Shown here in pieces: positions 1 through 64,000 of a DNA stretch of 64,000 nt. The stretch comes from Tsukamurella pulmonis (GTDB lineage Bacteria; Actinomycetota; Actinomycetes; Mycobacteriales; Mycobacteriaceae). The position numbers were made by a program, and so were the translations under genes. Location of the stretch: NCBI RefSeq assembly GCF_900103175.1, contig NZ_FNLF01000002.1, positions 3,362,136 to 3,426,135 on the forward strand. Reading direction: 5' to 3'. Every line of letters begins with the position of its first letter. The first letter of the stretch is position 1. Below the pieces are notes generated by a model. The model had not been told where the DNA came from and searched no databases. It was given only the letters and a program-made list of their open reading frames with translations.

Positions 1-202
1 TCACGACCCGCCGGGCGGTCGCGCCGCACGGATAGGCCAGTGCCAGCGCGAGCAGACCGGCGAGCATCACCGTCACCAGCGCCGCCCAGCGCACCGCGCG
101 CAGCCACGCCGCGCTCTCCTGCGGCTCAGCGGCGGAGCACGCCCCGTCGCACGGGGAGACCTGCTGCCAGGGGTGCCGGGGCAGTTCCGCGACGGGGATC
201 AT
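1..202 (-). CDS. PlsC-like 1-acylglycerol-3-phosphate acyltransferase, N-terminal fragment
   Basis: Only the first 67 codons lie in the window; the gene runs off the left edge. The visible part has a polar N-terminus (MIPVAELPRHPW), a CDGAC cysteine pair and one hydrophobic segment (about residues 41-56, LVTVMLAGLLALAYP), as in membrane-attached PlsC acyltransferases. The HX4D catalytic motif would lie outside, so the family call rests mainly on context: its ATG is 2 nt after the stop of the OlsB-like acyltransferase gene, exactly as Rv3026c follows Rv3027c in M. tuberculosis. Role (inferred): acyl transfer to lysophosphatidate in phospholipid synthesis. Confidence 0.5.
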   Translation of the reverse strand, partial: MIPVAELPRHPWQQVSPCDGACSAAEPQESAAWLRAVRWAALVTVMLAGLLALALAYPCGATARRVV

Positions 203-204
203 CG

Positions 205-1005
205 CTAGATGCTTCCCGCCGCCTGCTGCAGGCGTTCGAGGTAGCGGACGTTGAACCGCCTGCGGTCGATGATCATCGGGAAGTCCGCGACGTCGAAGAC
301 CGGATCGAAGCTCGGGGCGCCGAGGATCTCCGCGTTCATCCGCAGGTAGCCCGTCACCAGCGGCGGGAAGGTGCGGCGGGAGGCGGGCTCGGCCGTGATC
401 TCCTCGACCTCGTTCCGCGGGGTCACCACCCACTGCGCGCGGTGCTTGGCGTCGACCAGCTCGCGCACGGCGCGGACCGTCGCACCGCGGTCGTACCCCT
501 CGTACTGCATCGGAACGCTCACCGCGCCCATCGCGTACCGGATGCCCCGCAGATCGCTGTAGGCGAGCAGGCCCGCCCACATCAGGCACAGCACACCGCC
601 GGTGCGGTGGTCGGCGCGGACGCAGGCCCGGCCCATCTCCAGCGTCTCGGGCCGGATGTGATCGAGCGCATCCAAGTCGAACTCGGTTGCCAGGTACAGG
701 CCGCCGGCGGCGATGGCCCCGGGCGGCGGCAGGATCCGGTAGCAGCCCACGACCTGATCGCTCGGCTTGTGCCGGATCACGAGGTGGTCGCAGAACTCGT
801 CGAAGCGATCGGCGTCCCGGCCGTCGACGACGCCGGCCATCGAGGCCTCGAACCCCGGCTCGGTGCCGAAGACCTCGTAGCGCAACCGCTGCACGGTCTC
901 GATGTCGTCCGCACGGGTGGTGAGCACGACCTCGTACTCGGCTCCGTCGATCAGCGTCTCGTGGGCAGAGGTTCGGCCGGTGACCAGTGTTCCCGGAGTT
1001 CTCAT
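205..1005 (-). CDS. OlsB/hemolysin-like GNAT-fold acyltransferase (Rv3027c type)
   Basis: 266 residues. The segment at about 122-136 (LEMGRACVRADHRTG) matches the E-x-GR-x-x-V-x-x-x-x-R-x-G block of the Acetyltransf_5 family, which includes ornithine lipid acyltransferase OlsB and autoinducer-synthase-like acyltransferases. A second conserved block (DEFCDHLVIRH, about 69-79) lies before it. The family uses acyl-ACP or acyl-CoA as donor; the acceptor here is unknown. It sits directly upstream of the PlsC-like gene with a 2-nt gap, so the two are probably co-transcribed and act together in lipid acylation. In M. tuberculosis the next genes upstream are etfA/etfB; here 13 kb of accessory genes intervene. 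Confidence 0.8.
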   Translation of the reverse strand: MRTPGTLVTGRTSAHETLIDGAEYEVVLTTRADDIETVQRLRYEVFGTEPGFEASMAGVVDGRDADRFDEFCDHLVIRHKPSDQVVGCYRILPPPGAIAAGGLYLATEFDLDALDHIRPETLEMGRACVRADHRTGGVLCLMWAGLLAYSDLRGIRYAMGAVSVPMQYEGYDRGATVRAVRELVDAKHRAQWVVTPRNEVEEITAEPASRRTFPPLVTGYLRMNAEILGAPSFDPVFDVADFPMIIDRRRFNVRYLERLQQAAGSI

Positions 1006-1108
1006 GGCGCTCAGGGTGGGCGCGGGAGACGACGGGGCGGTGAACCGCGACCGCGCGGGTCGGTGAACCCTTGCCGAACGAGGGTGAATAGCGGGCTACG
1101 CGACGGTG

Positions 1109-1927
1109 CTACAGCGCGGTGCGCCCGATGGTCGGCGGCATCGACGCCACGTACTCCGCCGCCTCCGCGAACTGCAACGAGGTGATCGTGCCGCCGAGGG
1201 GAAGCTCCGGTTCGACCGGCTCGATCACGCACTCGGCGGCCAGCAGCTCGTCGACGGTGCCGTACCGCGCCACCGCTCGCAGCTGCGACCACGTGGGCGG
1301 CAGCAGGAAGCGGCGCCCCGCGGACCAGTCCTCGAGCGCCTGCGCCGCCGTGCACCAGCCGGCCTCCTCGACCTCGCTGGTCCGATCGTCGGCCTGCTGC
1401 CCGGCCGGCAGAGCCGCGAGGAAGAACCGGGTGTCGTAGCGGCGCTTCTCGTTCTTCGGCGTGATCCAGTGGGCCAGCGGCCGCAGCAGGTCGGCGCGCA
1501 GGACCAGCCCCTCCTCGCGGAGGAACTGGGCGAGGGAGAGCTCCTTGGCCTCGAGCCTGCGCCGCGCGGGCGCGAGGGCGGAGACGTCCGGCGCGCCGCC
1601 GTCACCGTCGGAGACCAGGAGCACGCCGCACTCCTCGAAGGTCTCGCGCACCGCCGCGCACACCAGCTGGCGCGCATCGCGTTCGGTGGCGCCGAAACGC
1701 TCGGCCCACCACGGGGCTTCGGGCCCCTGCCAGGCGAGGTCGGCCTCGCCGTCGCGGGGGTCCACGCCGCCGCCGGGGAAGACGGTCATACCGCCGGCGA
1801 AGGCCATCTGCTGGACGCGACGTTGGAGGAAGACCTCGATCCCGTCCGCGCCGTCGCGCACCAGCACGACGGTGGCGGCGTCCTTGGGCACCGGAGGCGC
1901 CGAGGGAGATTCGATGTTCGAAGACAT
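1109..1927 (-). CDS. NUDIX hydrolase, NUDT19-like
   Basis: 272 residues from the ATG at 1927; the frame stays open far upstream but without family similarity, so this start (MSSNIESP) is preferred. The Nudix box is split: PGGGVDP at 51-57 and RETFEECG at 94-101, with roughly 30 extra residues between them, as in NUDT19-type CoA/ADP-ribose pyrophosphatases. The glutamates of RExxEExG bind the catalytic metal. Expected reaction: hydrolysis of a nucleoside diphosphate linked to another group; the substrate cannot be read from sequence. The C-terminal half (RRYDTRFFLAALPAGQ, then GRRFLLPPTWSQL) is clearly paralogous to the NUDIX protein at 31.6-32.2 kb. Confidence 0.85.
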   Translation of the reverse strand: MSSNIESPSAPPVPKDAATVVLVRDGADGIEVFLQRRVQQMAFAGGMTVFPGGGVDPRDGEADLAWQGPEAPWWAERFGATERDARQLVCAAVRETFEECGVLLVSDGDGGAPDVSALAPARRRLEAKELSLAQFLREEGLVLRADLLRPLAHWITPKNEKRRYDTRFFLAALPAGQQADDRTSEVEEAGWCTAAQALEDWSAGRRFLLPPTWSQLRAVARYGTVDELLAAECVIEPVEPELPLGGTITSLQFAEAAEYVASMPPTIGRTAL

Positions 1928-1986
1928 TCGCTCACCGTATCGGACGGGCGGCCGCGAATGTCCGGTTCGAGCGGGACCGTCGCCGG

Positions 1987-2349
1987 TCAGTCGAGGCGCA
2001 GCGCCTCGCGCAGGGCCACCGCGCCGCTGTCGATCTCGCGGATCAGGTCGGCGAGTTCGTCGCACGCCCGCCCGTCCGACGATGCCGCGGCCGCGCGGAG
2101 CCGCTGGACGGCCCGCCGGAAGGCGTGCTCGTAACCGCCGCCGTAGAGGTCGGGCGGACCGGCACCGCCGGGAACGACCGACGGTGCGGCCCCGAGACGG
2201 GAGGCGAGGCCGGACGCGCTCTCGGCCAGTGCCGCGGTCAGCTCCCCGACGGTGCGCTCCCCGGCGGGAGCTGCGAGGTCGGCCGAAACCGCCTCCGACA
2301 GGAGTGCGGCGTACTCCTCGGCCGCCCGGTGCAGATCGCATGTGTCCAT
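1987..2349 (-). CDS. Hypothetical protein, possibly DinB/mycothiol-enzyme-like helical fold
   Basis: 120 residues from the ATG at 2349 (MDTCDLHRAAEEYAALL). The protein is alanine-rich and predicted helical, with GERTVGELTAALAESASGL near residue 30-50, reminiscent of the short four-helix DinB/maleylpyruvate isomerase-like proteins common in actinobacteria. It lacks the usual metal-binding histidine triad, so an enzyme role is doubtful. It is divergent from the marR gene at 2447, and a pair of direct repeats lies between them, which suggests shared control. Function unknown. Confidence 0.55.
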   Translation of the reverse strand: MDTCDLHRAAEEYAALLSEAVSADLAAPAGERTVGELTAALAESASGLASRLGAAPSVVPGGAGPPDLYGGGYEHAFRRAVQRLRAAAASSDGRACDELADLIREIDSGAVALREALRLD

Positions 2350-2390
2350 GACGCCCCCAGTAGGTTCCAATGGTCGGTGATACAGCAATA

Positions 2391-2430
2391 CCGTGCACCA
2401 CAGTAGACGATTTCCGTGCACCGCGGTAGA
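2391..2430. promoter_or_regulatory. Direct repeats, candidate MarR operator
   Basis: Two 17-bp direct repeats (ccgtgcaccacagtaga at 2391-2407 and ccgtgcaccgcggtaga at 2414-2430) agree at 15 of 17 positions with a 23-bp period, about two helical turns. Each holds the palindrome GTGCAC. They lie between the divergent hypothetical gene and marR, 17 bp before the marR start, which fits autoregulation by the MarR protein. Confidence 0.45.
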
Positions 2431-2446
2431 GGATCATGGAGGAGCG

Positions 2447-2875
2447 ATGGCGACCGAGGAACCCGGCACCGAGCCCGACCTGGCGGAGGCGATCGGCGTG
2501 CTGGGGCGCCGGTTGCTGGCCGCCGAGGAGCCGATCCTGCGCGAGGCGGGCGTCTCGATGTGGGAGTACGCCATCCTCACCACGCTGCTGCGCGGCGGCG
2601 CGGTCTCGCAGGTCGAGCTGTCGCGCCGCACGGGGCGTGACACCACGCGCCTCGGCAAGCACCTGAGCGACTTGGAATCCCGCGGGCTGATCGCGCGCGA
2701 GCAGGCCGACGACGCGCGACGGCGCACCGTCAGCGCGACCGGCGCGGGGGCGGACGCCCAGCGGCGCGCGAAGGACGGGATCCGTCGGGCGGAGGACGCG
2801 ATGCTCGCAGCCCGGCTCTCCGGCGAGGAAGCCGCGACGCTGCGCCGCCTCCTCCTCCGCCTGTCCGAGGACTGA
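2447..2875 (+). CDS. MarR-family transcriptional regulator
   Basis: 142 residues from the ATG at 2447, chosen because GGAGGAG precedes it at a proper distance; an upstream in-frame start has no such site. The winged helix-turn-helix covers about residues 50-99 (SQVELSRRTGRDTTRLGKHL, then ESRGLIAREQADDARRRTVS for the recognition helix and wing), flanked by helical dimerisation segments. MarR proteins usually repress neighbouring genes and release DNA on binding small aromatic or oxidising compounds. Candidate targets are the divergent hypothetical gene and the downstream oxygenase at 3006. Confidence 0.88.
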   Translation: MATEEPGTEPDLAEAIGVLGRRLLAAEEPILREAGVSMWEYAILTTLLRGGAVSQVELSRRTGRDTTRLGKHLSDLESRGLIAREQADDARRRTVSATGAGADAQRRAKDGIRRAEDAMLAARLSGEEAATLRRLLLRLSED

Positions 2876-2876
2876 A

Positions 2877-2909
2877 CGGGGCCCGACGGCGCGCTGCGAC
2901 CGGGCCCCG
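2877..2909 (+). terminator. Hairpin after marR
   Basis: CGGGGCCCG at 2877-2885 pairs perfectly with CGGGCCCCG at 2901-2909 (9 bp, 15-nt loop), starting just after the marR stop. No T-tract follows, as is common for actinobacterial stem-only terminators. Confidence 0.5.
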
Positions 2910-3005
2910 GCGCCGCCCCGGACGGGTTTCGTGCGATGCCTTGACCGGCGGACTCACCGGCTGTCATGGTCGTAGTCACGGGATGGAAGTTAAGGAGCGT
3001 TCAGC

Positions 3006-4316
3006 ATGACGCACTACCCGGAACTCGCGGAGCGCGTGCGCTCCCAGGCGGCCCTGCAGCCGGACCTCTACGGCGACATCGACTTCGACACCGCGCCCCA
3101 TCGACACACCGCCGACCCGGAGGTCCGCTCCACCCTGCGCCCGCGGGTCGGCAGGCGCTCCGCGACGCTCGAGGACCCGCGGACCGTGGAGCTCATCGCG
3201 ACCACCACGCTGCTCGGCGACGTCGTCGCGGATCCGTACGCCGCGCTGGAGCCGCGCTTCGGGACCAAGACCCTGGTCTCGATGCTCCGCCGCGCCTGTC
3301 GGGAAGGGATCGACGCCGTCCCCGACGCGCCGGAGGAACTGCGCGCGTTCCTCGCCGCGATGGAGGACACCCCGGCGTGGGGCGATCCGGGGATGGTCGA
3401 AGAGGGCGCCCGCCTCGCGCGGGTCGGCTCTGCACTGACGTCCCCGTTCATCACGCGCGGCGTCTTCCTCGCGACCTTCCTCAACACCTACGCGGCGCTC
3501 CCCATGGCGCTGACCGGCGCCCTGTCCGGCAAGCGCGCGGCGCGGCGGATCAACGAGACCGCGAACTTCTTCGCGGTGACCACACTGCCGGGCGCCCTCG
3601 AACGGCACCGGGAGGGCTTCGAGGCGGCCGCGATGGTGCGGCTGATGCACTCGATGGTGCGCTTCCACGCGCTGACCCGGCCGGGTGCGTGGGACCGCGC
3701 GGTGTACGGCATCCCGATCCCCCAGGTCGACCAGATGCCGGCGGGCACCATCGGCAGCTATCTGCTGGCGATCAGGGCGCTCCGCGAGCGGCGCGACTTC
3801 GACGCCCACGAACGCGCGATCGTCGAGTTCAACCGCTACCGCTGCTTCGTGCTGGGCCTGCCGGAGGAACTGCTGCCCACGACACCGAAGGGCATCGTCG
3901 CGGTCTTCAACGGCCGGGCCGCGCTGCTGCGGGACGACTTCGACGACGAGACCTGCGGCGCGCTGGTGCGGTCATCGATGGAGGCCTACCTCCGGCCCGG
4001 CCACAGCCCCTTCGACGAGGTGGCGAGTCTCGTCGAGAAGGCGTGGAGCAAGACCTCGTTCGCGCTCGCCTTCTGCAGCGGCAAGCCCGCCAAGGCGGCG
4101 CGGATGGGCGTGGACTTCACCCCGCTCGACGTGGCCCTGGTCGCGGTCACCGCCCCTTTCATCGGCGGCCGCACGATCGCCGCGGAGATCGGCGCCCGGA
4201 TCCCGGTGGTGCGCACCGGCGTCGACATCTACCTCACCCGGCTTATCCACCAGCGTCTCGCGACGTACGGTCATCCCGAGTTCGTCTCCGACGGAGCGAC
4301 TTACGCCCGCACCTGA
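3006..4316 (+). CDS. MpaB/latex-clearing-protein-like oxygenase (DUF2236)
   Basis: 436 residues, full length for the family, with an AAGGAG site before the ATG. The DUF2236 core is recognisable in the RVGSALTSPFITRGVFLATF stretch (about 139-158) and in the R-x-x-H-x-x-x-R-x-H block at 212-221 (RLMHSMVRFH), where histidine and arginine residues are conserved in the latex-clearing and mycophenolic-acid MpaB families. Lcp members are heme b oxygenases that cleave polyisoprene; others have unknown substrates. There is no signal peptide, so it is probably cytoplasmic and not a rubber-degrading exoenzyme. Its stop overlaps the end of the convergent MFS gene by 16 bp. Confidence 0.8.
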   Translation: MTHYPELAERVRSQAALQPDLYGDIDFDTAPHRHTADPEVRSTLRPRVGRRSATLEDPRTVELIATTTLLGDVVADPYAALEPRFGTKTLVSMLRRACREGIDAVPDAPEELRAFLAAMEDTPAWGDPGMVEEGARLARVGSALTSPFITRGVFLATFLNTYAALPMALTGALSGKRAARRINETANFFAVTTLPGALERHREGFEAAAMVRLMHSMVRFHALTRPGAWDRAVYGIPIPQVDQMPAGTIGSYLLAIRALRERRDFDAHERAIVEFNRYRCFVLGLPEELLPTTPKGIVAVFNGRAALLRDDFDDETCGALVRSSMEAYLRPGHSPFDEVASLVEKAWSKTSFALAFCSGKPAKAARMGVDFTPLDVALVAVTAPFIGGRTIAAEIGARIPVVRTGVDIYLTRLIHQRLATYGHPEFVSDGATYART

Positions 4317-5701
4317 ACCGACTCCTCCGGATCGCGCACCGTGAGGAACGCGACCAGGCCACCGGCCGCGCAGAGCGCCGCGGAGACGAGCATCGCCCGC
4401 GCGAAGCCGCCCTCCAGCGACGGCCCGCTCGGATCCGTGATCCCGACCGCGAGGGGCAGCACGGCGACGGCGAGCAGGCTCGCGAAGCGGGAGATCGCGT
4501 TGTTGGCGCCGGACGCGGCGCCGACGTACTGCGGCGGCACCGCCGCGAGCACGGTGGACGTGAGCGGGGCGACCGTCATCGCCATGCCCAGCCCGAAGAC
4601 CACGATGCCGGGCAGCACCCCGCTCGCATAACCCGCCCCGGGGACCACCCGCATCAGCAGCGCCAGCCCGATGCCCGCCACCAGGGGGCCACAGGTCATC
4701 AGCGCCCGCGGACCGGTGCGCTGGGCCAGCGCACCCATCCGCCCGGAGAGCAGCAGCATGATGAGCGTGAACGGCGCGAACGCCAGCCCGGCCTCGAGCG
4801 CCGAGTACCCCAGGTTCGACTGCAGGTGCAGGGAGAGCAGGAACAGCGCCCCGCCGAGACCGGTGTAGACGGCCAGGGTCACGACGTTGGTGCCGGTGAA
4901 CTGCGCCGACCGGAACAGTCGCAGCGGGACGAGCGGGTCCGCGGCGCGGTGCTCGATCGCCGGGAAGGCCGCGATCCCGAGCACGCCGACGACGAGCGCC
5001 GCCACGACCACCGGCGTCCATCCCTGCACCGGGGCCTCGATCAGCGCGAACGTCACCCCGCCCAGGCCGACGGTGACGGCGCCGGCGCCCGCCACGTCGA
5101 GCGGGCCCCGTTCCCGCGCGTCGCGAATGCGCGGCACGTGGCGGACGGTGAGCAGCAGCGCCACCGCGGCGAGCGGCACGTTGATCAGGAAGACCCAGCG
5201 CCAGGATGCGACGTCGACGAGCCAGCCCCCGACGAACGGACCGAGCGCGGAGGAGACACCACTCAGGCCCGCCCACAGTCCGATCGCCCGGCCGCGGTCC
5301 TCCACCCGGATGACGGTCTCGATCATCGCGAGGCTGCTGGGCACGAGCAGCGCCCCGCCGATGCCCTGCACCACCCGCGCCAGGATCAGGGACTCCCCCG
5401 TCGGGGCGAGTCCGCACGCGATCGAGGCGAGGGTGAAGAGCACCAGGCCCGCGAGGAACACCAGGCGCCGGTCGTACCGGTCGCCGAGCGCGCCACCCAG
5501 CAGCAACAGGGCGCTCAGCGTCAGCAGGTACCCGTCGAGCACCCACTGCAGCACCGACAGCCCGCCACCGAGGTCGCCGCCGATCGCGGGCAGCGCCACG
5601 TTGACCACGGAGCCGTCCAGGAAGGCGACCCCCGATCCCAGGGCCGCGGCGGTGATCAGCCAGCGGCCCGACGCCGACGACAGCGCCAGTCGCTCCGTCA
5701 C
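4301..5701 (-). CDS. MFS drug:H+ antiporter, DHA2 (EmrB/QacA) family
   Basis: 466 residues from the GTG at 5701 (VTERLALSSASGRW); an upstream ATG would add a charged, non-conserved leader. Typical DHA2 motifs are present: FLDGSVVNVALPAIGGDL in the first transmembrane helix, LGDRYDRRLV as the MFS loop 2-3 signature, and ARVVQGIGGALLVPSSLAMI in helices 4-5. About 14 hydrophobic segments can be counted. Probable role: proton-driven export of hydrophobic drugs or dyes across the cytoplasmic membrane. It ends inside the tail of the oxygenase gene and no regulator is directly attached. Confidence 0.88.
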   Translation of the reverse strand: MTERLALSSASGRWLITAAALGSGVAFLDGSVVNVALPAIGGDLGGGLSVLQWVLDGYLLTLSALLLLGGALGDRYDRRLVFLAGLVLFTLASIACGLAPTGESLILARVVQGIGGALLVPSSLAMIETVIRVEDRGRAIGLWAGLSGVSSALGPFVGGWLVDVASWRWVFLINVPLAAVALLLTVRHVPRIRDARERGPLDVAGAGAVTVGLGGVTFALIEAPVQGWTPVVVAALVVGVLGIAAFPAIEHRAADPLVPLRLFRSAQFTGTNVVTLAVYTGLGGALFLLSLHLQSNLGYSALEAGLAFAPFTLIMLLLSGRMGALAQRTGPRALMTCGPLVAGIGLALLMRVVPGAGYASGVLPGIVVFGLGMAMTVAPLTSTVLAAVPPQYVGAASGANNAISRFASLLAVAVLPLAVGITDPSGPSLEGGFARAMLVSAALCAAGGLVAFLTVRDPEESVQVRA

Positions 5702-5843
5702 GACCGCGCCGTCTCCGCGTCCGGGAGGTCCGTCCGCACGTGCTCCGCCGGGCTCGTCATCTGCGCTCCTACGGTTCCCGCCGCGATCCACGGTCGGTTC
5801 CGCGGCACCGCTCGATGGTAGGCCCGTTCCGCCCGGCGCGCGC

Positions 5844-6332
5844 TCAGCCCGCGCGCCCGGCGCCTCCGCCCATCAGCGCGGCGGCGCCGTAGGAGGCGGC
5901 TACTCCTCCGGCCAGCATCGCGACGGTGCCGGGGAGCAGTTCCGTGGCCGGCCTCCTCACCCCGGCGCGAGTCAGCCGGGACGACGCCCACAGCCAGAAC
6001 GGCAGCACCGCCACCGGCGTCGTGGCGACGCCGGGCGCGTAGCCCTGGAACCGTGCGGCGATCGCGAGGTGCGAGAAGCCGTGCAGCCCGTAGGCGAGCA
6101 GGGCCGACTGGTACCACGCGGAACGACCGCCCGTGCGGACCCCGTCGAGCGCCGCCGCCCCGACCATCGCTCCCATGACGCCGATGGCTCGGCGCGCCCA
6201 TCCGTCCGAGACCGGGAGCCCGTGCGCCCGCGCCCACGGTCCGATCGTGAACCACTCCTCCGCGTCGTGGATCGCCCAGGCCGCGAACAGGCCCGCCGTA
6301 GCGAACACCGGTGTTTCGATACGTTCCGTCAT
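5844..6332 (-). CDS. HXXEE-motif membrane protein
   Basis: 162 residues from the ATG at 6332. The first helix carries H22-D-A-E-E26 (AIHDAEEWF), the signature of the HXXEE domain family, followed by about four further hydrophobic segments and a GLHGFSHL histidine pair. The family is uncharacterised, small and integral to the membrane; buried His/Glu suggests metal or proton chemistry, but nothing is proven. It is divergent from a tetR gene with only 23 bp between the start codons and a perfect operator-like palindrome across its own start, so it is very probably the TetR target. Confidence 0.8.
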   Translation of the reverse strand: MTERIETPVFATAGLFAAWAIHDAEEWFTIGPWARAHGLPVSDGWARRAIGVMGAMVGAAALDGVRTGGRSAWYQSALLAYGLHGFSHLAIAARFQGYAPGVATTPVAVLPFWLWASSRLTRAGVRRPATELLPGTVAMLAGGVAASYGAAALMGGGAGRAG

Positions 6333-6349
6333 GTAACGGAATCTATACT
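6324..6349. promoter_or_regulatory. Shared operator and divergent -10 region, HXXEE gene / tetR
   Basis: TTCCGT at 6324-6329 and ACGGAA at 6336-6341 form a perfect 6+6 inverted repeat with a 6-bp spacer that contains the HXXEE start codon. TATACT at 6344-6349 is a good -10 for tetR, with the GTG 6 nt later (leaderless). On the other strand TATAGA (6347-6342) is a -10 with the HXXEE ATG 9 nt later. One TetR-bound site would block both transcripts. Confidence 0.6.
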
Positions 6350-6355
6350 GAGGAC

Positions 6356-6955
6356 GTGCCCTCAGCAAGCCCCGGACGACCGCGCAGCGCCGCCGTCGAA
6401 CGCGCCATCGTCGACGCCGTCCTCGTCGAGTTGCAGACCGTCGGCTACCACGGCCTGACCATCGAGACGGTCGCGCGCCGGGCCGGCGTCGGCAGGCCGA
6501 CGATCTACCGCCGCTGGCCGGACCGCGACGCCCTCGTCGTCGGGGCACTGATCGCGACGGTCCCGCCCCTCACGCCCGCCACCAGCGACGATCCCGTCGC
6601 CGACCTTCGGGCGTCGGCGTCCGCCTTTCTCGCAGGGATCGCCCACTCCCCCGCGGCCCGCGCGGTCCTCGCCGTGCACGCGGTCGGTGCGCACCGCCCG
6701 GACCTCCGCGCTGCTCTCCACGAGCACTACCTCGCCCCGCGCGCGGAGGCCCTCGCCGGTACCATCGCCCGGGCCCGGACGGCGGGCGCGATCCGGCCCG
6801 AGGTCACCGACGACCAGGTGCGCGACCTCCTCTTCGGCCCCGCCGTCTACCGGTGGCTGATGCTGGGCGATGTGCCGGACGAGGGCGAGACCGGCGCGCT
6901 CCTCGACCTCGCCCTCGCCGCCGTCGGCCCCCGGAGCGACTCACCCCCTTCGTGA
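6356..6955 (+). CDS. TetR-family transcriptional regulator
   Basis: 199 residues from the GTG at 6356, which lies 6 nt after a TATACT -10 box and so is probably a leaderless start; a longer in-frame start would run through the operator. The N-terminal helix-turn-helix is clear at about 34-56 (LTIETVARRAGVGRPTIYRR), followed by WPDRDALVVGAL, typical of TetR domain helix 4. The C-terminal ligand domain (about 60-199) is variable, as usual. It probably represses itself and the divergent HXXEE membrane protein. Inducer unknown. Confidence 0.9.
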   Translation: MPSASPGRPRSAAVERAIVDAVLVELQTVGYHGLTIETVARRAGVGRPTIYRRWPDRDALVVGALIATVPPLTPATSDDPVADLRASASAFLAGIAHSPAARAVLAVHAVGAHRPDLRAALHEHYLAPRAEALAGTIARARTAGAIRPEVTDDQVRDLLFGPAVYRWLMLGDVPDEGETGALLDLALAAVGPRSDSPPS

Positions 6956-6980
6956 TCCGCCGTCGCCCTCCTACCCCGGC

Positions 6981-7427
6981 TCAGGGCACGTCGAACGCGC
7001 CGCTGCCCGGCGTGGGGACCAGCACCACCGCGACGGTGCCGGTGCTGACGAACCGTGCCGTGTAGGTGACACGGCCACTGCCCGTCGACGCGAGAGCCGA
7101 CTCGGGCACCTGCCCGAGCGTGAAGGGCTTGACGGTGACCGAGCCGCGGGCACCGGTGCGCAGGTTGCGGTAGTCGATCCGCACCAGCGACATGTACGAG
7201 TTGTAGCCGACGGAACTGTGCGCAGCGAGCCGTACCTCCCCGGGCCGACCGGTCGTGTCGGCCCCGATCCGGGTGGTGAACGGCTGGGGGATCCCCAGGC
7301 CCGCGACCTGGACGGCGGTCAGCGGGACCTGCGGGACGGACAGCGGCGCCGCTTGCGCCGGCGCCGCGCCCACCCCCGCGATCAGACCCGCCGTCGCGAT
7401 CGCCGTGACGAGTTTCTTCGTGTGCAT
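6981..7427 (-). CDS. Secreted hypothetical protein
   Basis: 148 residues with a GGAGGAGGAGA ribosome site before the ATG. The N-terminus (MHTKKLVTAIATAGLIAGVG, then AAPAQA) is a Sec signal peptide with an AQA cleavage site near residue 26. The mature part (about 122 residues) has no cysteines and is rich in V, T, G and S, suggesting a beta-sandwich. A run such as VTYTARFVSTGTVAVVLVP supports strand character. I do not recognise the family. It stands alone between the tetR gene and the membrane acyltransferase on the same strand. Confidence 0.7.
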   Translation of the reverse strand: MHTKKLVTAIATAGLIAGVGAAPAQAAPLSVPQVPLTAVQVAGLGIPQPFTTRIGADTTGRPGEVRLAAHSSVGYNSYMSLVRIDYRNLRTGARGSVTVKPFTLGQVPESALASTGSGRVTYTARFVSTGTVAVVLVPTPGSGAFDVP

Positions 7428-7523
7428 GTCTCCTCCTCCGGTCCGTCCCGCTCCGGCGGATGCCGTCGCGGGTCCTTCACGAAGGACGTCGGGGCCGGCG
7501 TGACGCCCGTTACACCCGCCCGT

Positions 7524-8729
7524 TCAGCGCTCGCGGTTCTCCAGCCGTCCCGGAAGCCGGCGCATCACGTGCTCCAGCGGGCCGTTGTCGCGGGTGCGGA
7601 ACCAGAGCGTCGCGACGAGGAACGCCGCCACCGTGAACGCGAGCCACATCGCCGTTCCGCGCCAATCGGTCTCGAGCCAGGCCTCCTGGCGGGATTCCTG
7701 CACGGTCTGCAGCAGCACGAAAACGGCGACGATGTGCAGGCAGTACAGCGACAACGACATCCGGCCGACACGGGCGGCCGGGGCGAGCAGCCGGGGCGCC
7801 GCCGCGCCCGCGAGCATGCACGCCGCGATCAGCAGCAGTGCGAAGCCGATGTTGCCGACGACCTCGAGCTGCGTCCCCGCATGCGGCTGGGCGCCGAGGA
7901 ACCGGTAACCGTCGCTCCACGCCCACCCCCAGGCGCCGCGCTCGGCGTCGGTCGCCGGCGGGCGGCCGCCCGCGGTGATCATGCCGCCGTAGCCGTCGAA
8001 GACGGTGCCCGACACCGAGGAGAGCGCCCACGCCAGCGGGTAGGCGAGCATCATCGTCGCGCCGACGGCCGCGAGGCGCATCGCGGTGGGTCCGGCGTCG
8101 AGGGCCAGGCGCCCGACCGCCACACCGGCGGCGAGGTAGGCGAACCAGATGAGGACCGGGTAGTCGCCCGTGGCGATCAGCTTCGCGAACTCGGCGTCGG
8201 GGTCGCCGAACCGGGTGATGATTGCGACCACCGCGGCGTTCGCGAAGGGGCCCACCAGGATCGCACCGGCCACCACCGCGACGAGCGCCCGCCTGCTCAG
8301 CGAGAAGAGCGGGAGCGAGAGCCAGAACAGCACCGCGTACGTGGCGAGAATGATGGAGATGTGCACACCGAGGGTGACCAGCACGCCCCCGACGAAGAAC
8401 AGGAACACCCCGCGGTAGACGATCTCCCGCCGCCGCGTCGCGAGGGCGTTCCCGGTGCGGCGGCGCGTCATCAGCCCCAGGCCGAGCCCGGAGAGCAGGA
8501 CGAACAGGGCGGAGGACCGCCCGACGACGACGCCGTCCCAGGTGGACGGTGACAGCAGCACGAACTCCTGCTTGCGGCCGACGTGGGCGTAGAACATGCC
8601 GAGCACGGCCAGGGCGCGGGCGACGTCGAGCCCGACCATCCGCGCGACGGAGCCTCGCCCGCCGAAGGAGGGCGCCGCGTGCACGTCGTCGGGACGGGCG
8701 GACACCGGAGGTGTTGCGATGGTACTCAT
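7524..8729 (-). CDS. Membrane acyltransferase-like protein (DUF418/DUF1624 type)
   Basis: 401 residues from the ATG at 8729 (MSTIATPPVSARP). The first helix reads GLDVARALAVLGMFYAH, the R-G-(F)D-x-x-R-x-x-A-hydrophobic start shared by DUF1624 heparan-glucosaminide acetyltransferase-like and DUF418 proteins. About ten hydrophobic segments follow, ending with SLSLYCLHIVAVFVL. Such proteins are thought to acylate surface glycans or lipids across the membrane; substrate unknown. It follows the multicopper oxidase gene on the same strand after 80 bp, so co-expression is possible. Confidence 0.7.
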   Translation of the reverse strand: MSTIATPPVSARPDDVHAAPSFGGRGSVARMVGLDVARALAVLGMFYAHVGRKQEFVLLSPSTWDGVVVGRSSALFVLLSGLGLGLMTRRRTGNALATRRREIVYRGVFLFFVGGVLVTLGVHISIILATYAVLFWLSLPLFSLSRRALVAVVAGAILVGPFANAAVVAIITRFGDPDAEFAKLIATGDYPVLIWFAYLAAGVAVGRLALDAGPTAMRLAAVGATMMLAYPLAWALSSVSGTVFDGYGGMITAGGRPPATDAERGAWGWAWSDGYRFLGAQPHAGTQLEVVGNIGFALLLIAACMLAGAAAPRLLAPAARVGRMSLSLYCLHIVAVFVLLQTVQESRQEAWLETDWRGTAMWLAFTVAAFLVATLWFRTRDNGPLEHVMRRLPGRLENRER

Positions 8730-8809
8730 GATGTTTCGCTTCCTGCGGGCGCCGTCGGACACCCGCGATGGGGACCCGGGACGGGTCCGTGACGGGAGGG
8801 AGGAGGGGA

Positions 8810-10449
8810 TCAATGACCACCGTGCGCCGCACCGGCGCCGGACGGACCGGCGGCGGGGCCGCCCGAAGGCGCTGCGGGCATGGGCATCCCGGGCATCGAC
8901 ATGCCGGGCATGTCCAACCGGGTCGGCGCGGTCCGCCCCTTCGCCGCCACCACGAACTGCCCCATCATGCCGCGGTCCTCGTGGAAGAGGAGGTGGCAGT
9001 GGTACATGTACGGCATCGTCAGGTCGGTGTAGTCGGTGAACCGCAGGGCGAGGGCGCAGCTCTCTCCCGGCGCGAGGTAGACGGTGTCCTTCCACCCGCG
9101 CAGGTGCGCCGGCGGCGTCCCGCCGTTGAACGAGGCGATCTGGAACTGGACGTCGTGGATGTGGAAGTTGTGCGGCCAGTTGTCCTTGTTGCGCACCGTC
9201 CACACCTCGGTGGTGTCGACGGTCGGTGCGAGGTCGATGCGGCTCATGTCCATCCGCTCGCCGTTGATCATGTACCACTGCAGGTCGAAGGACCGCGACG
9301 ACGGCGTCGGGGCGGTGGCGCCCGCGGCGAGCGGGACGATGGTGCTCAGTGTCCGGGGTACGGCGGTGCCGCGCGCCGCGAGGTCGTCGGCTCCGACGAG
9401 TTCGAGCACATCGAGGGTGTCGTCCTGCCCGTACTCGCGGGCGGTCTCACCGGAGATCCTGCCGCGCTGAGTGATCGGGTACGAGCGCAGTACGACCCGC
9501 TCGCCCGCGGCCATCGGGACCACGATCTCCACCCGCTCCCCCGGGCTGATCATCAGCCGGTCCGTCGCCACCGGTGCGGCGAGCAGGCCGCCGTCGGAGG
9601 CGATCATCTCGAACCGTCGGCCGTCGGCGAATCCCAGCTCGAAGCAGCGCGCCGATGCGCCGTTGAGCAGCCGTAGCCGCAGCCGGTCCCGACGCACCAG
9701 CAGGCTCGCCCCGGCGATGCCGTTGGTGATCACCGTCGGGCCGATCAGGCCGGTCTCGCCCGGCGCCGTCTCGTCCAGTTCGCCTGCGGGCGCGAACTTC
9801 CGGTCCTGGATGACCACGGGGACGTCGTCGACCCCGTACTCGGAGGGCAGCCCCAGGGCGTCCTGCGCGTCGTCGTCGAGGAGGAAGAACCCGGCGAGGC
9901 CGCGGTAGACGTGCTTCTCGGTCACGCCGTGCGGATGCGGGTGGTACCAGAGCGTCGCGGCCCGCTGCCGCACCGTCCATTCCGCCCGCCAGGTTCCGCC
10001 GGGCTCGACCATCTGGTGCGGTCCGCCGTCGGCGCGGGCCGGGACGTGCATCCCGTGCCAGTGCACGCTGGTGGCCTCGTCGAGGCCGTTGCGCACCGTC
10101 ACCGCGACCTTCTCGCCGTCGCGGGCGCGCAGCGTGGGGCCGAGGATCTCGCCGTTGAAGCCCCACGTCGCGCTGCGCCGCCCCGCGACATCTCCGCGGA
10201 ACCCGCGCGCGTGGCGAGGTCGAACCGGCGCACCCCGTCGGCGCCGACGACAGAGCGGGCCAGGGGCGGGATCGGCAGCGCCCGTCGTCCACCGGGGAGC
10301 TCGGCGGCCGAGGACGCCGACGGGGATGCCGACGCGCGACACCCGGCGACGGCGGACCCCACGAGCGGGGCGGCGACGAGGGCGGTGAGGAAGCGGCGGC
10401 GATTCGTGCCGGCGACGGCGTGCGGCCGCTCGGCGATGTCGTTGATCAT
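8810..10449 (-). pseudogene. Tat-exported multicopper oxidase (CueO-like) with a single-base frameshift
   Basis: The N-terminus (ATG at 10449, MINDIAERP) carries a twin-arginine signal NRRRFLTALV, then VGSAVAGCR, a possible lipobox. The reading frame is lost about 80 residues later in a run of four C at 10181-10184 (GGGG on the coding strand); one extra G restores SRGRRSATWGFNGEILGPT. Downstream the oxidase is intact: HWHGMHV, WYHPHPHG, NWPHNFHIHDVQF and YHCHLLFHED supply the type 1, 2 and 3 copper ligands, and the C-terminus is methionine-rich (MPGMSMPGMPMP), as in copper-oxidising CueO proteins. If the shift is a sequence error, it is an exported cuprous oxidase of about 546 residues; if real, it is inactivated. 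Confidence 0.8.
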
Positions 10450-10533
10450 GGCTTCCAGCGTCGCCGGCCGCGCTGCCGAGCGACTCCGCCCTTCGGCCAC
10501 GGAAATCCCCGCCCCGGATCGGCCGGGAGGGGG

Positions 10534-10604
10534 TTGACAACCTCCGATCGCCACGGTATGCACGCTGGTCACAGCTTTGCCGCGGTCCCGCGGTGTCGTA
10601 CGGT
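10534..10604 (+). promoter_or_regulatory. Promoter region of the histidine kinase
   Basis: Two candidates overlap. TTGACA at 10534-10539 with TATGCA at 10557-10562 (17-bp spacer) resembles a housekeeping promoter. TACGGT at 10599-10604, 6 nt before the ATG, would give a leaderless mRNA, with TTTGCC at 10576-10581 as its -35. I cannot choose between them. Confidence 0.4.
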
Positions 10605-10610
10605 GCAGCC

Positions 10611-11727
10611 ATGTCGCGCACCAGCTGGACCGTCGGCGTGCGGGTCGCGCCCCTCGTGGTGGTGCCCGTCCTGCTGGCGGTGAGCGTGTACCCCGGGCGC
10701 TTCCACGCCTCGCCCGGGTACATCGCCGGGTCGATGCTCGCCGCCGCGCTGTTCGCGCTCGGTGGGCGCGCGCCGTTCGCCGTCTCGATCGCCCTGTCGC
10801 TGCTCGGCGGCTGGCTGCTGTCGGTGGAGGCGTGGGGCCCGGCCGGCCTCGTGCCGTACCTCGCCTCGCTCGCCCTGGCCGAGCTCGCCGCTTCCCAGCG
10901 GCCCCGCCGCGAAGTGGTCACGGCGACGATCGTCTGGGCGGCCTGCTACATCACGGGTTCCGTGCTCGACAACGAGCAGCACACACTGATCCGCGTGCTG
11001 GCCGAGACGATCAGCTTCGTCGGCCTGCCCGTGGTGGGCGGCCTCTACATGCGGGAGCGGTTCAGCCAGGCCGAGCGGGAGCGGCGCGAGCTCGAGGAGC
11101 AGGCGCTGCACGCCCGACGGGACGAGCGGGCCGCGCTGGCGCGGGAGTTGCACGACCTGATGGCGCACCACATGTCGGCCATCTCGCTGCGCGTGGGCGT
11201 GGCCCGCGGCGTCTACGCCGGCATCGACCCCGGACTCGACGAGGTGCTCAGCGACATCCACGAGACGGCGACGGATTCCCTCGCCGACATCCGGCGGCTG
11301 CTCGCCGCGATGCGGGAGCGGGATCCGGTGGCGGACCGGACGATCGACGACACCGAGACCGAGGTGCGCCGCGCGGTGGAGCGCACCGTCGACGCAGGCT
11401 TCGACGTCCGCGCGCGGATCGATCTGGGCGGGAGCGAGCCCACCGCGATCGACGCGCTGACGCTCGTGCGGGTCGTGCAGGAGGCCCTGACGAACGTCAT
11501 GAAGCACGCCCCGCGCGGCGCGGAGGTCGCGGTGGACGTGGAATCGGCCGACGGCGCCTGGCGGGCCCGCGTGGCGAGCCCCTTGCCCGCGCACGCGCAC
11601 CACGGGCACGGCTACGGCCTGACCGGTATGGCCGAGCGCGCCGAACTGGCCGGCGGGAGCATCACCGCCGGGGCCCGACGGCGGGCAGTGGGTGGTCGCA
11701 CTCTCGGTGCCGCGGCGCGCGGCCTGA
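10611..11727 (+). pseudogene. NarL-type sensor histidine kinase with a C-terminal frameshift
   Basis: From ATG 10611 (MSRTSWTVGV) four to five hydrophobic segments (to about residue 147) form a membrane sensor, then a short coiled coil leads to the HisKA_3 box ARELHDLMAHHMSAI with the phospho-acceptor His181. The HATPase domain follows (ALTLVRVVQEALTNVMKHAP as N-box, GHGYGLTGMAERAELAGG as G-box). In GGGG at 11670-11673 one surplus G shifts the frame; with three G the protein ends GPDGGQWVVALSVPRRAA at the TGA 11725-11727, the usual family ending. As written, translation continues about 115 residues into antisense of the regulator gene. The ATP-binding core precedes the shift, so activity may survive. 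Confidence 0.78.
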
Positions 11728-11734
11728 CGAGCGC

Positions 11735-12373
11735 TCAGTCGCGTCCGGCGAACCGGGCGAGCTCCACCCGCGAGCCCGCGCCCGTCTTCTGCCGCAGGTT
11801 CGCGATGTGCGCCTTCACCGTGGACTCGGCGACGTGCAGCCGGCGCGCGATGGCCGCGTTGGCCAGTCCCTCGGCGACGAGCGCGAGCACGTCGCGCTCC
11901 CGCTCGGTGAGCGGGACGGCGGGCTGCTCGGCGGCCGCGGCCGGGGCGGACCGGGCGCGCAGGGCCTCGTCGAGCACGCGGCGCGCGGGCCCCGGCGACA
12001 TCGGCACCTCGCCGCCCAGTGCGCGCCGCAGACCGTCGAGCAGCGCCTCGGGCGCGATGTCCTTGACCAGGTAGCCGACGGCCCCCGCGGCGAGCGCGGG
12101 GTACATGTGCTCGTCGTCGTCGAACGTCGTGAGCACGACGATCCGGGCGGCGGGATCCGCGGCGATGATCTGCTCGATGCCGCGGACCCCGTCGACACCC
12201 GGCATCCGCAGGTCCATCAGCACGACGTCGGGCGCGAGCTCGCGGTAGGCGCGGGCCGCCTCGTCGCCGTTGGTGGCCTCGCCGGCCACGCTGAAGTCGG
12301 GAGCGGAGGTGAGCAGCATCTTCAGGCCGTCGCGGATCAACCGCTGGTCGTCGACGATCAGGACGCTGCTCAC
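11735..12373 (-). CDS. NarL/LuxR-family response regulator
   Basis: 212 residues. The receiver domain (1-120) has the acidic pair DD8-9, the phospho-acceptor D54 in VVLMDLRMPGVDG and K in GYLVKDIAPE. The LuxR helix-turn-helix lies at about 152-202 (LTERERDVLALVAEGLANAA, VAESTVKAHIANLRQKTG). It is the obvious partner of the histidine kinase at 10611, but the two genes are convergent with 7 bp between ends instead of in one operon, so their transcription is separate. Likely outputs are the adjacent multicopper oxidase or membrane genes (inference). Confidence 0.9.
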   Translation of the reverse strand: MSSVLIVDDQRLIRDGLKMLLTSAPDFSVAGEATNGDEAARAYRELAPDVVLMDLRMPGVDGVRGIEQIIAADPAARIVVLTTFDDDEHMYPALAAGAVGYLVKDIAPEALLDGLRRALGGEVPMSPGPARRVLDEALRARSAPAAAAEQPAVPLTERERDVLALVAEGLANAAIARRLHVAESTVKAHIANLRQKTGAGSRVELARFAGRD

Positions 12374-12381
12374 GCAGCCGA

Positions 12382-12387
12382 TCCTAG
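12382..12387 (-). promoter_or_regulatory. Leaderless -10 of the response regulator
   Basis: TAGGAT on the minus strand lies 8 nt before the GTG start at 12373, the standard arrangement for leaderless actinobacterial transcripts. No ribosome site precedes the GTG. Confidence 0.55.
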
Positions 12388-12412
12388 ACGCGGACCGGCG
12401 CCCTCAACGGAG

Positions 12413-13867
12413 TCAGCCCTGCCCCTCGCGCACCGCCTGCTCGATCCGCTCCCCGATCTGCTGATCGATGGCGCGCCAGTACTCGAAGGCGCGAGCCAGG
12501 ACGGGCTCGCTGACCCCGTCGAGCAGGTGTCCGGAGACGTTGGAGACCAGGCGGTCGCGCTGCGCGTCGCCCATCACCTCGCGCACCAGCGTGCCCGGTT
12601 GGGAGAAGTCGTCGTCCTCGCGGTGCGCGACGTACGCCGCCCGCACGATCTCGCCGTCGGCCGCCCACTGCGGCTCCGGCTGTCCGGGGTAGTCGGCCGC
12701 CGGGCCGCCCTTCGAGTTCGGCGCGTACACCGGGTCCCGCACGGGGTCGATGCGCATGGCGCCGTCCTTGGAGTAGCTGCGCACCTCGTTGTGCGGCCGG
12801 TTCACCGGGATCTGCTTGTAATTGGCGCCGAGCCGGGCGCGGTGCGCATCGGCGTAGGCGAAGACCCGGCCGAGCAGCATCCGGTCCGGGCTCAGTCCGA
12901 TACCGGGGACCAGGTTGCTGGGCTCGAACGCCGCCTGCTCGATCTGCGCGTGGTTGTCGGTCGGGTTGGTGTGCAACGTCATCCGGCCGACCTCGCGGAG
13001 CGGGTAGTCGGCGTGCGGCCAGACCTTGGTCAGGTCGAACGGGTTGAACCGGTAGTCCGCGGCGTCGTCGAAGGGCATCAGCTGCACCTTGAGCGTCCAA
13101 CTCGGGTGCTCGCCACGCGCGATCGCCTCGAACAGGTCGCGGACGTGGAAGTCCCCGTCGGCGCCGGCGAGGCGGTCGGCCTCGTCCTGGGTGAGCGTCT
13201 CGATGCCCTGGTCGGCGATGAAGTGGTACTTGACCCAGTGCTTGACGCCGTCCGCGTTGACCCACAGGTAGGTGTGCGATCCGTAGCCGTTCATGTGCCG
13301 CCACGAGCGCGGGATGCCGCGGTCGCCCATGAGCCAGGTGACCTGGTGGGCGGACTCGGGCGAGAGGGTCCAGAAGTCCCACTGCATGTCGTGATCGCGA
13401 AGGTTGTTGTCGGCGCGGCGCTTCTGCGATCGGATGAAGTGCTGGAACTTCATCGGGTCCTTGATGAAGAACACCGGGGTGTTGTTGCCCACGAGGTCGT
13501 ACACGCCCTGGGTGGTGTAGAACTTCAGGGCGAAACCGCGCGGGTCGCGCCAGGTGTCGGGGCTGCCGCGCTCACCCGCCACCGTCGAGAAGCGCGCCAT
13601 CATCTCGGTCTTGGCGCCGGGCGCGAACACCTCCGCACACGTGAACGCGGTGACGTCGCCGGTGGTCTCGAAGGTGCCGAAGGCGCCGCTGCCCTTGGCG
13701 TGCGGCTGGCGCTCGGGGATCCGCTCGCGATTGAACTGCGCCATCTGCTCGATCAGGTAGTGATCGTGCAGGACGATCGGGCCCGCGGCGCCGACTGTCA
13801 ACGACCGCTCGTCGCTCCCGGCGGGTGCACCCGAATCCGTGGTGGTGAAGTTCGCGTTCTCGGACAT
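12413..13867 (-). CDS. katA: Monofunctional heme catalase, small-subunit (KatA) type
   Basis: 484 residues, the usual small-subunit length, from the ATG at 13867 ([10 protein letters not shown]). The distal heme histidine is H56 ([16 protein letters not shown]), the active-site asparagine lies in [15 protein letters not shown], and the proximal heme tyrosine in [19 protein letters not shown]-binding residues of the clade follow. Reaction: 2 H2O2 to O2 and 2 H2O in the cytoplasm. It is separate from the larger KatE-type catalase at 56-58 kb, which belongs to the SigF island. It ends 39 bp from the divergently placed response regulator start. I see no PerR- or FurA-type gene next to it. Confidence 0.93.
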
Positions 13868-13972
13868 GGCTGGTCTCCTCCGCGTATGTGGTTGTCGTTC
13901 AGGGCCGTTCACGCGCGCCGGGCTGAGAGGCGAGCGGGGCGCGGCCCTGCCCCCACCGTAGCGAAAACGACG

Positions 13973-14004
13973 GAGCCCCGCCCGGAGGGATCCGGGCGGG
14001 GCTC
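13973..14004 (-). terminator. Intrinsic terminator after etfA
   Basis: GAGCCCCGCCCGGA at 13973-13986 pairs perfectly over 14 bp with 13991-14004 around a GGGA loop. On the minus strand it follows the etfA stop by about 20 nt and leads into CGTCGTTTTCGC, a short T-tract. Confidence 0.75.
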
Positions 14005-14022
14005 GTCGAAATGTACTGCGGA

Positions 14023-14979
14023 TCAGCCCTTGTGGGACTTCACAGCCTCGGTGAGCTGCGGGGCGACGTCGAACAGGTCGCCCACGATGCCGTAGTCGGC
14101 GATCTCGAAGATCGGGGCCTCTTCGTCCTTGTTGACGGCCACGATGGTCTTCGAGGTCTGCATACCGGCGCGGTGCTGGATGGCGCCCGAGATGCCCAGG
14201 GCGATGTACAGCTGCGGCGACACGGTCTTGCCGGTCTGGCCCACCTGGAACTGGCCCGGGTAGTAGCCCGAGTCGACGGCGGCACGCGAGGCGCCGACGG
14301 CGGCGCCGAGCGAGTCGGCGAGCTCCTCGACGACCGAGAACTTCTCGGCCGAGCCGACGCCACGGCCACCGGAGACGACGATCGACGCCTCGGTGAGCTC
14401 GGGGCGGTTGCCGCCCTGGATCGGCTCCTTGGAGGTGATCTTCACCGCGTTCTCGGCCTCGGCCGGAACCGCGACGTCGACGATCTCACCGGCGCCGGCG
14501 ACACCGTCGGCCTCGACGGAGCCCGGGCGCAGCGACGCGACCGGGGTGTCGCCACCGGCGGTGGCCTCGACGGTGAACGCGCCACCGAAGATCGAGTGGG
14601 TGGCGGTGCCACCGGGACCGAACGCGATCACGTCGGCGACCAGGCCCGAGCCGAGGCGCGCGGCGAGACGGCCGGCCACCTCCTTGCCCTCGAACGTGGC
14701 GGCGGTCAGGACCGCTGCGGCGCCCTGGCTCTCCGCGAGCTCGGCGAGGACGCCGACCTTCGGGGTGACCAGGTACTCGGCCGCCTCGGCCGACTCCGCG
14801 CGGTAGATCTTGGCGGCGCCGGCGGCCTTGAGCTGATCGGCGACGGCATCGGTGGTGCCGGGGGCACCCACGACGACGGCGGCCGGCTCACCGATGGCCT
14901 TGGCGGCGGTCAGCAGCTCAGCCGTGACCTTCTTGAGCTTCCCGTCGACCTGCTCGACGAGGACGAGTACGTCTGCCAT
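14023..14979 (-). CDS. etfA: Electron transfer flavoprotein alpha subunit
   Basis: 318 residues. The C-terminal FAD-binding domain shows the ETF-alpha signature: [20 protein letters not shown], then [20 protein letters not shown] and [17 protein letters not shown], with [20 protein letters not shown] near the end. Together with EtfB it forms the FAD/AMP heterodimer that takes electrons from acyl-CoA and other dehydrogenases and passes them to ETF:quinone oxidoreductase. It lies 35 bp downstream of etfB in the same operon and matches Rv3028c (FixB). Confidence 0.95.
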
Positions 14980-15014
14980 AACGGCTTCTCTCCTTATGAG
15001 TGGATTCGAGGGTC

Positions 15015-15794
15015 TCAGATGATCTTCTGGCCGATGAGGAACTGCGCCACCTTCGTGCCGCCGTCACCCTCGTCCACGACCTTCTCGCCGGCCTGCTTGG
15101 GCGGCTTCGGGGTGACACCCGTGACCGTGGTGCCGGCGTTCGCGCCGCCGACCTCATCGAGCTCGACACCGATCTCCGCGAGGGAGAGCACGTTGATCTC
15201 CTTCTTCTTCGCGGCCATGATGCCCTTGAAGGAGGGGAAGCGCGGCTCGTTGATCTTCTCGTTCACCGAGACGATCGCGGGCAGCGAGGCCTCGAGCGCG
15301 AAGACGCCCTCGTCGGTCTCCCGCTCGCCGGTGAGCGCGTCACCGTCGACGTTGAGCGTGCGCATGTGGGTCAGCTGCGGCAGGCCCAGGTACTCGGCCA
15401 GGATGGCCGGAACGGCGCCGACGCGACCGTCGGTGGCCTCGTTACCGGCGATGACCAGCTCGACACCCTCGATGGTGCCCAGCGCGCGAGCGATGACCCA
15501 CGCGGTCTGAATGGCGTCCGAGCCGTGCATGGCGTCGTCCTGCACGTGGACGGCCTTGTCGGCGCCCATGGACAGCGCCTTGCGGATCGCGTCGGTCGCG
15601 CTCGCGGGTCCGACGGTCAGCACGGTGACCTCGCCGCCGTGGGCCTCCTTGATCTGGAGAGCCGCCTCGACCGCGCGCTCGTTGATCTCCTCGAGCCACG
15701 GATCGATCGACCGGTCGACCGTGAAGTCATCGGACAGCTTGCGTTCGGACCCGGGATCGGGAGCCTGCTTGATCAGTACGACTACGTTCGTCAT
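15015..15794 (-). CDS. etfB: Electron transfer flavoprotein beta subunit
   Basis: 259 residues starting MTNVVVLIKQAPDPGSERKL. The AMP-binding ETF-beta signature is present (AGNEATDGRVGAVPAILAEY), as is the recognition-loop region near LPAIVSVNEKINEPRFPSFK. It is the first gene of the etfBA operon, matching Rv3029c (FixA), and is divergent from the MGLP methyltransferase gene across a 206-bp gap that contains a strong inverted repeat. Function: electron carrier in fatty acid and amino acid oxidation. Confidence 0.95.
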   Translation of the reverse strand: MTNVVVLIKQAPDPGSERKLSDDFTVDRSIDPWLEEINERAVEAALQIKEAHGGEVTVLTVGPASATDAIRKALSMGADKAVHVQDDAMHGSDAIQTAWVIARALGTIEGVELVIAGNEATDGRVGAVPAILAEYLGLPQLTHMRTLNVDGDALTGERETDEGVFALEASLPAIVSVNEKINEPRFPSFKGIMAAKKKEINVLSLAEIGVELDEVGGANAGTTVTGVTPKPPKQAGEKVVDEGDGGTKVAQFLIGQKII

Positions 15795-15936
15795 TGGTCT
15801 TCGTCGACCTCCATCGATGATCGGATACTCGTAGGCACATTCTCACACTGCAGCGAGGTACGGCTAACCCTCCCCCGCCTCAGCTTCAGCGAGTAGAAGG
15901 TAGCACCGCCTCACAACACTGTTTAACGCCAGAGTA

Positions 15937-15954
15937 AGTTACCGATTGGTAACT
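15937..15954. promoter_or_regulatory. Perfect inverted repeat between etfB and the Rv3030-like gene
   Basis: AGTTACC at 15937-15943 and GGTAACT at 15948-15954 form a 7+7 bp perfect palindrome with a GATT spacer. Size and symmetry fit a TetR- or GntR-type operator. It lies 142 bp before the etfB start and 46 bp before the methyltransferase start, so one regulator could govern both directions. No regulator gene is adjacent. Confidence 0.5.
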
Positions 15955-15987
15955 GTCCATGTGGGATGGCCCACGCCCCACGACGAC

Positions 15988-15993
15988 TAGGCT
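15988..15993 (+). promoter_or_regulatory. Leaderless -10 of the Rv3030-like gene
   Basis: TAGGCT lies 7 nt before the ATG at 16001, typical spacing for a leaderless transcript; this supports that start over the in-frame upstream start at 15959. Confidence 0.55.
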
Positions 15994-16000
15994 GAGAAGA

Positions 16001-16741
16001 ATGTGTGACCCGCTGCCCCTGACCGGCGAGCGAACAGTTCCCGGTATCCCCGAGGAGAACTACTGGTTCCGCCGGCACGAGATCGCCTACCTCGCGATCA
16101 CTTCCCGCTACGCCGGGAAGTCGGTCTTCGAGGCCGGCAGCGGTGAGGGCTACGGCGCCGCCATGCTCGCCGACGGCGGCGCGAGCGTCACGGCGCTGGA
16201 CTACGACGAGTCGGCCGTCGCGCACGTGCGCGCCGCCTACCCGGCGGTGACGATGCTGCACGGCAACCTCGCCGAGCTGCCCCTGGAGGACGCCTCCGTC
16301 GACGCCGTCGTGAACTTCCAAGTCATCGAGCACCTCTGGGACCAGCCGCAGTTCCTGCGCGAGGTGGCGCGGATCCTGCGCCCCGGCGGCGAGCTCGCGA
16401 TCTCCACGCCGAACCGCGTCACCTTCTCCCCCGGCCGCGACACGCCGCTCAATCCCTTCCACACCCGGGAGCTGAACTCGGCGGAGCTCGTGGAGCTGCT
16501 CGAGGAGGCGGGCCTCGAGGTCACCGAGAAGCTCGGCGTCTTCCACGGCGCGCGACTGGCCGAGCTGGACCGCCGCCACGGCGGCAGCTTCATCGACGCG
16601 CAGATCGAGCGCTCACTCGCCGGCGAGCCCTGGCCCGAGGAGCTCTCGAACGACGTCGCCGCCGTCGCCGCACAGGACTTCGACCTGCGCGCGGACGCCC
16701 CGGACAGCCTCGACCTGTTCTTCTACGCGAGGAAGCCGTGA
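16001..16741 (+). CDS. SAM-dependent methyltransferase (Rv3030 type, MGLP cluster)
   Basis: 246 residues from ATG 16001 (MCDPLPLTGERTVPG), matching the conserved N-terminus of Rv3030 orthologs. The Rossmann SAM motif I is FEAGSGEGYGAAML (43-56), with TALDYDES as motif II and HLWDQPQFLREVARILRPGG as the post-motif region. In mycobacteria Rv3030 is proposed to methylate glucose in 6-O-methylglucose lipopolysaccharide. The stop overlaps the GTG of the GH57 gene (GTGA), so the methyltransferase, GH57 and glucosyltransferase genes form a coupled operon. Confidence 0.85.
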   Translation: MCDPLPLTGERTVPGIPEENYWFRRHEIAYLAITSRYAGKSVFEAGSGEGYGAAMLADGGASVTALDYDESAVAHVRAAYPAVTMLHGNLAELPLEDASVDAVVNFQVIEHLWDQPQFLREVARILRPGGELAISTPNRVTFSPGRDTPLNPFHTRELNSAELVELLEEAGLEVTEKLGVFHGARLAELDRRHGGSFIDAQIERSLAGEPWPEELSNDVAAVAAQDFDLRADAPDSLDLFFYARKP

Positions 16742-18297
16742 CCGCCGGGCGTGAGCCCGGGATGATCGCCTTCGTCCTGCACTCCCACCTGCCGTGGCTC
16801 GCCCACCACGGCGCGTGGCCCGTGGGCGAGGAATGGCTCTACCAGTCGTGGGCGGCCTCCTACCTGCCGATGACGGAGATGCTCGACCGGCTCGCCGCCG
16901 AGGGCCGCACAGAGCAGCTCACGCTCGGCGTGACCCCGGTGCTCGCGGCCCAGCTCGACGACCCGTACTGCCTCGAGGCCATGCACCACTACCTGGGCAA
17001 CTGGCAGCTGCGCGCCCACGAGGCCGCCCTGGCGGACGGCCCGGCCACGGGATCGGCGCACCGCTCGCCGATGGCCGAGCTCGGCGCCCGCGAGCACCGC
17101 AACGCCGCGCACGCGCTCGAACTGTTCGAGACGCGCTGGCGCCACGGCGGCACCCCCGTGCTGCGCCGCCTCGCGGACGCCGGCACCGTCGAACTGCTCG
17201 GCGGCCCGTTGGCGCACCCGTTCCAGCCCCTGCTGCACCCGCGCCTGCGGGAGCTCTCGCTGCGCGAGGGCCTCGCCTACGGCACCGCCCGCCTGGGATC
17301 GCCCGCGCGAACGGGCATCTGGGCACCCGAGTGCGCCTACAAACCCGGGATGGAGACGGGGTACGAGGCCGCGGGCGTCACGCACTTCATGGTCGACGGG
17401 CCCACGCTCGGCGGCGACACGGCCCTCGCGCGCCCGGTCGGCGACTCGTCCGTGCTCGCCTTCGGGCGCGACCTGCCGGTGAGCTACCGCGTCTGGTCGC
17501 CGAAGTCCGGGTATCCCGGGCACGCCGCCTACCGCGACTTCTACGCCCACGATCACGCCACGGGACTCAAGCCCAGCCGGGTCACCGGCAAGAACGTCCC
17601 CGAGTCGGAGAAGGCGCCGTACGACCCCGAGCGTGCCGACGCCGTGATCGACAAGCACGTCGCCGACTTCGTGGACACCGTGGTCGCGCGCCTCCGCGAG
17701 GAGAGCACGCGGATCGGGCGCGACGCCCTCGTCGTCGCCGCGTTCGACACCGAGCTCTTCGGGCACTGGTGGTACGAGGGGCCGATCTGGTTGGAGCGGG
17801 TGCTGCGCGCACTTCCCGAGGCGGGGGTGCGGGTGGGCACGCTGCGCTCCGCCGCCGAGGCGGGGTTCGTCGGCGCGCCGCGCGAGATCCCGGCCAGTTC
17901 GTGGGGCTCGGGCAAGGACTGGCGGGTCTGGGAGGGCCCGCAGGTACAGGAGTTCGTCGAGCTCAACGAGGACATCACCGCGACGGTGCTGCGCGTGCTC
18001 GACAAACGCGCCGCCGAGCAGCGCGGTGCGCGGGACGTGGTGGCCGACCAGGTCCTGCAGGAGGCGCTGATGTGCCTGCAGTCCGACTGGCCGTTCATGG
18101 TCTCGAAGGACACCGCCGCCGGCTACGCCCGTGACCGCGCGTACAAGCACGCGCACGCGCTGCGCGAGATCGCCGAGGCCGCCGAGCGCGGTGATGAGAC
18201 CCGCGCGGTCGTGCTCGCCCGCGGCTGGCGCCACGCCGACGATCCGTTCCCCGGTCTCGACGCGCGGCGCCTGCCGGCACCGCTGGGAGGGTTCTGA
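16738..18297 (+). CDS. GH57 1,4-alpha-glucan branching enzyme (Rv3031 type)
   Basis: 519 residues, starting at a GTG overlapping the previous stop. GH57 features: HSHLPWLAHHGAWPVGEEWL at the N-terminus, the nucleophile Glu (about 198) in GIWAPECAYKPGM, and the acid Asp (about 337) in AFDTELFGHWWYEGPIWL. A helical C-terminal domain follows. The M. tuberculosis counterpart is linked to methylglucose lipopolysaccharide and branched alpha-glucan assembly, where it creates alpha-1,6 branches on alpha-1,4-glucan in the cytoplasm. The next gene starts 1 nt after its stop. Confidence 0.92.
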   Translation: MTAGREPGMIAFVLHSHLPWLAHHGAWPVGEEWLYQSWAASYLPMTEMLDRLAAEGRTEQLTLGVTPVLAAQLDDPYCLEAMHHYLGNWQLRAHEAALADGPATGSAHRSPMAELGAREHRNAAHALELFETRWRHGGTPVLRRLADAGTVELLGGPLAHPFQPLLHPRLRELSLREGLAYGTARLGSPARTGIWAPECAYKPGMETGYEAAGVTHFMVDGPTLGGDTALARPVGDSSVLAFGRDLPVSYRVWSPKSGYPGHAAYRDFYAHDHATGLKPSRVTGKNVPESEKAPYDPERADAVIDKHVADFVDTVVARLREESTRIGRDALVVAAFDTELFGHWWYEGPIWLERVLRALPEAGVRVGTLRSAAEAGFVGAPREIPASSWGSGKDWRVWEGPQVQEFVELNEDITATVLRVLDKRAAEQRGARDVVADQVLQEALMCLQSDWPFMVSKDTAAGYARDRAYKHAHALREIAEAAERGDETRAVVLARGWRHADDPFPGLDARRLPAPLGGF

Positions 18298-18298
18298 C

Positions 18299-19609
18299 AT
18301 GCGCGTCCTGCTCGTCTCCTGGGAGTACCCGCCGGTGGTCGTCGGCGGCCTGGGCCGGCACGTCCACCACCTCGCTCTTCAGCTGCGCGATCAGGGTCAC
18401 GAGGTGGTCGTGGTCTCGCGGCAGCCCACCGGCACCGACCCGCGCAGCCACCCCACGACCGACGTGATGCTCGACGGCATCCGGGTGATCATGGCCGCGG
18501 AGGACCCGCTGGCCCTCGACTTCGGCACCGACATGATGCCGTGGGTGCTGTCGATGGGGCACTCCATGCTGCGGGCCGGGTTGCGCTTGGCCGGGTACAA
18601 CCCGACCGCGGGCGAGGACGCGCTGCACGGCGCGGGAAGCGTCGGGCGGCCCTGGGTTCCCGACGTGGTGCACGCGCACGACTGGCTCGCCGCACACGCG
18701 GCCGTGGGCCTGGCGGAGGCCTTCGACGCGCCGCTCGTCGCCACCGTGCACGCCACCGAGGCGGGCCGGCACAGCGGCTGGGTCTCCGGACCGGTGAACC
18801 GGCAGGTGCACTCCACCGAGTGGTGGCTGGCGAACGAGGCGGACGCGGTGATCACCTGCTCGCGCTCGATGTCCGACGAGGTCAACCGGTTGTTCGGGCC
18901 GGGCCTCGCGCAACTGCACACCATCGCCAACGGCATCGACGCCACGGCCTGGCCCTACCGCGATCGCGCGGACCGCGCGGCCGTCCGCAGCGCGGCACCC
19001 CGCCTGCTGTACGTCGGGCGACTCGAGTACGAGAAGGGGGTGCAGGACCTCATCGCGGCGCTGGCCCGGGTGCGCCGCACGCACCCCGGCACCACCCTGA
19101 CGGTCGCCGGCGACGGCACGCAGGCAACGTGGCTGCGCGAGGTGGCCCGCGAGCACCGCGTGCTACGGGCCGTGGAGTTCACCGGCGCCCTGGACCACGA
19201 GGAGCTCGTCGCCCAGCTGCACTCGGCCGACGTGCTGGTGATCCCGTCGCGCTACGAGCCCTTCGGCATCGTCGCGCTCGAGGGGGCGGCCACCGGCATC
19301 CCCGTCATCGCCACGACCGCGGGCGGACTCGCGGACTTCATCCGCACCGGCGAGACCGGCCTGTCCGTCGAACCGGCCGACGTGCCCGCCCTGACGGCGG
19401 CGATCCGCACCGTGCTCGACGATCCCGCCGCCGCGAACGGCTGGGCACGCGCGGCCCGCACCGAGGTCGAGGAGCTGACCTGGGAGGCCGTCGCGCGCGA
19501 GACCGCGCAGGTCTACCTCGCCGCCAAGCGCCGCCCGCGCACCCCGCTCGGGCGCCGCGTCATCGACGAACGCCCACTGCCGGAACGGGATCCGACCAAC
19601 CCCGCGTGA
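18299..19609 (+). CDS. GT4/GT5-type alpha-(1,4)-glucosyltransferase (Rv3032 type)
   Basis: 436 residues from ATG 18299 (MRVLLVSWEYPPVVVGGLGR). The N-terminal domain has the VGGLGRHVHHLA acceptor/donor loop of glycogen-synthase-like enzymes. The C-terminal domain carries RYEPFGIVALEGAATGIPVI and TTAGGLADFI, the nucleotide-sugar binding E-x7-E region. In M. tuberculosis Rv3032 elongates the alpha-1,4-glucan of methylglucose lipopolysaccharide and contributes to glycogen. Third gene of the tight operon with the methyltransferase and branching enzyme. Confidence 0.92.
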   Translation: MRVLLVSWEYPPVVVGGLGRHVHHLALQLRDQGHEVVVVSRQPTGTDPRSHPTTDVMLDGIRVIMAAEDPLALDFGTDMMPWVLSMGHSMLRAGLRLAGYNPTAGEDALHGAGSVGRPWVPDVVHAHDWLAAHAAVGLAEAFDAPLVATVHATEAGRHSGWVSGPVNRQVHSTEWWLANEADAVITCSRSMSDEVNRLFGPGLAQLHTIANGIDATAWPYRDRADRAAVRSAAPRLLYVGRLEYEKGVQDLIAALARVRRTHPGTTLTVAGDGTQATWLREVAREHRVLRAVEFTGALDHEELVAQLHSADVLVIPSRYEPFGIVALEGAATGIPVIATTAGGLADFIRTGETGLSVEPADVPALTAAIRTVLDDPAAANGWARAARTEVEELTWEAVARETAQVYLAAKRRPRTPLGRRVIDERPLPERDPTNPA

Positions 19610-19669
19610 GCGCCGGGCCTCCCACCTGCGCGATGTGCATTATCGTGAATCCTGTGGCACCGTCGATTC

Positions 19670-19933
19670 ATGACTGTACGACCGGAAGACGTGCTGCCCG
19701 ACGATCAGGACACGGCCGATTTCGGCGGCGTCCCGCTGCGTAAGGGAACCGTCGCCGCGTTCGTGCGGAACGCGCAGTCGCTGGAGGCGGCGCCGGAGGG
19801 CTCGCCCGAGGCCGAGCAGCTCGTCGCCGCGCTGGCGGACGCCGTGCCGCAGCTGCGCGCGATCGGTGTGCTGGACGTCTTCGCGCCGGTCTCGCCCCGC
19901 GTCCGCGCCGTCGTCGACGCCGTGGAGAGCTGA
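19670..19933 (+). CDS. Small hypothetical protein
   Basis: 87 residues, acidic, no cysteine and no membrane segment. The C-terminal 50 residues (EAEQLVAALADAVPQLRAIG, then VLDVFAPVSPRVRAVVDAV) look helical. It sits between the glucosyltransferase and a GNAT gene, which begins 2 nt after its stop, so the two are co-translated. I do not recognise the family; the location resembles that of small genes after Rv3032 in mycobacteria. Confidence 0.6.
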   Translation: MTVRPEDVLPDDQDTADFGGVPLRKGTVAAFVRNAQSLEAAPEGSPEAEQLVAALADAVPQLRAIGVLDVFAPVSPRVRAVVDAVES

Positions 19934-19935
19934 GC

Positions 19936-20463
19936 GTGCTGGTCCGCAACGAGACCGCGGCCGACGCCGCCGCGGTCGCCGACGTGCACCGCTCCGCGTT
20001 CGCGCCGATGACCCCGCCCGGGCGGACGGAGCCCGTCGAAGTGGTCCTCGTCGAGGCGCTGCGCCTGAGCGGCGCGTGGATCGACGAGCTCTCGTTCGTC
20101 GCCGAGGACGACGACGGTGCGGTGATCGGTCACGTCTGCCTGACCCGGGCCGCCGTGGGTGGGACGCCCGCGCTGGCCGCGGGGCCGCTGGGGGTGCGCT
20201 CCGAGGCGCAGGGGCAGGGCACCGGCTCGGCCCTGATCCTGGCCGCGCTCGGCGCCGCCGACGCCCTCGGCGAGCGGCTCGTGGCACTGCTCGGGCACAA
20301 GGACTACTACCCGCGGTTCGGCTTCGTCGCCGGCTCCGAACTCGGCATCACGCCCGACGTCCCGGAGTGGGCGGGCGATTCCTTCATGGTCCGGACGCTG
20401 GGCGCGTACACGCCGGACGTGCGAGGCGAGTTCCGCTACGCCCGCCCGTTCTACGTGCTCTAG
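19936..20463 (+). CDS. GNAT-family N-acetyltransferase (YhbS-like)
   Basis: 175 residues from a GTG. The acetyl-CoA binding motif A is GPLGVRSEAQGQGTGSALIL (about 80-99), with V-x5-Q-x-x-G-x-G. HKDYYPRFGF is the characteristic GNAT motif of the YhbS subfamily (GDPxYYxRFGF). These small cytoplasmic enzymes transfer acetyl groups to amines; the acceptor is unknown. It is convergent with the hexapeptide acetyltransferase gene, with 21 bp between ends. Confidence 0.85.
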   Translation: MLVRNETAADAAAVADVHRSAFAPMTPPGRTEPVEVVLVEALRLSGAWIDELSFVAEDDDGAVIGHVCLTRAAVGGTPALAAGPLGVRSEAQGQGTGSALILAALGAADALGERLVALLGHKDYYPRFGFVAGSELGITPDVPEWAGDSFMVRTLGAYTPDVRGEFRYARPFYVL

Positions 20464-20484
20464 CCGGCCCCGCGCCCTCGCCGG

Positions 20485-21240
20485 TCAGGCGTTCCCCGGC
20501 AGGCCGCGGGCCTGCTCCTTCTTGCGCTCGATGTCGGCGAGCGCGCGCTCGAGTTCGGCGCGCTCGGCGACGTTCGCGTCCCACATGTCCTTGCGGTTCT
20601 TGACCACCTTGGCGGGCGAGCCGACGGCGATCGAGTAGGGCGGGATCTCGCCGCGCACCACGGCGTGCGCGCCGAGCACGGTGCCATGGCCGATGAGGGT
20701 GTTGCGGGTGACGGTGACCTTGGTACCCACCCAGGTGTCGCCGCCGATCCGGACGGGGCCCTTGACGATCCCCTGGTCCTTGATGGGAACGTGGATGTCG
20801 TCCATCTTGTGGTCGAAGTCGCAGATGTAACACCAGTCGGCGACGAGCGAGGCGGGGCCGAACTCGATGTCGAGGTAGCAGTTGACCACGTTGTCGCGGC
20901 CGAAGACGGACTTGTCCCCGATGCGCAGCGAGCCCTCGTGGCAGCGGATCTTGTTCGAGTCGCCGATGTGCACCCAGCGGCCGATCTCCATCCGCCCGAG
21001 CCCGGGCGTGGCGTGGATCTCCACGTTCTTGCCGAGGAAGACCATCCCCTTGAGCACGATGTGCGGATTGGCGAGCCGGAACTTGAGCAACCGCACGTAG
21101 CGCACCAGGTACCAGGGCGTGTACGCCTTGTTCTTGAGGACCCAGCGCAGCGACGCGGGCGTCAGGAATCGCGCCTGCTGATCGGCCTGCCGCGCGTGCC
21201 GCCACCGCGATCGGTACGGGGCGTTCCACATGCTCGTCAT
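20485..21240 (-). CDS. Left-handed beta-helix (hexapeptide) acyltransferase, Rv3034c type
   Basis: 251 residues from ATG 21240 (a second ATG at 21231 is possible). Imperfect hexapeptide repeats run from about residue 75 (VEIHATPGLGRMEIGRWVHI) to 220, with the terminal turns GDTWVGTKVTVTRNTLIGHG and SPAKVVKNR typical of LbH sugar O-acetyltransferases. The M. tuberculosis ortholog is in the methylglucose lipopolysaccharide cluster and is a candidate for acylating that polysaccharide. Its C-terminal tail (about 225-251) is a charged helix. It is divergent from the PQQ-like lipoprotein gene. Confidence 0.83.
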   Translation of the reverse strand: MTSMWNAPYRSRWRHARQADQQARFLTPASLRWVLKNKAYTPWYLVRYVRLLKFRLANPHIVLKGMVFLGKNVEIHATPGLGRMEIGRWVHIGDSNKIRCHEGSLRIGDKSVFGRDNVVNCYLDIEFGPASLVADWCYICDFDHKMDDIHVPIKDQGIVKGPVRIGGDTWVGTKVTVTRNTLIGHGTVLGAHAVVRGEIPPYSIAVGSPAKVVKNRKDMWDANVAERAELERALADIERKKEQARGLPGNA

Positions 21241-21294
21241 GCAGGGGAGCCTATCCGGCGGTGCGCCCCGACGATCCGGTACTCCTCGCCGCGA

Positions 21295-21300
21295 TAGTCT
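21295..21300 (+). promoter_or_regulatory. Putative -10 of the PQQ-like lipoprotein gene
   Basis: TAGTCT lies 36 nt before the ATG at 21337; a GAGGGAGA ribosome site lies between, so this mRNA has a leader. Confidence 0.4.
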
Positions 21301-21336
21301 GTGTGGCGATCCGTGGGTTCGAATCGAGGGAGACAC

Positions 21337-22704
21337 ATGCGGTTGGGTAGGCGCGCGCTCACACTGGGCGCGACGGTGGCCGCCGCCGCGGTGCTGGTCT
21401 CGTGCTCGCCCGATGACACCTGGGTGTACGCCGACGACTCCGCCGCGTGGCCCGGCATGTACGGCGATTCGCGCAACAACTCCTACGCCGATCGCGACGC
21501 CGCGTCGTCGCTGGTACCGGCGTGGAACCGCGACCTCGTCGGACCGAACACCGTGGCGCCCGCGATCTCCAACCGCGGTGTGGTCTCCGTGACCGCCCGC
21601 ACCGAGACCGGCTGCAGCACCTTCAGCCTCGAGCTCACCGTGGGCCGCAAGACCTACTGCCGCCGCGACGCCCCGGGCGCCGACCTGCAGGCCCCGCTGG
21701 TGGACCAGTTCGAGTACACCTACCTCGGCATCCCCGGCTGGCTCTACAGCTTCAACGCCGACAACCAGGTGCGCTGGCGCTACCCCACCGCGGGCGCGCC
21801 GCTGTGGATCAAGCTCGCGGGCGACAACACCGTGCTCGCTGTGACCCACCTGGGCCAGATGGTGCTGGTCGACACGCACGACGGCACCGCCGCGGGCGCC
21901 GCCATCGGGCTCTTCCCGCAGGTCTCGGCGAACGCCAACGGCGCCGGCATCGAGGACTGCGCGACCAACGGCCCCGGCTGCCCGGTCGCGGGGCCGCCGG
22001 CCGTCGACACGCAGGCCGAGCGCGCCTTCGTCGTAGTCGGTGCCGGGAGCGGAGCGGCCGCGCCGGATCAGCGGGGCGGCGGACGCGGACCGTCGAAGGT
22101 GATGGCGGTCGACTACGACAAGAACGGCGGCGACCGGCACGACCTGCGGTACGCGTGGGAACGCGCGGACCTGCCCGGCGGGGTCATCGGCTCGCCCGCG
22201 CTGTCCACGGACCGCTCCACGCTGTACGTGAACCTGCGCGGCGAGAAGCTGGCCGCGCTGGATGCGAAGACCGGCGAGACCAAATGGACGCACGACCTCG
22301 GCTACCAGAGCACGCTGCCGCCGTCGGTCTCACCCGACGGGACGATCATCCCCGCCGCGCCGGGCCTGCACCGCGCCTCGTTCGTCGCGCTCAAGGACGA
22401 GGGTTCGAGCGTGCGCGAGGTCTTCAAGCGCACGGACGTCGCGATGATCTCCCCGGTGACGCAGATCCGCGGGGGCATCGGATACGCGGTCGTGCGCTCG
22501 TGGGCGGCGGTGCAGTCGCAGCTCATCGAGTTCCGCACGGACACGGGCACCACGCTGCGCACCTTCGACCTGCCCGACTCGGTCACGGCCTCCTCCGGCG
22601 TCTCGATCGGTCCCGACGGCGAGCTCGTCACCGTCGGCAACGACGGCACCGTCTTCGCCTTCACCTCCGGGCGCCGCACGGGCGACAGCGTCGCCAAGGA
22701 CTGA
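21337..22704 (+). CDS. PQQ-like beta-propeller lipoprotein (Rv3035 type)
   Basis: 455 residues from ATG 21337. The signal peptide (MRLGRRALTLGATVAAAAVL) ends in a lipobox VSC at about residue 23, predicting an outer-leaflet lipoprotein. The mature part has repeated beta-propeller blades with GSPALSTDRSTLYVNLRGEK, LAALDAKTGETKWTHDL and GSSVREVFK segments resembling PQQ/BamB-like repeats, though the cofactor residues of true quinoproteins are not evident. It matches Rv3035. Function unknown; an envelope scaffold is more likely than an enzyme. Confidence 0.8.
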   Translation: MRLGRRALTLGATVAAAAVLVSCSPDDTWVYADDSAAWPGMYGDSRNNSYADRDAASSLVPAWNRDLVGPNTVAPAISNRGVVSVTARTETGCSTFSLELTVGRKTYCRRDAPGADLQAPLVDQFEYTYLGIPGWLYSFNADNQVRWRYPTAGAPLWIKLAGDNTVLAVTHLGQMVLVDTHDGTAAGAAIGLFPQVSANANGAGIEDCATNGPGCPVAGPPAVDTQAERAFVVVGAGSGAAAPDQRGGGRGPSKVMAVDYDKNGGDRHDLRYAWERADLPGGVIGSPALSTDRSTLYVNLRGEKLAALDAKTGETKWTHDLGYQSTLPPSVSPDGTIIPAAPGLHRASFVALKDEGSSVREVFKRTDVAMISPVTQIRGGIGYAVVRSWAAVQSQLIEFRTDTGTTLRTFDLPDSVTASSGVSIGPDGELVTVGNDGTVFAFTSGRRTGDSVAKD

Positions 22705-22869
22705 CGGCTGCGCCGGCCGGCGGGCCGCGGGCAGTGTTACGCCCGGATGACCCGCGCGGTTACCCGCCCGTCACCGACTCCTCATCGCGCTCCCCCGGTG
22801 CGCAGTGCGTTCGTGGACCCCTCCACGATGGTGCGATCCGCCCACCGCTCTGCGAAGGAGCTCAGCCCG

Positions 22870-23832
22870 ATGCCCATCACCGATCGCCGGATCACCCTGC
22901 GGTTCCTCGCCGCCCCGACCGACGTCGCAACCCTCGGCGGCGGCGTCCGCGGGGGCCGCATCCTCGAGTGGATCGACAAGGCCGCCTACGCCTGCGCCGC
23001 CGCCTGGTCGGGCGGCTACTCCGTGACCGCCTACGTCGGCAACATCGGCTTCGGCCGCGACATCGCCTCGGGCGATGTCGTCGAGGTGCGGGCGACGCTG
23101 GTCCACACCGGCCGCAGCAGCATGCACATCCAGTGCGAGGTCGCCTCCGCCGATCCGCGGGTGGGCACCTTCACCGTCGCCAGCACGTGCCTGCTCGTCT
23201 TCGTCGCGGTCGACGAGGCCGGCAAGCCGACGCCCGTGCGGCAGTGGCAGCCCGTCCTCGCCGAGGACGTCCGGGCCGCCGCGGAGGCGCGGGCCCGCGC
23301 CGACGTGCGGCGCCGGATCGAGGAGGCGATGGCGCGCGTGGACTACGACTTGCCGAGCGAGGCCGCGCGGCGCCGGACCCGCTTCCTCGCCGCGCCCACG
23401 GACATCAACTGGGGCGGCAAGGCGCACGGCGGGCGGGTGATGGGCTGGATGGACGACGCCGCCTACCTGTGCGCGGCGGGCTGGAGCGGCGGCGAGGCCG
23501 TGACCGTGTACGTCGGCGGCGTGCGCTTCTACCGGCCGGTGCAGATCGGCCAGGTCATCGAGGTCTCGGCGCGGCTGCTGCACACGGGGCGCCAGACCAT
23601 GCACGTCTCCGTGCACCTGGCGACATGCTGGCCGCACGAGCACGCGCCGCAGCCCGCGGCGCACGCCCTGCACGTGCTGGCGGCCCTCGACGCCGGCGGC
23701 GATGCGACGGCCGTGCGGCCGTGGTCGCCGCGGCTGCCGGGCGACGTGGCACTCGATGCGCACGCCCGCGAGCTGATCACGATCCGCGGTCGGCGCGACG
23801 CCTCGGCGGCGACCAGGATGGTGGCGATCTGA
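22870..23832 (+). CDS. Double-hotdog acyl-CoA thioesterase
   Basis: 320 residues from ATG 22870, preceded by AAGGAG. Two tandem hotdog domains are visible: residues about 8-135 (RFLAAPTDVATLGGGVRGGR) and about 175-300 (RFLAAPTDINWGGKAHGGRV), each followed by the helix with D/E (EWIDKAAYACAA, GWMDDAAYLCAA). This YciA/BFIT-like architecture hydrolyses acyl-CoA to free acid and CoA. In the second domain N-x-G-G and D are intact; in the first, N is replaced by L-G-G, so only the second repeat may carry a full active site. The methionine aminopeptidase gene follows after 18 bp. Confidence 0.85.
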   Translation: MPITDRRITLRFLAAPTDVATLGGGVRGGRILEWIDKAAYACAAAWSGGYSVTAYVGNIGFGRDIASGDVVEVRATLVHTGRSSMHIQCEVASADPRVGTFTVASTCLLVFVAVDEAGKPTPVRQWQPVLAEDVRAAAEARARADVRRRIEEAMARVDYDLPSEAARRRTRFLAAPTDINWGGKAHGGRVMGWMDDAAYLCAAGWSGGEAVTVYVGGVRFYRPVQIGQVIEVSARLLHTGRQTMHVSVHLATCWPHEHAPQPAAHALHVLAALDAGGDATAVRPWSPRLPGDVALDAHARELITIRGRRDASAATRMVAI

Positions 23833-23837
23833 CCGCG

Positions 23838-23843
23838 TAGACT
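23838..23843 (+). promoter_or_regulatory. Leaderless -10 of map
   Basis: TAGACT lies 7 nt before the GTG at 23851 (10 nt before the ATG at 23854). No Shine-Dalgarno sequence is seen, so a leaderless mRNA starting at or near the GTG is likely. Confidence 0.6.
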
Positions 23844-23850
23844 CGCACCG

Positions 23851-24618
23851 GTGATGGAGCTCAAGACCCCCGCCGAGATCGCGAAGATGCGCACCACCGG
23901 CATCTTCATCGCCGAGTTGCTCGAGGAGCTCACCGGCATGGCCGAGGTCGGGATGAACCTCATGGAGCTCGAGTACCGCGCGCGGACGATGATCGAGGAG
24001 CGCGGCGCCGTCTCCTGCTACTGGGACTACGCACCGTCGTTCGGCAGCGGCCCGTTCCGCAACGTCACCTGCCTGTCGGTCAACGACGCCTGCCTGCACG
24101 GCCTGCCGCACGAGTACGTCTTCGCCGACGGCGACCTGCTCACGGTGGACATCGCCGTCTCCATCGACGGCTGGGTCGCCGATGCCGCCCGCAGCGTCAG
24201 CGTGGGCACCCCGCGGCCGGAGGACACGCGGCTCATCGAGTGCACCCGGGTCGCCCTGGACGCGGCGATCGAGGAGATGCGGCCCGGAAACAAGCTCGGC
24301 ACCGTCTCGTCCGTCATCGGCGAGACCGCCAAGCGGTACGGCTACCCCGTCAACACGCAGTTCGGCGGGCACGGCCTCGGGCGCACCATGCACGAGGATC
24401 CGCACGTCCCGAACACCGGTAAGGCGCGCAAGGGCATGCTGCTGCGCACGGGGACCACCCTCGCGCTGGAGCCGTGGTTCTGCGCCACGACCGATCAGAT
24501 CACCTTCGATCCGGACGGGTGGACGCTGCGCTCGGCCGACGGCTCGCGCGCGGCGCACAGCGAGCACACCGTCGCGATCACCGAGGACGGACCGCTGATC
24601 CTCACCGCCCCGGCATGA
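23851..24618 (+). CDS. map: Methionine aminopeptidase, type I
   Basis: 255 residues from GTG 23851 (an ATG follows immediately). Metal ligands are recognisable: two Asp in LLTVDIAVSIDGWVADAARS, His in FGGHGLGRTMHEDP, Glu in LALEPW and Glu in HSEHTVAI. This is a short form without the SH3-binding N-terminal extension of some mycobacterial MetAPs, and its active-site wording departs somewhat from the housekeeping enzyme, so it may be one of several paralogs. Reaction: removal of initiator Met from nascent proteins. It is convergent with metA, sharing a hairpin. Confidence 0.88.
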   Translation: MMELKTPAEIAKMRTTGIFIAELLEELTGMAEVGMNLMELEYRARTMIEERGAVSCYWDYAPSFGSGPFRNVTCLSVNDACLHGLPHEYVFADGDLLTVDIAVSIDGWVADAARSVSVGTPRPEDTRLIECTRVALDAAIEEMRPGNKLGTVSSVIGETAKRYGYPVNTQFGGHGLGRTMHEDPHVPNTGKARKGMLLRTGTTLALEPWFCATTDQITFDPDGWTLRSADGSRAAHSEHTVAITEDGPLILTAPA

Positions 24619-24622
24619 TCTC

Positions 24623-24647
24623 CGCGCCGGCTCAGTCCGCCGGCGCG
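24623..24647. terminator. Bidirectional hairpin between map and metA
   Basis: CGCGCCGG at 24623-24630 pairs with CCGGCGCG at 24640-24647 (8 bp, 9-nt loop) between the convergent stops, overlapping the metA end. No T-tract. Confidence 0.4.
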
Positions 24648-25543
24648 AACGGCGTCTCCTGGTAGACGCAGCGATTGAGCCAGTTGGCGTACAGGAGCTG
24701 CCCGTGGCTGCGCCAGCGGCTCAGCGGCACGGCCGCGGGGTCGTCGCCCGGGAAGTAGTGCGCGGGCACCGCCACCTCGAGCCCCTGCCCGCTGTCGCGG
24801 CGGTACTCGAGCGCGAGCGTGTCGGCGTCGTACTCGGGATGTCCGGTGACGAAGACCTGGCGGCCGTCGGCGGTGGCCGCGAGGTACATGCCCGCCTCGT
24901 CGCTCACCGCGAGCACGTCGACGGCGCCGGTGGCCTCGACGTCGGCGGCGTGGACATCGGTGTGCCGTGAGTGCGGCGCGAGGAACTCGTCGTCGAAACC
25001 GGTGAGGATCGGCGAGCGCGTCCCGGTCAGACGGTGTGGGAAGACCCCGGAGATCTTCTGCGATACCTCGTGCTTGCCCACGCCGTAGTGGTGGTAGAGC
25101 GCTGCCTGCGCGCCCCAGCACACGTGCATCGTGGACTGCACGTTGGTGCGCGTCCAGTCGAGGATCCTGGTCATCTCCGGCCAGTAGTCGACGTCCTCGA
25201 AGGGCAGCCGCTCGATGGGCGCGCCGGTGACGATCATGCCGTCGAAGTGCCGATCGGCCACCTCGTCGAAGGTCGAGTAGAACGATTCGAGATGCTCGGA
25301 CGGCGTGGTCCGCGAGACGTGGCTGGCCGTGCGCAGCAGTGTGACCTCGACCTGCAGGGGCGTGTTCCCCAGCAGCCGGAGCAGTTGGGTCTCCGTGGCG
25401 ACCTTCATCGGCATCAGGTTGAGGATGGCGATCTGCAGGGGGCGGATGTCCTGGTGCGCGGCGCGCACGTCGGACATGACGAAGACCTGCTCCGCCTCGA
25501 GGACTGCGGCGGCGGGCAGGTCGCGGGGCACGGTGACAGGCAT
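24632..25543 (-). CDS. metA: Homoserine O-acyltransferase, MetA family (acetyl-CoA type by residue)
   Basis: 303 residues. The MetA catalytic set is exact: Cys142 in MHVCWGAQAALYHHYG, His235 and Glu237 in FVTGHPEYDADTL. The acyl-donor residue at 111 is Glu (TGAPIERLPFEDVDYW); work on Bacillus cereus MetA showed Glu111 favours acetyl-CoA and Gly111 (as in E. coli) succinyl-CoA. The product is therefore more likely O-acetylhomoserine, the first step of methionine synthesis, despite the usual family name homoserine O-succinyltransferase. Many Mycobacteriales use the unrelated MetX, so a MetA-type gene is noteworthy. Confidence 0.92.
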   Translation of the reverse strand: MPVTVPRDLPAAAVLEAEQVFVMSDVRAAHQDIRPLQIAILNLMPMKVATETQLLRLLGNTPLQVEVTLLRTASHVSRTTPSEHLESFYSTFDEVADRHFDGMIVTGAPIERLPFEDVDYWPEMTRILDWTRTNVQSTMHVCWGAQAALYHHYGVGKHEVSQKISGVFPHRLTGTRSPILTGFDDEFLAPHSRHTDVHAADVEATGAVDVLAVSDEAGMYLAATADGRQVFVTGHPEYDADTLALEYRRDSGQGLEVAVPAHYFPGDDPAAVPLSRWRSHGQLLYANWLNRCVYQETPFAPAD

Positions 25544-25634
25544 CGTCGTCCAGATTAGTTCAGCGGCGCCCGGAGCACCGCGCGCGGATCCGCCCTGCGC
25601 CCTCGGATCCGGCCGGAGAGGACCGGCGCACCGG

Positions 25635-26189
25635 TCATCGCTGCGCGCCGATCAGCACCGCGGCGGCCTCGCGCGCACCGTCGACCACGCCGTCCGGGCC
25701 CAGGATCGCCGCGGTGGTCAGCGCCCCCTCGGTGAGCAGCCCGATCTGCACCGCGACGCGGTCCGGAAGGCCCGCGTCGGCCACCAGCGCCGAGAGCTCG
25801 TCCTGGTAGCAGGCCTTGTTGTGCTGCGCGGCGTCGGCGACGGTGGGCGAGGTGGCGCCGAGCTCACCGTAGCTGTTGATGAACGAACAGCCTCGGAAGT
25901 CGTTGTCCGCGAACATCTCCTCGAGCCAGTCGAAGACCGCCAGGATCTTCGCCTCGGGGGTGCGGGCCTTGTCGACGTACTTGTGCAGGCCGTCGGTCCA
26001 GCGCCGGTCGCGGATCGTCAACACCTGCGCGACGAGGGCGTCCTTCGACGGGAAGAGCTTGTAGATCGCCTTGAGCGAGACGCCGGCCGCGGTGCGGATC
26101 TCGTCCATGCCCACGGCCTGGATCCCCTTGCCGTAGAACAGCTTCTCGGCGGCCTCCAGCACGGCTGCGCGCTGCTGCTCGGCATCCAT
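25635..26189 (-). CDS. TetR-family transcriptional regulator
   Basis: 184 residues from ATG 26189. The helix-turn-helix is at about 25-50 (VGMDEIRTAAGVSLKAIYKL) followed by FPSKDALVAQVL, the classic TetR N-terminus. The C-terminal domain resembles the TetR_C group with GCSFINSYGELG (about 96-107), as in AcuR/YxaF-like regulators of hydrolase or dehalogenase genes. It is divergent from the alpha/beta hydrolase gene, and two strong palindromes lie between them, so it is the likely repressor of both. Confidence 0.92.
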   Translation of the reverse strand: MDAEQQRAAVLEAAEKLFYGKGIQAVGMDEIRTAAGVSLKAIYKLFPSKDALVAQVLTIRDRRWTDGLHKYVDKARTPEAKILAVFDWLEEMFADNDFRGCSFINSYGELGATSPTVADAAQHNKACYQDELSALVADAGLPDRVAVQIGLLTEGALTTAAILGPDGVVDGAREAAAVLIGAQR

Positions 26190-26202
26190 CTTCCACCACC
26201 CC

Positions 26203-26232
26203 TTGACGCGAGAACGATCGTTCCCCTACTGT
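26203..26232 (+). promoter_or_regulatory. Promoter of the alpha/beta hydrolase with embedded operator
   Basis: TTGACG at 26203-26208 and TACTGT at 26227-26232 (18-bp spacer) form a good promoter. The palindrome GAACGATCGTTC occupies 26212-26223, in the spacer, so a bound repressor would exclude RNA polymerase. Confidence 0.55.
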
Positions 26233-26261
26233 AGCAGCCAGCCGGAGAACGAACGTTCTCC
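26212..26261. promoter_or_regulatory. Twin TetR operators
   Basis: GAACG-AT-CGTTC at 26212-26223 and GGAGAACG-AA-CGTTCTCC at 26244-26261 share the core GAACG-N2-CGTTC. Their centres are 35 bp apart. The same core twice between a divergent tetR and its neighbour is strong evidence for the regulator's binding site. Confidence 0.7.
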
Positions 26262-26285
26262 GCGCAGCCGACCAAGGAGTGGATC

Positions 26286-27229
26286 ATGACCGTTCTCGAG
26301 CCCGCAGCCCAGGCCTTCTCCGATGCCACCGCCAACCCGCCGTACCTGTTCGACCTCGGCCCCGTCGAGGGGCGGAAGACGGTCGACGAGGTGCATCCTC
26401 AGAGGGCTTCACGTACCCCGAGGTCGACGAGGATTGGGTCACCGTCGCCGGCGGCCCCACCGGCGAGGTGCGCACCCGCATCGTCCGACCGAAGGGTGCC
26501 ACCGGCGTCCTGCCCGTGATCTTCTACATCCACGGCGCCGGCTGGGTGTTCGGCAACGCCCACACCCACGACCGCCTGGTCCGCGAGTTGGCCGTCGGCA
26601 CCGGCGCGGCCGTCGTCTTCCCGGAGTACGACCTCTCCCCCGAGGCGCGCTACCCGATCGCGATCGAGCAGAACTACGCGGTCGCACAGTGGGTCGTGAA
26701 CAACGGCGCGGAGAAGAACCTCGACGGCACCCGGATCGCCGTGTCCGGCGACTCCGTCGGCGGCGACATGGCGGCGGTGCTCGCCCTGCAGGCGAAGGCC
26801 CGCGGCGACGTGAAGCTGGCCGCACAGGTCCTGCTCTACCCCGTGGTGGACGCGGACTTCGAGACCGGCTCGTACCACGAGTTCGCCGAGGGCTACTTCC
26901 TGCGCCGCGACGCCATGCAGTGGTTCTGGGACCAGTACACGACCGAGGAGGCGCAGCGCACCGAGATCTTCGCCTCGCCGCTGAACGCCACCGTCGAGCA
27001 GCTGCGCGACCTGCCTCCCGCCACCGTCATCACCGCGGAGGCGGACGTGCTGCGCGACGGCGGCGAGGCCTACGCCGCCAAGCTCCGCGAGGCCGGCAAC
27101 GCGGTGACGGCCGTGCGCGTCGGCGGGGTCATCCACGACTTCATGATGCTCAACGCGCTGCGCGAGACCCACGGTGCCCAGGCCGGTTTCGACCTCGCCA
27201 TCGGCGCCCTGCGCCGCGCCCTGGCCTGA
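26286..27229 (+). pseudogene. Alpha/beta hydrolase (HSL/Abhydrolase_3 type) with a single-base frameshift
   Basis: The first 36 codons (MTVLEPAAQAFSDATANPPY, LFDLGPVEGRKTVDEV) are in one frame and the remainder (SSEGFTYPEVDEDWVTVAGG onward) in another; one base is missing near 26395-26396, where GTGCA-TCCTCAGAG would need an extra nucleotide after GTGCA. The body is complete: oxyanion motif YIHGAGWVF, nucleophile GDSVGGDMA, acid in EADVLRDGGEAY and His in VIHDFMML. Family members hydrolyse short acyl esters in the cytoplasm. Control by the divergent TetR is likely. If the shift is real the enzyme would lack its lid-forming N-terminus or not be made. Confidence 0.8.
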
Positions 27230-27230
27230 G

Positions 27231-28391
27231 TCACCGCCGGAAGACCGGCTCCAGCCGCACCAGCGCCTCCTCGATCTCGGGGGTCGCCCCGGCGAAGCTG
27301 AGCCGGATGGTGCGATGCCCCCGGGCCGTGTCGAAATCCAGGCCCGGGGTGATCGCCACCCCCGTCTCGTCGAGCACCCGCGCGCACCAGGCGAGCGAAT
27401 CGTCGGTGAGGTGACCGATGTCGGCGTAGGCGTAGAACGCGCCGTCGGGCGGCGCGACCTCGGTGACCCCGAGCCCGCGCAGCCCGGCGAGCACGATCTC
27501 CCGGTTGCGCGCGTAGCCGGCGACGTGCCCGTCGAGTTCCTCGCGCGCCTCGTCGGAGAAGGCGGCGACCGCGGCGTACTGGCTGATCGCGGGCGGACAG
27601 ATCGTCATGTTGGCGGTGAGCCGCTCGACGGGCCGGCGCAGGTATTCGGGGAGCAGCATCCAGCCCAACCGCCAGCCGGTCATGGCGAAGTACTTCGACA
27701 CCGAGCCCATCACGACCTGCTCGCGCGAGGACTCCCAGGCGCATGCGGTGGGCCGCCCGTAGCTCACGCCGTGATAGATCTCATCGGAGATGAGCAGGGT
27801 CCCGTGCGCCTCGCACCAGCGCGCGAGATCCGCCAGTTCCGTCGGGGCGAGGATCGTGCCGGTGGGGTTCGCCGGGCTCGCGACGATGAGCCCCTTCGGC
27901 GGTGTCTCGAGCGCTTCCAGCATCGCGACGGTCGGCTGGTACCGGGTCTCGGCGCCGCAGTCGAGCTCGATGACGGTGCAGCCCAACGCCGTGAGCGTGT
28001 TGCGGTAGGCGGGGTACCCGGGACGCGCCATGACCACGGTGTCGCCGGCGTCGAACGCCGCGAGGAAGACCAGGGTGAACGCGCCCGAGGAGCCGGTGGT
28101 CACCGCGACGGCCTCGGGCGCGACGTCCAGCCCGTACGCGCGGCCGTAGTGCGCGGCGATGCTCTCCCGCAGCGGCGCGATCCCCATCGACTCGGTGTAG
28201 CCCAGGGGGCCGGCGTCCAGCGCGGCGCGGGCGGCGGCGAGCACCGGCTTCGGCGCCCCGGCGCTGGGCTGGCCGGCGGCCAGCGAGATCACGTCGCCGT
28301 GGGTCTCCCGGCGCCGTGCTGCCGCGGCCAGCACGTCCATGACGTGGAACATCTCGACATCGGAGCGGAGCGATTCCTGCATGCCGTCCAT
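27231..28391 (-). CDS. PLP-dependent aminotransferase, class I/II
   Basis: 386 residues. The fold-type I pattern is complete: substrate loop ISLAAGQPSAGAPKPVL, ASPANPTGTIL (Asn contacting PLP), ISDEIYHGVSYG (Asp binding the pyridine N), SVSKYFAMTGWRLGW with the Schiff-base lysine, and RLSFAG with the carboxylate-binding Arg near the C-terminus. It resembles aspartate/alanine-type aminotransferases; the amino donor cannot be fixed. The ATG at 28391 and another 9 nt inside (MQESLRSDV) are both possible. It lies downstream of the methyltransferase genes, separated by a region of nested inverted repeats. Confidence 0.88.
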   Translation of the reverse strand: MDGMQESLRSDVEMFHVMDVLAAAARRRETHGDVISLAAGQPSAGAPKPVLAAARAALDAGPLGYTESMGIAPLRESIAAHYGRAYGLDVAPEAVAVTTGSSGAFTLVFLAAFDAGDTVVMARPGYPAYRNTLTALGCTVIELDCGAETRYQPTVAMLEALETPPKGLIVASPANPTGTILAPTELADLARWCEAHGTLLISDEIYHGVSYGRPTACAWESSREQVVMGSVSKYFAMTGWRLGWMLLPEYLRRPVERLTANMTICPPAISQYAAVAAFSDEAREELDGHVAGYARNREIVLAGLRGLGVTEVAPPDGAFYAYADIGHLTDDSLAWCARVLDETGVAITPGLDFDTARGHRTIRLSFAGATPEIEEALVRLEPVFRR

Positions 28392-28401
28392 CGTTTCACG
28401 C

Positions 28402-28478
28402 CCGCCCCGTTCCGAAACCGGGCCTTTTTTCGTTCAGGATCGACATGGCGCATCCTGACGCGAAACGGGGCGGTTTCG
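28402..28478. repeat. Nested inverted repeats in the gap before the aminotransferase
   Basis: CCGCCCCGTTCCG (28402-28414) is the reverse complement of CGAAACGGGGCGG (28461-28473) at 12 of 13 positions. Inside, TCAGGAT (28434-28440) pairs perfectly with ATCCTGA (28452-28458). A further CGAAAC (28461-28466) pairs with GTTTCG (28473-28478). Alternative stems are therefore possible in the minus-strand transcript between the THUMP-like gene stop and the aminotransferase start, suggesting a terminator or attenuator. Confidence 0.45.
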
Positions 28479-28486
28479 ATACGGGC

Positions 28487-29641
28487 TCAGCGGGTAGGGC
28501 GGGTCAGGAACGCCGTGACCTCGCGACCGATCCGCGTGATCACCACGGTCATCTGCTGCGAGCCCTCCAGTTTCAGCTTCCGCCGCAGCACGTCGGGATC
28601 GACGCCGGCGCCGCGGGTGAGGATCTCGAGTGTCCCGACGTCGCGCCGCCGCAGCTCGGCCCGCAGCGACTTCTCCGAGAACTTCCCGGCGTCGAGGATC
28701 TCGAAGCCGCGCTCCCCCGCGGGAACGGCGTCGCCGGTGAGGTAGGCGATGTGCGGGTCGAGCTGCCAGAGCCCGTGCCGCGCCGCGTAGTGCCGCACCA
28801 GCCCGGCGCGGATGACGGCGCCGTCGGGCTCGATCAGGTACTTGCCGGCCGGCTCCGGGTCCACGTCGTGCGGGTCGGTCGAGAACACCTCGTACCCACC
28901 GGAACCCGAGCCGCGCAGCACGGTCGCGCGGGTGAGCCCCGGCACCGCCACGGGGCCCGACCACAGGCAGGCCTCGCGGACGCCGCCGTCGAGGGAGACG
29001 ATCTCCACCTCCCCGTCGAAGCCCTGACGGCGCAGCCGGTCGTAGTCGATCCCGGGTGCGGTCTTGACCGCCAGCGACCGCCCGGCGTACGCACCGCGCA
29101 GGGCCGAGAGCGCCGGGGACATCTGTTCGGGATCGACGATCCGCCGGCCGCCGGCCCGGCGCGCGGGATCGGCGATCACCACGTCGGCCGTGGTGGTGGG
29201 CGTGAGGGCGTCCGCGACGTAGACCAGTGCACGGGGCACGTTGTGCGCGGCCATCCGCGCGCGGACCGGGTCCAGATCACTGCCGACGACGCGCGGACAC
29301 ACCTGCACCAGTGCCCGCAGTTCCGCGCCGATCGAGCAGGTCACATCATGCACCGAGAGCCATGCCAGACGGCGCGCACGGTGCTCCGCGACGGCAGCGG
29401 GGGTGGCCTGCTGCACCGCCTCGTCGGTGAGCAGCCAGCCGTCGACGTCGCCGAGCTTGTCGGCCGCACGCCGACGGGCGCGGACCTGCTCGATGACCGC
29501 CGGGGCGTGCGCCCCGGCGATACCGCGCACCGTCACCACGTCGGCGACGAGCGAGTGGTCGGTCAACGCCAGACGATCCGCCGCGGTCACGGCGGCGGCG
29601 CCGTCGACCGTGCGGAGATAGGCGAGATCGGCCCCGTCCAA
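28487..29641 (-). CDS. THUMP-like domain class I methyltransferase (Rv3037c type)
   Basis: 384 residues. The SAM-binding region is SVHDVTCSIGAELRALVQVC with VGSDLDPVRARMA as motif II, followed by DVVIADPARRAGGRR (a D-P-A-R-R catalytic motif typical of the family). The C-terminal about 100 residues (RGFEILDAGKFSEKSLRAEL to the end) form the THUMP-like domain. Rv3037c lies in the mycobacterial methylglucose lipopolysaccharide region, but its substrate is not established. Its start is 16 nt after the stop of the next methyltransferase gene, so they are co-transcribed. Confidence 0.85.
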   Translation of the reverse strand: MDGADLAYLRTVDGAAAVTAADRLALTDHSLVADVVTVRGIAGAHAPAVIEQVRARRRAADKLGDVDGWLLTDEAVQQATPAAVAEHRARRLAWLSVHDVTCSIGAELRALVQVCPRVVGSDLDPVRARMAAHNVPRALVYVADALTPTTTADVVIADPARRAGGRRIVDPEQMSPALSALRGAYAGRSLAVKTAPGIDYDRLRRQGFDGEVEIVSLDGGVREACLWSGPVAVPGLTRATVLRGSGSGGYEVFSTDPHDVDPEPAGKYLIEPDGAVIRAGLVRHYAARHGLWQLDPHIAYLTGDAVPAGERGFEILDAGKFSEKSLRAELRRRDVGTLEILTRGAGVDPDVLRRKLKLEGSQQMTVVITRIGREVTAFLTRPTR

Positions 29642-29657
29642 CCCGGCGCGCCCCCGG

Positions 29658-30620
29658 CTACTCGGGCTTGGTGCCCGTGATGGCGAGGTTGTAGAAGAAC
29701 TTGCGCGGCACGACGCGGCGCATCACGGCCTCGTCGAGCGCGGAGAGCTTCTTCCAGCCGCCGAAGGCGAACCCGGCCCAGCCGAAACCGAGCTTCTCGG
29801 GCGGCACGGCGGCCTCGAAGGTGCGCACCGGCCAGCCGAGGAAGGCGGCGGTGAACTCGTCGGTGGTGGCCTGCACGTCGACGGCGCCGGCGCGGGCGGC
29901 CATGGCCTCCATCGCATCCGGGTCGAAGGTGTGGATGTCCACGACGGCCTCGAGCGCCGCGGCGCGGGAGGACTCGTCGAGCTCGGCCTGCGGGCGACGC
30001 CAGTCCGCGAGGAAGGGCAACTTCGTGGCGTTGGTGGTGATGCCCCAGGTGATCCGGCCCAGCCAGCGAGCGTAGAAGTCGCCGATGGTGGTGGGCTCGC
30101 CCGCGAAGACGAACCGGCCGCCCGGCTTGAGCACGCGCAGGACCTCGCGCAGCGACTGCTCCACATCGGGGATGTGGTGCAGCACCGCGTGGCCGACCAC
30201 GAGGTCGAAGGTGTCGTCCTCGTAGGGGATGGTCTCTGCGTCGGCGACGCGGCCGTCGACCGTGTGGCCGAGGCCCTCCGCGTTGCGCAGCGCGACCTTG
30301 ACCATGCCCGGCGAGAGGTCGGTGACCGAGCCGGTCTCCGCGACGCCCGCCGACATGAGGTTGAGCAGGAAGAAGCCGGTGCCGCAGCCCAGCTCCAGGG
30401 CGCGGCCGTAGGGCTTCTCGTTCTCCCCGCCGGTGGCGGCCTCGAAGCGGTCGCGGGCGTAGTCGATGCACCGCTCGTCGAAGCTGATGTGCCACTTCTC
30501 GTCGTACGTCTCGGCTTCCCAGTCGTGGTAGAGCACCTGGGCGAGCTTCGTATCGGCGAATGCGGCCTCAACCTCGTCCGCCGTGGCGTGCGGGTTGGGG
30601 GCCGGCTGCTGGTCGGTCAT
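29658..30620 (-). CDS. Class I SAM-dependent methyltransferase (Rv3038c type)
   Basis: 320 residues. Motif I is ALELGCGTGFFLLNLMSAG (about 95-113), with VTDLSPGMVKVA as motif II and DTFDLVVGHAVLHHIPDVEQ as motif IV/post. The LHHIPD and VLKPGGRFVFAGEP blocks are typical of small-molecule methyltransferases of the UbiE/COQ5 group. Matches Rv3038c by order; target unknown. It precedes the THUMP-like methyltransferase in the same operon. Confidence 0.88.
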   Translation of the reverse strand: MTDQQPAPNPHATADEVEAAFADTKLAQVLYHDWEAETYDEKWHISFDERCIDYARDRFEAATGGENEKPYGRALELGCGTGFFLLNLMSAGVAETGSVTDLSPGMVKVALRNAEGLGHTVDGRVADAETIPYEDDTFDLVVGHAVLHHIPDVEQSLREVLRVLKPGGRFVFAGEPTTIGDFYARWLGRITWGITTNATKLPFLADWRRPQAELDESSRAAALEAVVDIHTFDPDAMEAMAARAGAVDVQATTDEFTAAFLGWPVRTFEAAVPPEKLGFGWAGFAFGGWKKLSALDEAVMRRVVPRKFFYNLAITGTKPE

Positions 30621-30720
30621 GAAGGCCTTTCGGAAAGATTGTTCCCGTCAGGTTACCGCCCGGTCAGATCACCGCCAACCCGCGGGAAGAGAACAGGTTC
30701 CTCCGCCACGGCGGCGGCAC

Positions 30721-31509
30721 TCACTTGCCGATGAACTTCGCCTTGCCCGGGCCGTTCTCGATGAACGAGGTCATGCCGATGGTGCGGTCCTCGGTGGCGA
30801 ACAGCCCGGCGAACAGGTGCCGCTCGATGGCGAGGCCCGTGTTCAGGTCGGTGTCCAGGCCCTGGTCGATGGCCTGCTTCGCAGCGCGCAGCGCCTGCGA
30901 GGCGGCGCCGGAGAACTGCTTGGCCCAGGCGAGCGCGGCGTTGTAGACCTCGTCGGGGGCGACGACCTCGTCGACGAGACCGATCTGGAGGGCCTCCTCG
31001 GCGCCGACGAAGCGGCCGGTGAACACCATGTCCTTGGCCTTCGCGGGGCCCACCAGGCGGGCCAGGCGCTGCGTGCCGCCGCCACCGGGGATCACGCCGA
31101 GCAGGATCTCCGGCACGCCCACCTTGGCGTTGTCGCCGACGATGCGGCGGTCGGCCCCGAGCGCGACCTCGAGGCCGCCGCCGAGCGCGTAACCGGTGAT
31201 CGCGGCGACGGTGGGCTTGGTGATCGCGGCGATCGCCGACAGGCCCTCCTGGAGCAGCGCGATGGCCTCGCTCATGTCGGTGTAGCCCATCGCCTGCATC
31301 TCCTTGATGTCGGCGCCGGCCGCGAAGACCTTCGGGCCGCCGTAGACGACGACGGCCTTGATGTCGTCGCGACGGTTGACCTCGGCGGCGAGCTGCACCA
31401 GCTCGGCCTGCACCTGCGAGTTGATCGCGTTCATCGGCGGGCGATTGAGGCGGATGGTGCCGATGCCGGGGTGCTCGTCGGAGGTCTCGAGGGTCACGAA
31501 TTCAGTCAT
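30721..31509 (-). CDS. echA17: Enoyl-CoA hydratase/isomerase (EchA17 type)
   Basis: 262 residues, the usual crotonase length. The oxyanion-hole segments are KVFAAGADIKEMQAMG (about 63-78) and ALGGGLEVALGADRRI (about 108-123), and Glu residues of the hydratase active site lie in GVPEILLGVIPGGGGTQRL. Reaction: hydration of 2-trans-enoyl-CoA in beta-oxidation or a related step. It follows the Rv3039c position in gene order, next to the Rv3040c-like NUDIX gene. Confidence 0.9.
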   Translation of the reverse strand: MTEFVTLETSDEHPGIGTIRLNRPPMNAINSQVQAELVQLAAEVNRRDDIKAVVVYGGPKVFAAGADIKEMQAMGYTDMSEAIALLQEGLSAIAAITKPTVAAITGYALGGGLEVALGADRRIVGDNAKVGVPEILLGVIPGGGGTQRLARLVGPAKAKDMVFTGRFVGAEEALQIGLVDEVVAPDEVYNAALAWAKQFSGAASQALRAAKQAIDQGLDTDLNTGLAIERHLFAGLFATEDRTIGMTSFIENGPGKAKFIGK

Positions 31510-31575
31510 GACCCCAGAGGCTACCGGGTGCTGGAAAATTTAGTTGGACGTCCACGTAAATACGCGGGCGGTCCG

Positions 31576-32214
31576 TCAGTAGATGGTGGCCCCGGCCGCG
31601 TACTCGGCCCAGCCCGGGAACCGTCGTTCCTCGCGCGTCATCCCGTCGACGATGGCGACGGGCGTCAGGTCCGCCGCCTCCGCGGCCCAGCCCAGCACGT
31701 CCTCCACCGTCTCGAAGGGCAGCAGCTGGAACAGCTGCGAGTACGTGGGCGCCATCAGCTTGTTGCGACCCGCGAGCCACGCGTCGATCACCGCCTGCGG
31801 GCGCTGCCAGCCCGCCGCGACGGCCTCGGTGGTCACACACTCCGCCTCCTGCCCCGCCGGCAGCGGGGCGAGGTAGAACATCGTGTCGTAGCGGCGCGGC
31901 CGGCCGGGCGGGGTCACCCACCGCGAGAGCGGCACCAGATCGTCCGGGTCCACCCGCACCCCGCACTCCTCGTGGGTCTCCCGGGCCGCGGTGATCCGCA
32001 GGTCGTCGCCGTCCTCGGGCTCCACCCCGCCACCGGGGAAGACGGTGACGTCGGGCGCGAACTCCATCCCGCTCGCCCGGGTCTGCACGAAGACCTCCAG
32101 GCCCGCGGCCGTCGTCCGCAGCAGCAGGACGGTGGCCGCCGGGCGGATCGGCACGTCCGGCAGGTCCCTCGGGTGATCCGCGCCCTCCGCGCGGGCCGCG
32201 TCGTCGCCGCTCAT
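31576..32214 (-). CDS. NUDIX hydrolase (Rv3040c type)
   Basis: 212 residues from ATG 32214, which overlaps the ABC gene stop (ATGA), so it is translationally coupled. The Nudix box is compact: FPGGGVEPEDGDD then ITAARETHEECGVRV with the RExxEExG core at about 78-85. The C-terminal half (RRYDTMFYLAPLPAGQ, NKLMAPTYSQL) parallels the NUDIX protein at 1.1-1.9 kb, so the two are paralogs of the NUDT19-like group. Substrate unknown; CoA derivatives or ADP-ribose are candidates. Confidence 0.88.
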   Translation of the reverse strand: MSGDDAARAEGADHPRDLPDVPIRPAATVLLLRTTAAGLEVFVQTRASGMEFAPDVTVFPGGGVEPEDGDDLRITAARETHEECGVRVDPDDLVPLSRWVTPPGRPRRYDTMFYLAPLPAGQEAECVTTEAVAAGWQRPQAVIDAWLAGRNKLMAPTYSQLFQLLPFETVEDVLGWAAEAADLTPVAIVDGMTREERRFPGWAEYAAGATIY

Positions 32215-33068
32215 GCCTGCAACCTCCTCCGGCCGGGGCGCGACGCCCTGCGGGCGAAGAACCGGCCGTCCACCTCGTCGAGCAGGATGCGCTGGCTGAA
32301 GGTCTCCGAGAGCACCTCCGCCGTGAGCACGTCGCCGATCAGGCCCTGCGCGACGACGCCGCCCTCCTTGAGCATGAGCGCGTGCGTGAAGCCCGGCGGC
32401 ACCTCCTCGACGTGATGGGTCACCAGCACGGTGGCGGGCGCATCGGGATCGTGCGCGAGGGTGTCGAGGCGGGCGACCAGCTCCTCGCGGCCGCCGAGGT
32501 CCAGCCCCGCGGCGGGCTCGTCGAGCAGCATGAGCTCCGGGTCGGTCATGAGCGCGCGGGCGATGAGCACCCGCTTGCGCTCGCCCTCGGAGAGGGTGCC
32601 GAAGCGACGGTTCGCCAGGTGCTCGGCGCCCATCGACTCGAGCACGTCGACGGCGCGGCCGATGTCCATCTCGTCGTAGCGCTCGCGCCAGCGGCCGAGC
32701 ACGGCGTACCCGGCGGAGACCACGAGATCGGTCACCAACTCGTCGTCGGGCACCCGCGAGGCGAGCGCCGCCGAGCACACACCGATCCGGGCGGTGAGGT
32801 CCTGCACCACCGTCTTCCCGAGCACCTCACCGAGGATGTGCGCGGTACCCGCACTCGGGAAGTCCTGCGCCGAGGCGAGCCGCATGAGCGAGGTCTTGCC
32901 CGCGCCGTTGGGGCCGATCACGACCCACCGCTCGTCGAGTTCGACCCGCCAATCGATGGGGCCGACCAGGTTCCGGCCATCGCGCCGCAGGCTCACGCCG
33001 CGGAAGTCGATCAGCAGATCCTGGTCGGGTTCGTCGGGGAGGGCGGCGGAGGCGGCGGGATCGGACAC
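32211..33068 (-). CDS. ABC transporter ATP-binding protein (Rv3041c type)
   Basis: 285 residues from GTG 33068 (VSDPAASAALPDEP). Walker A is GPNGAGKTS (about 53-61), the signature LSEGERKRVLIARAL, Walker B LMLLDEPAAGLD, and the H-loop VLVTHHVEEVPPGFTH. No permease gene is adjacent, and the LHLM-type signature resembles stand-alone ABC ATPases such as Rv3041c. The start is probably leaderless, 6 nt after a CAGGAT -10 that belongs to an inverted repeat shared with glgX. Role unknown. Confidence 0.88.
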   Translation of the reverse strand: MSDPAASAALPDEPDQDLLIDFRGVSLRRDGRNLVGPIDWRVELDERWVVIGPNGAGKTSLMRLASAQDFPSAGTAHILGEVLGKTVVQDLTARIGVCSAALASRVPDDELVTDLVVSAGYAVLGRWRERYDEMDIGRAVDVLESMGAEHLANRRFGTLSEGERKRVLIARALMTDPELMLLDEPAAGLDLGGREELVARLDTLAHDPDAPATVLVTHHVEEVPPGFTHALMLKEGGVVAQGLIGDVLTAEVLSETFSQRILLDEVDGRFFARRASRPGRRRLQA

Positions 33069-33071
33069 ATC

Positions 33072-33113
33072 ACCATCCTGCCGCACGGGAGCGGCCGCGG
33101 TTGGCAGGATGGT
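33072..33113. promoter_or_regulatory. 11-bp inverted repeat carrying both -10 boxes, ABC gene / glgX-like gene
   Basis: ACCATCCTGCC at 33072-33082 is the exact reverse complement of GGCAGGATGGT at 33103-33113. Each arm carries a CAGGAT -10-like box pointing outward, 6-8 nt before the GTG of its gene (33068 on minus, 33118 on plus). This gives two mirror-image leaderless promoters with a 20-bp centre. Confidence 0.5.
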
Positions 33114-33117
33114 CCCC

Positions 33118-35253
33118 GTGTCCACAGACCACCGCTCCCCCGCCCCCGGCGCCGCCCACCCCCTCGGCGCCGTCCCCCAGCCCGGCGGCGTGAACTTCGC
33201 CGTGCACGCGCCCCGCGCGACCGACGTCTGGGTCTGCCTGATCGAGACCGACGAGTCCGGTACGCGGCACGAGCAACGCGTGCGGCTGCCCGCGCAGACC
33301 GCCGGCGTGCACCACGGCTTCGTCGCCGGGATCGGCGAGGGCACCCGATACTGCCTGCGCGCCGCCGGCCCGTGGGACCCCGGCAACGGCCTGCGCTTCA
33401 ACGAGCACAAGGCCCTCATCGACCCCTACGCCCGCCGTATCGAGGGCGACCTCGGCGACGGTGCCGCCCTGCTGCCCTACGACGAGGACGGTGGACCGTC
33501 GCAGACGGATTCGCTCGCCGACATCCCGCTCGCCGTGGTCACCGCAGCCCCGCCCGCGCCCGAGCCCGGCCCGGGTGTGCCCTGGGAGCGGACGGTGATC
33601 TGCGAGGTGCACGTCGGCTCGTACACCGCGCGGCACCCGGACGTCCCGGAGGAGCTGCGCGGCACCTACCTGGGCCTGGCCCAGCCGGCGGTGATCGAGC
33701 ACCTGCGCCGCATCGGCGTCACCGCGGTCGAGTTGTTGCCCGTGCAGGCGTGCCTCACCGAGCCCGGGGTCCGCGACCGCGGCATGCGCAACCACTGGGG
33801 CTATTCGACGGGGGCCTACTTCGCACCCGACCCGCGGTACGCCGCGCGGCCCGGCCACGAGGTGGAGGAGTTCGCCGAGCTGGTCTCGGCGCTGCACGCC
33901 GCCGGGCTCGAGGTGCTGATGGACGTGGTCTACAACCACACCGCCGAGGAATCGGTGGCCGGTCCGTCGCTGTCCTGGCGCGGCCTCGACGCCCCCGGCT
34001 ACTACCTGCTCGAGGACGGCGACGACCTCGACTACACCGGCTGCGGCAACACGGTCGACTGCGCCTCGCCGCCGACCGTGCGGATGGTGCTCGACAGCCT
34101 GCGGTACTTCGCCGGCGAGCTCGGCGTCGACGGCTTCCGGTTCGACCTGGCGAGCGTCCTCGGCCGCGGCCGCACGGGGGCGGGGCCGCAGGGCCCGGTG
34201 ATCCCGTTCGACCACCGCGCGGCGCTGCTGACCGCGATCGCCGCGGACCCCGTGCTGTCCACCCGCAAGCTCATCGCCGAGCCCTGGGACGCCACCGCCG
34301 AGGGCTACCGGGTGGGCGGCTTCCCGCCCGTCTGGGCCGAGTGGAACGACCGCTACCGGGACACGGTGCGCGACTTCTTCGCGGGCGGTGCGACGGTCGG
34401 CGCACTGGCCTCCCGGGTCTCGGGCAGCCAGGACCTGTTCGGCGCGCAGGGCCGCACGCCCTTCTCGTCGATCAACTTCGTCACGGCCCACGACGGTTTC
34501 ACGGCCCGCGACCTGGTGAGCTACGAGCGCAAGCACAACGAGGCCAACGGCGAGAACAACCGGGACGGCACCGACAACAACCACTCGGTGAACCACGGGT
34601 TCGAGGGCGGCACGACGGATCCCGCGATCCTCGCGGCACGCGCGGCCCACGTGCGGGCCCTGCTGGCCACGCTGCTGCTCTCCACGGGCACGCCCATGCT
34701 GCTCGGCGGCGACGAGCTGGGGCACACCCAGTTCGGCAACAACAACGCCTACTGCGTGCCGGAGGGAACGCCCGCCGCCGACGCCTTCGCGGTGGACTGG
34801 GCCGCCGCCGACGCGGACCTGACCGCGTTCGTCGCGCGCGTCGCGGCGGTGCGCCGGGCGGCGCCGGTGCTGCGCCAGCACGAGTTCTTCGACGGCCGCG
34901 CCACCAAGGACGGCGAGCCCGACCTCGCCTGGTTCGGCGCCGACGGTGCCGAGATGTCCGGCGAGGCGTGGCAGTCGCCGCAGGTGCGCACGCTGCAGGC
35001 CTGGGTCGACGGTTCCGACGTCCGCGCGCCCGGCCGCGACGGCGCGGCACCGGAGAAGGACGCGCTCATCGTCTGGCACGCCGGCGGCGAGGCGGTCGTC
35101 GTCCTCGGCGGCCCGGCGTCGTGCACGCACGACTGGGAGCTGATCATCGACACCACCGCCCCCACGGGCGAGCCGTCGGGGCGGACGGTGTACCCGTCGC
35201 GCGCCGAGGTCACCGTCTCCGGTCCGACGGTGCTGGCCTTCCAGCAGGTCTGA
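33118..35253 (+). CDS. glgX: GH13 glycogen debranching/isoamylase-type enzyme (GlgX-like)
   Basis: 711 residues from GTG 33118 (VSTDHRS), chosen because it follows a leaderless -10; an ATG at 33109 lies inside that box. An N-terminal CBM48 domain (about 1-130, HPLGAVPQPGGVNFAVHAP) precedes the barrel. GH13 regions: DVVYNHT, VDGFRFDLAS (Asp nucleophile), LIAEPWDA (Glu acid) and NFVTAHDGFTARDLV. The NHSVNHGFEGGTTDPAI loop is typical of the GlgX/TreX group. Function: hydrolysis of alpha-1,6 branches of glycogen. It fits with the glucan genes at 16-19 kb. Confidence 0.9.
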   Translation: MSTDHRSPAPGAAHPLGAVPQPGGVNFAVHAPRATDVWVCLIETDESGTRHEQRVRLPAQTAGVHHGFVAGIGEGTRYCLRAAGPWDPGNGLRFNEHKALIDPYARRIEGDLGDGAALLPYDEDGGPSQTDSLADIPLAVVTAAPPAPEPGPGVPWERTVICEVHVGSYTARHPDVPEELRGTYLGLAQPAVIEHLRRIGVTAVELLPVQACLTEPGVRDRGMRNHWGYSTGAYFAPDPRYAARPGHEVEEFAELVSALHAAGLEVLMDVVYNHTAEESVAGPSLSWRGLDAPGYYLLEDGDDLDYTGCGNTVDCASPPTVRMVLDSLRYFAGELGVDGFRFDLASVLGRGRTGAGPQGPVIPFDHRAALLTAIAADPVLSTRKLIAEPWDATAEGYRVGGFPPVWAEWNDRYRDTVRDFFAGGATVGALASRVSGSQDLFGAQGRTPFSSINFVTAHDGFTARDLVSYERKHNEANGENNRDGTDNNHSVNHGFEGGTTDPAILAARAAHVRALLATLLLSTGTPMLLGGDELGHTQFGNNNAYCVPEGTPAADAFAVDWAAADADLTAFVARVAAVRRAAPVLRQHEFFDGRATKDGEPDLAWFGADGAEMSGEAWQSPQVRTLQAWVDGSDVRAPGRDGAAPEKDALIVWHAGGEAVVVLGGPASCTHDWELIIDTTAPTGEPSGRTVYPSRAEVTVSGPTVLAFQQV

Positions 35254-35258
35254 GACGC

Positions 35259-36578
<1,320 letters not shown>

Positions 36579-38315
36579 TTACACCTTCGCGTCGCCACGC
36601 TCCTGCGAGTGCTTGTCACCCACACCCGGGCCCGAGTGGGCCTCGGTGCGCATGCGCTCGACCATGTGCGGGTAGTGCAGCTCGAACGCGGGGCGCTCGG
36701 AGCGGATGCGCGGCAGCTCGGTGAAGTTGTGCCGCGGGGGCGGGCAGCTGGTGGCCCACTCGAGGCTGTTGCCGAAGCCCCACGGGTCGTCGACGGTGAC
36801 GACCTCGCCGTAGCGGTAGCTCTTGAAGACGTTCCACACGAAGGGCAGCGTCGAGGCGCCCAGGATGAACGCGCCGACCGTCGAGATCTGGTTCAGCGTG
36901 GTGAAGCCGTCCGTGTCGAGGTAGTCGGCGTAACGACGCGGCATGCCCTCGGCGCCGACCCAGTGCTGCACGAGGAAGGTCATGTGGAAGCCGATGAAGG
37001 TGAGCCAGAAGTGCCAGCGGCCCAGGCCCTCGTCGAGCATGCGGCCCGTCATCTTCGGGAACCAGAAGTAGATTCCCGCGTAGGTGGCGAACACGATGGT
37101 GCCGAAGAGCACGTAGTGGAAGTGCGCGACCACGAAGTAGGTGTCGGACACCGCGAAGTCGAGCGGCGGCGACGCCAGGAGCACACCGGTCAGGCCACCG
37201 AAGAGGAAGGTCACGATGAAGCCGATCGAGAACAGCATCGGCGACTCGAACGTTATGTGACCTCTCCACATGGTGAGGATCCAGTTGAAGAACTTCACGC
37301 CCGTGGGCACCGCGATGAGGAAGGTCATGAAGCTGAAGAAGGGCAGCAGCACCGCGCCGGTGGCGTACATGTGGTGCGCCCACACCGCGACGGAGAGCGC
37401 CGCGATGGCCAGCGTGGCCAGGACCAGGCCGCTGTAGCCGAAGATCGGCTTGCGGCTGAACACGGGGAAGATCTCGGAGACGATGCCGAAGAAGGGCAGC
37501 GCGATGATGTAGACCTCGGGGTGGCCGAAGAACCAGAACAGGTGCTGCCACAGGATGACGCCGCCGTTGGCGGGGTCGTAGATGTGGGCGCCGAACTGGC
37601 GATCGACCTCGAGGCCCATCAGAGCGGCGGTCAGCAGCGGGAAGGCCAGCAGGATCAGCAGCGAGGTCACCAGGATGTTCCAGGTGAAGATCGGCATGCG
37701 GAACATCGTCATGCCGGGTGCGCGCATGCAGACCACGGTGGTGACCATGTTGACGGCGCCGAGGATGGTGCCGAGACCACCCACGCCGAGACCCATGATC
37801 CACAGGTCGGCGCCGGGGCCGGGCGAGTACAGCGCGTCCGTCAGCGGGGTGTACGCGGTCCAACCGAAGTCGGCGGCACCACCGGGGGTGATGAAGCCGG
37901 CGATGACCATGATGGCGCCGAACACGAACAGCCAGTAGCCGAAGGCGTTCAGTCGCGGGAAGGCGACGTCGGGCGCGCCGATCTGCAGCGGCAGCACGAA
38001 GTTGGCGAAGCCGATGACGATCGGCGTCGCGTACAGCAGCAGCATCACGGTGCCGTGCATCGTGAACAGCTGGTTGAACTGCTCCGTGGAGAGGAACTGC
38101 AGGCCCGGGTTCGCCAGCTCGGCGCGCATGAGCAGCGCCATCAGACCACCGATGAGGAAGAACGCGAAGCACGTGACGATGTACATGATGCCCAGCGTCT
38201 TGTGATCGGTCGTCGTCACCAGCTTGTAGATGAACGACCCCTTGGGCCCGGTCCGCTGCGGGTACGGACGTGCGGCGGTCACCTCGACTGCCGGACGATG
38301 CGCTTGCGCGGTCAC
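36579..38315 (-). CDS. ctaD: Cytochrome c oxidase subunit I (aa3 type)
   Basis: 578 residues from GTG 38315 ([12 protein letters not shown]), preceded by AGGAGG. About 12 transmembrane helices. Heme and copper ligands: His in [15 protein letters not shown], the CuB His/Tyr pair in [17 protein letters not shown] in [14 protein letters not shown], and HFHYVLFG for the paired low- and high-spin hemes. It is the catalytic core of the terminal oxidase that reduces O2 and pumps protons. In Mycobacteriales ctaD is separate from ctaC/ctaE and the qcr genes. Matches Rv3043c. Confidence 0.96.
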
Positions 38316-38338
38316 AAATCCTCCTGCCCTGGGCCTAT

Positions 38339-38361
38339 CGGTACCGCGGCTGTCGGTACCG
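38339..38361. promoter_or_regulatory. Tandem CGGTACCG palindromes upstream of ctaD
   Basis: The 8-bp palindrome CGGTACCG occurs at 38339-38346 and 38354-38361, a 15-bp period, 24 bp before the ctaD start. Repeated palindromes at this position suggest an operator for the oxidase gene. Confidence 0.4.
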
Positions 38362-38561
38362 GCTTGCGGCCTCTTCAATCAGGTCTTTCGGGCGATGTTC
38401 GCTCACGGCGGACGTCACCCTTGTGGGGTAAGCGTAGCCCCTCGCCCCCGGGCTTGTCCTCGCGGTCCTACTCTGCGTCGTACTCGCGTCGCGGAACGGG
38501 CGCACAGGGCCGCTGCTGCTACCGTGACGCACGGCCGGAACTACAGGTGAGGACAGTCGTC

Positions 38562-39506
38562 GTGAACAGGGTCGGAACTTCCAGGGCGGGCGCCGCGATA
38601 GCGCTCGCCGTCGTCGCCGGCACGGCACTGACGGCGTGCGGCGGGTCGGAGCCGATCCAGCAGCCCTTCGCCTCGATCGCCACCACGACCACCCGCCTCG
38701 CGTCGGCGAACATCATCGGCCTCGACCGGACGCCGGACGAGGCGTGTGCGGCCCCTGTCGCCGGCGGCGCCGCACCCGCCGCGATCGCCGTGGCCGACCC
38801 CGCTCTGCTGGACGGCCTCTGCGCCCTGGGCCTGCAGGAGCGGGTGAAGGCCGTCGGCGGCGACGTCCCGACGTACCTCGGCACGACGCTCGCCAAGGCC
38901 CCGAAGCTCACCGACGGCGTGCGCGCCGACCTTGCCGTCGGCACGGCCCGGTCGGCGGAGGCGAACCGTCGCGCGGGCCGGACGGTGACCGTCCCGGCAC
39001 CGTCGGAGGACTGGCGCCGCAGCTTCCTCGCCCTCGCGGATGCGGTGCGCATGCCGGCCGAGGCCCGCGCCGTGCTCGACGCCTACCAGCGCGACGCGGC
39101 CGAGAAGTCCGTGAAGATCGACGCGGTGCACAACACGGTCTCCCTGGTGCGGTTCACCGCCGACGGCAAGTCCCTCGCACTGGGCACCTCGGCGCTGGCG
39201 GCGCAGGTGCTCGCCGATCTCAAGGTCGTCCGTCCCGAAGTCCAGCGCACCCCGGAGGCCGTCGAGATGTCGGATTCCGACGTCTCCGCCGCCGAGGGCG
39301 ACCTGATCTACGTGGGCTACGAGGGCGATCAGGGGCGCGAGCACGGCATGGCCGTGATGACCTCGACGCCGTGGAAGAAGCTGCGCGCGGTGGTCGCGAA
39401 GCGGCAGCTCCTGGTGCAGGACTCCGCGTGGTTCTCGGCGGGCGGCCCCGTGGCGGCGGGGATCGTGCTGCACGACGTGAGCAACACCATCAAGGCGTCC
39501 TCCTAG
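38562..39506 (+). CDS. fecB: FecB-like periplasmic-binding lipoprotein (Rv3044 type)
   Basis: 314 residues from GTG 38562, 8 nt after GAGGA; a GTG at 38547 is also in frame. The signal peptide (VNRVGTSRAGAAIALAVVAG) ends in lipobox LTAC at about residue 27. The mature protein is a helical-backbone substrate-binding protein of the Fe3+-siderophore type: LCALGLQERVKAVGGD, LVRFTADGKSLALGTSALAA, then GDLIYVGYEGDQ and VAKRQLLVQDSAWFSAGGPV. In M. tuberculosis FecB (Rv3044) is tied to siderophore use and envelope integrity. No permease or ATPase is nearby, so it must work with components elsewhere. Confidence 0.88.
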   Translation: MNRVGTSRAGAAIALAVVAGTALTACGGSEPIQQPFASIATTTTRLASANIIGLDRTPDEACAAPVAGGAAPAAIAVADPALLDGLCALGLQERVKAVGGDVPTYLGTTLAKAPKLTDGVRADLAVGTARSAEANRRAGRTVTVPAPSEDWRRSFLALADAVRMPAEARAVLDAYQRDAAEKSVKIDAVHNTVSLVRFTADGKSLALGTSALAAQVLADLKVVRPEVQRTPEAVEMSDSDVSAAEGDLIYVGYEGDQGREHGMAVMTSTPWKKLRAVVAKRQLLVQDSAWFSAGGPVAAGIVLHDVSNTIKASS

Positions 39507-39520
39507 CCCCGACCCCACTC

Positions 39521-39559
39521 GACGAGCGCCCCGGAGCCCCACGGCCCGGGGCGCTCGTC
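39521..39559 (+). terminator. Strong hairpin after fecB
   Basis: GACGAGCGCCCCGG at 39521-39534 and CCGGGGCGCTCGTC at 39546-39559 pair perfectly over 14 bp with an 11-nt loop, starting 15 nt after the fecB stop. No T-tract. Confidence 0.7.
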
Positions 39560-39753
39560 GTGCGCGAGGACGCACCGCCGAACCGCCGCCGATCACCGTG
39601 ACGCCCCTCACATCGGACGGGTAAAACCGCAGGCCCAGAGCTCGGTGTACACCTGTTCACGGATTCCTCCCGCGCAGGCCTTCATTCATGCTTGTCGCAA
39701 GTGATAGCCTGAAGGCGATTGAATCTCATACGCGGCTTCTACCAGCACAGATG

Positions 39754-39773
39754 TCTGTGGGATTTCCCACAGA
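39754..39773. promoter_or_regulatory. Perfect 9+9 palindrome in the leader of the diiron oxygenase gene
   Basis: TCTGTGGGA at 39754-39762 and TCCCACAGA at 39765-39773 are exact complements with a TT centre. It lies 56 bp before the ATG, downstream of the likely -10, so it could be an operator or form an mRNA hairpin. Confidence 0.5.
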
Positions 39774-39829
39774 AGCGAAGCGGAACACGCAGGTACGAGC
39801 CGACAGAGGGTGCCAGGAAAGGATCAATC

Positions 39830-40849
39830 ATGGCCCTGCTGAACATGCCCCGAATGACGCACATGGCGCGGATGCGCGGTCGCTCGTTCGCCGGACAGGC
39901 CGAGTACGAGCAGACGCTCAACGACCTGTCGGAGGCCTCGGTCCGCCGCAACTTCGATCCCTACATCGACATCGATTGGGACTCCCCCGAGCTGGCGATC
40001 GTCCCCGACGACCCGCGCTGGGTCTGCAACCCGCGGTTCGACCCCATCGGCCGCCATCCCTGGTACCAGGCGCAGCCGCTGGCGAAGCAGATCGAGATCG
40101 GCATGTGGCGCCAGGCCAACGTCGCCAAGGTCGGCCTGCAGTTCGAGTCGATCCTGATCCGCGGCATCATGCAGTACACCGCCGTGCAGCCGAACAACTC
40201 CCCCGAGTTCCGCTACGCCACGCACGAGGCGAAGGAGGAATGCCAGCACACGCTGATGTTCCAGGAGTTCGTCAACCGCGTGGGCATGGACGTCCCCGGT
40301 GGCGCGTGGTGGTTCCGTCGGCTCTCGCCGATCATCCCGCTCGCGGCGACGACCTTCCCGAACATCTTCTACATGGGCGTGCTGGCCGGCGAGGAGCCGA
40401 TCGACCACCTGCAGAAGCAGTTCCTGCGCTCCGCGGACACGCAGCACCCGGCGATGACCTCCGTGATGCAGATCCACGTGGCCGAGGAGGCCCGCCACAT
40501 CGGCTTCGCGCACCAGCTGCTCGAGCACAAGATCCCCACGCGCGGCCCGGTGCCCCGTTTCCTGCTGTCGCTGGCCCTGCCGCTGGTGATGCGCATCCTG
40601 CTGGGCGCCATCATGGTGCCGCCGAAGCAGTTCTGGGACACGTTCGAGATCCCGCGCGAGGTCAAGAAGGACATCTTCTGGCGCTCGCCGGAGTCGAAGC
40701 ACCTCAAGCGCGAGGTCTTCGGCGACGTGCGGATGCTCGCGCAGCGCACCGGCCTGATGAACCCCGTCGCCCGCGTGCTGTGGCGCGTCCTGGGCATCGA
40801 CGGTCGCGCTTCGCGATTCCGCAGCGAGCCCTCGTACACGGCGCAGTAG
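39830..40849 (+). CDS. AurF-like diiron oxygenase
   Basis: 339 residues from ATG 39830, preceded by AGGAAAGGA. Carboxylate/histidine diiron motifs are visible: Glu near QFESILIRG, E-x-x-H-type THEAKEECQHTLMFQEF and VAEEARHIGFAHQ, matching the AurF/CmlI group (p-aminobenzoate N-oxygenase-like). These cytoplasmic enzymes use a mu-oxo diiron centre and external electrons to oxidise amines or alkyl groups. The ferredoxin-reductase gene begins about 90 bp downstream and could supply electrons. The low-GC leader suggests regulated expression. Substrate unknown. Confidence 0.85.
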   Translation: MALLNMPRMTHMARMRGRSFAGQAEYEQTLNDLSEASVRRNFDPYIDIDWDSPELAIVPDDPRWVCNPRFDPIGRHPWYQAQPLAKQIEIGMWRQANVAKVGLQFESILIRGIMQYTAVQPNNSPEFRYATHEAKEECQHTLMFQEFVNRVGMDVPGGAWWFRRLSPIIPLAATTFPNIFYMGVLAGEEPIDHLQKQFLRSADTQHPAMTSVMQIHVAEEARHIGFAHQLLEHKIPTRGPVPRFLLSLALPLVMRILLGAIMVPPKQFWDTFEIPREVKKDIFWRSPESKHLKREVFGDVRMLAQRTGLMNPVARVLWRVLGIDGRASRFRSEPSYTAQ

Positions 40850-40942
40850 TCTTCAACAGCCCCGAATATCCGGCTCGGCGGTCACCCGCCGAGCCGGACC
40901 CGTATCCCGGCCCGGATGCGGATGACCCCGCCAGGAGGCGCC

Positions 40943-42466
40943 ATGCCCCACGTGATCACCCAGTCCTGCTGCAGCGACGCGTCCTGCACGTTCGCGTGCC
41001 CCGTCAACTGCATCCACCCGACGCCCGATGAGCCGGGCTTCGCGACGGCCGAGATGCTGTACGTCGATCCGACCACCTGCGTCGACTGCGGCGCCTGCGT
41101 GACGGCGTGCCCCGTGGACGCGATCGGGCCCGCGCACCGCCTTCCCGAGGAGCACAAGGTCTACATCGAGCTCAACCGCTCGCTCGCCGCCGCCGATCCG
41201 GCGAACTCGTCGCTCGGCGGTCCCAACCCGCAGGAACGCAGCCGGCCGCCGATGGCGCACACGGTGCCCCCGAAGATCCTTCCGATCCCCGACGGGAACG
41301 TCGTCAGTGTCGGCGTGATCGGCAGCGGCCCCGCCGCGATGTACGCGGCCGACGAGTTGCTGCGCTACCCGGGCGTCACCGTCGACGTCTACGAGAAGCT
41401 GTCCACGCCCTACGGCCTGGCCCGCTTCGGCGTCGCGCCCGACCACCTGCGCACCCGCAAGGTCTCCGGCCTGTTCGACAAGGTCGCGGCGGACCCGAAC
41501 TTCCGGATCCACCTCAACACCGAGGTGGGCTCGGACGTGAGCCTCGAGGAACTGCGCACCCGGCACGACGCGATCGTCGTCGCCGTCGGCGCCAGCACCG
41601 ACAAGAAGCTGGGCATCACCGGCGAGGACCTCCCGAACGTCCGCAGCGCGACCGACTTCGTCGCCTGGTACAACGGCCACCCCGAGCACAAGGGCGACGC
41701 CGTCGACCTGACGCACGACCGCATCGTCATCATCGGCAACGGCAACGTCGCGCTCGACGCGGCCCGCATCCTCACGGCCTCCCCGGACGAGCTCGAGGAC
41801 ACCACCATCTCCCCCGCCGCACTCGCCGCCCTGCGCGAGTCGAAGGTCGAGGAGGTCGTGATCGTGGCCCGCCGCGGACCCGAGCACGCCGCCTTCACCC
41901 TGCCCGAGGCACTGGGCCTCGCGGACGAGCGCACCGTCGTCGTGCACCCCGATCCCGACGTCGCCGAGACGCTGGTCGCCGGTAGCGACTCCGAACTCGT
42001 CGGGCACAAGCTCTCGCTGCTCGAGTCGCTGGAGACCCAGTCCGATGCGCCCCGTCGCATCCGCCTGCGGTTCCTCACCACGCCCGAGTCGATCGAGGCC
42101 ACGGACGACGGCCTGGTGCTGCACGCCAAGCACACCGTCACGGGCGAGCCCATCGACCTGCCGGTCGGCATGGTGCTCACCTCCGTCGGCTACCGCGGCG
42201 TCCCGGTCCCGGGACTGCCCTTCGACGACCGTCGCGCGGTGCTGCCCAACGAGGGCGGCCGCGTCCTCGGCGACGACGATGCGCCGCTGCCCGGCGTGTA
42301 CGTCACGGGCTGGATCAAGCGCGGCCCCAACGGCTTCATCGGTACGAACAAGACCGACTCGCAGGAGACGGTCGAGAAGTTCGCCGAGGACGTCGTGGCC
42401 GGCGTGATCACGGGCCGCCCGTCGGGGAAGCGCAAGCGCCCGCTCGGCAAGTTCCTGGGCGCGTAG
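40943..42466 (+). CDS. fprB: Ferredoxin-fused NADP reductase (FprB type)
   Basis: 507 residues from ATG 40943, preceded by CAGGAGG. The N-terminal ferredoxin module (about 1-80) contains C-C-x5-C-x3-C-P (CCSDASCTFACPVNC) and CVDCGACVTACPVDAI, giving a 7Fe or 2[4Fe-4S] cluster set. The reductase follows: FAD motif GVIGSGPAAMYAADELL, VEPDHLRTRKVS-like GVAPDHLRTRK, NADP motif IIGNGNVALDAARIL and GYRGVPVPGLPFDDR near the end. It matches M. tuberculosis FprB/FprA (adrenodoxin-reductase family) and moves electrons from NADPH to ferredoxin-type partners, plausibly the adjacent diiron oxygenase. Confidence 0.92.
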   Translation: MPHVITQSCCSDASCTFACPVNCIHPTPDEPGFATAEMLYVDPTTCVDCGACVTACPVDAIGPAHRLPEEHKVYIELNRSLAAADPANSSLGGPNPQERSRPPMAHTVPPKILPIPDGNVVSVGVIGSGPAAMYAADELLRYPGVTVDVYEKLSTPYGLARFGVAPDHLRTRKVSGLFDKVAADPNFRIHLNTEVGSDVSLEELRTRHDAIVVAVGASTDKKLGITGEDLPNVRSATDFVAWYNGHPEHKGDAVDLTHDRIVIIGNGNVALDAARILTASPDELEDTTISPAALAALRESKVEEVVIVARRGPEHAAFTLPEALGLADERTVVVHPDPDVAETLVAGSDSELVGHKLSLLESLETQSDAPRRIRLRFLTTPESIEATDDGLVLHAKHTVTGEPIDLPVGMVLTSVGYRGVPVPGLPFDDRRAVLPNEGGRVLGDDDAPLPGVYVTGWIKRGPNGFIGTNKTDSQETVEKFAEDVVAGVITGRPSGKRKRPLGKFLGA

Positions 42467-42469
42467 TCT
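42464..42469 (+). promoter_or_regulatory. Leaderless -10 of the polymerase gene
   Basis: TAGTCT begins with the TAG stop codon of the reductase gene and lies 7 nt before the GTG at 42477; no ribosome site is present. Confidence 0.55.
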
Positions 42470-42476
42470 CAGCGCC

Positions 42477-43424
42477 GTGGCCTCCTCCGAGCACGGCGCA
42501 CCGATCGAACTGTCCGTCGGCGACCGGGCGGTGCGCGTCTCCAGCCCGGAGCGCGTGTACTTCCCGGCGATCGGCGCCACGAAGCTCGACGTGGTCCGGT
42601 ACTACGAGGCCGTGGCGCCCGGCATCGTCCGCGCGCTGCGCGATCGCCCGACGATGCTGCACCGCTACCCGAAGGGCGTCGACGGACCGAAGGTGCACCA
42701 GAAGCGGATCCCCGCGGGCGCCCCGGACTGGCTCCAGACGGTGGAGATCTACTTCCCCCGGTTCGGCCGCACCGCCGATGAGGTCGTGGTGACCGAGCCC
42801 GCGTCGGTGATCTGGGCGGCGCAGATGTCGACCGTCGAGTTCCACCCCTGGAATTGCCGCGCCGGCGATCTCGAGCATCCCGACGAGTGGCGCATCGACC
42901 TGGACCCGATGCCGGACTGCCCGTGGTCGCGGGTGCAGTCGGTGGCCGGCGTGGTGCGGGAAGTGCTGGACGAGTTGGGCATCCGCGGTTTCCCGAAGAC
43001 CTCCGGCGGCTCGGGCCTGCACGTCTACGTGCGGATCGAGCCCCGCTGGACGTTCTCGGAGGTCCGACGGTGCGCCCTCGCCTTCGCCCGGGAGGTGGAG
43101 CGCCGCGCACCGTCGGAGGTGACGACGGCGTGGTGGCGCAAGGAGCGCGACCCGTCCGCGGTGTTCCTGGACTACAACCAGAACGCGCGCGACCACACGA
43201 TCGCATGCGCGTACTCGTTGCGCGGCACCCCGATCGCCACCGCGTCCGCGCCGATCATCTGGGACGAGATCCCCGACGTCCATCCCGACGACTTCACGCT
43301 CCGCACCCTTCCCGCCCGCTTCGCCGAGCTCGGCGATCTGCACGCGGAGATCGACGACGAGGCGTTCTCGCTCGACACCCTCGTAGAGTGGGCCGACCGC
43401 GACGACCTCCCCCTCGCCGACTAG
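42477..43424 (+). CDS. Stand-alone LigD-type primase-polymerase
   Basis: 315 residues from a GTG. It is a LigD polymerase domain without ligase or nuclease domains: VSSPERVYFPAIGATKLDVV, MLHRYPKGVDGPKVHQKRIP, the catalytic EWRIDLDPMPDCPW with paired Asp, and GFPKTSGGSGLHVYVRI. Such proteins (PolD1/PolD2 of mycobacteria) are archaeo-eukaryotic primase-like enzymes that add ribo- or deoxynucleotides at breaks and gaps. No Ku or ligase gene is near, so it may act alone or with a distant LigD. Confidence 0.9.
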   Translation: MASSEHGAPIELSVGDRAVRVSSPERVYFPAIGATKLDVVRYYEAVAPGIVRALRDRPTMLHRYPKGVDGPKVHQKRIPAGAPDWLQTVEIYFPRFGRTADEVVVTEPASVIWAAQMSTVEFHPWNCRAGDLEHPDEWRIDLDPMPDCPWSRVQSVAGVVREVLDELGIRGFPKTSGGSGLHVYVRIEPRWTFSEVRRCALAFAREVERRAPSEVTTAWWRKERDPSAVFLDYNQNARDHTIACAYSLRGTPIATASAPIIWDEIPDVHPDDFTLRTLPARFAELGDLHAEIDDEAFSLDTLVEWADRDDLPLAD

Positions 43425-43452
43425 AATTCGATTTCTTCAACATAGTATGCAC

Positions 43453-43458
43453 TAGACT
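43453..43458 (+). promoter_or_regulatory. Leaderless -10 before the 43465 gene
   Basis: TAGACT lies 6 nt before the GTG at 43465, within an AT-richer stretch; no Shine-Dalgarno sequence. Confidence 0.55.
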
Positions 43459-43464
43459 GTTGGC

Positions 43465-44139
43465 GTGGGAGTTCGGTGGCAGTCCGTCGCAGCGGTGATC
43501 GCGGTCCTGGTCATCGGCCTCGCCGCAGGCAGCCTCGGCGCGCTGCTGTCCGAGTCCACCGACCCGCCACGGCCGTTCGCGCCGCGCGCCGATGCGCTCG
43601 GCCCCTGCGGGGACTGCGACGATCAGCTCCTCGACTCCGCATTGCTGCCGGCGCCCCAGTCGGTGACCGACTCCGTCGATCGTGGCCCCTGGTCGATCTG
43701 CCCGGCAGGTTACCGCGGCGCCGGCCGCCTCGGCGAAGAGGGACGTTGCCTCTCCGACACCACGTTCCGGGTATGGAGCGAGACCATTGCCGGCCTCTAC
43801 CGCACCCCCGGCCTGGCCCCGATCGCATTCTGCGAGGTCGGGGAGGAGAAGGACTTCACTGTGGCGGTCGAGCGAACCCGTCATCGTGGCCCCACCGGAC
43901 CAGACAACCCGGCGATCCAGCGATCCACGGCGAAGGGAAGTTGCGCCGGCATCCGCAGGACACAACCCGAACTGGCTCAGCAGCGATTCGAGGTGCACCG
44001 GCTCAGTCGCGTGAGCCGCGTGCTCGCCGAGCCTCGCGACACCGCTTCGCGGCGCGTCGTCGGCCCCGCCCGCGACATCGGACAGATCCGGTTCCCGTTG
44101 GCGTTCGCGATCGGCGTGGAAGCCGCGCTCACGAGATGA
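43465..44139 (+). CDS. Hypothetical exported protein
   Basis: 224 residues. The N-terminus (VAAVIAVLVIGLAAGSLGAL, about 8-27) is a signal peptide or anchor. The mature part has six cysteines (CGDCDD, ICPAGYRG, GRCLSD, AFCEVG, GSCAG), suggesting disulfides outside the cytoplasm. No family is recognised. The stop overlaps the ATG of the next gene (ATGA), so the two are coupled and probably act in one envelope complex. Confidence 0.65.
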   Translation: MGVRWQSVAAVIAVLVIGLAAGSLGALLSESTDPPRPFAPRADALGPCGDCDDQLLDSALLPAPQSVTDSVDRGPWSICPAGYRGAGRLGEEGRCLSDTTFRVWSETIAGLYRTPGLAPIAFCEVGEEKDFTVAVERTRHRGPTGPDNPAIQRSTAKGSCAGIRRTQPELAQQRFEVHRLSRVSRVLAEPRDTASRRVVGPARDIGQIRFPLAFAIGVEAALTR

Positions 44140-44627
44140 CCGCGAATCGACGGAAGCCACGCTCCTTCTACTGGAGCATCGTCCTGCTGGTGCCCGTCGC
44201 CGTACTCACGGCGATCTACCTTGGCATGCGGTGGTTCGTGAACGGCATGTTCGACGTCGGGCCGCCGCACACGATCAGTGAGCAGGAGGCCCGCGAGGAA
44301 CTCGAGCGCCGGAACATCCACATTCCCTCGAGCTTCCACCTCGACTCGATGACCGTGTACCCGGTGTTCGTCGGCCGGTCGTCCTACCGCGGGACCTTCT
44401 CTGCGCCGGCCGACCGCTTCGACGATTATCGACAGATCGTCGCGAAGGCACCAGGGATGGTCGACCCCAGTCCTGTGGGGTGCGTGCCATCGGAGGCGGA
44501 TCCGTGCCCGACGAACTTCCTTGTCATCGAGTACCCACCCGGCAGTGGCGGATTCGACACCACGACCCTGCGCATCTCGCGCACGTCCGAGACCGCGTGG
44601 ATCGCGGTCGACGCGCAAGGTCACTGA
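44136..44627 (+). CDS. Hypothetical membrane-anchored protein
   Basis: 163 residues from ATG 44136, overlapping the preceding stop. One transmembrane segment at about 12-31 (SIVLLVPVAVLTAIYLGMRW) follows a basic N-terminus; the rest is extracytoplasmic with a cysteine pair (GCVPSEADPCP). Family not recognised. It is convergent with the DUF1272 gene, 26 bp away. Confidence 0.6.
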   Translation: MTANRRKPRSFYWSIVLLVPVAVLTAIYLGMRWFVNGMFDVGPPHTISEQEAREELERRNIHIPSSFHLDSMTVYPVFVGRSSYRGTFSAPADRFDDYRQIVAKAPGMVDPSPVGCVPSEADPCPTNFLVIEYPPGSGGFDTTTLRISRTSETAWIAVDAQGH

Positions 44628-44653
44628 GTTCTGTCACCTCGGCAGCGGCACGC

Positions 44654-44896
44654 CTACGCGCGACAGGTATCGCTGACCACACGCACCGTCGAGGCGGGGT
44701 GCTCGGCGAGAAGAGGCGCGGGCCGGACGGGGCGTCGGACGAGCTCGCCGCCGCAGTTGGGGCACGTGCCGTGCAGCTTCTCGCGGTTGCAGTCCCCGCA
44801 CCAGGTGCACTCGAAGGTGCAGATGAGCACGTCGCGCGAATCCGGCGCCACGTCACGTCCGCAGCACTCGCAGTTCGGCCTGATCTCCAGCATCAT
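44654..44896 (-). CDS. DUF1272 zinc-ribbon protein
   Basis: 80 residues from ATG 44896 (MMLEIRPNCECCGRD); a second ATG follows directly, and GAGGAACGGGGG precedes. Two CxxC pairs in the N-terminal half (CECCGRD, CTFECTWCGDC) and CPNCGG later form two zinc sites, the DUF1272 hallmark. Role unknown; possibly metal or redox sensing. It is the last gene of a minus-strand group after nrdF and a membrane protein gene. Confidence 0.85.
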   Translation of the reverse strand: MMLEIRPNCECCGRDVAPDSRDVLICTFECTWCGDCNREKLHGTCPNCGGELVRRPVRPAPLLAEHPASTVRVVSDTCRA

Positions 44897-44975
44897 CCCC
44901 CGTTCCTCAGCCTCAACTCTCGCAGTTCCCTGCGGTTTCCGTGAGCGAACCCCCTGGATGGCGCCGCGGAAACCG

Positions 44976-45590
44976 CTAGAAATCACCGAGGAAGCCGAGC
45001 AAGCCGCTCACCGGATCGAGTGTGTTCGTGACATTCGCGGCCGTGACCGCAGCGGCGAGCGCGGCAGCGATCAGGGTGGCGATCGCCCAGCGGCGACGAT
45101 CCTGCCGCCATGCGCGCACGGCGAAGACCACGAGGATCACCGTCAGCACCCCGGCCATGACGACGACGGCCAGGTGGTAGCGGGCGAAGTCGTCGACGAG
45201 CTCCTGCACGGCGGGTGAACGATCACCCCGCAGTTGTCGCCGCATCGCCGACAGCGCCTGCGCCAGCGGTCCGTCCGATTCCGATACCCGATCGCCGAGC
45301 AGCGAGAACGCCGACGACAGAGGCGCGACGATGCCCTGCACGTTCGCGATCAGCAGGACCGTCGGGATCAACGCCAACGCTCGATGGCCGAGGTAGAGGG
45401 CCAGCGCCACGAGCAGCAGCGCGAAGAGCGCCTTGATCAGGTGGTACCGCTGCCAGTCATCGACCAGCGCAGCCAGTCCCGGCGTCAGCTCAGCGTGACC
45501 TCTCTGTAGCCAGGACGGGAACTCCGCGCCGGCCCGCTCATCGAAGCCGCTCCCCACTACCTGCCGCGGCGCCACGAGGAACCCGAACAC
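44976..45590 (-). CDS. Hypothetical polytopic membrane protein, start uncertain
   Basis: 204 residues from GTG 45590, with about four hydrophobic segments (LIKALFALLLVALALYLGHR, TVLLIANVQGIVAPL, VVVMAGVLTVILVVFAVRA, WAIATLIAAALAAAVTAA). The frame remains open upstream and encodes THFWWLFGAGLL, the first half of a membrane helix that the GTG start would cut. Extension to a CTG at 45653 that overlaps the nrdF stop (CTGA) would give 225 residues and a full helix. Function unknown. Confidence 0.6.
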   Translation of the reverse strand: MFGFLVAPRQVVGSGFDERAGAEFPSWLQRGHAELTPGLAALVDDWQRYHLIKALFALLLVALALYLGHRALALIPTVLLIANVQGIVAPLSSAFSLLGDRVSESDGPLAQALSAMRRQLRGDRSPAVQELVDDFARYHLAVVVMAGVLTVILVVFAVRAWRQDRRRWAIATLIAAALAAAVTAANVTNTLDPVSGLLGFLGDF

Positions 45591-45649
45591 GAGAAGACCC
45601 GCCCCGAACAGCCACCAGAAGTGGGTCCGCGGGCGGGTCTCGTCCGGGA

Positions 45650-46828
<1,179 letters not shown>

Positions 46829-46849
46829 CTATCCCGCGCAGGCCACCCG

Positions 46850-47590
46850 TCAGATGATCACGACGTCGAGCAGCCCGTCGAGTACGGTGCGATCGCCCTC
46901 CAGCTCGACGGCGTCGGGCGCGATCCGGCGCCAGAGCACCAGGTCCAGGTCCGACGCGGTGCCGCGCAGCGTCAGGTCCGCCGCGACGGGCGCATCCAGC
47001 ACGTCGATCCCGTCGGCGCGCAGGCGCAGGGTCCACCGGTCACCGGTGTCGGTCGCCTCGATCGCGAGCACCTTCCCCGTGAGAGCGTCCGGCAGCCCCT
47101 TCTTGCCGACGATGAGCGGGATCTGCATCTGGGTCAGCTCGGTGATGCCGTCGGCGGCGGTCGCGGCGGGCAGGGGTTCGGCGCCGCCGGGCAGCGAGTT
47201 CTGCAGGTCCCAACGGTGGATCGACAGTTCCTGCGTCATCCGGCGCATCCAGAACGACGCGGTGGTGCGACCGATGAAAGCCCGCGCGGGCGCGTCGGGC
47301 TCGTGCTTGCGGAGCTCGTCGAGCAGCGCGGCGTTGATCGCCGCGTACCACGCGAGCACCTCGGCGCCCTCGGGCGCGTCGGCGACGTCGGGGATGAAGC
47401 GCTCCCGCGAATCGGGCCCCGCCTGCAGGAAGGTCGTCGCCCAGCGGTGGGCCCCAGCGGTGTGCACGATGCCGTTGTGCACGGTCCACCCCGGGCACGT
47501 GGCGACGGGCAGCGCGAGGTGGGCGGGGTCGATCGCGGCGACGCGGGCACCGTCGGCGGCGATGGAGTCGAACCAGAGCTGAGTGGTCAT
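46850..47590 (-). CDS. Mycothiol-dependent maleylpyruvate isomerase-family enzyme
   Basis: 246 residues. The DinB-like four-helix N-terminal domain (about 1-150) carries HTAGAHRW and the second histidine of TQELSIHRWDLQ, which bind a divalent metal. The C-terminal domain (about 160-246, ending DRTVLDGLLDVVII) is the SCP2-like MDMPI_C fold. Family members use mycothiol for isomerisation or detoxification. The substrate is unknown. Its presence implies a mycothiol-making actinobacterium. Divergent from the secreted protein gene at 47711. Confidence 0.85.
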   Translation of the reverse strand: MTTQLWFDSIAADGARVAAIDPAHLALPVATCPGWTVHNGIVHTAGAHRWATTFLQAGPDSRERFIPDVADAPEGAEVLAWYAAINAALLDELRKHEPDAPARAFIGRTTASFWMRRMTQELSIHRWDLQNSLPGGAEPLPAATAADGITELTQMQIPLIVGKKGLPDALTGKVLAIEATDTGDRWTLRLRADGIDVLDAPVAADLTLRGTASDLDLVLWRRIAPDAVELEGDRTVLDGLLDVVII

Positions 47591-47710
47591 GCCCCGACCT
47601 TACGAGCGGCGCGCCGCGCACCGCTCCGGTGTCGCGAATTCGCCACCAAGAATCAAGGCTTTGGTGATAGCGTTCGATCGTTCGGCTTCACACATCCGAC
47701 CGGGGGACTC

Positions 47711-48340
47711 ATGCGCATCCGCACACTCACCGCCACGGCGTGCACGGCCGCCGCCACGACCGCACTCGTCCTCGCGCCTCCGGGCGCGGCGCAGGCCGAG
47801 CCGAACAGCGTCGCGTGCACCTCCTCGCCCGACGTGGGCGCACCGTCGACGGCAGGCGGCCGGTTCGGCACCGCACCCCTCACCTTCCCCGCGCCGCTGG
47901 TCGGGGGGTGGGACCTGGGCTCGGGATACTCCCGCGGCGCCGCGACCACCGCGTCGGCGCGGTACTCCCCCGGCGGCAACGTGATGAACCTCGTGGAGGT
48001 CGGCCGCCTCCGAGTGGAGCCCGGCAGCCACGACACGCTGGGCATGGCGCTGGCGTTCTCCCTGTGCCGCTTCCCCGACGCCAGGACGACGGACGACAAG
48101 GCACGCGATACGACCGACCGGCAGACGACTCCGGTGCGCATCGACGGCGTCAAGGGCACGCGCCTGGACCTGAACATCAACATCGCTGCGCGACAGGGCG
48201 AACCGGCCGAGACGGACTGGTTCACGATCTTCGTGCTCGACACCACGCCCACGTCCTACTTCCTGGGCGGCTCCAACAAGGCGAACAAGGAGGCGCGGGG
48301 CAAGGTCGACGCGGTGATCCGAGGGCTGCAGGTCCGCTGA
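47711..48340 (+). CDS. Secreted hypothetical protein
   Basis: 209 residues from ATG 47711. A Sec signal peptide (MRIRTLTATACTAAATTALV, then LAPPGAAQA) is cut near residue 29. Two cysteines in the mature part (VACTSSP, FSLCRFP) could form a disulfide. The rest, with GYSRGAATTASARYSPGG and FTIFVLDTTPTSYFL, suggests a beta-rich soluble protein. Family not recognised. Confidence 0.7.
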   Translation: MRIRTLTATACTAAATTALVLAPPGAAQAEPNSVACTSSPDVGAPSTAGGRFGTAPLTFPAPLVGGWDLGSGYSRGAATTASARYSPGGNVMNLVEVGRLRVEPGSHDTLGMALAFSLCRFPDARTTDDKARDTTDRQTTPVRIDGVKGTRLDLNINIAARQGEPAETDWFTIFVLDTTPTSYFLGGSNKANKEARGKVDAVIRGLQVR

Positions 48341-48375
48341 CGCTCGGATCGCCCCACGGGGTGCATGCTGTAGCG

Positions 48376-48993
48376 GTGACCGAACTGCCGATGTTCCCGC
48401 TCGGCGCCGTGCTGCTGCCCGGCGAGGAGTTGCCGCTGCGCGTCTTCGAGCCCCGCTACCGGCACATGGTGGAGCACTGCCTCGCCACCGACGGCCGGTT
48501 CGGCGTGGTGCTCATCGAGCGCGGCAGCGAGGTGGGCGGCGGCGACGTCCGCACCGACGTGGGCACGGTGGCGCTCATCGACCGGTACGTCCGGCGCACG
48601 GGCGGCGGGTTCACCCTCAGTTGCAACGGGACGGACCGCGTTCGCGTCACGCAGTGGCTGCCCGACGATCCCTACCCGCGCGCCGAGGCGGAGCCCTGGC
48701 CCGACGAGACCCAGCCGGCGGTGGACCTGATTCCGCTGCTGGGCAAGCGCGACGAGATCGAGCGGCTCGCCGCGAAGCTCGCACGGGGCGAAGGCGTCCG
48801 GCCGCGCTCCTGGCCCAAGCTCACGCTCCCCGAGAATCCGGTGGAGCGCAGCTACTACCTCGCCCGCGCACTGCCGCTCTCGGCCGCCGATCGGTACCGG
48901 GCACTGGCGGCACCCGGCCCCGCGGACCGGGTGCGTGTGCTCACCGACGCGCTCGACGACGTGATCGCGACGCTGCGGTTCCGTTTGCAATAG
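48376..48993 (+). CDS. LON substrate-binding domain protein
   Basis: 205 residues from GTG 48376 (VTELPMFPLGAVLLPGEELP). The N-terminal LON domain shows LPLRVFEPRYRHMVEHCLAT (about 20-39) and FGVVLIERGSEVGGGD, as in Lon N-termini and the human cereblon relatives. No ATPase or protease domain follows. Such small proteins are widespread but poorly understood; peptide or degron recognition is plausible. Confidence 0.88.
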   Translation: MTELPMFPLGAVLLPGEELPLRVFEPRYRHMVEHCLATDGRFGVVLIERGSEVGGGDVRTDVGTVALIDRYVRRTGGGFTLSCNGTDRVRVTQWLPDDPYPRAEAEPWPDETQPAVDLIPLLGKRDEIERLAAKLARGEGVRPRSWPKLTLPENPVERSYYLARALPLSAADRYRALAAPGPADRVRVLTDALDDVIATLRFRLQ

Positions 48994-49128
48994 GAGGACG
49001 TCGAATCCGGATTGCCGACTGGATCATCGCCCGCAGCACCGCGGACCGTCTCCTACAGGAGTAGGCAGGATGCTCTCGTTTTCGGTTTGCGAAATTCGAA
49101 TCATTCAGGCGCAGTGCGTTTCCCACCG

Positions 49129-49134
49129 TAGAAT
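49129..49134 (+). promoter_or_regulatory. Leaderless -10 of the PAS-ANTAR gene
   Basis: TAGAAT, close to consensus TATAAT, lies 6 nt before the ATG at 49141. Confidence 0.65.
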
Positions 49135-49140
49135 GGGCAC

Positions 49141-49797
49141 ATGCACCCTTCCGGTCACGAGGCCATGGAGGCCGTCGATGGAGCCCCGCAGTCGTTCGGC
49201 GCCTTCCGCCTCTTCTTCGACGGGGAGCGGTGGGAGTGGTCGGGCGACGTCGCCCGGATGCACGGGTACGCACCCGGGGAGGTGATACCGACGACCGAGC
49301 TGATCCTCTCCCACAAACATCCCGACGATGCTCCAGCCGTCCGCGAGCGGGTTCGGCACACCCTCTCCTCCGGCGATCCCTTCAGCAGCCGGCATCGCAT
49401 CATCGATACGGCCGGCGCAGTACACCACATCATCGTGGTCGCGGACCGCATGCTCTCCGACGACCACGAGGTGATCGGCACGGAGGGGTACTACATCGAC
49501 ATCACGGAGACCGTCGAATCGGAGGTCCGGCAATCCCTCGCCGAGACGATGCCGGACGTCATCGCCGCGCGGGAGGACATCGACCGTGCCAAGGGCGTAC
49601 TGATGTTCGTCTACGGCGTCTCCGCCGACCGCGCCTTCGACATCCTGCGGTGGCGCTCGCAGGAGACGAACGTGAAACTCCGGGTGCTCGCTGCGCAGTT
49701 GATCGAGGATTTCGCCTCCCAGGAACCGTTGCTCTCGCGCAGCGCGCGCGAACGGTTCGACCATCTCCTGCTCACGGCCCATCACCGCATCGACTGA
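49141..49797 (+). CDS. PAS-ANTAR domain RNA-binding regulator
   Basis: 218 residues. A PAS fold at about 20-120 (WEWSGDVARMHGYAPGEVIP, TEGYYIDITETVESE) senses a ligand or redox signal, then the ANTAR domain at about 150-205 has DRAKGVLMFVYGVSADRAFD and ILRWRSQETNVKLRVLA, a three-helix RNA-binding unit. ANTAR proteins act as antiterminators on two-hairpin RNA targets; mycobacterial ANTAR regulons concern lipid and redox metabolism. It stands at the entrance of the stress island. Confidence 0.9.
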   Translation: MHPSGHEAMEAVDGAPQSFGAFRLFFDGERWEWSGDVARMHGYAPGEVIPTTELILSHKHPDDAPAVRERVRHTLSSGDPFSSRHRIIDTAGAVHHIIVVADRMLSDDHEVIGTEGYYIDITETVESEVRQSLAETMPDVIAAREDIDRAKGVLMFVYGVSADRAFDILRWRSQETNVKLRVLAAQLIEDFASQEPLLSRSARERFDHLLLTAHHRID

Positions 49798-49840
49798 CCG
49801 CCTTCCGGCACGACCTCCACAACGGTGGCCGGTCGACGGT

Positions 49841-49866
49841 GTTTGCATGCACTCCCCTCCGGGTAG
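49841..49866 (+). promoter_or_regulatory. SigF-type promoter of the CBS gene
   Basis: GTTT at 49841-49844, 16-nt spacer, GGGTAG at 49861-49866, 48 nt before the start. This matches the mycobacterial SigF consensus GTTT-N15/17-GGGTA. Confidence 0.75.
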
Positions 49867-49914
49867 GCCCCGGCCACGGGCCAGAACGGTCCTACGAGGG
49901 AAAGGAGAGCGGAT

Positions 49915-50331
49915 ATGACACGAGCACGGGACATCATGCAGCCGACCGTCGAGTGCATCGGCAGTACCGATTCGGCGGCCGATGCTGCACGCCGGATGAG
50001 CGAGTTGCACGTCGGCGCACTACCGATCTGTGGTGAGGACGGCCGCCTCAAGGGCATGATCACCGACCGGGACATCGTGATCGAGGTGGTGGCACGCGGG
50101 CACGATCCGGAGCGGATCCGCGCCGGGGAACTCGCTCAGGGCGAGGCCGTCACCATCGGAGCCGACGACGACACCACCGAGCTACTCGCGACGATGGCTG
50201 AGCATCAGGTTCGGCGCGTACCCGTCATCGACGGTCACTCGCTGGTCGGCATCATCGCCCAGGCCGACATCGCCCGAGCACTCCCCGACCAGCGGGTCGG
50301 CGATCTCGTCGCCGCCGTGTCCTTCGACTAG
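49915..50331 (+). CDS. Tandem CBS-domain protein
   Basis: 138 residues, entirely two CBS domains: about 1-60 (ARDIMQPTVECIGSTDSAAD, LPICGEDGRLKGMITDRDI) and about 75-135 (VRRVPVIDGHSLVGIIAQAD). Stand-alone CBS pairs bind adenine nucleotides and adjust partner activity with energy state; several are SigF-dependent stress proteins in mycobacteria. GAAAGGAG precedes the ATG. The zinc-ribbon gene follows 9 nt later, so both share the SigF promoter. Confidence 0.92.
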   Translation: MTRARDIMQPTVECIGSTDSAADAARRMSELHVGALPICGEDGRLKGMITDRDIVIEVVARGHDPERIRAGELAQGEAVTIGADDDTTELLATMAEHQVRRVPVIDGHSLVGIIAQADIARALPDQRVGDLVAAVSFD

Positions 50332-50340
50332 GGGCGACCG

Positions 50341-50592
50341 ATGACGACGTGCGACACCTGCGGCAACGAGTACGACGACATGTTCACGATGATCCGGGGC
50401 GGCACGACGCGACACTTCGACAGTCTCGAGTGCGCGATCACGTCGTTCGCGCCCTCGTGCGCACGATGTGGATGCCGCGTCATCGGACACGGCGTTCAGG
50501 TCGACGCGACGGTGTTCTGTTGCGCGCACTGCGCCCGTGATCACGGGCACGAGTCGGTCACCGATCGCGCATCCAGCGCAACCGGGCGGTGA
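50341..50592 (+). CDS. Small zinc-ribbon/metallothionein-like protein
   Basis: 83 residues with eight cysteines: CDTCGNEYDD at the start, SLECAITSFAPSCARCGCRV and FCCAHCARDHGH later, plus histidines. The spacing suggests two metal sites, similar to short actinobacterial metallothionein-like or MYM/TRASH-type proteins. It lies 9 nt after the CBS gene in the same operon. Function unknown; metal storage under stress is possible. Confidence 0.75.
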   Translation: MTTCDTCGNEYDDMFTMIRGGTTRHFDSLECAITSFAPSCARCGCRVIGHGVQVDATVFCCAHCARDHGHESVTDRASSATGR

Positions 50593-50609
50593 GAATCTCG
50601 TCGACCGAG

Positions 50610-50634
50610 GTTTGAACCGCGCGACGACGGGTAC
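50610..50634 (+). promoter_or_regulatory. SigF-type promoter of the KGG protein gene
   Basis: GTTT at 50610-50613, 15-nt spacer, GGGTAC at 50629-50634, 60 nt before the start. Confidence 0.75.
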
Positions 50635-50694
50635 CCCCGGATCAGGGGTTCGCGTGAATCCCCTTCCGACACAATTCATGAGGAGGTAGGCACA

Positions 50695-50895
50695 ATGGCA
50701 GACCCCAACAACCCCGGACAGTTCGGCAACCGTACCGACACCGAGGAGCAGGCCCGCAAGGGCGGCGAGAACAGCCCGGGCCAGTTCGGCTCGACGGAGG
50801 GCGCGGACCCGCACGAGGCCGGCCGCAAGGGCGCGGAGGCCCAGCCGGAGGAGGCCAAGGCCCGTGGTGGCGAGCACAGCCACTCCGGCCGGTGA
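50695..50895 (+). CDS. KGG/con-10-like general stress protein
   Basis: 66 residues, very hydrophilic, composed of repeats: NNPGQFGNRTDTEEQARKGG and NSPGQFGSTEGADPHEAGRK. NPGQFGxR and the ARKGGE motif define the con-10/GsiB stress family. Likely an unstructured hydrophilin made on starvation or desiccation. ATGAGGAGGTAGGCACAATG gives a strong ribosome site. The low-affinity iron-permease-like gene overlaps its stop (GTGA). Confidence 0.88.
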   Translation: MADPNNPGQFGNRTDTEEQARKGGENSPGQFGSTEGADPHEAGRKGAEAQPEEAKARGGEHSHSGR

Positions 50896-51362
50896 CGCAC
50901 TCACCGCGCGAGGAACCGGCGACGGCGGGGCCCCACGGGGCCCCGCCGTCCGCCGCGTCCGACCGCGAGAGCACTTCAGGCCATCGCCCGCCGCTTCTGC
51001 CCGGCTCGGTCGACGGGCGCGTGTCGGTCTTCGACCGCTTCGCCGACTGGACCGGCCGCTGGGTCTCGCGGGCCTGGTTCTTCAGCTTCTGCGTCGTTCT
51101 GGTGGTGATATGGGCTCCGTCGATCCTGGTGTTGCGCAACGTCGACACCTGGCAGTTGGTCATCAACACCGCGACCACGATCATCACCTTCCTGCTCGTG
51201 GCGCTCGTGCAGAACCAGTCGACCCGCGCGGACGCCGCGATCCAGCAGAAGCTCAACGCATTGATCGAGGCGGCCCTCGACCAGGACCCCGGTGTCCGCT
51301 CCGAGACGGTGAGGCGCCAGTTGGACGAGGCCATCGGAGTGGAGCGTCGCGAGTCGTCGTGA
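50892..51362 (+). CDS. Low-affinity iron permease-family membrane protein
   Basis: 156 residues from a GTG overlapping the KGG stop. The family core VFDRFADWTGRWVSRAWFFS (about 45-64) opens the first of two transmembrane helices, followed by DTWQLVINTATTIITFLLVA and QNQSTRADAAIQQKLNALI, the PF04120 signature. The name stems from yeast Fet4, but in bacteria it may not transport iron. It is co-transcribed with the KGG protein under SigF control. Confidence 0.85.
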   Translation: MTHSPREEPATAGPHGAPPSAASDRESTSGHRPPLLPGSVDGRVSVFDRFADWTGRWVSRAWFFSFCVVLVVIWAPSILVLRNVDTWQLVINTATTIITFLLVALVQNQSTRADAAIQQKLNALIEAALDQDPGVRSETVRRQLDEAIGVERRESS

Positions 51363-51424
51363 TCCCGCCGACGCGCCGCTCCGCACCGGGGTCCGCGGCG
51401 GCGGGGTGCTCGGGCCCGGACGGA

Positions 51425-53464
51425 TCAGACGCTGCGTCGCGGGATCTCCCGGAACCAGCTGTCCGCGAACACCCGGCGCATCCCACGGTCGCCGTCGTCC
51501 TCATAGGCGTCCAGTTCCGCGGTGACCACGAAGGTGCTCCGCGTACTCGTCAGAACGGTGCGGGTGCGTACCTCGATGTTCCAGTCGTCGCGCCGGAAGC
51601 GACGCAGCGTGCGGGTCTCGCCACGAGCCGAGGTCACATCGTCACGACGGAACCCGAACCATTCAGTGGTCGCCCTCGTGACGGCAGTGCCGGTCTCGTC
51701 GATGACGTACTCCCCGTCGTCGTCGGCGATCTCCAGCGTGGTGCCTCCGGTGGCCAGATCGTTGGTGGTGCGCCAGTGGTGCTCTCCCGGCGACACCCGT
51801 GTCAGCGCGAGCGGGGCGGCCGCGGTCGGCGGGCCGAAGGTACGCAGCAGTTCGTCCTCGGCGCGGGGCGATCGCGCGGGGACCCGCAGCTCGCTCTCAC
51901 GGGTGTGCACCGTCATGACCACCGGCTCGGGCGGCGGCCACACCAGCGGGAAGTAGGAGGTCGACAAGGAGAGCCGGATCCTGTGCCCGGCCGGGACGAT
52001 CTGAGCGATCCCGTTCAGTTCCATACTGATCCGCATCGATCGACCGACGTCCATCGACTCGGGGCGGGCGCTGCCGTTCCGGTGTGTCAGGTTGACGACG
52101 CCGTACGTCACGCGGGTCGCCTCTCCCGTGGGCGCGACGTCGGAGAGCCGTGCGGCGACGAGCGCGACGGGCCTGTCGACCTCGAGCTGCAACTCCAGCT
52201 CGGGCCTGCCGAGTATCTCCACGGGGCTCTCGAGGGGCGCCGTATCGAAGACCAGGGCACCGCCGTCCTCGTTGCGCTGATCGGTCGGCAGGTCCGGGGT
52301 GGCCGCGTAGGAGGCCCACTTCCCCGCCGCCATACCGACACTGAGCGGCGAGCTCACGCTGAACGCCCCGGCCGGTAATGCGGAAGCCCCCGGTGCGACG
52401 AGCCCCTCGGCGGCGAGTTCGTAGGTACGGGGTCCGATCGCCGGTGCGGGCCAACGCTCCTCCGCGACCCAGCGGCCCGGCCGAGCCTCGTAGGCGGGGT
52501 TGGGCTCGACGCTGTCCTGCATCCAGACACGCAACATCGGCTCATCCATCACCCCGTTCGGGACCCCCTTGAGCCAGTGGTCCCACCAGCGCACCACTTC
52601 GTCGAGGAAGTCGATCGGCGGCCCCGGCACCCCGAGGTGGGGGTACTTGTGGCCCCAGGGACCGATGAGCCCCTTGCGCGGCACGTCGAGGTGCTCCATC
52701 AAGCGGAAGATCGCGTTCGTATAGCCGTCCGCCCACCCGCCGACCGCGAACACGGGGCACTCGATCGCGGAGTAGTCCTCGTTCACCGATGCGCGCAACC
52801 AGTAGTCGTCGCGGTGCTGGTGCTCGAGCCAGTTCTCGATCCACAGGCCGCTTCCGCGCAGCCGCTCCAGCCACATCTGACGCCACCGGTCGCCGACGAT
52901 CGCAGGATCGGGCGGGAGACTGGTACACGCGAACATGACGGTCGCTTCCGAGAGATTGTCCGACAATAGGCATCCGCCCATGTAGTGCATGTTGTCGACG
53001 TACAGGTCCTCCGTCGCCGAAGCCGAGATGATCGCCCGGAGGGCCGGAGGGCGTCGCGCTGCGACATGGAGGCTGTTGAATCCGCCCCACGAGATCCCCA
53101 TCATCCCGACATTCCCATCGCACCAGGGCTGCTCGGCCAGCCAGGCGATCACCTCGCAGGCGTCCTCCTGCTCCACCGGAAGGTACTCATCGCGCAGCAC
53201 TCCGTCCGAGTCGCCGCTCCCCCGCAGATCCACGCGGACACAGGCGTAGCCGTGCCCCGCGATGTACGGGTGGTTCAGCGCATCCCGGGCCCGTGTGTCG
53301 TCGCGTTTGCGGTACGGCAGGTATTCCAGCACCGCCGGCACCGGGGCCGCCTCGGCGTCGACAGGCAGCCAGATACGGGCCGCCAGCCGGGTCCCGTCCG
53401 AGAGCGGGATGAAGACGTTCTCGATCGATATTGTGGAACAGGGGAATTCATCGACTGTGCGCAC
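51425..53464 (-). CDS. CocE/NonD-family alpha/beta hydrolase (X-Pro dipeptidyl-peptidase type)
   Basis: 679 residues with three regions: the S15 hydrolase (about 1-310), a helical cap, and the C-terminal jelly-roll (from about 360, SVGMAAGKWASYAATPDLPT onward). Catalytic Ser in GMMGISWGGFNSL, Asp in GGWADGYTNAIF, His in GPWGHKYPH. RVDLRGSGDSDG is the usual strand-turn. Family members cleave esters, amides or proline dipeptides (e.g. cocaine esterase). No signal peptide. Last gene of the hemerythrin-KatE operon, 21 bp after the ATP-grasp gene, so it may release or trim the ligase product. Confidence 0.9.
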   Translation of the reverse strand: MRTVDEFPCSTISIENVFIPLSDGTRLAARIWLPVDAEAAPVPAVLEYLPYRKRDDTRARDALNHPYIAGHGYACVRVDLRGSGDSDGVLRDEYLPVEQEDACEVIAWLAEQPWCDGNVGMMGISWGGFNSLHVAARRPPALRAIISASATEDLYVDNMHYMGGCLLSDNLSEATVMFACTSLPPDPAIVGDRWRQMWLERLRGSGLWIENWLEHQHRDDYWLRASVNEDYSAIECPVFAVGGWADGYTNAIFRLMEHLDVPRKGLIGPWGHKYPHLGVPGPPIDFLDEVVRWWDHWLKGVPNGVMDEPMLRVWMQDSVEPNPAYEARPGRWVAEERWPAPAIGPRTYELAAEGLVAPGASALPAGAFSVSSPLSVGMAAGKWASYAATPDLPTDQRNEDGGALVFDTAPLESPVEILGRPELELQLEVDRPVALVAARLSDVAPTGEATRVTYGVVNLTHRNGSARPESMDVGRSMRISMELNGIAQIVPAGHRIRLSLSTSYFPLVWPPPEPVVMTVHTRESELRVPARSPRAEDELLRTFGPPTAAAPLALTRVSPGEHHWRTTNDLATGGTTLEIADDDGEYVIDETGTAVTRATTEWFGFRRDDVTSARGETRTLRRFRRDDWNIEVRTRTVLTSTRSTFVVTAELDAYEDDGDRGMRRVFADSWFREIPRRSV

Positions 53465-53485
53465 TCTGCTCCTCTCTGTGTGCGA

Positions 53486-54805
53486 TCACGCCGTTCGCCG
53501 CGGGGCGAACCGCTCCGCCGCGCCGTGGTCGATCTGGAACGGTAGGAAGCCCTCCGCCCGCGCGGCCGCCTCGGCGAGTCCGTCGGCATCGGCGGCGCCG
53601 AGGTAGACGGTGGCGAGGACGTAGCGGTACGGGTCCTGGTTGGGTAGCTCGGAGAGCCTGTCACCCGGGGCGACATCCAACTGCACCACCGTGTCCGGCA
53701 ATTCCTCGCGGAGCCGAGCGATGTCCTCCGGGGTGGGGACCGCCCGGACCACGCCATCGGAGTGGACACCGATCAGATGCTTCGTCGCAGCGCCGTACCT
53801 GCCCGCGCCCGCCTCGGGGTGGGGGCGCCTGCCCAGCGCGACGGCTGTGGCGTAGGCGTGATTCGAAGTACCGTCGACCTTCACGAAGAGTTCACTGTGA
53901 GACTGCGAGATCCGGGTGTTCACCTCGATCATGCTGATCCGGTCCACCCTCTCGTCCCACATGAACTCGGCGTTCGCGCAACCGTTGTCGAATCCGGCCT
54001 CCCGCAACACCGACTCCGTCGCGGCCAGCATCCGCTCCTGGACGTCGGAGGGTACCGAGCGGGCCGGATAGGACAGCCGATCGAAGCTGTGCCCATCCTC
54101 GCTGCGCTGCATGTCGAAAAGACCGTGCACCACGAACTCGCCGCGGAACATGGACACCTCTGGTGCGGCCTGGATCCCCTCGATGATCTCCTCCGCGATG
54201 CACGACGTGCCGGTCACGCCCCGTACGGCCTCGGGCACGTCGATGGTGCTGAGTACTTCGTCGAAGGCGTCTCCGACCGTGCGGATCTCCCGCCTGATCT
54301 CATCGAGCGCGGCCTCGAAACCGGCCCGATCGCGGACCTCGAAGCCGAGCTGCGAGGAGTGCGATTTCACCGGCTTGACCCAGTACGGGAACGGGAGATC
54401 CACACCGGATTTCTCGATCGCGGGATCGAACGGGTCGAACGCGGCGAATCGCGGTACGCACTCCGGGATCGCCCGGCGCTGGATCAATCGGGACCAGTAC
54501 TTGTGCTCGAAGGAGAGCACGCTCTCCACCGACGGCGCGGGGAGCGACCGCTCGGCGGCCAGTACCGGCGCGAGGACGCTCGTCGGGAAGTCCCAGTGAG
54601 CGATGATCGCGTCGACCGTGCCGTCGAAGTCGTCCAATTCCACTCGCGCGCGACGGAGCAGATCCTGGAAGTCGAGATGCTCTGCCCGCGTGAGTGAGTC
54701 GACGTCCAACAGCGAATGGAAGCGGACGTCGCTCCCTACGTCGACGGTTCTCAATTCGTCGCGCTGCTGGCGGGTCAGGCCGGGTACGAAGATGTTCATC
54801 ACCAT
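53486..54805 (-). CDS. ATP-grasp ligase-like protein
   Basis: 439 residues from ATG 54805 (MVMNIFVPG; an ATG two codons later is equally possible). The pre-ATP-grasp region (1-110) precedes FEHKYWSRLIQRRAIPECVP. The ATP loop lysine lies in PFPYWVKPVKSHSSQLGFEV, and the metal-binding Glu/Asn pair in ISMIEVNTRISQSHSELF. This is the carbamoyl-phosphate-synthase-large-subunit-like group that includes PylC and L-amino-acid ligases, which join a carboxylate to an amine using ATP. The substrate is unknown. It lies between two hydrolase genes in the stress operon. Confidence 0.88.
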   Translation of the reverse strand: MVMNIFVPGLTRQQRDELRTVDVGSDVRFHSLLDVDSLTRAEHLDFQDLLRRARVELDDFDGTVDAIIAHWDFPTSVLAPVLAAERSLPAPSVESVLSFEHKYWSRLIQRRAIPECVPRFAAFDPFDPAIEKSGVDLPFPYWVKPVKSHSSQLGFEVRDRAGFEAALDEIRREIRTVGDAFDEVLSTIDVPEAVRGVTGTSCIAEEIIEGIQAAPEVSMFRGEFVVHGLFDMQRSEDGHSFDRLSYPARSVPSDVQERMLAATESVLREAGFDNGCANAEFMWDERVDRISMIEVNTRISQSHSELFVKVDGTSNHAYATAVALGRRPHPEAGAGRYGAATKHLIGVHSDGVVRAVPTPEDIARLREELPDTVVQLDVAPGDRLSELPNQDPYRYVLATVYLGAADADGLAEAAARAEGFLPFQIDHGAAERFAPRRTA

Positions 54806-54834
54806 GGCGGTCGGGTTCCCCGTACGTCCGCTCG

Positions 54835-55779
54835 TCAAACCAGGAAGGACCCCGCGTTGCGCAGGTCCGCGGTCGCGGATGCGGCGATCCCCAGGCCGCG
54901 CAGGAAGTCGACGATCCGCCTCCGCGCCGCGGCCCCCTCCGGGACGGCGTGCATGATCCAGTTGTGGAACATTCGCGGGGACTCGAGCAGCGTCACCGCG
55001 ACCCCCGCGGTGGTCAGCACGCCGTGCAGCCGTTCCGCGTCGGGGTTGAGGATGTCCCGGGTACCCGAGCACACCATGGTGGGCGGAAGGTCGGACAGGT
55101 CCGCCGCGAACGGGTCCGTCCCGGCGAGCCCTCCCCGTACCCCGGCGGCGTACCACCGCCCGGCCATCCGGAGGCCACGGATCGCGAGTTCGGGGTCGAA
55201 CGGCTCGATCCGCGCGGATCGACTGTCCGTCACCTCCAGGTCGATCCAGGGCGAGCTCAGGAGAAGGGCGTCGGGCCGGCGAGCACCACCGGCGCACGCG
55301 GTCCGGGCCAGATCGAGGGCGAGGCGGCCGCCTGCCGAGTCACCGGAAAGGAGCACGGGGCCGTCGTGTCCGGCGACGGTGCCGTCGTACACCCGCCGCA
55401 CGCTCTCGTCGATCGCGCGGCGGTCCGCGACGGGGCACAGCGGGTACAGCGGCGCGACGACCGATGCTCCGGTGGTCAGCGCGAGCCACCGCAGGAACCG
55501 CCAGTGATGGTGTTCCGGCTGTTCCACGAACGCTCCTCCGTGCAGATGGAGGACGCGCGTCCCGAAGGGTTCCGGCGGGGTGATACTCAAGCACGGCACC
55601 CCGCCGACGGTGGCCGAGCCGACCTCGGCGCCGCGCCTGATCCACCACGGCGGCATCGCCGTCGACACGCGCTGGCGGGCGGGGAGACCCGCGATCATCG
55701 CCTCGGGGTCGCGGTAGAACCGCTTGCTGCGTCGTGCACGTAAGGAGGCACTCACGCACCGTGCGCGAACCGAGATCAC
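54835..55779 (-). CDS. Alpha/beta hydrolase (Abhydrolase_3/HSL type)
   Basis: 314 residues from GTG 55779, preceded by GAGGAGGGC; the start overlaps the stop of the small upstream gene (GTGA). LHLHGGAFVEQPEHH is the HGG oxyanion motif, LLSGDSAGGRLALDL carries the nucleophile Ser, RDILNPDAERL the Asp and PRMFHNW the His. Family: hormone-sensitive-lipase-like esterases for short acyl chains. Fifth gene of the SigF operon; it is placed next to the ATP-grasp gene (29-bp gap), so a joint pathway is likely. Confidence 0.9.
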   Translation of the reverse strand: MISVRARCVSASLRARRSKRFYRDPEAMIAGLPARQRVSTAMPPWWIRRGAEVGSATVGGVPCLSITPPEPFGTRVLHLHGGAFVEQPEHHHWRFLRWLALTTGASVVAPLYPLCPVADRRAIDESVRRVYDGTVAGHDGPVLLSGDSAGGRLALDLARTACAGGARRPDALLLSSPWIDLEVTDSRSARIEPFDPELAIRGLRMAGRWYAAGVRGGLAGTDPFAADLSDLPPTMVCSGTRDILNPDAERLHGVLTTAGVAVTLLESPRMFHNWIMHAVPEGAAARRRIVDFLRGLGIAASATADLRNAGSFLV

Positions 55780-56009
55780 CGTCGGCCCTCCTCTCGCTCC
55801 TCCTGTGCGAGCCGCTCCTCCAGCGACGGTCCCTCCCGTTGCTCGGGACCGGTGATGCCGGCTCGATCACTCTCCGCCCAGCCGTCGGGGGGATCGAGTG
55901 CCGCGGCCCACGGGTCGTGCTCGAGCAGGTCCTCATCCAGCGCCTCAGCGCCGCCCGGGATGGCGGCGCTCCCGTCGTCGGGCGACATGTCATCGGGGTG
56001 CGAGCGCAT
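55776..56009 (-). CDS. Small acidic protein, DUF5709-like
   Basis: 77 residues from ATG 56009, strongly acidic and hydrophilic (ALDEDLLEHDPWAAALDPPD, GPEQREGPSLEERLAQEERE). The D-P-P-D-x-W and REG-x-SLxxRLAxE patterns resemble the actinobacterial DUF5709 family, though I am not certain. Start follows the katE stop by 5 bp; stop overlaps the hydrolase start by 4 bp. Probable intrinsically disordered stress protein. Confidence 0.6.
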   Translation of the reverse strand: MRSHPDDMSPDDGSAAIPGGAEALDEDLLEHDPWAAALDPPDGWAESDRAGITGPEQREGPSLEERLAQEEREEGRR

Positions 56010-56014
56010 CGTGA

Positions 56015-58105
56015 TCACTCCTTCGGAGGGTTGGCGCCACCGACCGCGGTACGGGGCCAATGGCGCAGTTCCGCACAGGCGCGGAGGAACGCGCCGGCGT
56101 CCATGTCAGAGGAGAGGACGAAGCATCCGTCGTCGGTTCTCCCGAACAGCCCGGTCCGGCGCAGCAGTGGTTCGCAATGCTGTCCGAGTCCCAGGAACTT
56201 GCTGTGGTGGAAGGCGTCCGTGATGAAGTCCTGCGCCGCGGGATCGAAGGCCAGTTCCTCCGCGCCCGCCATCGAGGTGAGGATCGCCACCGCGTCGAAG
56301 AGCACCGACGGGGCGCCGGCGAGCTGGGCGTCGACCGCGAGCGGATCGCCATCGGCGTCCGCCACTCCACCCACTCGCGGCGCGACGAGCACAACCGCGG
56401 CGCCGGCGTCGCGCGCCCGGTGCCGCAGCCCGTCGACGAGCGCGCGCTCGACACCATCGGTGACCAGGACGCCGAGGACCCGCCCGGCGAACGTCCCCGG
56501 CGGGTTGCGGAGCATGCTCACCGACGGCGACTCCGGCAGGTCGGTCCGCACGGGCACTGCGCAGGCCGAGGCCCCGGGGAGCTCGAGCCCCAGGCCGGCG
56601 GCGATCCGGGCGGCGAGCGCGTCGTCGACGTTGCGGAGGTTCGCGACCATCCGGGTCCTGATCGCCGGCTCCACCACTTTGCTCAGCTCGAAAACGTAGG
56701 CGGCGACGATGTGATCCTGTTCGACCGGGGTCTGGCTGTGCCAGAACACCGCGGCCTGGCTGTAGTGATCGGCGAAGGACTCGGGGCGCAACCGCGTCTT
56801 CGCCCCCTCCGCCGGTTCGGCGAAAGTCGTCAGTGCCTGCGCGCCCGCGCGCTCACGCGGCCCGCCCTGATCGCTCGAGTTCGGCTCGTAGTTGATCGGG
56901 CCGGAGGGCACCTCGTGCTGCATGTGGCCGTCCCGGTGGAAGAAGGCCATCGGACACCGGGCGCGGTTGACCGGGAGGTGGGTGAAGTTCGGTCCGCCCA
57001 ACCGCGAGAGCTGCGTGTCGAGGTAGGAGAAGTTCCGGCCCTGCAAGAGCGGATCCTCGGTGAACCCGATGCCGGGCACGACGTTCTGCGTGCAGAACGC
57101 CACCTGCTCGGTCTCGGCGAAATCGTTGTCGACCGTCCGGTCGAGTGTGAGCCTGCCGATCACCTGCAGTGGCACGCTCTCCTCCGGAACGATCTTGGTC
57201 GGGTCGAGGACGTCGAAGGGCAGAGCGTCCGCAGTGGCCTGGTCGAACAGCTGCACCGCCAAGTCCCATTGCGGGTACTCCCCCGACGAGAGCGCGTTCC
57301 ACAGGTCGCGGCGGTGGAAGTCCGGGTCGGCACCGTTGATCTTGACCGCCTCGTCCCAGAGCACCGATTGGCACCCGAGCACGGGCTTCCAGTGGAATTT
57401 CACGTACGTCGATGCACCGTCGTCGGCGAGGAATCGGAACGTGTGCACCCCGAAGCCCTCCATGAACCGGAACGAGCGCGGTATCGCACGATCCGACATC
57501 TGCCACAGAGTCATGTGCGTCGATTCCGGGAGACAGGAGACGAAGTCCCAGTACGTGTCGTGCGCTGACTGCGCCTGCGGGAAACCCCGGTCCGGATCCT
57601 CCTTGACCGCGTGCACCAGGTCGGGGAACTTCATCGCGTCCTGGATGAAGAAGACGGGGATGTTGTTGCCCACCAGATCCCAGTTGCCCTCGCGCGTGTA
57701 GAACTTCACGGCGAAACCGCGAACGTCACGCGCCAGATCGAACGATCCTGCCCGGCCGGCGACGGTGGAGAAACGGACGAACACCTCCGTCTGCCTCCCC
57801 ACCTCACCGAACAGGTCCGCCGCGGTGATCTCGGTGAGCGATCGGGTGCACTCGAAGACCCCGTGCGCACCGTATCCGCGCGCGTGCACCACCCGCTCGG
57901 GGATGCGCTCGTGATCGAACCGGAAGATCTTGTCCCGTAGGACGAAGTCCTCCAGCAACGCCGGCCCGCGTGCGCCGGCCCGCAACGAGTTCTGGTTGTC
58001 GGGTACCGGCGCCCCCTGCGAGGTGGTCAGGCCCTCCGCCGCCACCTGGTGCGGCTCACCGCCGCGGCCGACCCCGGTCACCGCCTCGATCTGTTCGTCC
58101 GCCAT
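56015..58105 (-). CDS. katE: Large-subunit catalase (HPII/KatE type)
   Basis: 696 residues from ATG 58105, preceded by GAGGAGG. The heme domain has His in [17 protein letters not shown], Asn in [20 protein letters not shown] and the proximal Tyr in [19 protein letters not shown]. The extra C-terminal flavodoxin/class I glutamine-amidotransferase-like domain (about 545-696, [20 protein letters not shown]) is the mark of large catalases. These are very stable and typical of stationary phase and general stress. It is the third gene of the SigF operon, whereas the KatA-type enzyme at 12-14 kb stands apart. Confidence 0.95.
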
Positions 58106-58134
58106 GGTCCGCCTCCTCGGCTCGTGGTCGATGT

Positions 58135-58443
58135 TCACCGCGTCCGTCGTCCGCTGCCCCTGCGATAGCGCCGCAGGTACCGCCGTTCCTCCGCAGGGCT
58201 CAGTTGTTCGCCGAGCACCGGATCACGCTGCCCCCGGTCGTCCCATGCGTTCCTGCGGTGAGTGAGGGAGACCGCGGCCATGGCCGCGCCGCCGACGACG
58301 ATCAGCGCGATCCCCCCAGCGATCGCGAACCAGGCCCACGGCGCGCCGATCGCCGTCGCGCTGATCCCGATGGCGAGGACACCTATTCCGGTCAGGACGC
58401 CGATGAATCCGACACCACCCCACTGCCGTGCGACATGATGCAT
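58135..58443 (-). CDS. Small hypothetical membrane protein
   Basis: 102 residues with two transmembrane helices (about 9-32, [20 protein letters not shown]; 36-60, [20 protein letters not shown]) and a basic cytoplasmic tail ([18 protein letters not shown]). The ATG shares one base with the hemerythrin stop (TGATG) and the katE start follows 29 nt later. Function unknown; its operon position suggests a stress role. Confidence 0.7.
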
Positions 58444-59009
58444 CAGTGCGCCCCCTGTCCCAGGCGCACCGCGACCGCATCACGGGCGCGATCGAGCATC
58501 GCCGCGAACGGCCCGACGAGCAGGTTGGCAGATGCGGACTCCGTCCCCGGGTGCGGATGCGTGGGAGCGACGGCCTCGATCACCCGGACGGCATCGGCCA
58601 TACGGGCGGCCTCGTCGTCGTCGAGTTCGTTGCGCAGTGCGATGAACTCGTCGCGCTCCTCGCGCTCGATATGCCCCTCGACGATCTCGCGCAGGGCCTC
58701 GAGCTTCGCATCGAACTCCGCGGACTGCATGCCCAGGCCTTCGAGCTCGGCGAGAAGGCGTTTGACGGCGCGCTCCTCCGACAGCCGCTCGCCCACAACC
58801 TTCGGGCCGGACGTGATCGAGGACCGGGCCCGGGGATGCACCACTACTTCCTCGGCGGCCTCGTGCACGGCGAGCAGCCTGCGCAGTTCGAGGAACGTTT
58901 CGTCGCGTTCCTCTGCCTCACCCTCGCGGACGCGGTCGAAGAGTTGCAGAATCCGCTGGTGCTGGAACGCGAGTTCGTCGATGAAGGTGTACGGGTTGAT
59001 GAACGTCAC
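58443..59009 (-). CDS. Hemerythrin HHE-domain protein
   Basis: 188 residues from GTG 59009, preceded by GAGGA. A four-helix bundle with the metal-ligand pattern HQRILQLFDRV, H-E in LLAVHEAAEEVVVHPRA, and EGHIEREERDEFIALRNE fits a non-heme diiron hemerythrin-like domain. Such proteins bind O2, NO or peroxide, or sense oxidants. It is the first gene of the seven-gene operon, 55 nt downstream of a SigF-type promoter, and its stop is fused to the next start. Confidence 0.85.
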   Translation of the reverse strand: MTFINPYTFIDELAFQHQRILQLFDRVREGEAEERDETFLELRRLLAVHEAAEEVVVHPRARSSITSGPKVVGERLSEERAVKRLLAELEGLGMQSAEFDAKLEALREIVEGHIEREERDEFIALRNELDDDEAARMADAVRVIEAVAPTHPHPGTESASANLLVGPFAAMLDRARDAVAVRLGQGAH

Positions 59010-59064
59010 GGTGATCGTCCTCTCTGTCCGATGTGTCCGCCTATGGCGGAGCTGCAGCAGAGGT

Positions 59065-59089
59065 CTACCCCGTAGGAGCGTCGTCAAAC
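59065..59089 (-). promoter_or_regulatory. SigF-type promoter of the hemerythrin-katE operon
   Basis: On the minus strand, GTTT at 59089-59086, 15-nt spacer, GGGTAG at 59070-59065. It overlaps the very end of the STAS gene. Confidence 0.75.
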
Positions 59090-59410
59090 GTCGACGGCGC
59101 CGCTGAATCCGGTGACGACGAGCGCGCGCGACGCGGCGGCGCTCGCGGCGGTGACCGTCACCGTCGCGCCGCTCCGGGGCACGACCCGGCGCCACACGTA
59201 CGCGGCCGCGGCGATGCTCATGAAGTCCACGCCGCCGAGATCCAGTTCGACGCGGGCCCCGGCCCGCAGTGCCCCGTCGACCGCTTCGACGAGCGCGGGC
59301 AGGGTGACGGCGTCGAGGTCGCCCTCGGGCACCACTTCGGTGCACGAGGACGATGCCCGCGACGCTGTGATCCGGAAGACGTCGGGGTGTTCGATGACGG
59401 ATGACGACAT
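59084..59410 (-). CDS. STAS-domain protein (anti-sigma-factor antagonist-like)
   Basis: 108 residues from ATG 59410, preceded by GGAGG. The STAS fold is recognisable in VVPEGDLDAVTLPALVEAVD and VELDLGGVDFMSIAAAAYVW. At the usual Asp-Ser phosphorylation site (D-F-x-D-S-x-G) the sequence reads DFMSIAAAA, so the standard kinase-target serine appears shifted or lost. It lies downstream of sigF, 169 bp from its stop, and could release SigF from the anti-sigma factor or sense a different partner. Confidence 0.8.
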   Translation of the reverse strand: MSSSVIEHPDVFRITASRASSSCTEVVPEGDLDAVTLPALVEAVDGALRAGARVELDLGGVDFMSIAAAAYVWRRVVPRSGATVTVTAASAAASRALVVTGFSGAVDV

Positions 59411-59579
59411 GGGGGCCTCCAGCAACAGATCGTGATGTTCCGGCTGCGGCACTCAACCTGCTTCGTTCGTACCACAGGCACACCGCGTTGTACAGAAATC
59501 GGCCATCTATGTGGAACCTGAAACCGACTACGCCGCTGTGGATTCACCGTTGCAACGCCCTCCGCACGAGGGGCGGATG

Positions 59580-60401
59580 TCAGTCGGCGACGTGGGCGCG
59601 CAACCGGTCCAGCGCGCGGCCGAGGATCCGCGAGACGTGCATCTGTGAGATCCCCAGGCGTGCGGCGATCTCCGACTGCGTCATCGACCGGTAGAACCGC
59701 AGAGCGAGCACCGTCCGCTCACGCTCGTCGAGTCGCTCGACCGCGGGGCGCAACGACGCGTATTCGTCGACGAGTTCGAAGCCCGGGTCGTTCTCCCCGA
59801 TCCGCTCCGCCGGCGCGGACCGGTCGTCGTCGCCCCCGACCGGTTGATCGATCGATCTGGCCCGGTAGCCGTTCCCGGCCAGCGCTGCCTCCCGGACCTC
59901 GTCCAGGCCGACCTCCATGCGCTCCGCGAGTTCTCGGTACGTCGGCGTACGGCCGAGGTCCTGTGCCGCCTCCGCTATCGCTGCGTTCATGCGCAGGTGG
60001 ATCTCCTGCATGCGACGCGGGACCCGGGTGGCCCATCCCGTGTCACGGAAGTGCCTCCGCAGACCACCCAACATGGTGGGCACGGCGAAGGACAGGAAAT
60101 CGGTCCCCTTGTCCGGATCGAAGCGATCGACCGCATTGACCAGGCCTACGCGGGCCACCTGAACGAGATCGTCGTAGGGCTCGCCGCGCCCGACGAATCG
60201 CCGGGCGAGATTCTCTGCGAGCGGAAGGCACCGGGTGATGACCTCGTCCCTGGCCGCGGCCGCGCGCTCGCCGCCGTCACGTCGCCCGGCCTGCAGGATC
60301 ACCGCCACGTCGGCGTAGTCATCACTCGAGGGCCGCGGCTCCCGAGGTTGCGGCGGCACTACACGGCGCTCCGCGCGGACTGGAACGACACGCTTGTCCA
60401 C
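59580..60401 (-). CDS. sigF: Stress-response RNA polymerase sigma factor SigF
   Basis: 273 residues from GTG 60401 (a TTG one codon earlier is also in frame). Sigma-70 group 3 of the SigB/SigF type. Region 2 is PLAENLARRFVGRGEPYDDL, VQVARVGLVNAVDRFDPDKG; region 3 ATRVPRRMQEIHLRMNAAI; region 4 RERTVLALRFYRSMTQSEIA with SQMHVSRILGRALDRLRAHV. These are close to M. tuberculosis SigF. It overlaps the rsbW end by 43 nt, coupling both. Recognises GTTT-N15/17-GGGTA, a form seen six times in this island. Confidence 0.92.
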   Translation of the reverse strand: MDKRVVPVRAERRVVPPQPREPRPSSDDYADVAVILQAGRRDGGERAAAARDEVITRCLPLAENLARRFVGRGEPYDDLVQVARVGLVNAVDRFDPDKGTDFLSFAVPTMLGGLRRHFRDTGWATRVPRRMQEIHLRMNAAIAEAAQDLGRTPTYRELAERMEVGLDEVREAALAGNGYRARSIDQPVGGDDDRSAPAERIGENDPGFELVDEYASLRPAVERLDERERTVLALRFYRSMTQSEIAARLGISQMHVSRILGRALDRLRAHVAD

Positions 60402-60769
60402 CAACCGCCGTCCGGGGACCGGGTACGGCCGACCTCGAGCCCCTCGGTGAGCGTCGTCAGTACGCGCCAGCCGAAGCCGGATCGGTCCGGCGCACGATCG
60501 GTCCGGGTGTGCGTGGCGACCGTCGTGGTCAGCCCCTCCGCACCGGTGTCGACCCTGATCTCGACCCTCGCGTCCGGCAGCGCGTCCGCGATCAACTCGG
60601 TGCAGACCTGATCGATCGCCAACCCGAGGTCCGCCACCCGATCGATGTCGAGGTCGAGCATGATCGCCAGTGCTTCGGGGACCGCCCGTACCACCGGGAG
60701 GTACACGAGATCGGCAGGAACGCGCAGGTCGACAGGGTGAGTCGGGGTGGTGCGTGCCATGTGCGCCAT
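60359..60769 (-). CDS. rsbW: Anti-sigma factor RsbW/UsfX
   Basis: 136 residues from ATG 60769 (ATG 60760 also possible). HATPase/GHKL-like: VADLGLAIDQVCTELIADAL holds the N-box region, RSGFGWRVLTTLTEGLEV the G-box. It strongly resembles mycobacterial UsfX (VCTxLIxSALPDAxL). The classical N-box Asn is replaced, as in UsfX, so kinase activity may be weak. Binds SigF and blocks it until an antagonist intervenes. Middle gene of chaB-rsbW-sigF. Confidence 0.88.
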   Translation of the reverse strand: MAHMARTTPTHPVDLRVPADLVYLPVVRAVPEALAIMLDLDIDRVADLGLAIDQVCTELIADALPDARVEIRVDTGAEGLTTTVATHTRTDRAPDRSGFGWRVLTTLTEGLEVGRTRSPDGGWWTSVSFQSARSAV

Positions 60770-60899
60770 GAGGCTCCGTTCATCGATGGGCGCCTTCCGT
60801 GCTAACACGCTCGCCCCTCCCGTGTACAGCCGCGCATCTCCCCGGTACCGGGGCGCCACCGCGGCACGGGCTCCCGCCCGCGGTGGTCCGCACCGACCA

Positions 60900-61310
60900 T
60901 CAGTCATCACTCCTCGCGCGCTCGTTGGCGCGTTCGATCGCATCGATCAACTCCGACTTCCGCATCGTCGAGCGCCCACGGATCTCCAGCCGACGGGCGA
61001 CGTCGACGAGATGCGCCTTCGTCGCGTTCACGTCGACGCCCTCGTGAGTCGGCTCGTCGCGACGCCTGCCGCGGCGCTCCGACGTGCCCCGCTTCCCACC
61101 CGGCTTGCGCTCCCAGCGATCGCCGACGCGCTCGTAGCCGCGCTTGAGCGCCGCGTACGCGACCCGGTGCGCTCGCTCCTCGTCGCCGTACTCGTCGAGC
61201 GCGGAATCGTGAGCCTTCGCGAACGTCCGCTGCGCCTTGGCACTCGAGCGTCGCAGGGTACCGGGCAGCTCGTCCGTCGTGGCGGTTCCCCGCTCCGTGG
61301 TCTTCGGCAT
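60900..61310 (-). CDS. chaB: ChaB-family protein
   Basis: 136 residues from ATG 61310 (MPKTTERGTATTDELPGTL). The ChaB domain (about 12-75) shows LRRSSAKAQRTFAKAHDSAL and RVAYAALKRGYERVGDRWER. The C-terminal part (about 100-136, DVNATKAHLVDVARRLEIRG, MRKSELIDAIERAN) is a Rho-N/SAP-like helical DNA- or RNA-binding module. In mycobacteria chaB heads the usfX-sigF operon with a SigF-dependent promoter, and the same is seen here. Confidence 0.9.
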   Translation of the reverse strand: MPKTTERGTATTDELPGTLRRSSAKAQRTFAKAHDSALDEYGDEERAHRVAYAALKRGYERVGDRWERKPGGKRGTSERRGRRRDEPTHEGVDVNATKAHLVDVARRLEIRGRSTMRKSELIDAIERANERARSDD

Positions 61311-61352
61311 CGCAGTCCTCCTTCTCGTCGTACCGATGCTCCACCGCATGTC

Positions 61353-61377
61353 GTACCCGGATTTCGTACCGGCAAAC
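61353..61377 (-). promoter_or_regulatory. SigF-type promoter of chaB-rsbW-sigF
   Basis: GTTT at 61377-61374, 15-nt spacer, GGGTAC at 61358-61353, 42 nt before the chaB start. It implies positive autoregulation of sigF. Confidence 0.8.
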
Positions 61378-61388
61378 ATGCGGCCCGG

Positions 61389-61414
61389 GTTTGCCCGGCG
61401 GCCCAGGCGGGTAC
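61389..61414 (+). promoter_or_regulatory. SigF-type promoter of the SDR gene
   Basis: GTTT at 61389-61392, 16-nt spacer, GGGTAC at 61409-61414, 35 nt before the start. An 11-bp perfect inverted repeat (61399-61409 and 61414-61424) is centred on the -10. Confidence 0.75.
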
Positions 61415-61449
61415 GCCTGGGCCGAAGATCACCGTCGAAGGAGGAGAAC

Positions 61450-62289
61450 GTGCGAAGCCAGACCATCCGGTACCCCGGCGACACCGCCGAGATGAAGGAC
61501 CAACCACGCGACGAGATGCGCGATTACCGGGGCCGCGGGCTGCTCAAGGGCAAGAAGGCACTCATCACGGGCGGCGACTCGGGAATCGGGCGGGCGACGG
61601 CGATCGCCTACGCCAAGGAGGGCGCGGACGTGGCGATCGCCTACCTCGACGAAGGCGACGACGCCGCGCGCACCGTGGACCTGATCGAACGTGAGGGTCG
61701 GCGGTGCGTGCGGTACGCGGGTGACCTCGGTGACCCCGCCCACTGCCGCGAGGTGGTCGAACGCGCGCACTCCGAGCTCGGGGCGCTATCCATCATCGTC
61801 AACAACGTCGGTACGCAGCAGCCGGCGGGCGATCTCACCGAGATCACGACGGAGCAGTGGCGCCGGACCTTCGCGGTCAACATCGACAGCTTCTTCCACG
61901 TGACCCGCGCCGCACTCCCGCTCCTGGCGCGCGGCTCGTGCATCATCAACACCGCCTCCATCAACGGGCTACGGGGCAACCGCCACCTCATCGACTACTC
62001 CGCCACCAAGGGTGCGGTGCTGGCGTTCACGTACGCGATGGCGCAGTCGCTGGTGGACCGCGGAATCCGCGTCAACTGCGTCGCCCCCGGTCCGGTCTGG
62101 ACACCCCTGATCCCGGCGACCTTCGATGAAGAGGCGGTCGCAGGTTTCGGCGAACAGGCCCCGTACGGCCGGGCCGCCGACCCCGACGAGATCGCTCCGT
62201 CGTACGTGTTCTTCGCCTCGAGCACCATGTCCTCGTACTACTCCGGCGAGACGCTCGCCCCGATCGGCGGCGAGACCCTTCCGGGCTGA
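61450..62289 (+). CDS. SDR-family oxidoreductase (YghA/YhxC type)
   Basis: 279 residues from GTG 61450, preceded by GAGGAGAAC. The N-terminal extension (about 1-35, RYPGDTAEMKDQPRDEMRDY) is typical of the YghA/YhxC group. Rossmann motif ALITGGDSGIGRATAI, IIVNNVGTQQP, and active-site YSATKGA with Ser in NTASINGLRG are present. NAD(P)-dependent dehydrogenase of unknown substrate, often a general-stress protein. Divergent from chaB with face-to-face SigF promoters. Confidence 0.9.
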   Translation: MRSQTIRYPGDTAEMKDQPRDEMRDYRGRGLLKGKKALITGGDSGIGRATAIAYAKEGADVAIAYLDEGDDAARTVDLIEREGRRCVRYAGDLGDPAHCREVVERAHSELGALSIIVNNVGTQQPAGDLTEITTEQWRRTFAVNIDSFFHVTRAALPLLARGSCIINTASINGLRGNRHLIDYSATKGAVLAFTYAMAQSLVDRGIRVNCVAPGPVWTPLIPATFDEEAVAGFGEQAPYGRAADPDEIAPSYVFFASSTMSSYYSGETLAPIGGETLPG

Positions 62290-62290
62290 G

Positions 62291-62782
62291 TCACCGGTTG
62301 CCGCGGTCGCGCGAGTCCCTCCCCGCCGCGAGGCGCCGCCGGTACTCGTCCGCGGCTTCGTCGAGCACGTCATCGGTCAGCCGACCGACGGGGAGGACCT
62401 CTCTGACCAGTGGTTCGTGATCAGGTCCGCGGGCGACACGGCGCCCCGTCAGCACCCAGGCGAACCGGTCCGCGACATCGAGTTCGCGATACGTACAGAC
62501 CCGGCGCACGATCCACGTCCGAGCCGGCAGGCGCCACCACAGCTCGGGGGTCAGCGTGGCCACCGACAGCCCCGGGAGGACGTACTCGGCCTCGTAGTCC
62601 CGGCTCGGCCCGTGCCGCCGATCGGCCGCCGGCCCCTCGGAGTACCGGACGTAGAGCGTGGGACCGGTCCGTACCGTACGGACGAGTTCGGCCAGCGACC
62701 GAATCAGGGGCACGTCGTCGTCGCGACCGTGCCAGCGGAACAAGGGCGCGCTGCACTCGTCCGTCACTCGGCTGCACTCCAT
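62291..62782 (-). CDS. DUF6098-type hypothetical protein
   Basis: 163 residues from ATG 62782, preceded by GGAGGGCGGAG. It contains LAELVRTVRTGPTLYVRYSE (about 31-50), DYEAEYVLPGLSVATLTPEL and WWRLPARTWIVRRVCTYREL, a pattern known from actinobacterial DUF6098 proteins. No membrane segment. It has its own SigF-type promoter and is convergent with the SDR gene, 1 bp apart. Function unknown. Confidence 0.75.
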   Translation of the reverse strand: MECSRVTDECSAPLFRWHGRDDDVPLIRSLAELVRTVRTGPTLYVRYSEGPAADRRHGPSRDYEAEYVLPGLSVATLTPELWWRLPARTWIVRRVCTYRELDVADRFAWVLTGRRVARGPDHEPLVREVLPVGRLTDDVLDEAADEYRRRLAAGRDSRDRGNR

Positions 62783-62864
62783 TGCTCCGCCCTCCGTTCC
62801 TCGACCCGTCACTCGACGGCGCTCGATGCGACCACCGTCCGTGCGACGGGGCACCCGCGATCGG

Positions 62865-62890
62865 CTACCCGGCGCAGGGAGATCCGAAAC
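62865..62890 (-). promoter_or_regulatory. SigF-type promoter of the DUF6098 gene
   Basis: GTTT at 62890-62887, 16-nt spacer, GGGTAG at 62870-62865, 82 nt before the start. Confidence 0.7.
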
Positions 62891-62919
62891 CCCAACGGCC
62901 CCCTGGTTTCCCGTGCGCG

Positions 62920-63663
62920 TCACCGTTCCGTACCGTCGGGGACGCCGGGCATCCACCCGGTCCGCACCGGTTCACGCGGGTGCACGGTCCGCCAGGACCC
63001 CGCCTGCAGCCACCGTCGCACGATCCGGGCGGTCCATCGGGGTGTCGCGTCCGTCCGTCCGTCCCCGACGGGGAGTAGCGACCACACCCAGTACCGGGCC
63101 TTCCAGGTGCGATCCCAGCGCCACTCCTCGAGTTCCGGGACCGCGAACGGGTTGTCGCCGAGGATCGGCGAGACGGCCGCACCCGAGGGAAGGGGCCGCC
63201 GCCGGGCCCGCGCGGGGCTGGTGCCCGCGCCCCGCACGCGGATCCGGTACGCCTGCCTGCGGACGCCGGCGCCGTGCGGGGCCAGCCAGTCGACGACGAA
63301 CCAACTGCTGTCGAGATCACGGGTGCGCACCTGCACAGTCGCGGTGAGCGCGCCGGTGGTGTTGTCCAGGCGGGCAACGCGATCCACCACGACGTCTTCG
63401 CCGCGGTCCTCGCGCAGCATCGTCCCGACCACGTCGTACCAGGTCCCCGGACCGCGCGCGACGATCCGGAACTCCACGGAGTTCCACTGGTCGTCGCGGC
63501 CGACGCCGGTCGGACCGACACCGGGCACACGCTCGATCCGCCGCGCGCCGATGGTCAACCCGTGTCCGCCGGTGGTGTCCTTGGACAGGGCGAGCTGTTT
63601 CCACGCCACCGCGAGGGCGAACAGCGGGATGAGAATGAGGGGGATGTAGACGCCGGTGCTCAT
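62920..63663 (-). CDS. Hypothetical membrane-anchored protein
   Basis: 247 residues from ATG 63663, which shares one base with the preceding stop (TGATG). An N-terminal anchor (YIPLILIPLFALAVAWKQLA, about 6-25) precedes a soluble domain with WNSVEFRIVARGPGTWYDVV and a tryptophan-rich end (EEWRWDRTWKARYWVWSLLP). Family not recognised. Co-transcribed with the iron-containing redox-enzyme-like gene upstream. Confidence 0.65.
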   Translation of the reverse strand: MSTGVYIPLILIPLFALAVAWKQLALSKDTTGGHGLTIGARRIERVPGVGPTGVGRDDQWNSVEFRIVARGPGTWYDVVGTMLREDRGEDVVVDRVARLDNTTGALTATVQVRTRDLDSSWFVVDWLAPHGAGVRRQAYRIRVRGAGTSPARARRRPLPSGAAVSPILGDNPFAVPELEEWRWDRTWKARYWVWSLLPVGDGRTDATPRWTARIVRRWLQAGSWRTVHPREPVRTGWMPGVPDGTER

Positions 63664-64000
63664 CACGGATCGCGCACGAGGGTCTTCCCGCTTCGCCACG
63701 CGGCGAGCAGCGCGTCGTCGAGCCGGTCCTCCACCAGGCGCCACGCCGCGATTCCCCACAGGACGTCGCGCTCCGCCCCAGGGTCGTCGGTGACCAGGCC
63801 GCCGACCACGTCGTGCCGCATAACGAGCTCGTGCACGGCGTCGGCCTCGACGTGCTCTCGGTAGAACCGCACTGCCGCGTCGGGCGCTCCGATCCGCTCG
63901 AGCGCAGCCACCATCCGCGCCGAACCCGGCGGGGAGGCGACTTCGGTCGCGGCGAAGTGTCCTATCGCCGCGCCCAGGCGCGCCCGACGCAGACCGAGGG
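63663..64000 (-). CDS. Iron-containing redox enzyme-family protein, C-terminal fragment
   Basis: The last 111 codons are visible; the start is beyond the right edge. An internal ATG at 63914 is not the true start, because the frame continues upstream with LGLRRARLGAAIGHFAATEV, which aligns with heme-oxygenase-like helices. FYREHVEADAVHELVMRHDV carries the His/Glu ligands of the diiron HDO-type fold (PF14518). These enzymes use non-heme iron for oxidation or decarboxylation. Substrate unknown. Confidence 0.75.
   Translation of the reverse strand, partial: LGLRRARLGAAIGHFAATEVASPPGSARMVAALERIGAPDAAVRFYREHVEADAVHELVMRHDVVGGLVTDDPGAERDVLWGIAAWRLVEDRLDDALLAAWRSGKTLVRDP

Follow-up and report, generated by a model that had tools for sequence, protein, structure and literature searches.

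An ATP-grasp ligase and a CocE/NonD serine hydrolase are encoded next to each other in Tsukamurella pulmonis and in other bacteria, often near stress genes. Enzymes of these kinds recurring together in such surroundings may make and recycle a protective compound. Our preferred reading, which we think somewhat likelier to be right than wrong, is that they form a stress cassette of the SigF type: the ligase would make a peptide-like compound, which the hydrolases would recycle. The T. pulmonis locus would then have two parts within one SigF-type general stress locus. In one, a hemerythrin, a membrane protein, KatE and an acidic protein would handle O2 and peroxide. The other would consist of the ligase and the CocE/NonD enzyme, joined by an HSL-type hydrolase in a subset of loci that includes the window (the whole 64,000-nucleotide stretch of DNA analyzed). 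On stress, SigF would turn on the ligase and hydrolase genes. The ligase would activate a carboxylate as an acyl phosphate and couple it to an amine, and the hydrolases would cleave the same or a related amide or ester, so that the compound is trimmed or recycled.

Seven genes lie on the minus strand between 51425 and 59089, as established by reading the ORFs and by family profiles. All seven are open, with the coordinates, strand and tight packing initially described; the gaps from hemerythrin toward CocE are -1, 29, 5, -4, 29, and 21 bp, the second becoming -4 bp if KatE starts at the GTG at 58138. The hemerythrin HHE protein (58443..59009, 188 aa, GTG start; PF01814, E 2.9e-13) is not of the PA2171 ribosome-binding type (NF053874, 34 bits versus a cut-off of 190). 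It is followed by a 102-aa membrane-type protein (58135..58443), kept in two genomes of the same genus, for which no Pfam or NCBIfam family exceeds its curated cut-off. The KatE-type catalase (56015..58105, 696 aa) does not reach the HPII equivalog NF008422 (875.8 versus 1102 bits) but is still a long heme catalase by PF00199 (E 1.4e-171), PF06628, and PF18011. Reading of the ORFs gives a 77-aa acidic protein next (55776..56009; 22 D/E, 7 K/R), and its label as DUF5709-like was not borne out: neither Pfam nor NCBIfam gave a match at E≤0.1. The HSL-type alpha/beta hydrolase (54835..55779, 314 aa) carries an Abhydrolase_3 domain (PF07859, E 3.5e-29, 102.5 versus 25 bits) with HGG and GDSAG motifs; it falls outside the named HSL subfamilies and LipY in NCBIfam (best 94.7 versus 450 bits). 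The run ends with the ATP-grasp ligase (53486..54805, 439 aa; PF13535, E 7.6e-10, 39.1 bits versus a gathering score of 27) and the CocE/NonD hydrolase (51425..53464, 679 aa), which has Peptidase_S15 and PepX_C domains and matches TIGR00976 at 239.5 bits (cut-off 66.3).

Just upstream, also on the minus strand, are genes for a STAS anti-sigma-factor antagonist (59084..59410; PF13466, E 4.2e-9) and for SigF, a SigB/SigF/SigG family sigma factor (59580..60404; TIGR02980, 271.7 versus 234.35 bits). The gene adjoining sigF (60359..60859, minus strand), which from its position we take to encode an RsbW-type anti-sigma factor, is kept beside SigF in G002, G008 and other genomes. The promoter motif GTTT-N15-GGGTAG noted earlier is present at 59065..59089 (minus strand), 77 bp before the hemerythrin start, and the same type of motif precedes the hemerythrin gene in two genomes of the same genus, G002 (N15) and G008 (N16). 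That this is the only promoter, as had been proposed, is doubtful because a second SigF-like motif, GTTT-N16-GGGAAC, lies at 54815..54840 (minus strand), 35 bp ahead of the ATP-grasp gene, and overlaps the stop codon of the HSL gene. Measured against a GTTT-N14..19-GGGTA type, the site at 59089 is exact and that at 54840 is a GGGAA variant. Exact GTTT-N14..17-GGGTA sites number seven in the 64 kb (mean 0.57 and maximum 4 in 200 mononucleotide shuffles), six of them within 49.8-63.0 kb (shuffle mean 0.115, maximum 2); chance alone does not account for this cluster. The range 51000-60400 contained no recognizable sigma-70-type site and one terminator-like site (54135, minus strand, within the ATP-grasp gene), fewer than the shuffle mean of 2.1.

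We compared the promoter regions of other ligase loci. In the family sample together with the window, 23 of 31 ATP-grasp genes have GTTT at -40 to -30 from the start, versus 17 of 483 other starts. The full motif is exact in 10 of the 30 family-sample loci and has at least two mismatches in six, five of which encode the HSL hydrolase (L161, L168, L172-L174). Among 23 other actinobacterial loci, five have it exactly, four with one mismatch and 14 with two or three. In L071-L073 an exact motif also lies in the stretch separating SigF from the ligase, and in L092 and L093 one lies ahead of the ligase; the -10 words differ between ligase loci (GGGAA, GGTTA, GGGAT, GGGCA). The full SigF motif is not general across ligase loci. 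Of the claim that the genes are SigF-driven, what stands is that SigF control would fit the promoter position and, in part of the loci, the neighboring SigF genes.

The ligase and CocE genes are together in most of the loci compared. In 70 of 80 loci a CocE gene lies within 2.5 kb of the ATP-grasp gene and on its strand, and the other 10 have none within that distance; 12 of the 80 were phylum loci picked for this adjacency. In the whole phylum sample CocE adjoins the ligase in 13 of 23 ligase-bearing genomes. The trees of the two proteins are congruent (patristic r 0.93, 39 pairs). The CocE catalytic triad, which we take from alignment with cocaine esterase to be S125/D246/H272, is intact in 39 of 39 sequences. 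Likewise, ligase residues K144, E205, E280, E294, N296, and R298 are kept in 39 of 39, the last four presumably serving the Mg/ATP roles familiar from the ATP-grasp superfamily. Within the genus of T. pulmonis the cassette is patchy, as only one of 16 genomes has a strong ligase match. No conserved extra pathway gene was found beside the pair by clustering of 38 loci and the window, gene calls and selected annotation.

The HSL gene accompanies the pair in L168, L152, L153, L158, L173, and L174, and more loosely in L161, L172, and L074; L168 has the window's gene order. Three genomes have KatE, CocE, HSL, and ligase genes in that order in a run on one strand. A reading in which the HSL gene belongs to the katE operon only and is unrelated to the ligase was overturned by L074 and the family sample.

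Stress genes are frequent around the cassette. A gene for a catalase, a SigF-type sigma factor or a hemerythrin is present at 18 of 30 family-sample loci versus 0 of 40 control regions (Fisher 4e-9), although g23 and g28 dominate that sample and its members are not independent of each other. The link is weaker outside this sample, with such genes within 10 kb in 10 of 32 genome-contig loci and in 1 of the 12 loci from the wider phylum. Hemerythrin and Mn-catalase genes precede the ligase/CocE pair in five further genomes, and a Mn-catalase gene is within 10 kb of the cassette in nine of the 32 genome-contig loci. Heme catalase is that close to the pair in only three of 43 genomes searched (G000, G195, G509). 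The initial annotation turned on co-occurrence of the ligase and hydrolase genes with katE and hemerythrin in relatives, and this was found, with KatE in three genomes and with hemerythrin plus Mn-catalase in five. The seven genes are not one conserved operon: none of the other loci compared has all seven (tblastn, E 1e-10), and as a fixed set they break down in G008, which lacks the ligase pair, and in G002, which looks deleted across it. The overall interpretation offered initially is therefore partly supported; ligase and hydrolase genes do co-occur with stress genes, but the single promoter is doubtful, the fixed set of seven is not supported, and any coupling of O2/H2O2 control to the ligase and hydrolase chemistry is conjectural.

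Parts of this neighborhood resemble the mycobacterial SigF regulon. In the Mycobacterium smegmatis sigF mutant, expression of the hemerythrin MSMEG_6212, the Mn-catalase MSMEG_6213, the catalase MSMEG_6232, and an anti-sigma antagonist is lowered; the first two have adjacent locus tags and SigF motifs (PMC4694148). The motifs of that regulon, GTTT-N15/16-GGGTA or GGGAA, resemble those in the window, whereas the word ATP-grasp is absent from the text of that report (PMC4694148). Passages on the hemerythrin-like protein MsmHr tie it to the SigF-dependent H2O2 response and do not include ligase or hydrolase genes, its likeness to the window hemerythrin being one of kind with no orthology implied (PMC4295536). 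We found no description of the ligase/hydrolase cassette, no paper joining CocE/NonD with ATP-grasp and none joining ATP-grasp with a SigF regulon in open-access full texts; as the search covered only these and the slash in CocE/NonD is unsearchable, this absence is weak evidence.

The pair could instead be an unrelated metabolic cassette that came to lie in SigF islands and shares no more than its regulation with catalase and hemerythrin, which we regard as possible but rather unlikely. Such accretion would explain why G008 carries SigF, hemerythrin, membrane protein, KatE, and HSL genes without the pair, why 12 of 30 family, 22 of 32 genome-contig and 11 of 12 phylum loci have no catalase, SigF-type sigma factor or hemerythrin gene within 10 kb, and why the annotated neighbors of the cassette are diverse. 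It accounts less well for recurrence in several genera with SigF, hemerythrin, and catalases of two unrelated families, against none of 40 controls, or for the GTTT element at a fixed position before the ligase.

RimK and its protease provide a precedent for adding amino acids to a protein and removing them, and the ATP-grasp enzyme might similarly modify a protein under stress, with the hydrolase stripping the additions. The pairing of ligase and hydrolase and the lack of a precursor or transporter gene conserved beside them (clustering and selected annotations) would suit this. We nevertheless consider it improbable, since the best profile match of the ligase among solved structures is a small-molecule enzyme, the L-amino acid ligase BL00235 (PDB 3vot, E 4.8e-7), and the substrates of CocE/S15 enzymes are small esters and N-terminal amides rather than protein tails. 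BL00235 is likewise an ATP-grasp enzyme, but its single-sequence match to the window ligase reaches only E 0.041, and where the two are aligned 3vot does not retain the E-x-N-x-R motif of the window ligase family; the relation is one of sequence only, and ATP-grasp membership leaves the reaction unfixed. The window CocE shares the S15 domain, triad, and PepX_C with cocaine esterase and the CocE-NonD family (TIGR00976), and differs in a C-terminal stretch of about 140 aa to which no Pfam family matches at E≤0.001. Slightly less probable again is salvage or detoxification, in which an amide or ester that is foreign or damaged by stress is opened by the hydrolases and its useful half rejoined by the ligase. 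The AbgT transporter and M20 peptidase genes upstream of the pair in L074, encoded on its strand, would agree with salvage, but among the annotated loci that context occurs only once.

Returning to a stress cassette that makes and recycles a peptide-like compound, a wider version is more tentative and, we think, less likely than not. It would be a stress-metabolite pathway across Actinomycetota and halophilic Gammaproteobacteria, with a general stress sigma factor, a ligase-made peptide-like protectant, one or two dedicated serine hydrolases recycling it, and gene-level coupling to each lineage's own catalase and hemerythrin. If so, part of the actinobacteria, and perhaps some halophiles, would have an unnoticed small-molecule branch in their SigF/SigB-type general stress response, whose product one ligase makes and partner hydrolases remove. 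A testable question would then be what uncharacterized metabolic genes in general stress regulons produce. The two-gene unit is small enough for expression in E. coli in seeking a new amide-forming reaction. The NAGGN osmolyte cluster makes a stress solute with an ATP-grasp ligase and a peptidase, its synthetase being a GNAT-ATP-grasp fusion. Unlike that synthetase the window ligase has no GNAT domain, and no asparagine-synthase-like or M42 gene is among the selected annotated neighbors.

Halomonadaceae-type bacteria or Marinobacter account for 24 of the 32 hits in the genome-contig sample, which was found by exact peptide patterns and hence is no survey; a halophile-osmolyte reading of the pair is no more than a lead. 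The annotation of a Paraburkholderia plasmid encoding an ATP-grasp enzyme of 34% identity has no CocE gene beside it. The ligase/CocE gene order is flipped in L095 and L096, with the genes still together.

Reading the window sequence confirmed seven minus-strand genes at 51425-59089, separated by -4 to 29 bp. The families named in the initial annotation held for hemerythrin, the 102-aa membrane-type protein, KatE, the alpha/beta hydrolase HSL (54835-55779), the ATP-grasp ligase (53486-54805), and the CocE/NonD hydrolase (CocE, 51425-53464); the 77-aa acidic protein, called DUF5709-like, matches no family of Pfam or NCBIfam at E ≤ 0.1. The motif GTTT-N15-GGGTAG reported upstream of the hemerythrin gene is present at 59089 (minus strand), 77 bp before its start, and the same type precedes the hemerythrin gene in two genomes of the genus, G002 (N15) and G008 (N16). 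The gene order is an RsbW-type gene, SigF, STAS, then the seven genes; the window is a SigF-type island. Exact GTTT-N14..17-GGGTA words occur six times in 49.8-63.0 kb, where mononucleotide shuffles predict 0.115; the 49.8 kb before it contain a single one. Several of the six, spread over 13 kb (49841-62890), lie 5' of genes outside the seven: a CBS protein (49915), a small ORF (50695), and minus-strand genes at 60900-61310 and 62291-62782. The putative SigF regulon island would extend past the seven genes. A low-affinity iron permease family protein (PF04120; 50892-51362, plus strand) is encoded convergently with CocE, and in the same place in G002. The window also encodes a second heme catalase (12440-13852, minus strand), about 40% identical to KatE; 12 of the genus's 16 genomes have such a match.

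Among 101 relatives, six genomes (the window's own, G035, G039, G060, G081, and G085) encode a strong ATP-grasp homologue, and in all six a CocE homologue lies directly 3' of the ligase gene. The remaining matches are weak (≤24.3 bits), and we read them as mostly carbamoyl-phosphate-synthase-type cross-matches. An exact peptide pattern search, which is no survey, gave 32 loci from Arthrobacter, Brevibacterium, Halomonadaceae, and others. CocE is encoded within 1 kb of the ligase in 23 of these; L028 and L034 are interrupted by contig ends, the latter keeping a CocE fragment. Seven loci (L012, L015, L022, L026, L029, L031, and L033), with ligase homologues of 48-51% identity, have no CocE gene within 2.5 kb of the ligase. 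The L031 ligase is split across two frames.

The ligase is encoded in 23 of 396 genomes of an even phylum sample. CocE is adjacent in 13, four encode both genes on different contigs, and six lack a CocE match at E 1e-150. Small genomes (1.6-1.9 Mb) from one actinobacterial family, with a distant, weaker-scoring ligase, account for five of the six (G119, G146, G256, G340, and G435). Two of the 12 phylum loci analyzed, all chosen for an adjacent pair, have the reversed order, CocE then ligase (L095 and L096). In L092, from a genome of about 7.8 Mb, a MoxR ATPase and a vWA-domain protein are encoded directly 5' of the pair on the same strand (6039-8872). At the family level (the family sample), 34 of 401 genomes and 9 of 31 genera encode the ligase. 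Besides four others, 30 family loci were analyzed, and 29 encode CocE within 2.5 kb of the ligase. For 39 pairs, the ligase tree is congruent with the CocE tree (patristic r 0.93), and neither enzyme varies at its catalytic residues.

We also examined how often a stress gene (heme catalase, Mn-catalase, SigF-type sigma factor, or hemerythrin) is encoded within 10 kb. This was so for 18 of 30 family, four of five relative, 10 of 32 peptide-pattern, and one of 12 phylum loci, or 34 of 80 with the window, counts that under the tblastn cut-offs are lower bounds for divergent genes. None of 40 control regions of about 20 kb has one (Fisher 4e-9 against the family loci), though the controls are regions rather than matched genes and many loci are closely related. 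The control regions came from 24 genomes of the family (23 from its sample plus the window's own), at a distance of about 100 kb or more from the pair, or further off on the same contigs. Nine of the 10 peptide-pattern loci with a stress gene have a Mn-catalase, and all nine are from halomonads. Genome-wide, Mn-catalase is encoded in 15 of the 25 genomes behind the peptide-pattern loci, with one or two matches each, and nine of those 15 have it no more than 10 kb away from the pair. Only G085 of 18 other genomes encodes one, adjoining the pair. In three of 43 genomes (G000, G195, and G509), the pair has a heme catalase within 10 kb. Of 25 genomes searched, 21 encode a SigB/F/G sigma factor, and in seven (G000, G035, G039, G060, G195, G205, and G509) it lies about 10 kb or less from the pair. 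SigF is encoded just 5' of the ligase in genera g24, g25, and g21. Five of eight g28 loci (L145-L149) encode hemerythrin, Mn-catalase, ligase, and CocE on one strand, with the motif at -35 of the ligase. The end-joining repair genes Ku and LigD are near the ligase in seven of the 32 peptide-pattern loci (L009, L010, L020, L021, L025, L028, and L034), a Brevibacterium and halomonads.

The initial annotation placed all seven genes under a single promoter. Against this, a second SigF-like motif, GTTT-N16-GGGAAC (54840-54815, minus strand), lies over the HSL stop codon, 35 bp upstream of the ligase start; GTTT-N16-GGGAA is listed for the M. smegmatis catalase MSMEG_6232 in PMC4694148. GTTT begins at -40 to -30 of the ligase start in 23 of 31 cases (30 family loci and the window), versus 17 of the 483 starts of other genes in these 30 family loci (Fisher 1e-22, which overstates independence as the genomes are related). 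This placement argues that transcription in the window probably begins at two or more points, the ligase and CocE having their own. A Shine-Dalgarno-like word precedes one of the 23 GTTT-bearing ligase starts, seven of the eight remaining, and 239 of 483 control starts. Its rarity at GTTT-bearing starts suggests a leaderless or nearly leaderless ligase mRNA there; 24% of M. smegmatis transcripts are leaderless according to PMC6448022.

The full motif is less regular than the GTTT element. Within 250 bp of the ligase, GTTT-N14..17-GGGTA/GGGAA is exact in 10 of 30 family loci, has one mismatch in 14, and at least two in six, five of them HSL-bearing. L071-L073 and L169-L171 have an exact motif behind the SigF gene, 91-120 bp before the ligase. 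GTTT-N14..17-GGGTA in 23 further actinobacterial loci is exact in five (L071-L073, L092 at -55, and L093 at -62), has one mismatch in four, and two or three, a level shuffles easily reach, in 14; the L100 ligase start is assumed. In every case regulation is read from motif and position. Gammaproteobacterial L021 (9846), L025 (9861), and L032 (9840) have GTTT...GGGTAA words 140-161 bp 5' of the ligase that may be chance.

Because the ligase matches PF13535 and its best profile match is 3vot, an L-amino acid ligase (E 4.8e-7), its likeliest chemistry would be amide formation driven by ATP, with an acyl phosphate as intermediate. CocE, a serine hydrolase of the S15/PepX type, carries its triad, and a stretch at its C-terminal end matches no Pfam family. 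The close pairing of maker and cutter genes, even in flipped order, suggests that the bond made by one enzyme and the bond cut by the other are the same or related. We infer that a peptide-like stress compound would be made and then recycled. The AbgT transporter and M20 peptidase genes 5' of the pair in a single locus, L074, hint at the substrate type. PMC4694148 and PMC4295536 already place hemerythrin and catalases under SigF; searches of one open-access library turned up no paper that treats the ligase and CocE together as a stress unit. We class the locus as a general-stress regulon that includes a metabolic cassette not yet characterised.

HSL is within 1.5 kb of the ligase in nine of 80 loci, the window included, and in L074 lies between CocE and a Mn-catalase. 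Beyond the window's genus, HSL is again found with the pair: the window's order, HSL-ligase-CocE, recurs in L168 (genus g9), L173 and L174 (g23) have CocE-HSL-ligase and also encode a SigF homologue, and HSL is close to the pair in L161 and L172. Five other family HSL loci (L110-L114) gave no match to the rest of the query set. G008 encodes hemerythrin, the membrane protein, KatE, and HSL (58% identity) without the pair. In G002 (L075, 8791-9327), the first 74-76 residues of HSL are joined to the last 107 of CocE in one open frame, as would result if this sister species had lost about 3.8 kb by deletion. The HSL tree (FastTree, support values not shown) has two subtypes, each linked to the pair. 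L152, L153, and L158 (g23) encode KatE-CocE-HSL-ligase on one strand; directly behind KatE, CocE and HSL are of one clade and the ligase of the other, a mosaic that points to a probable exchange of parts.
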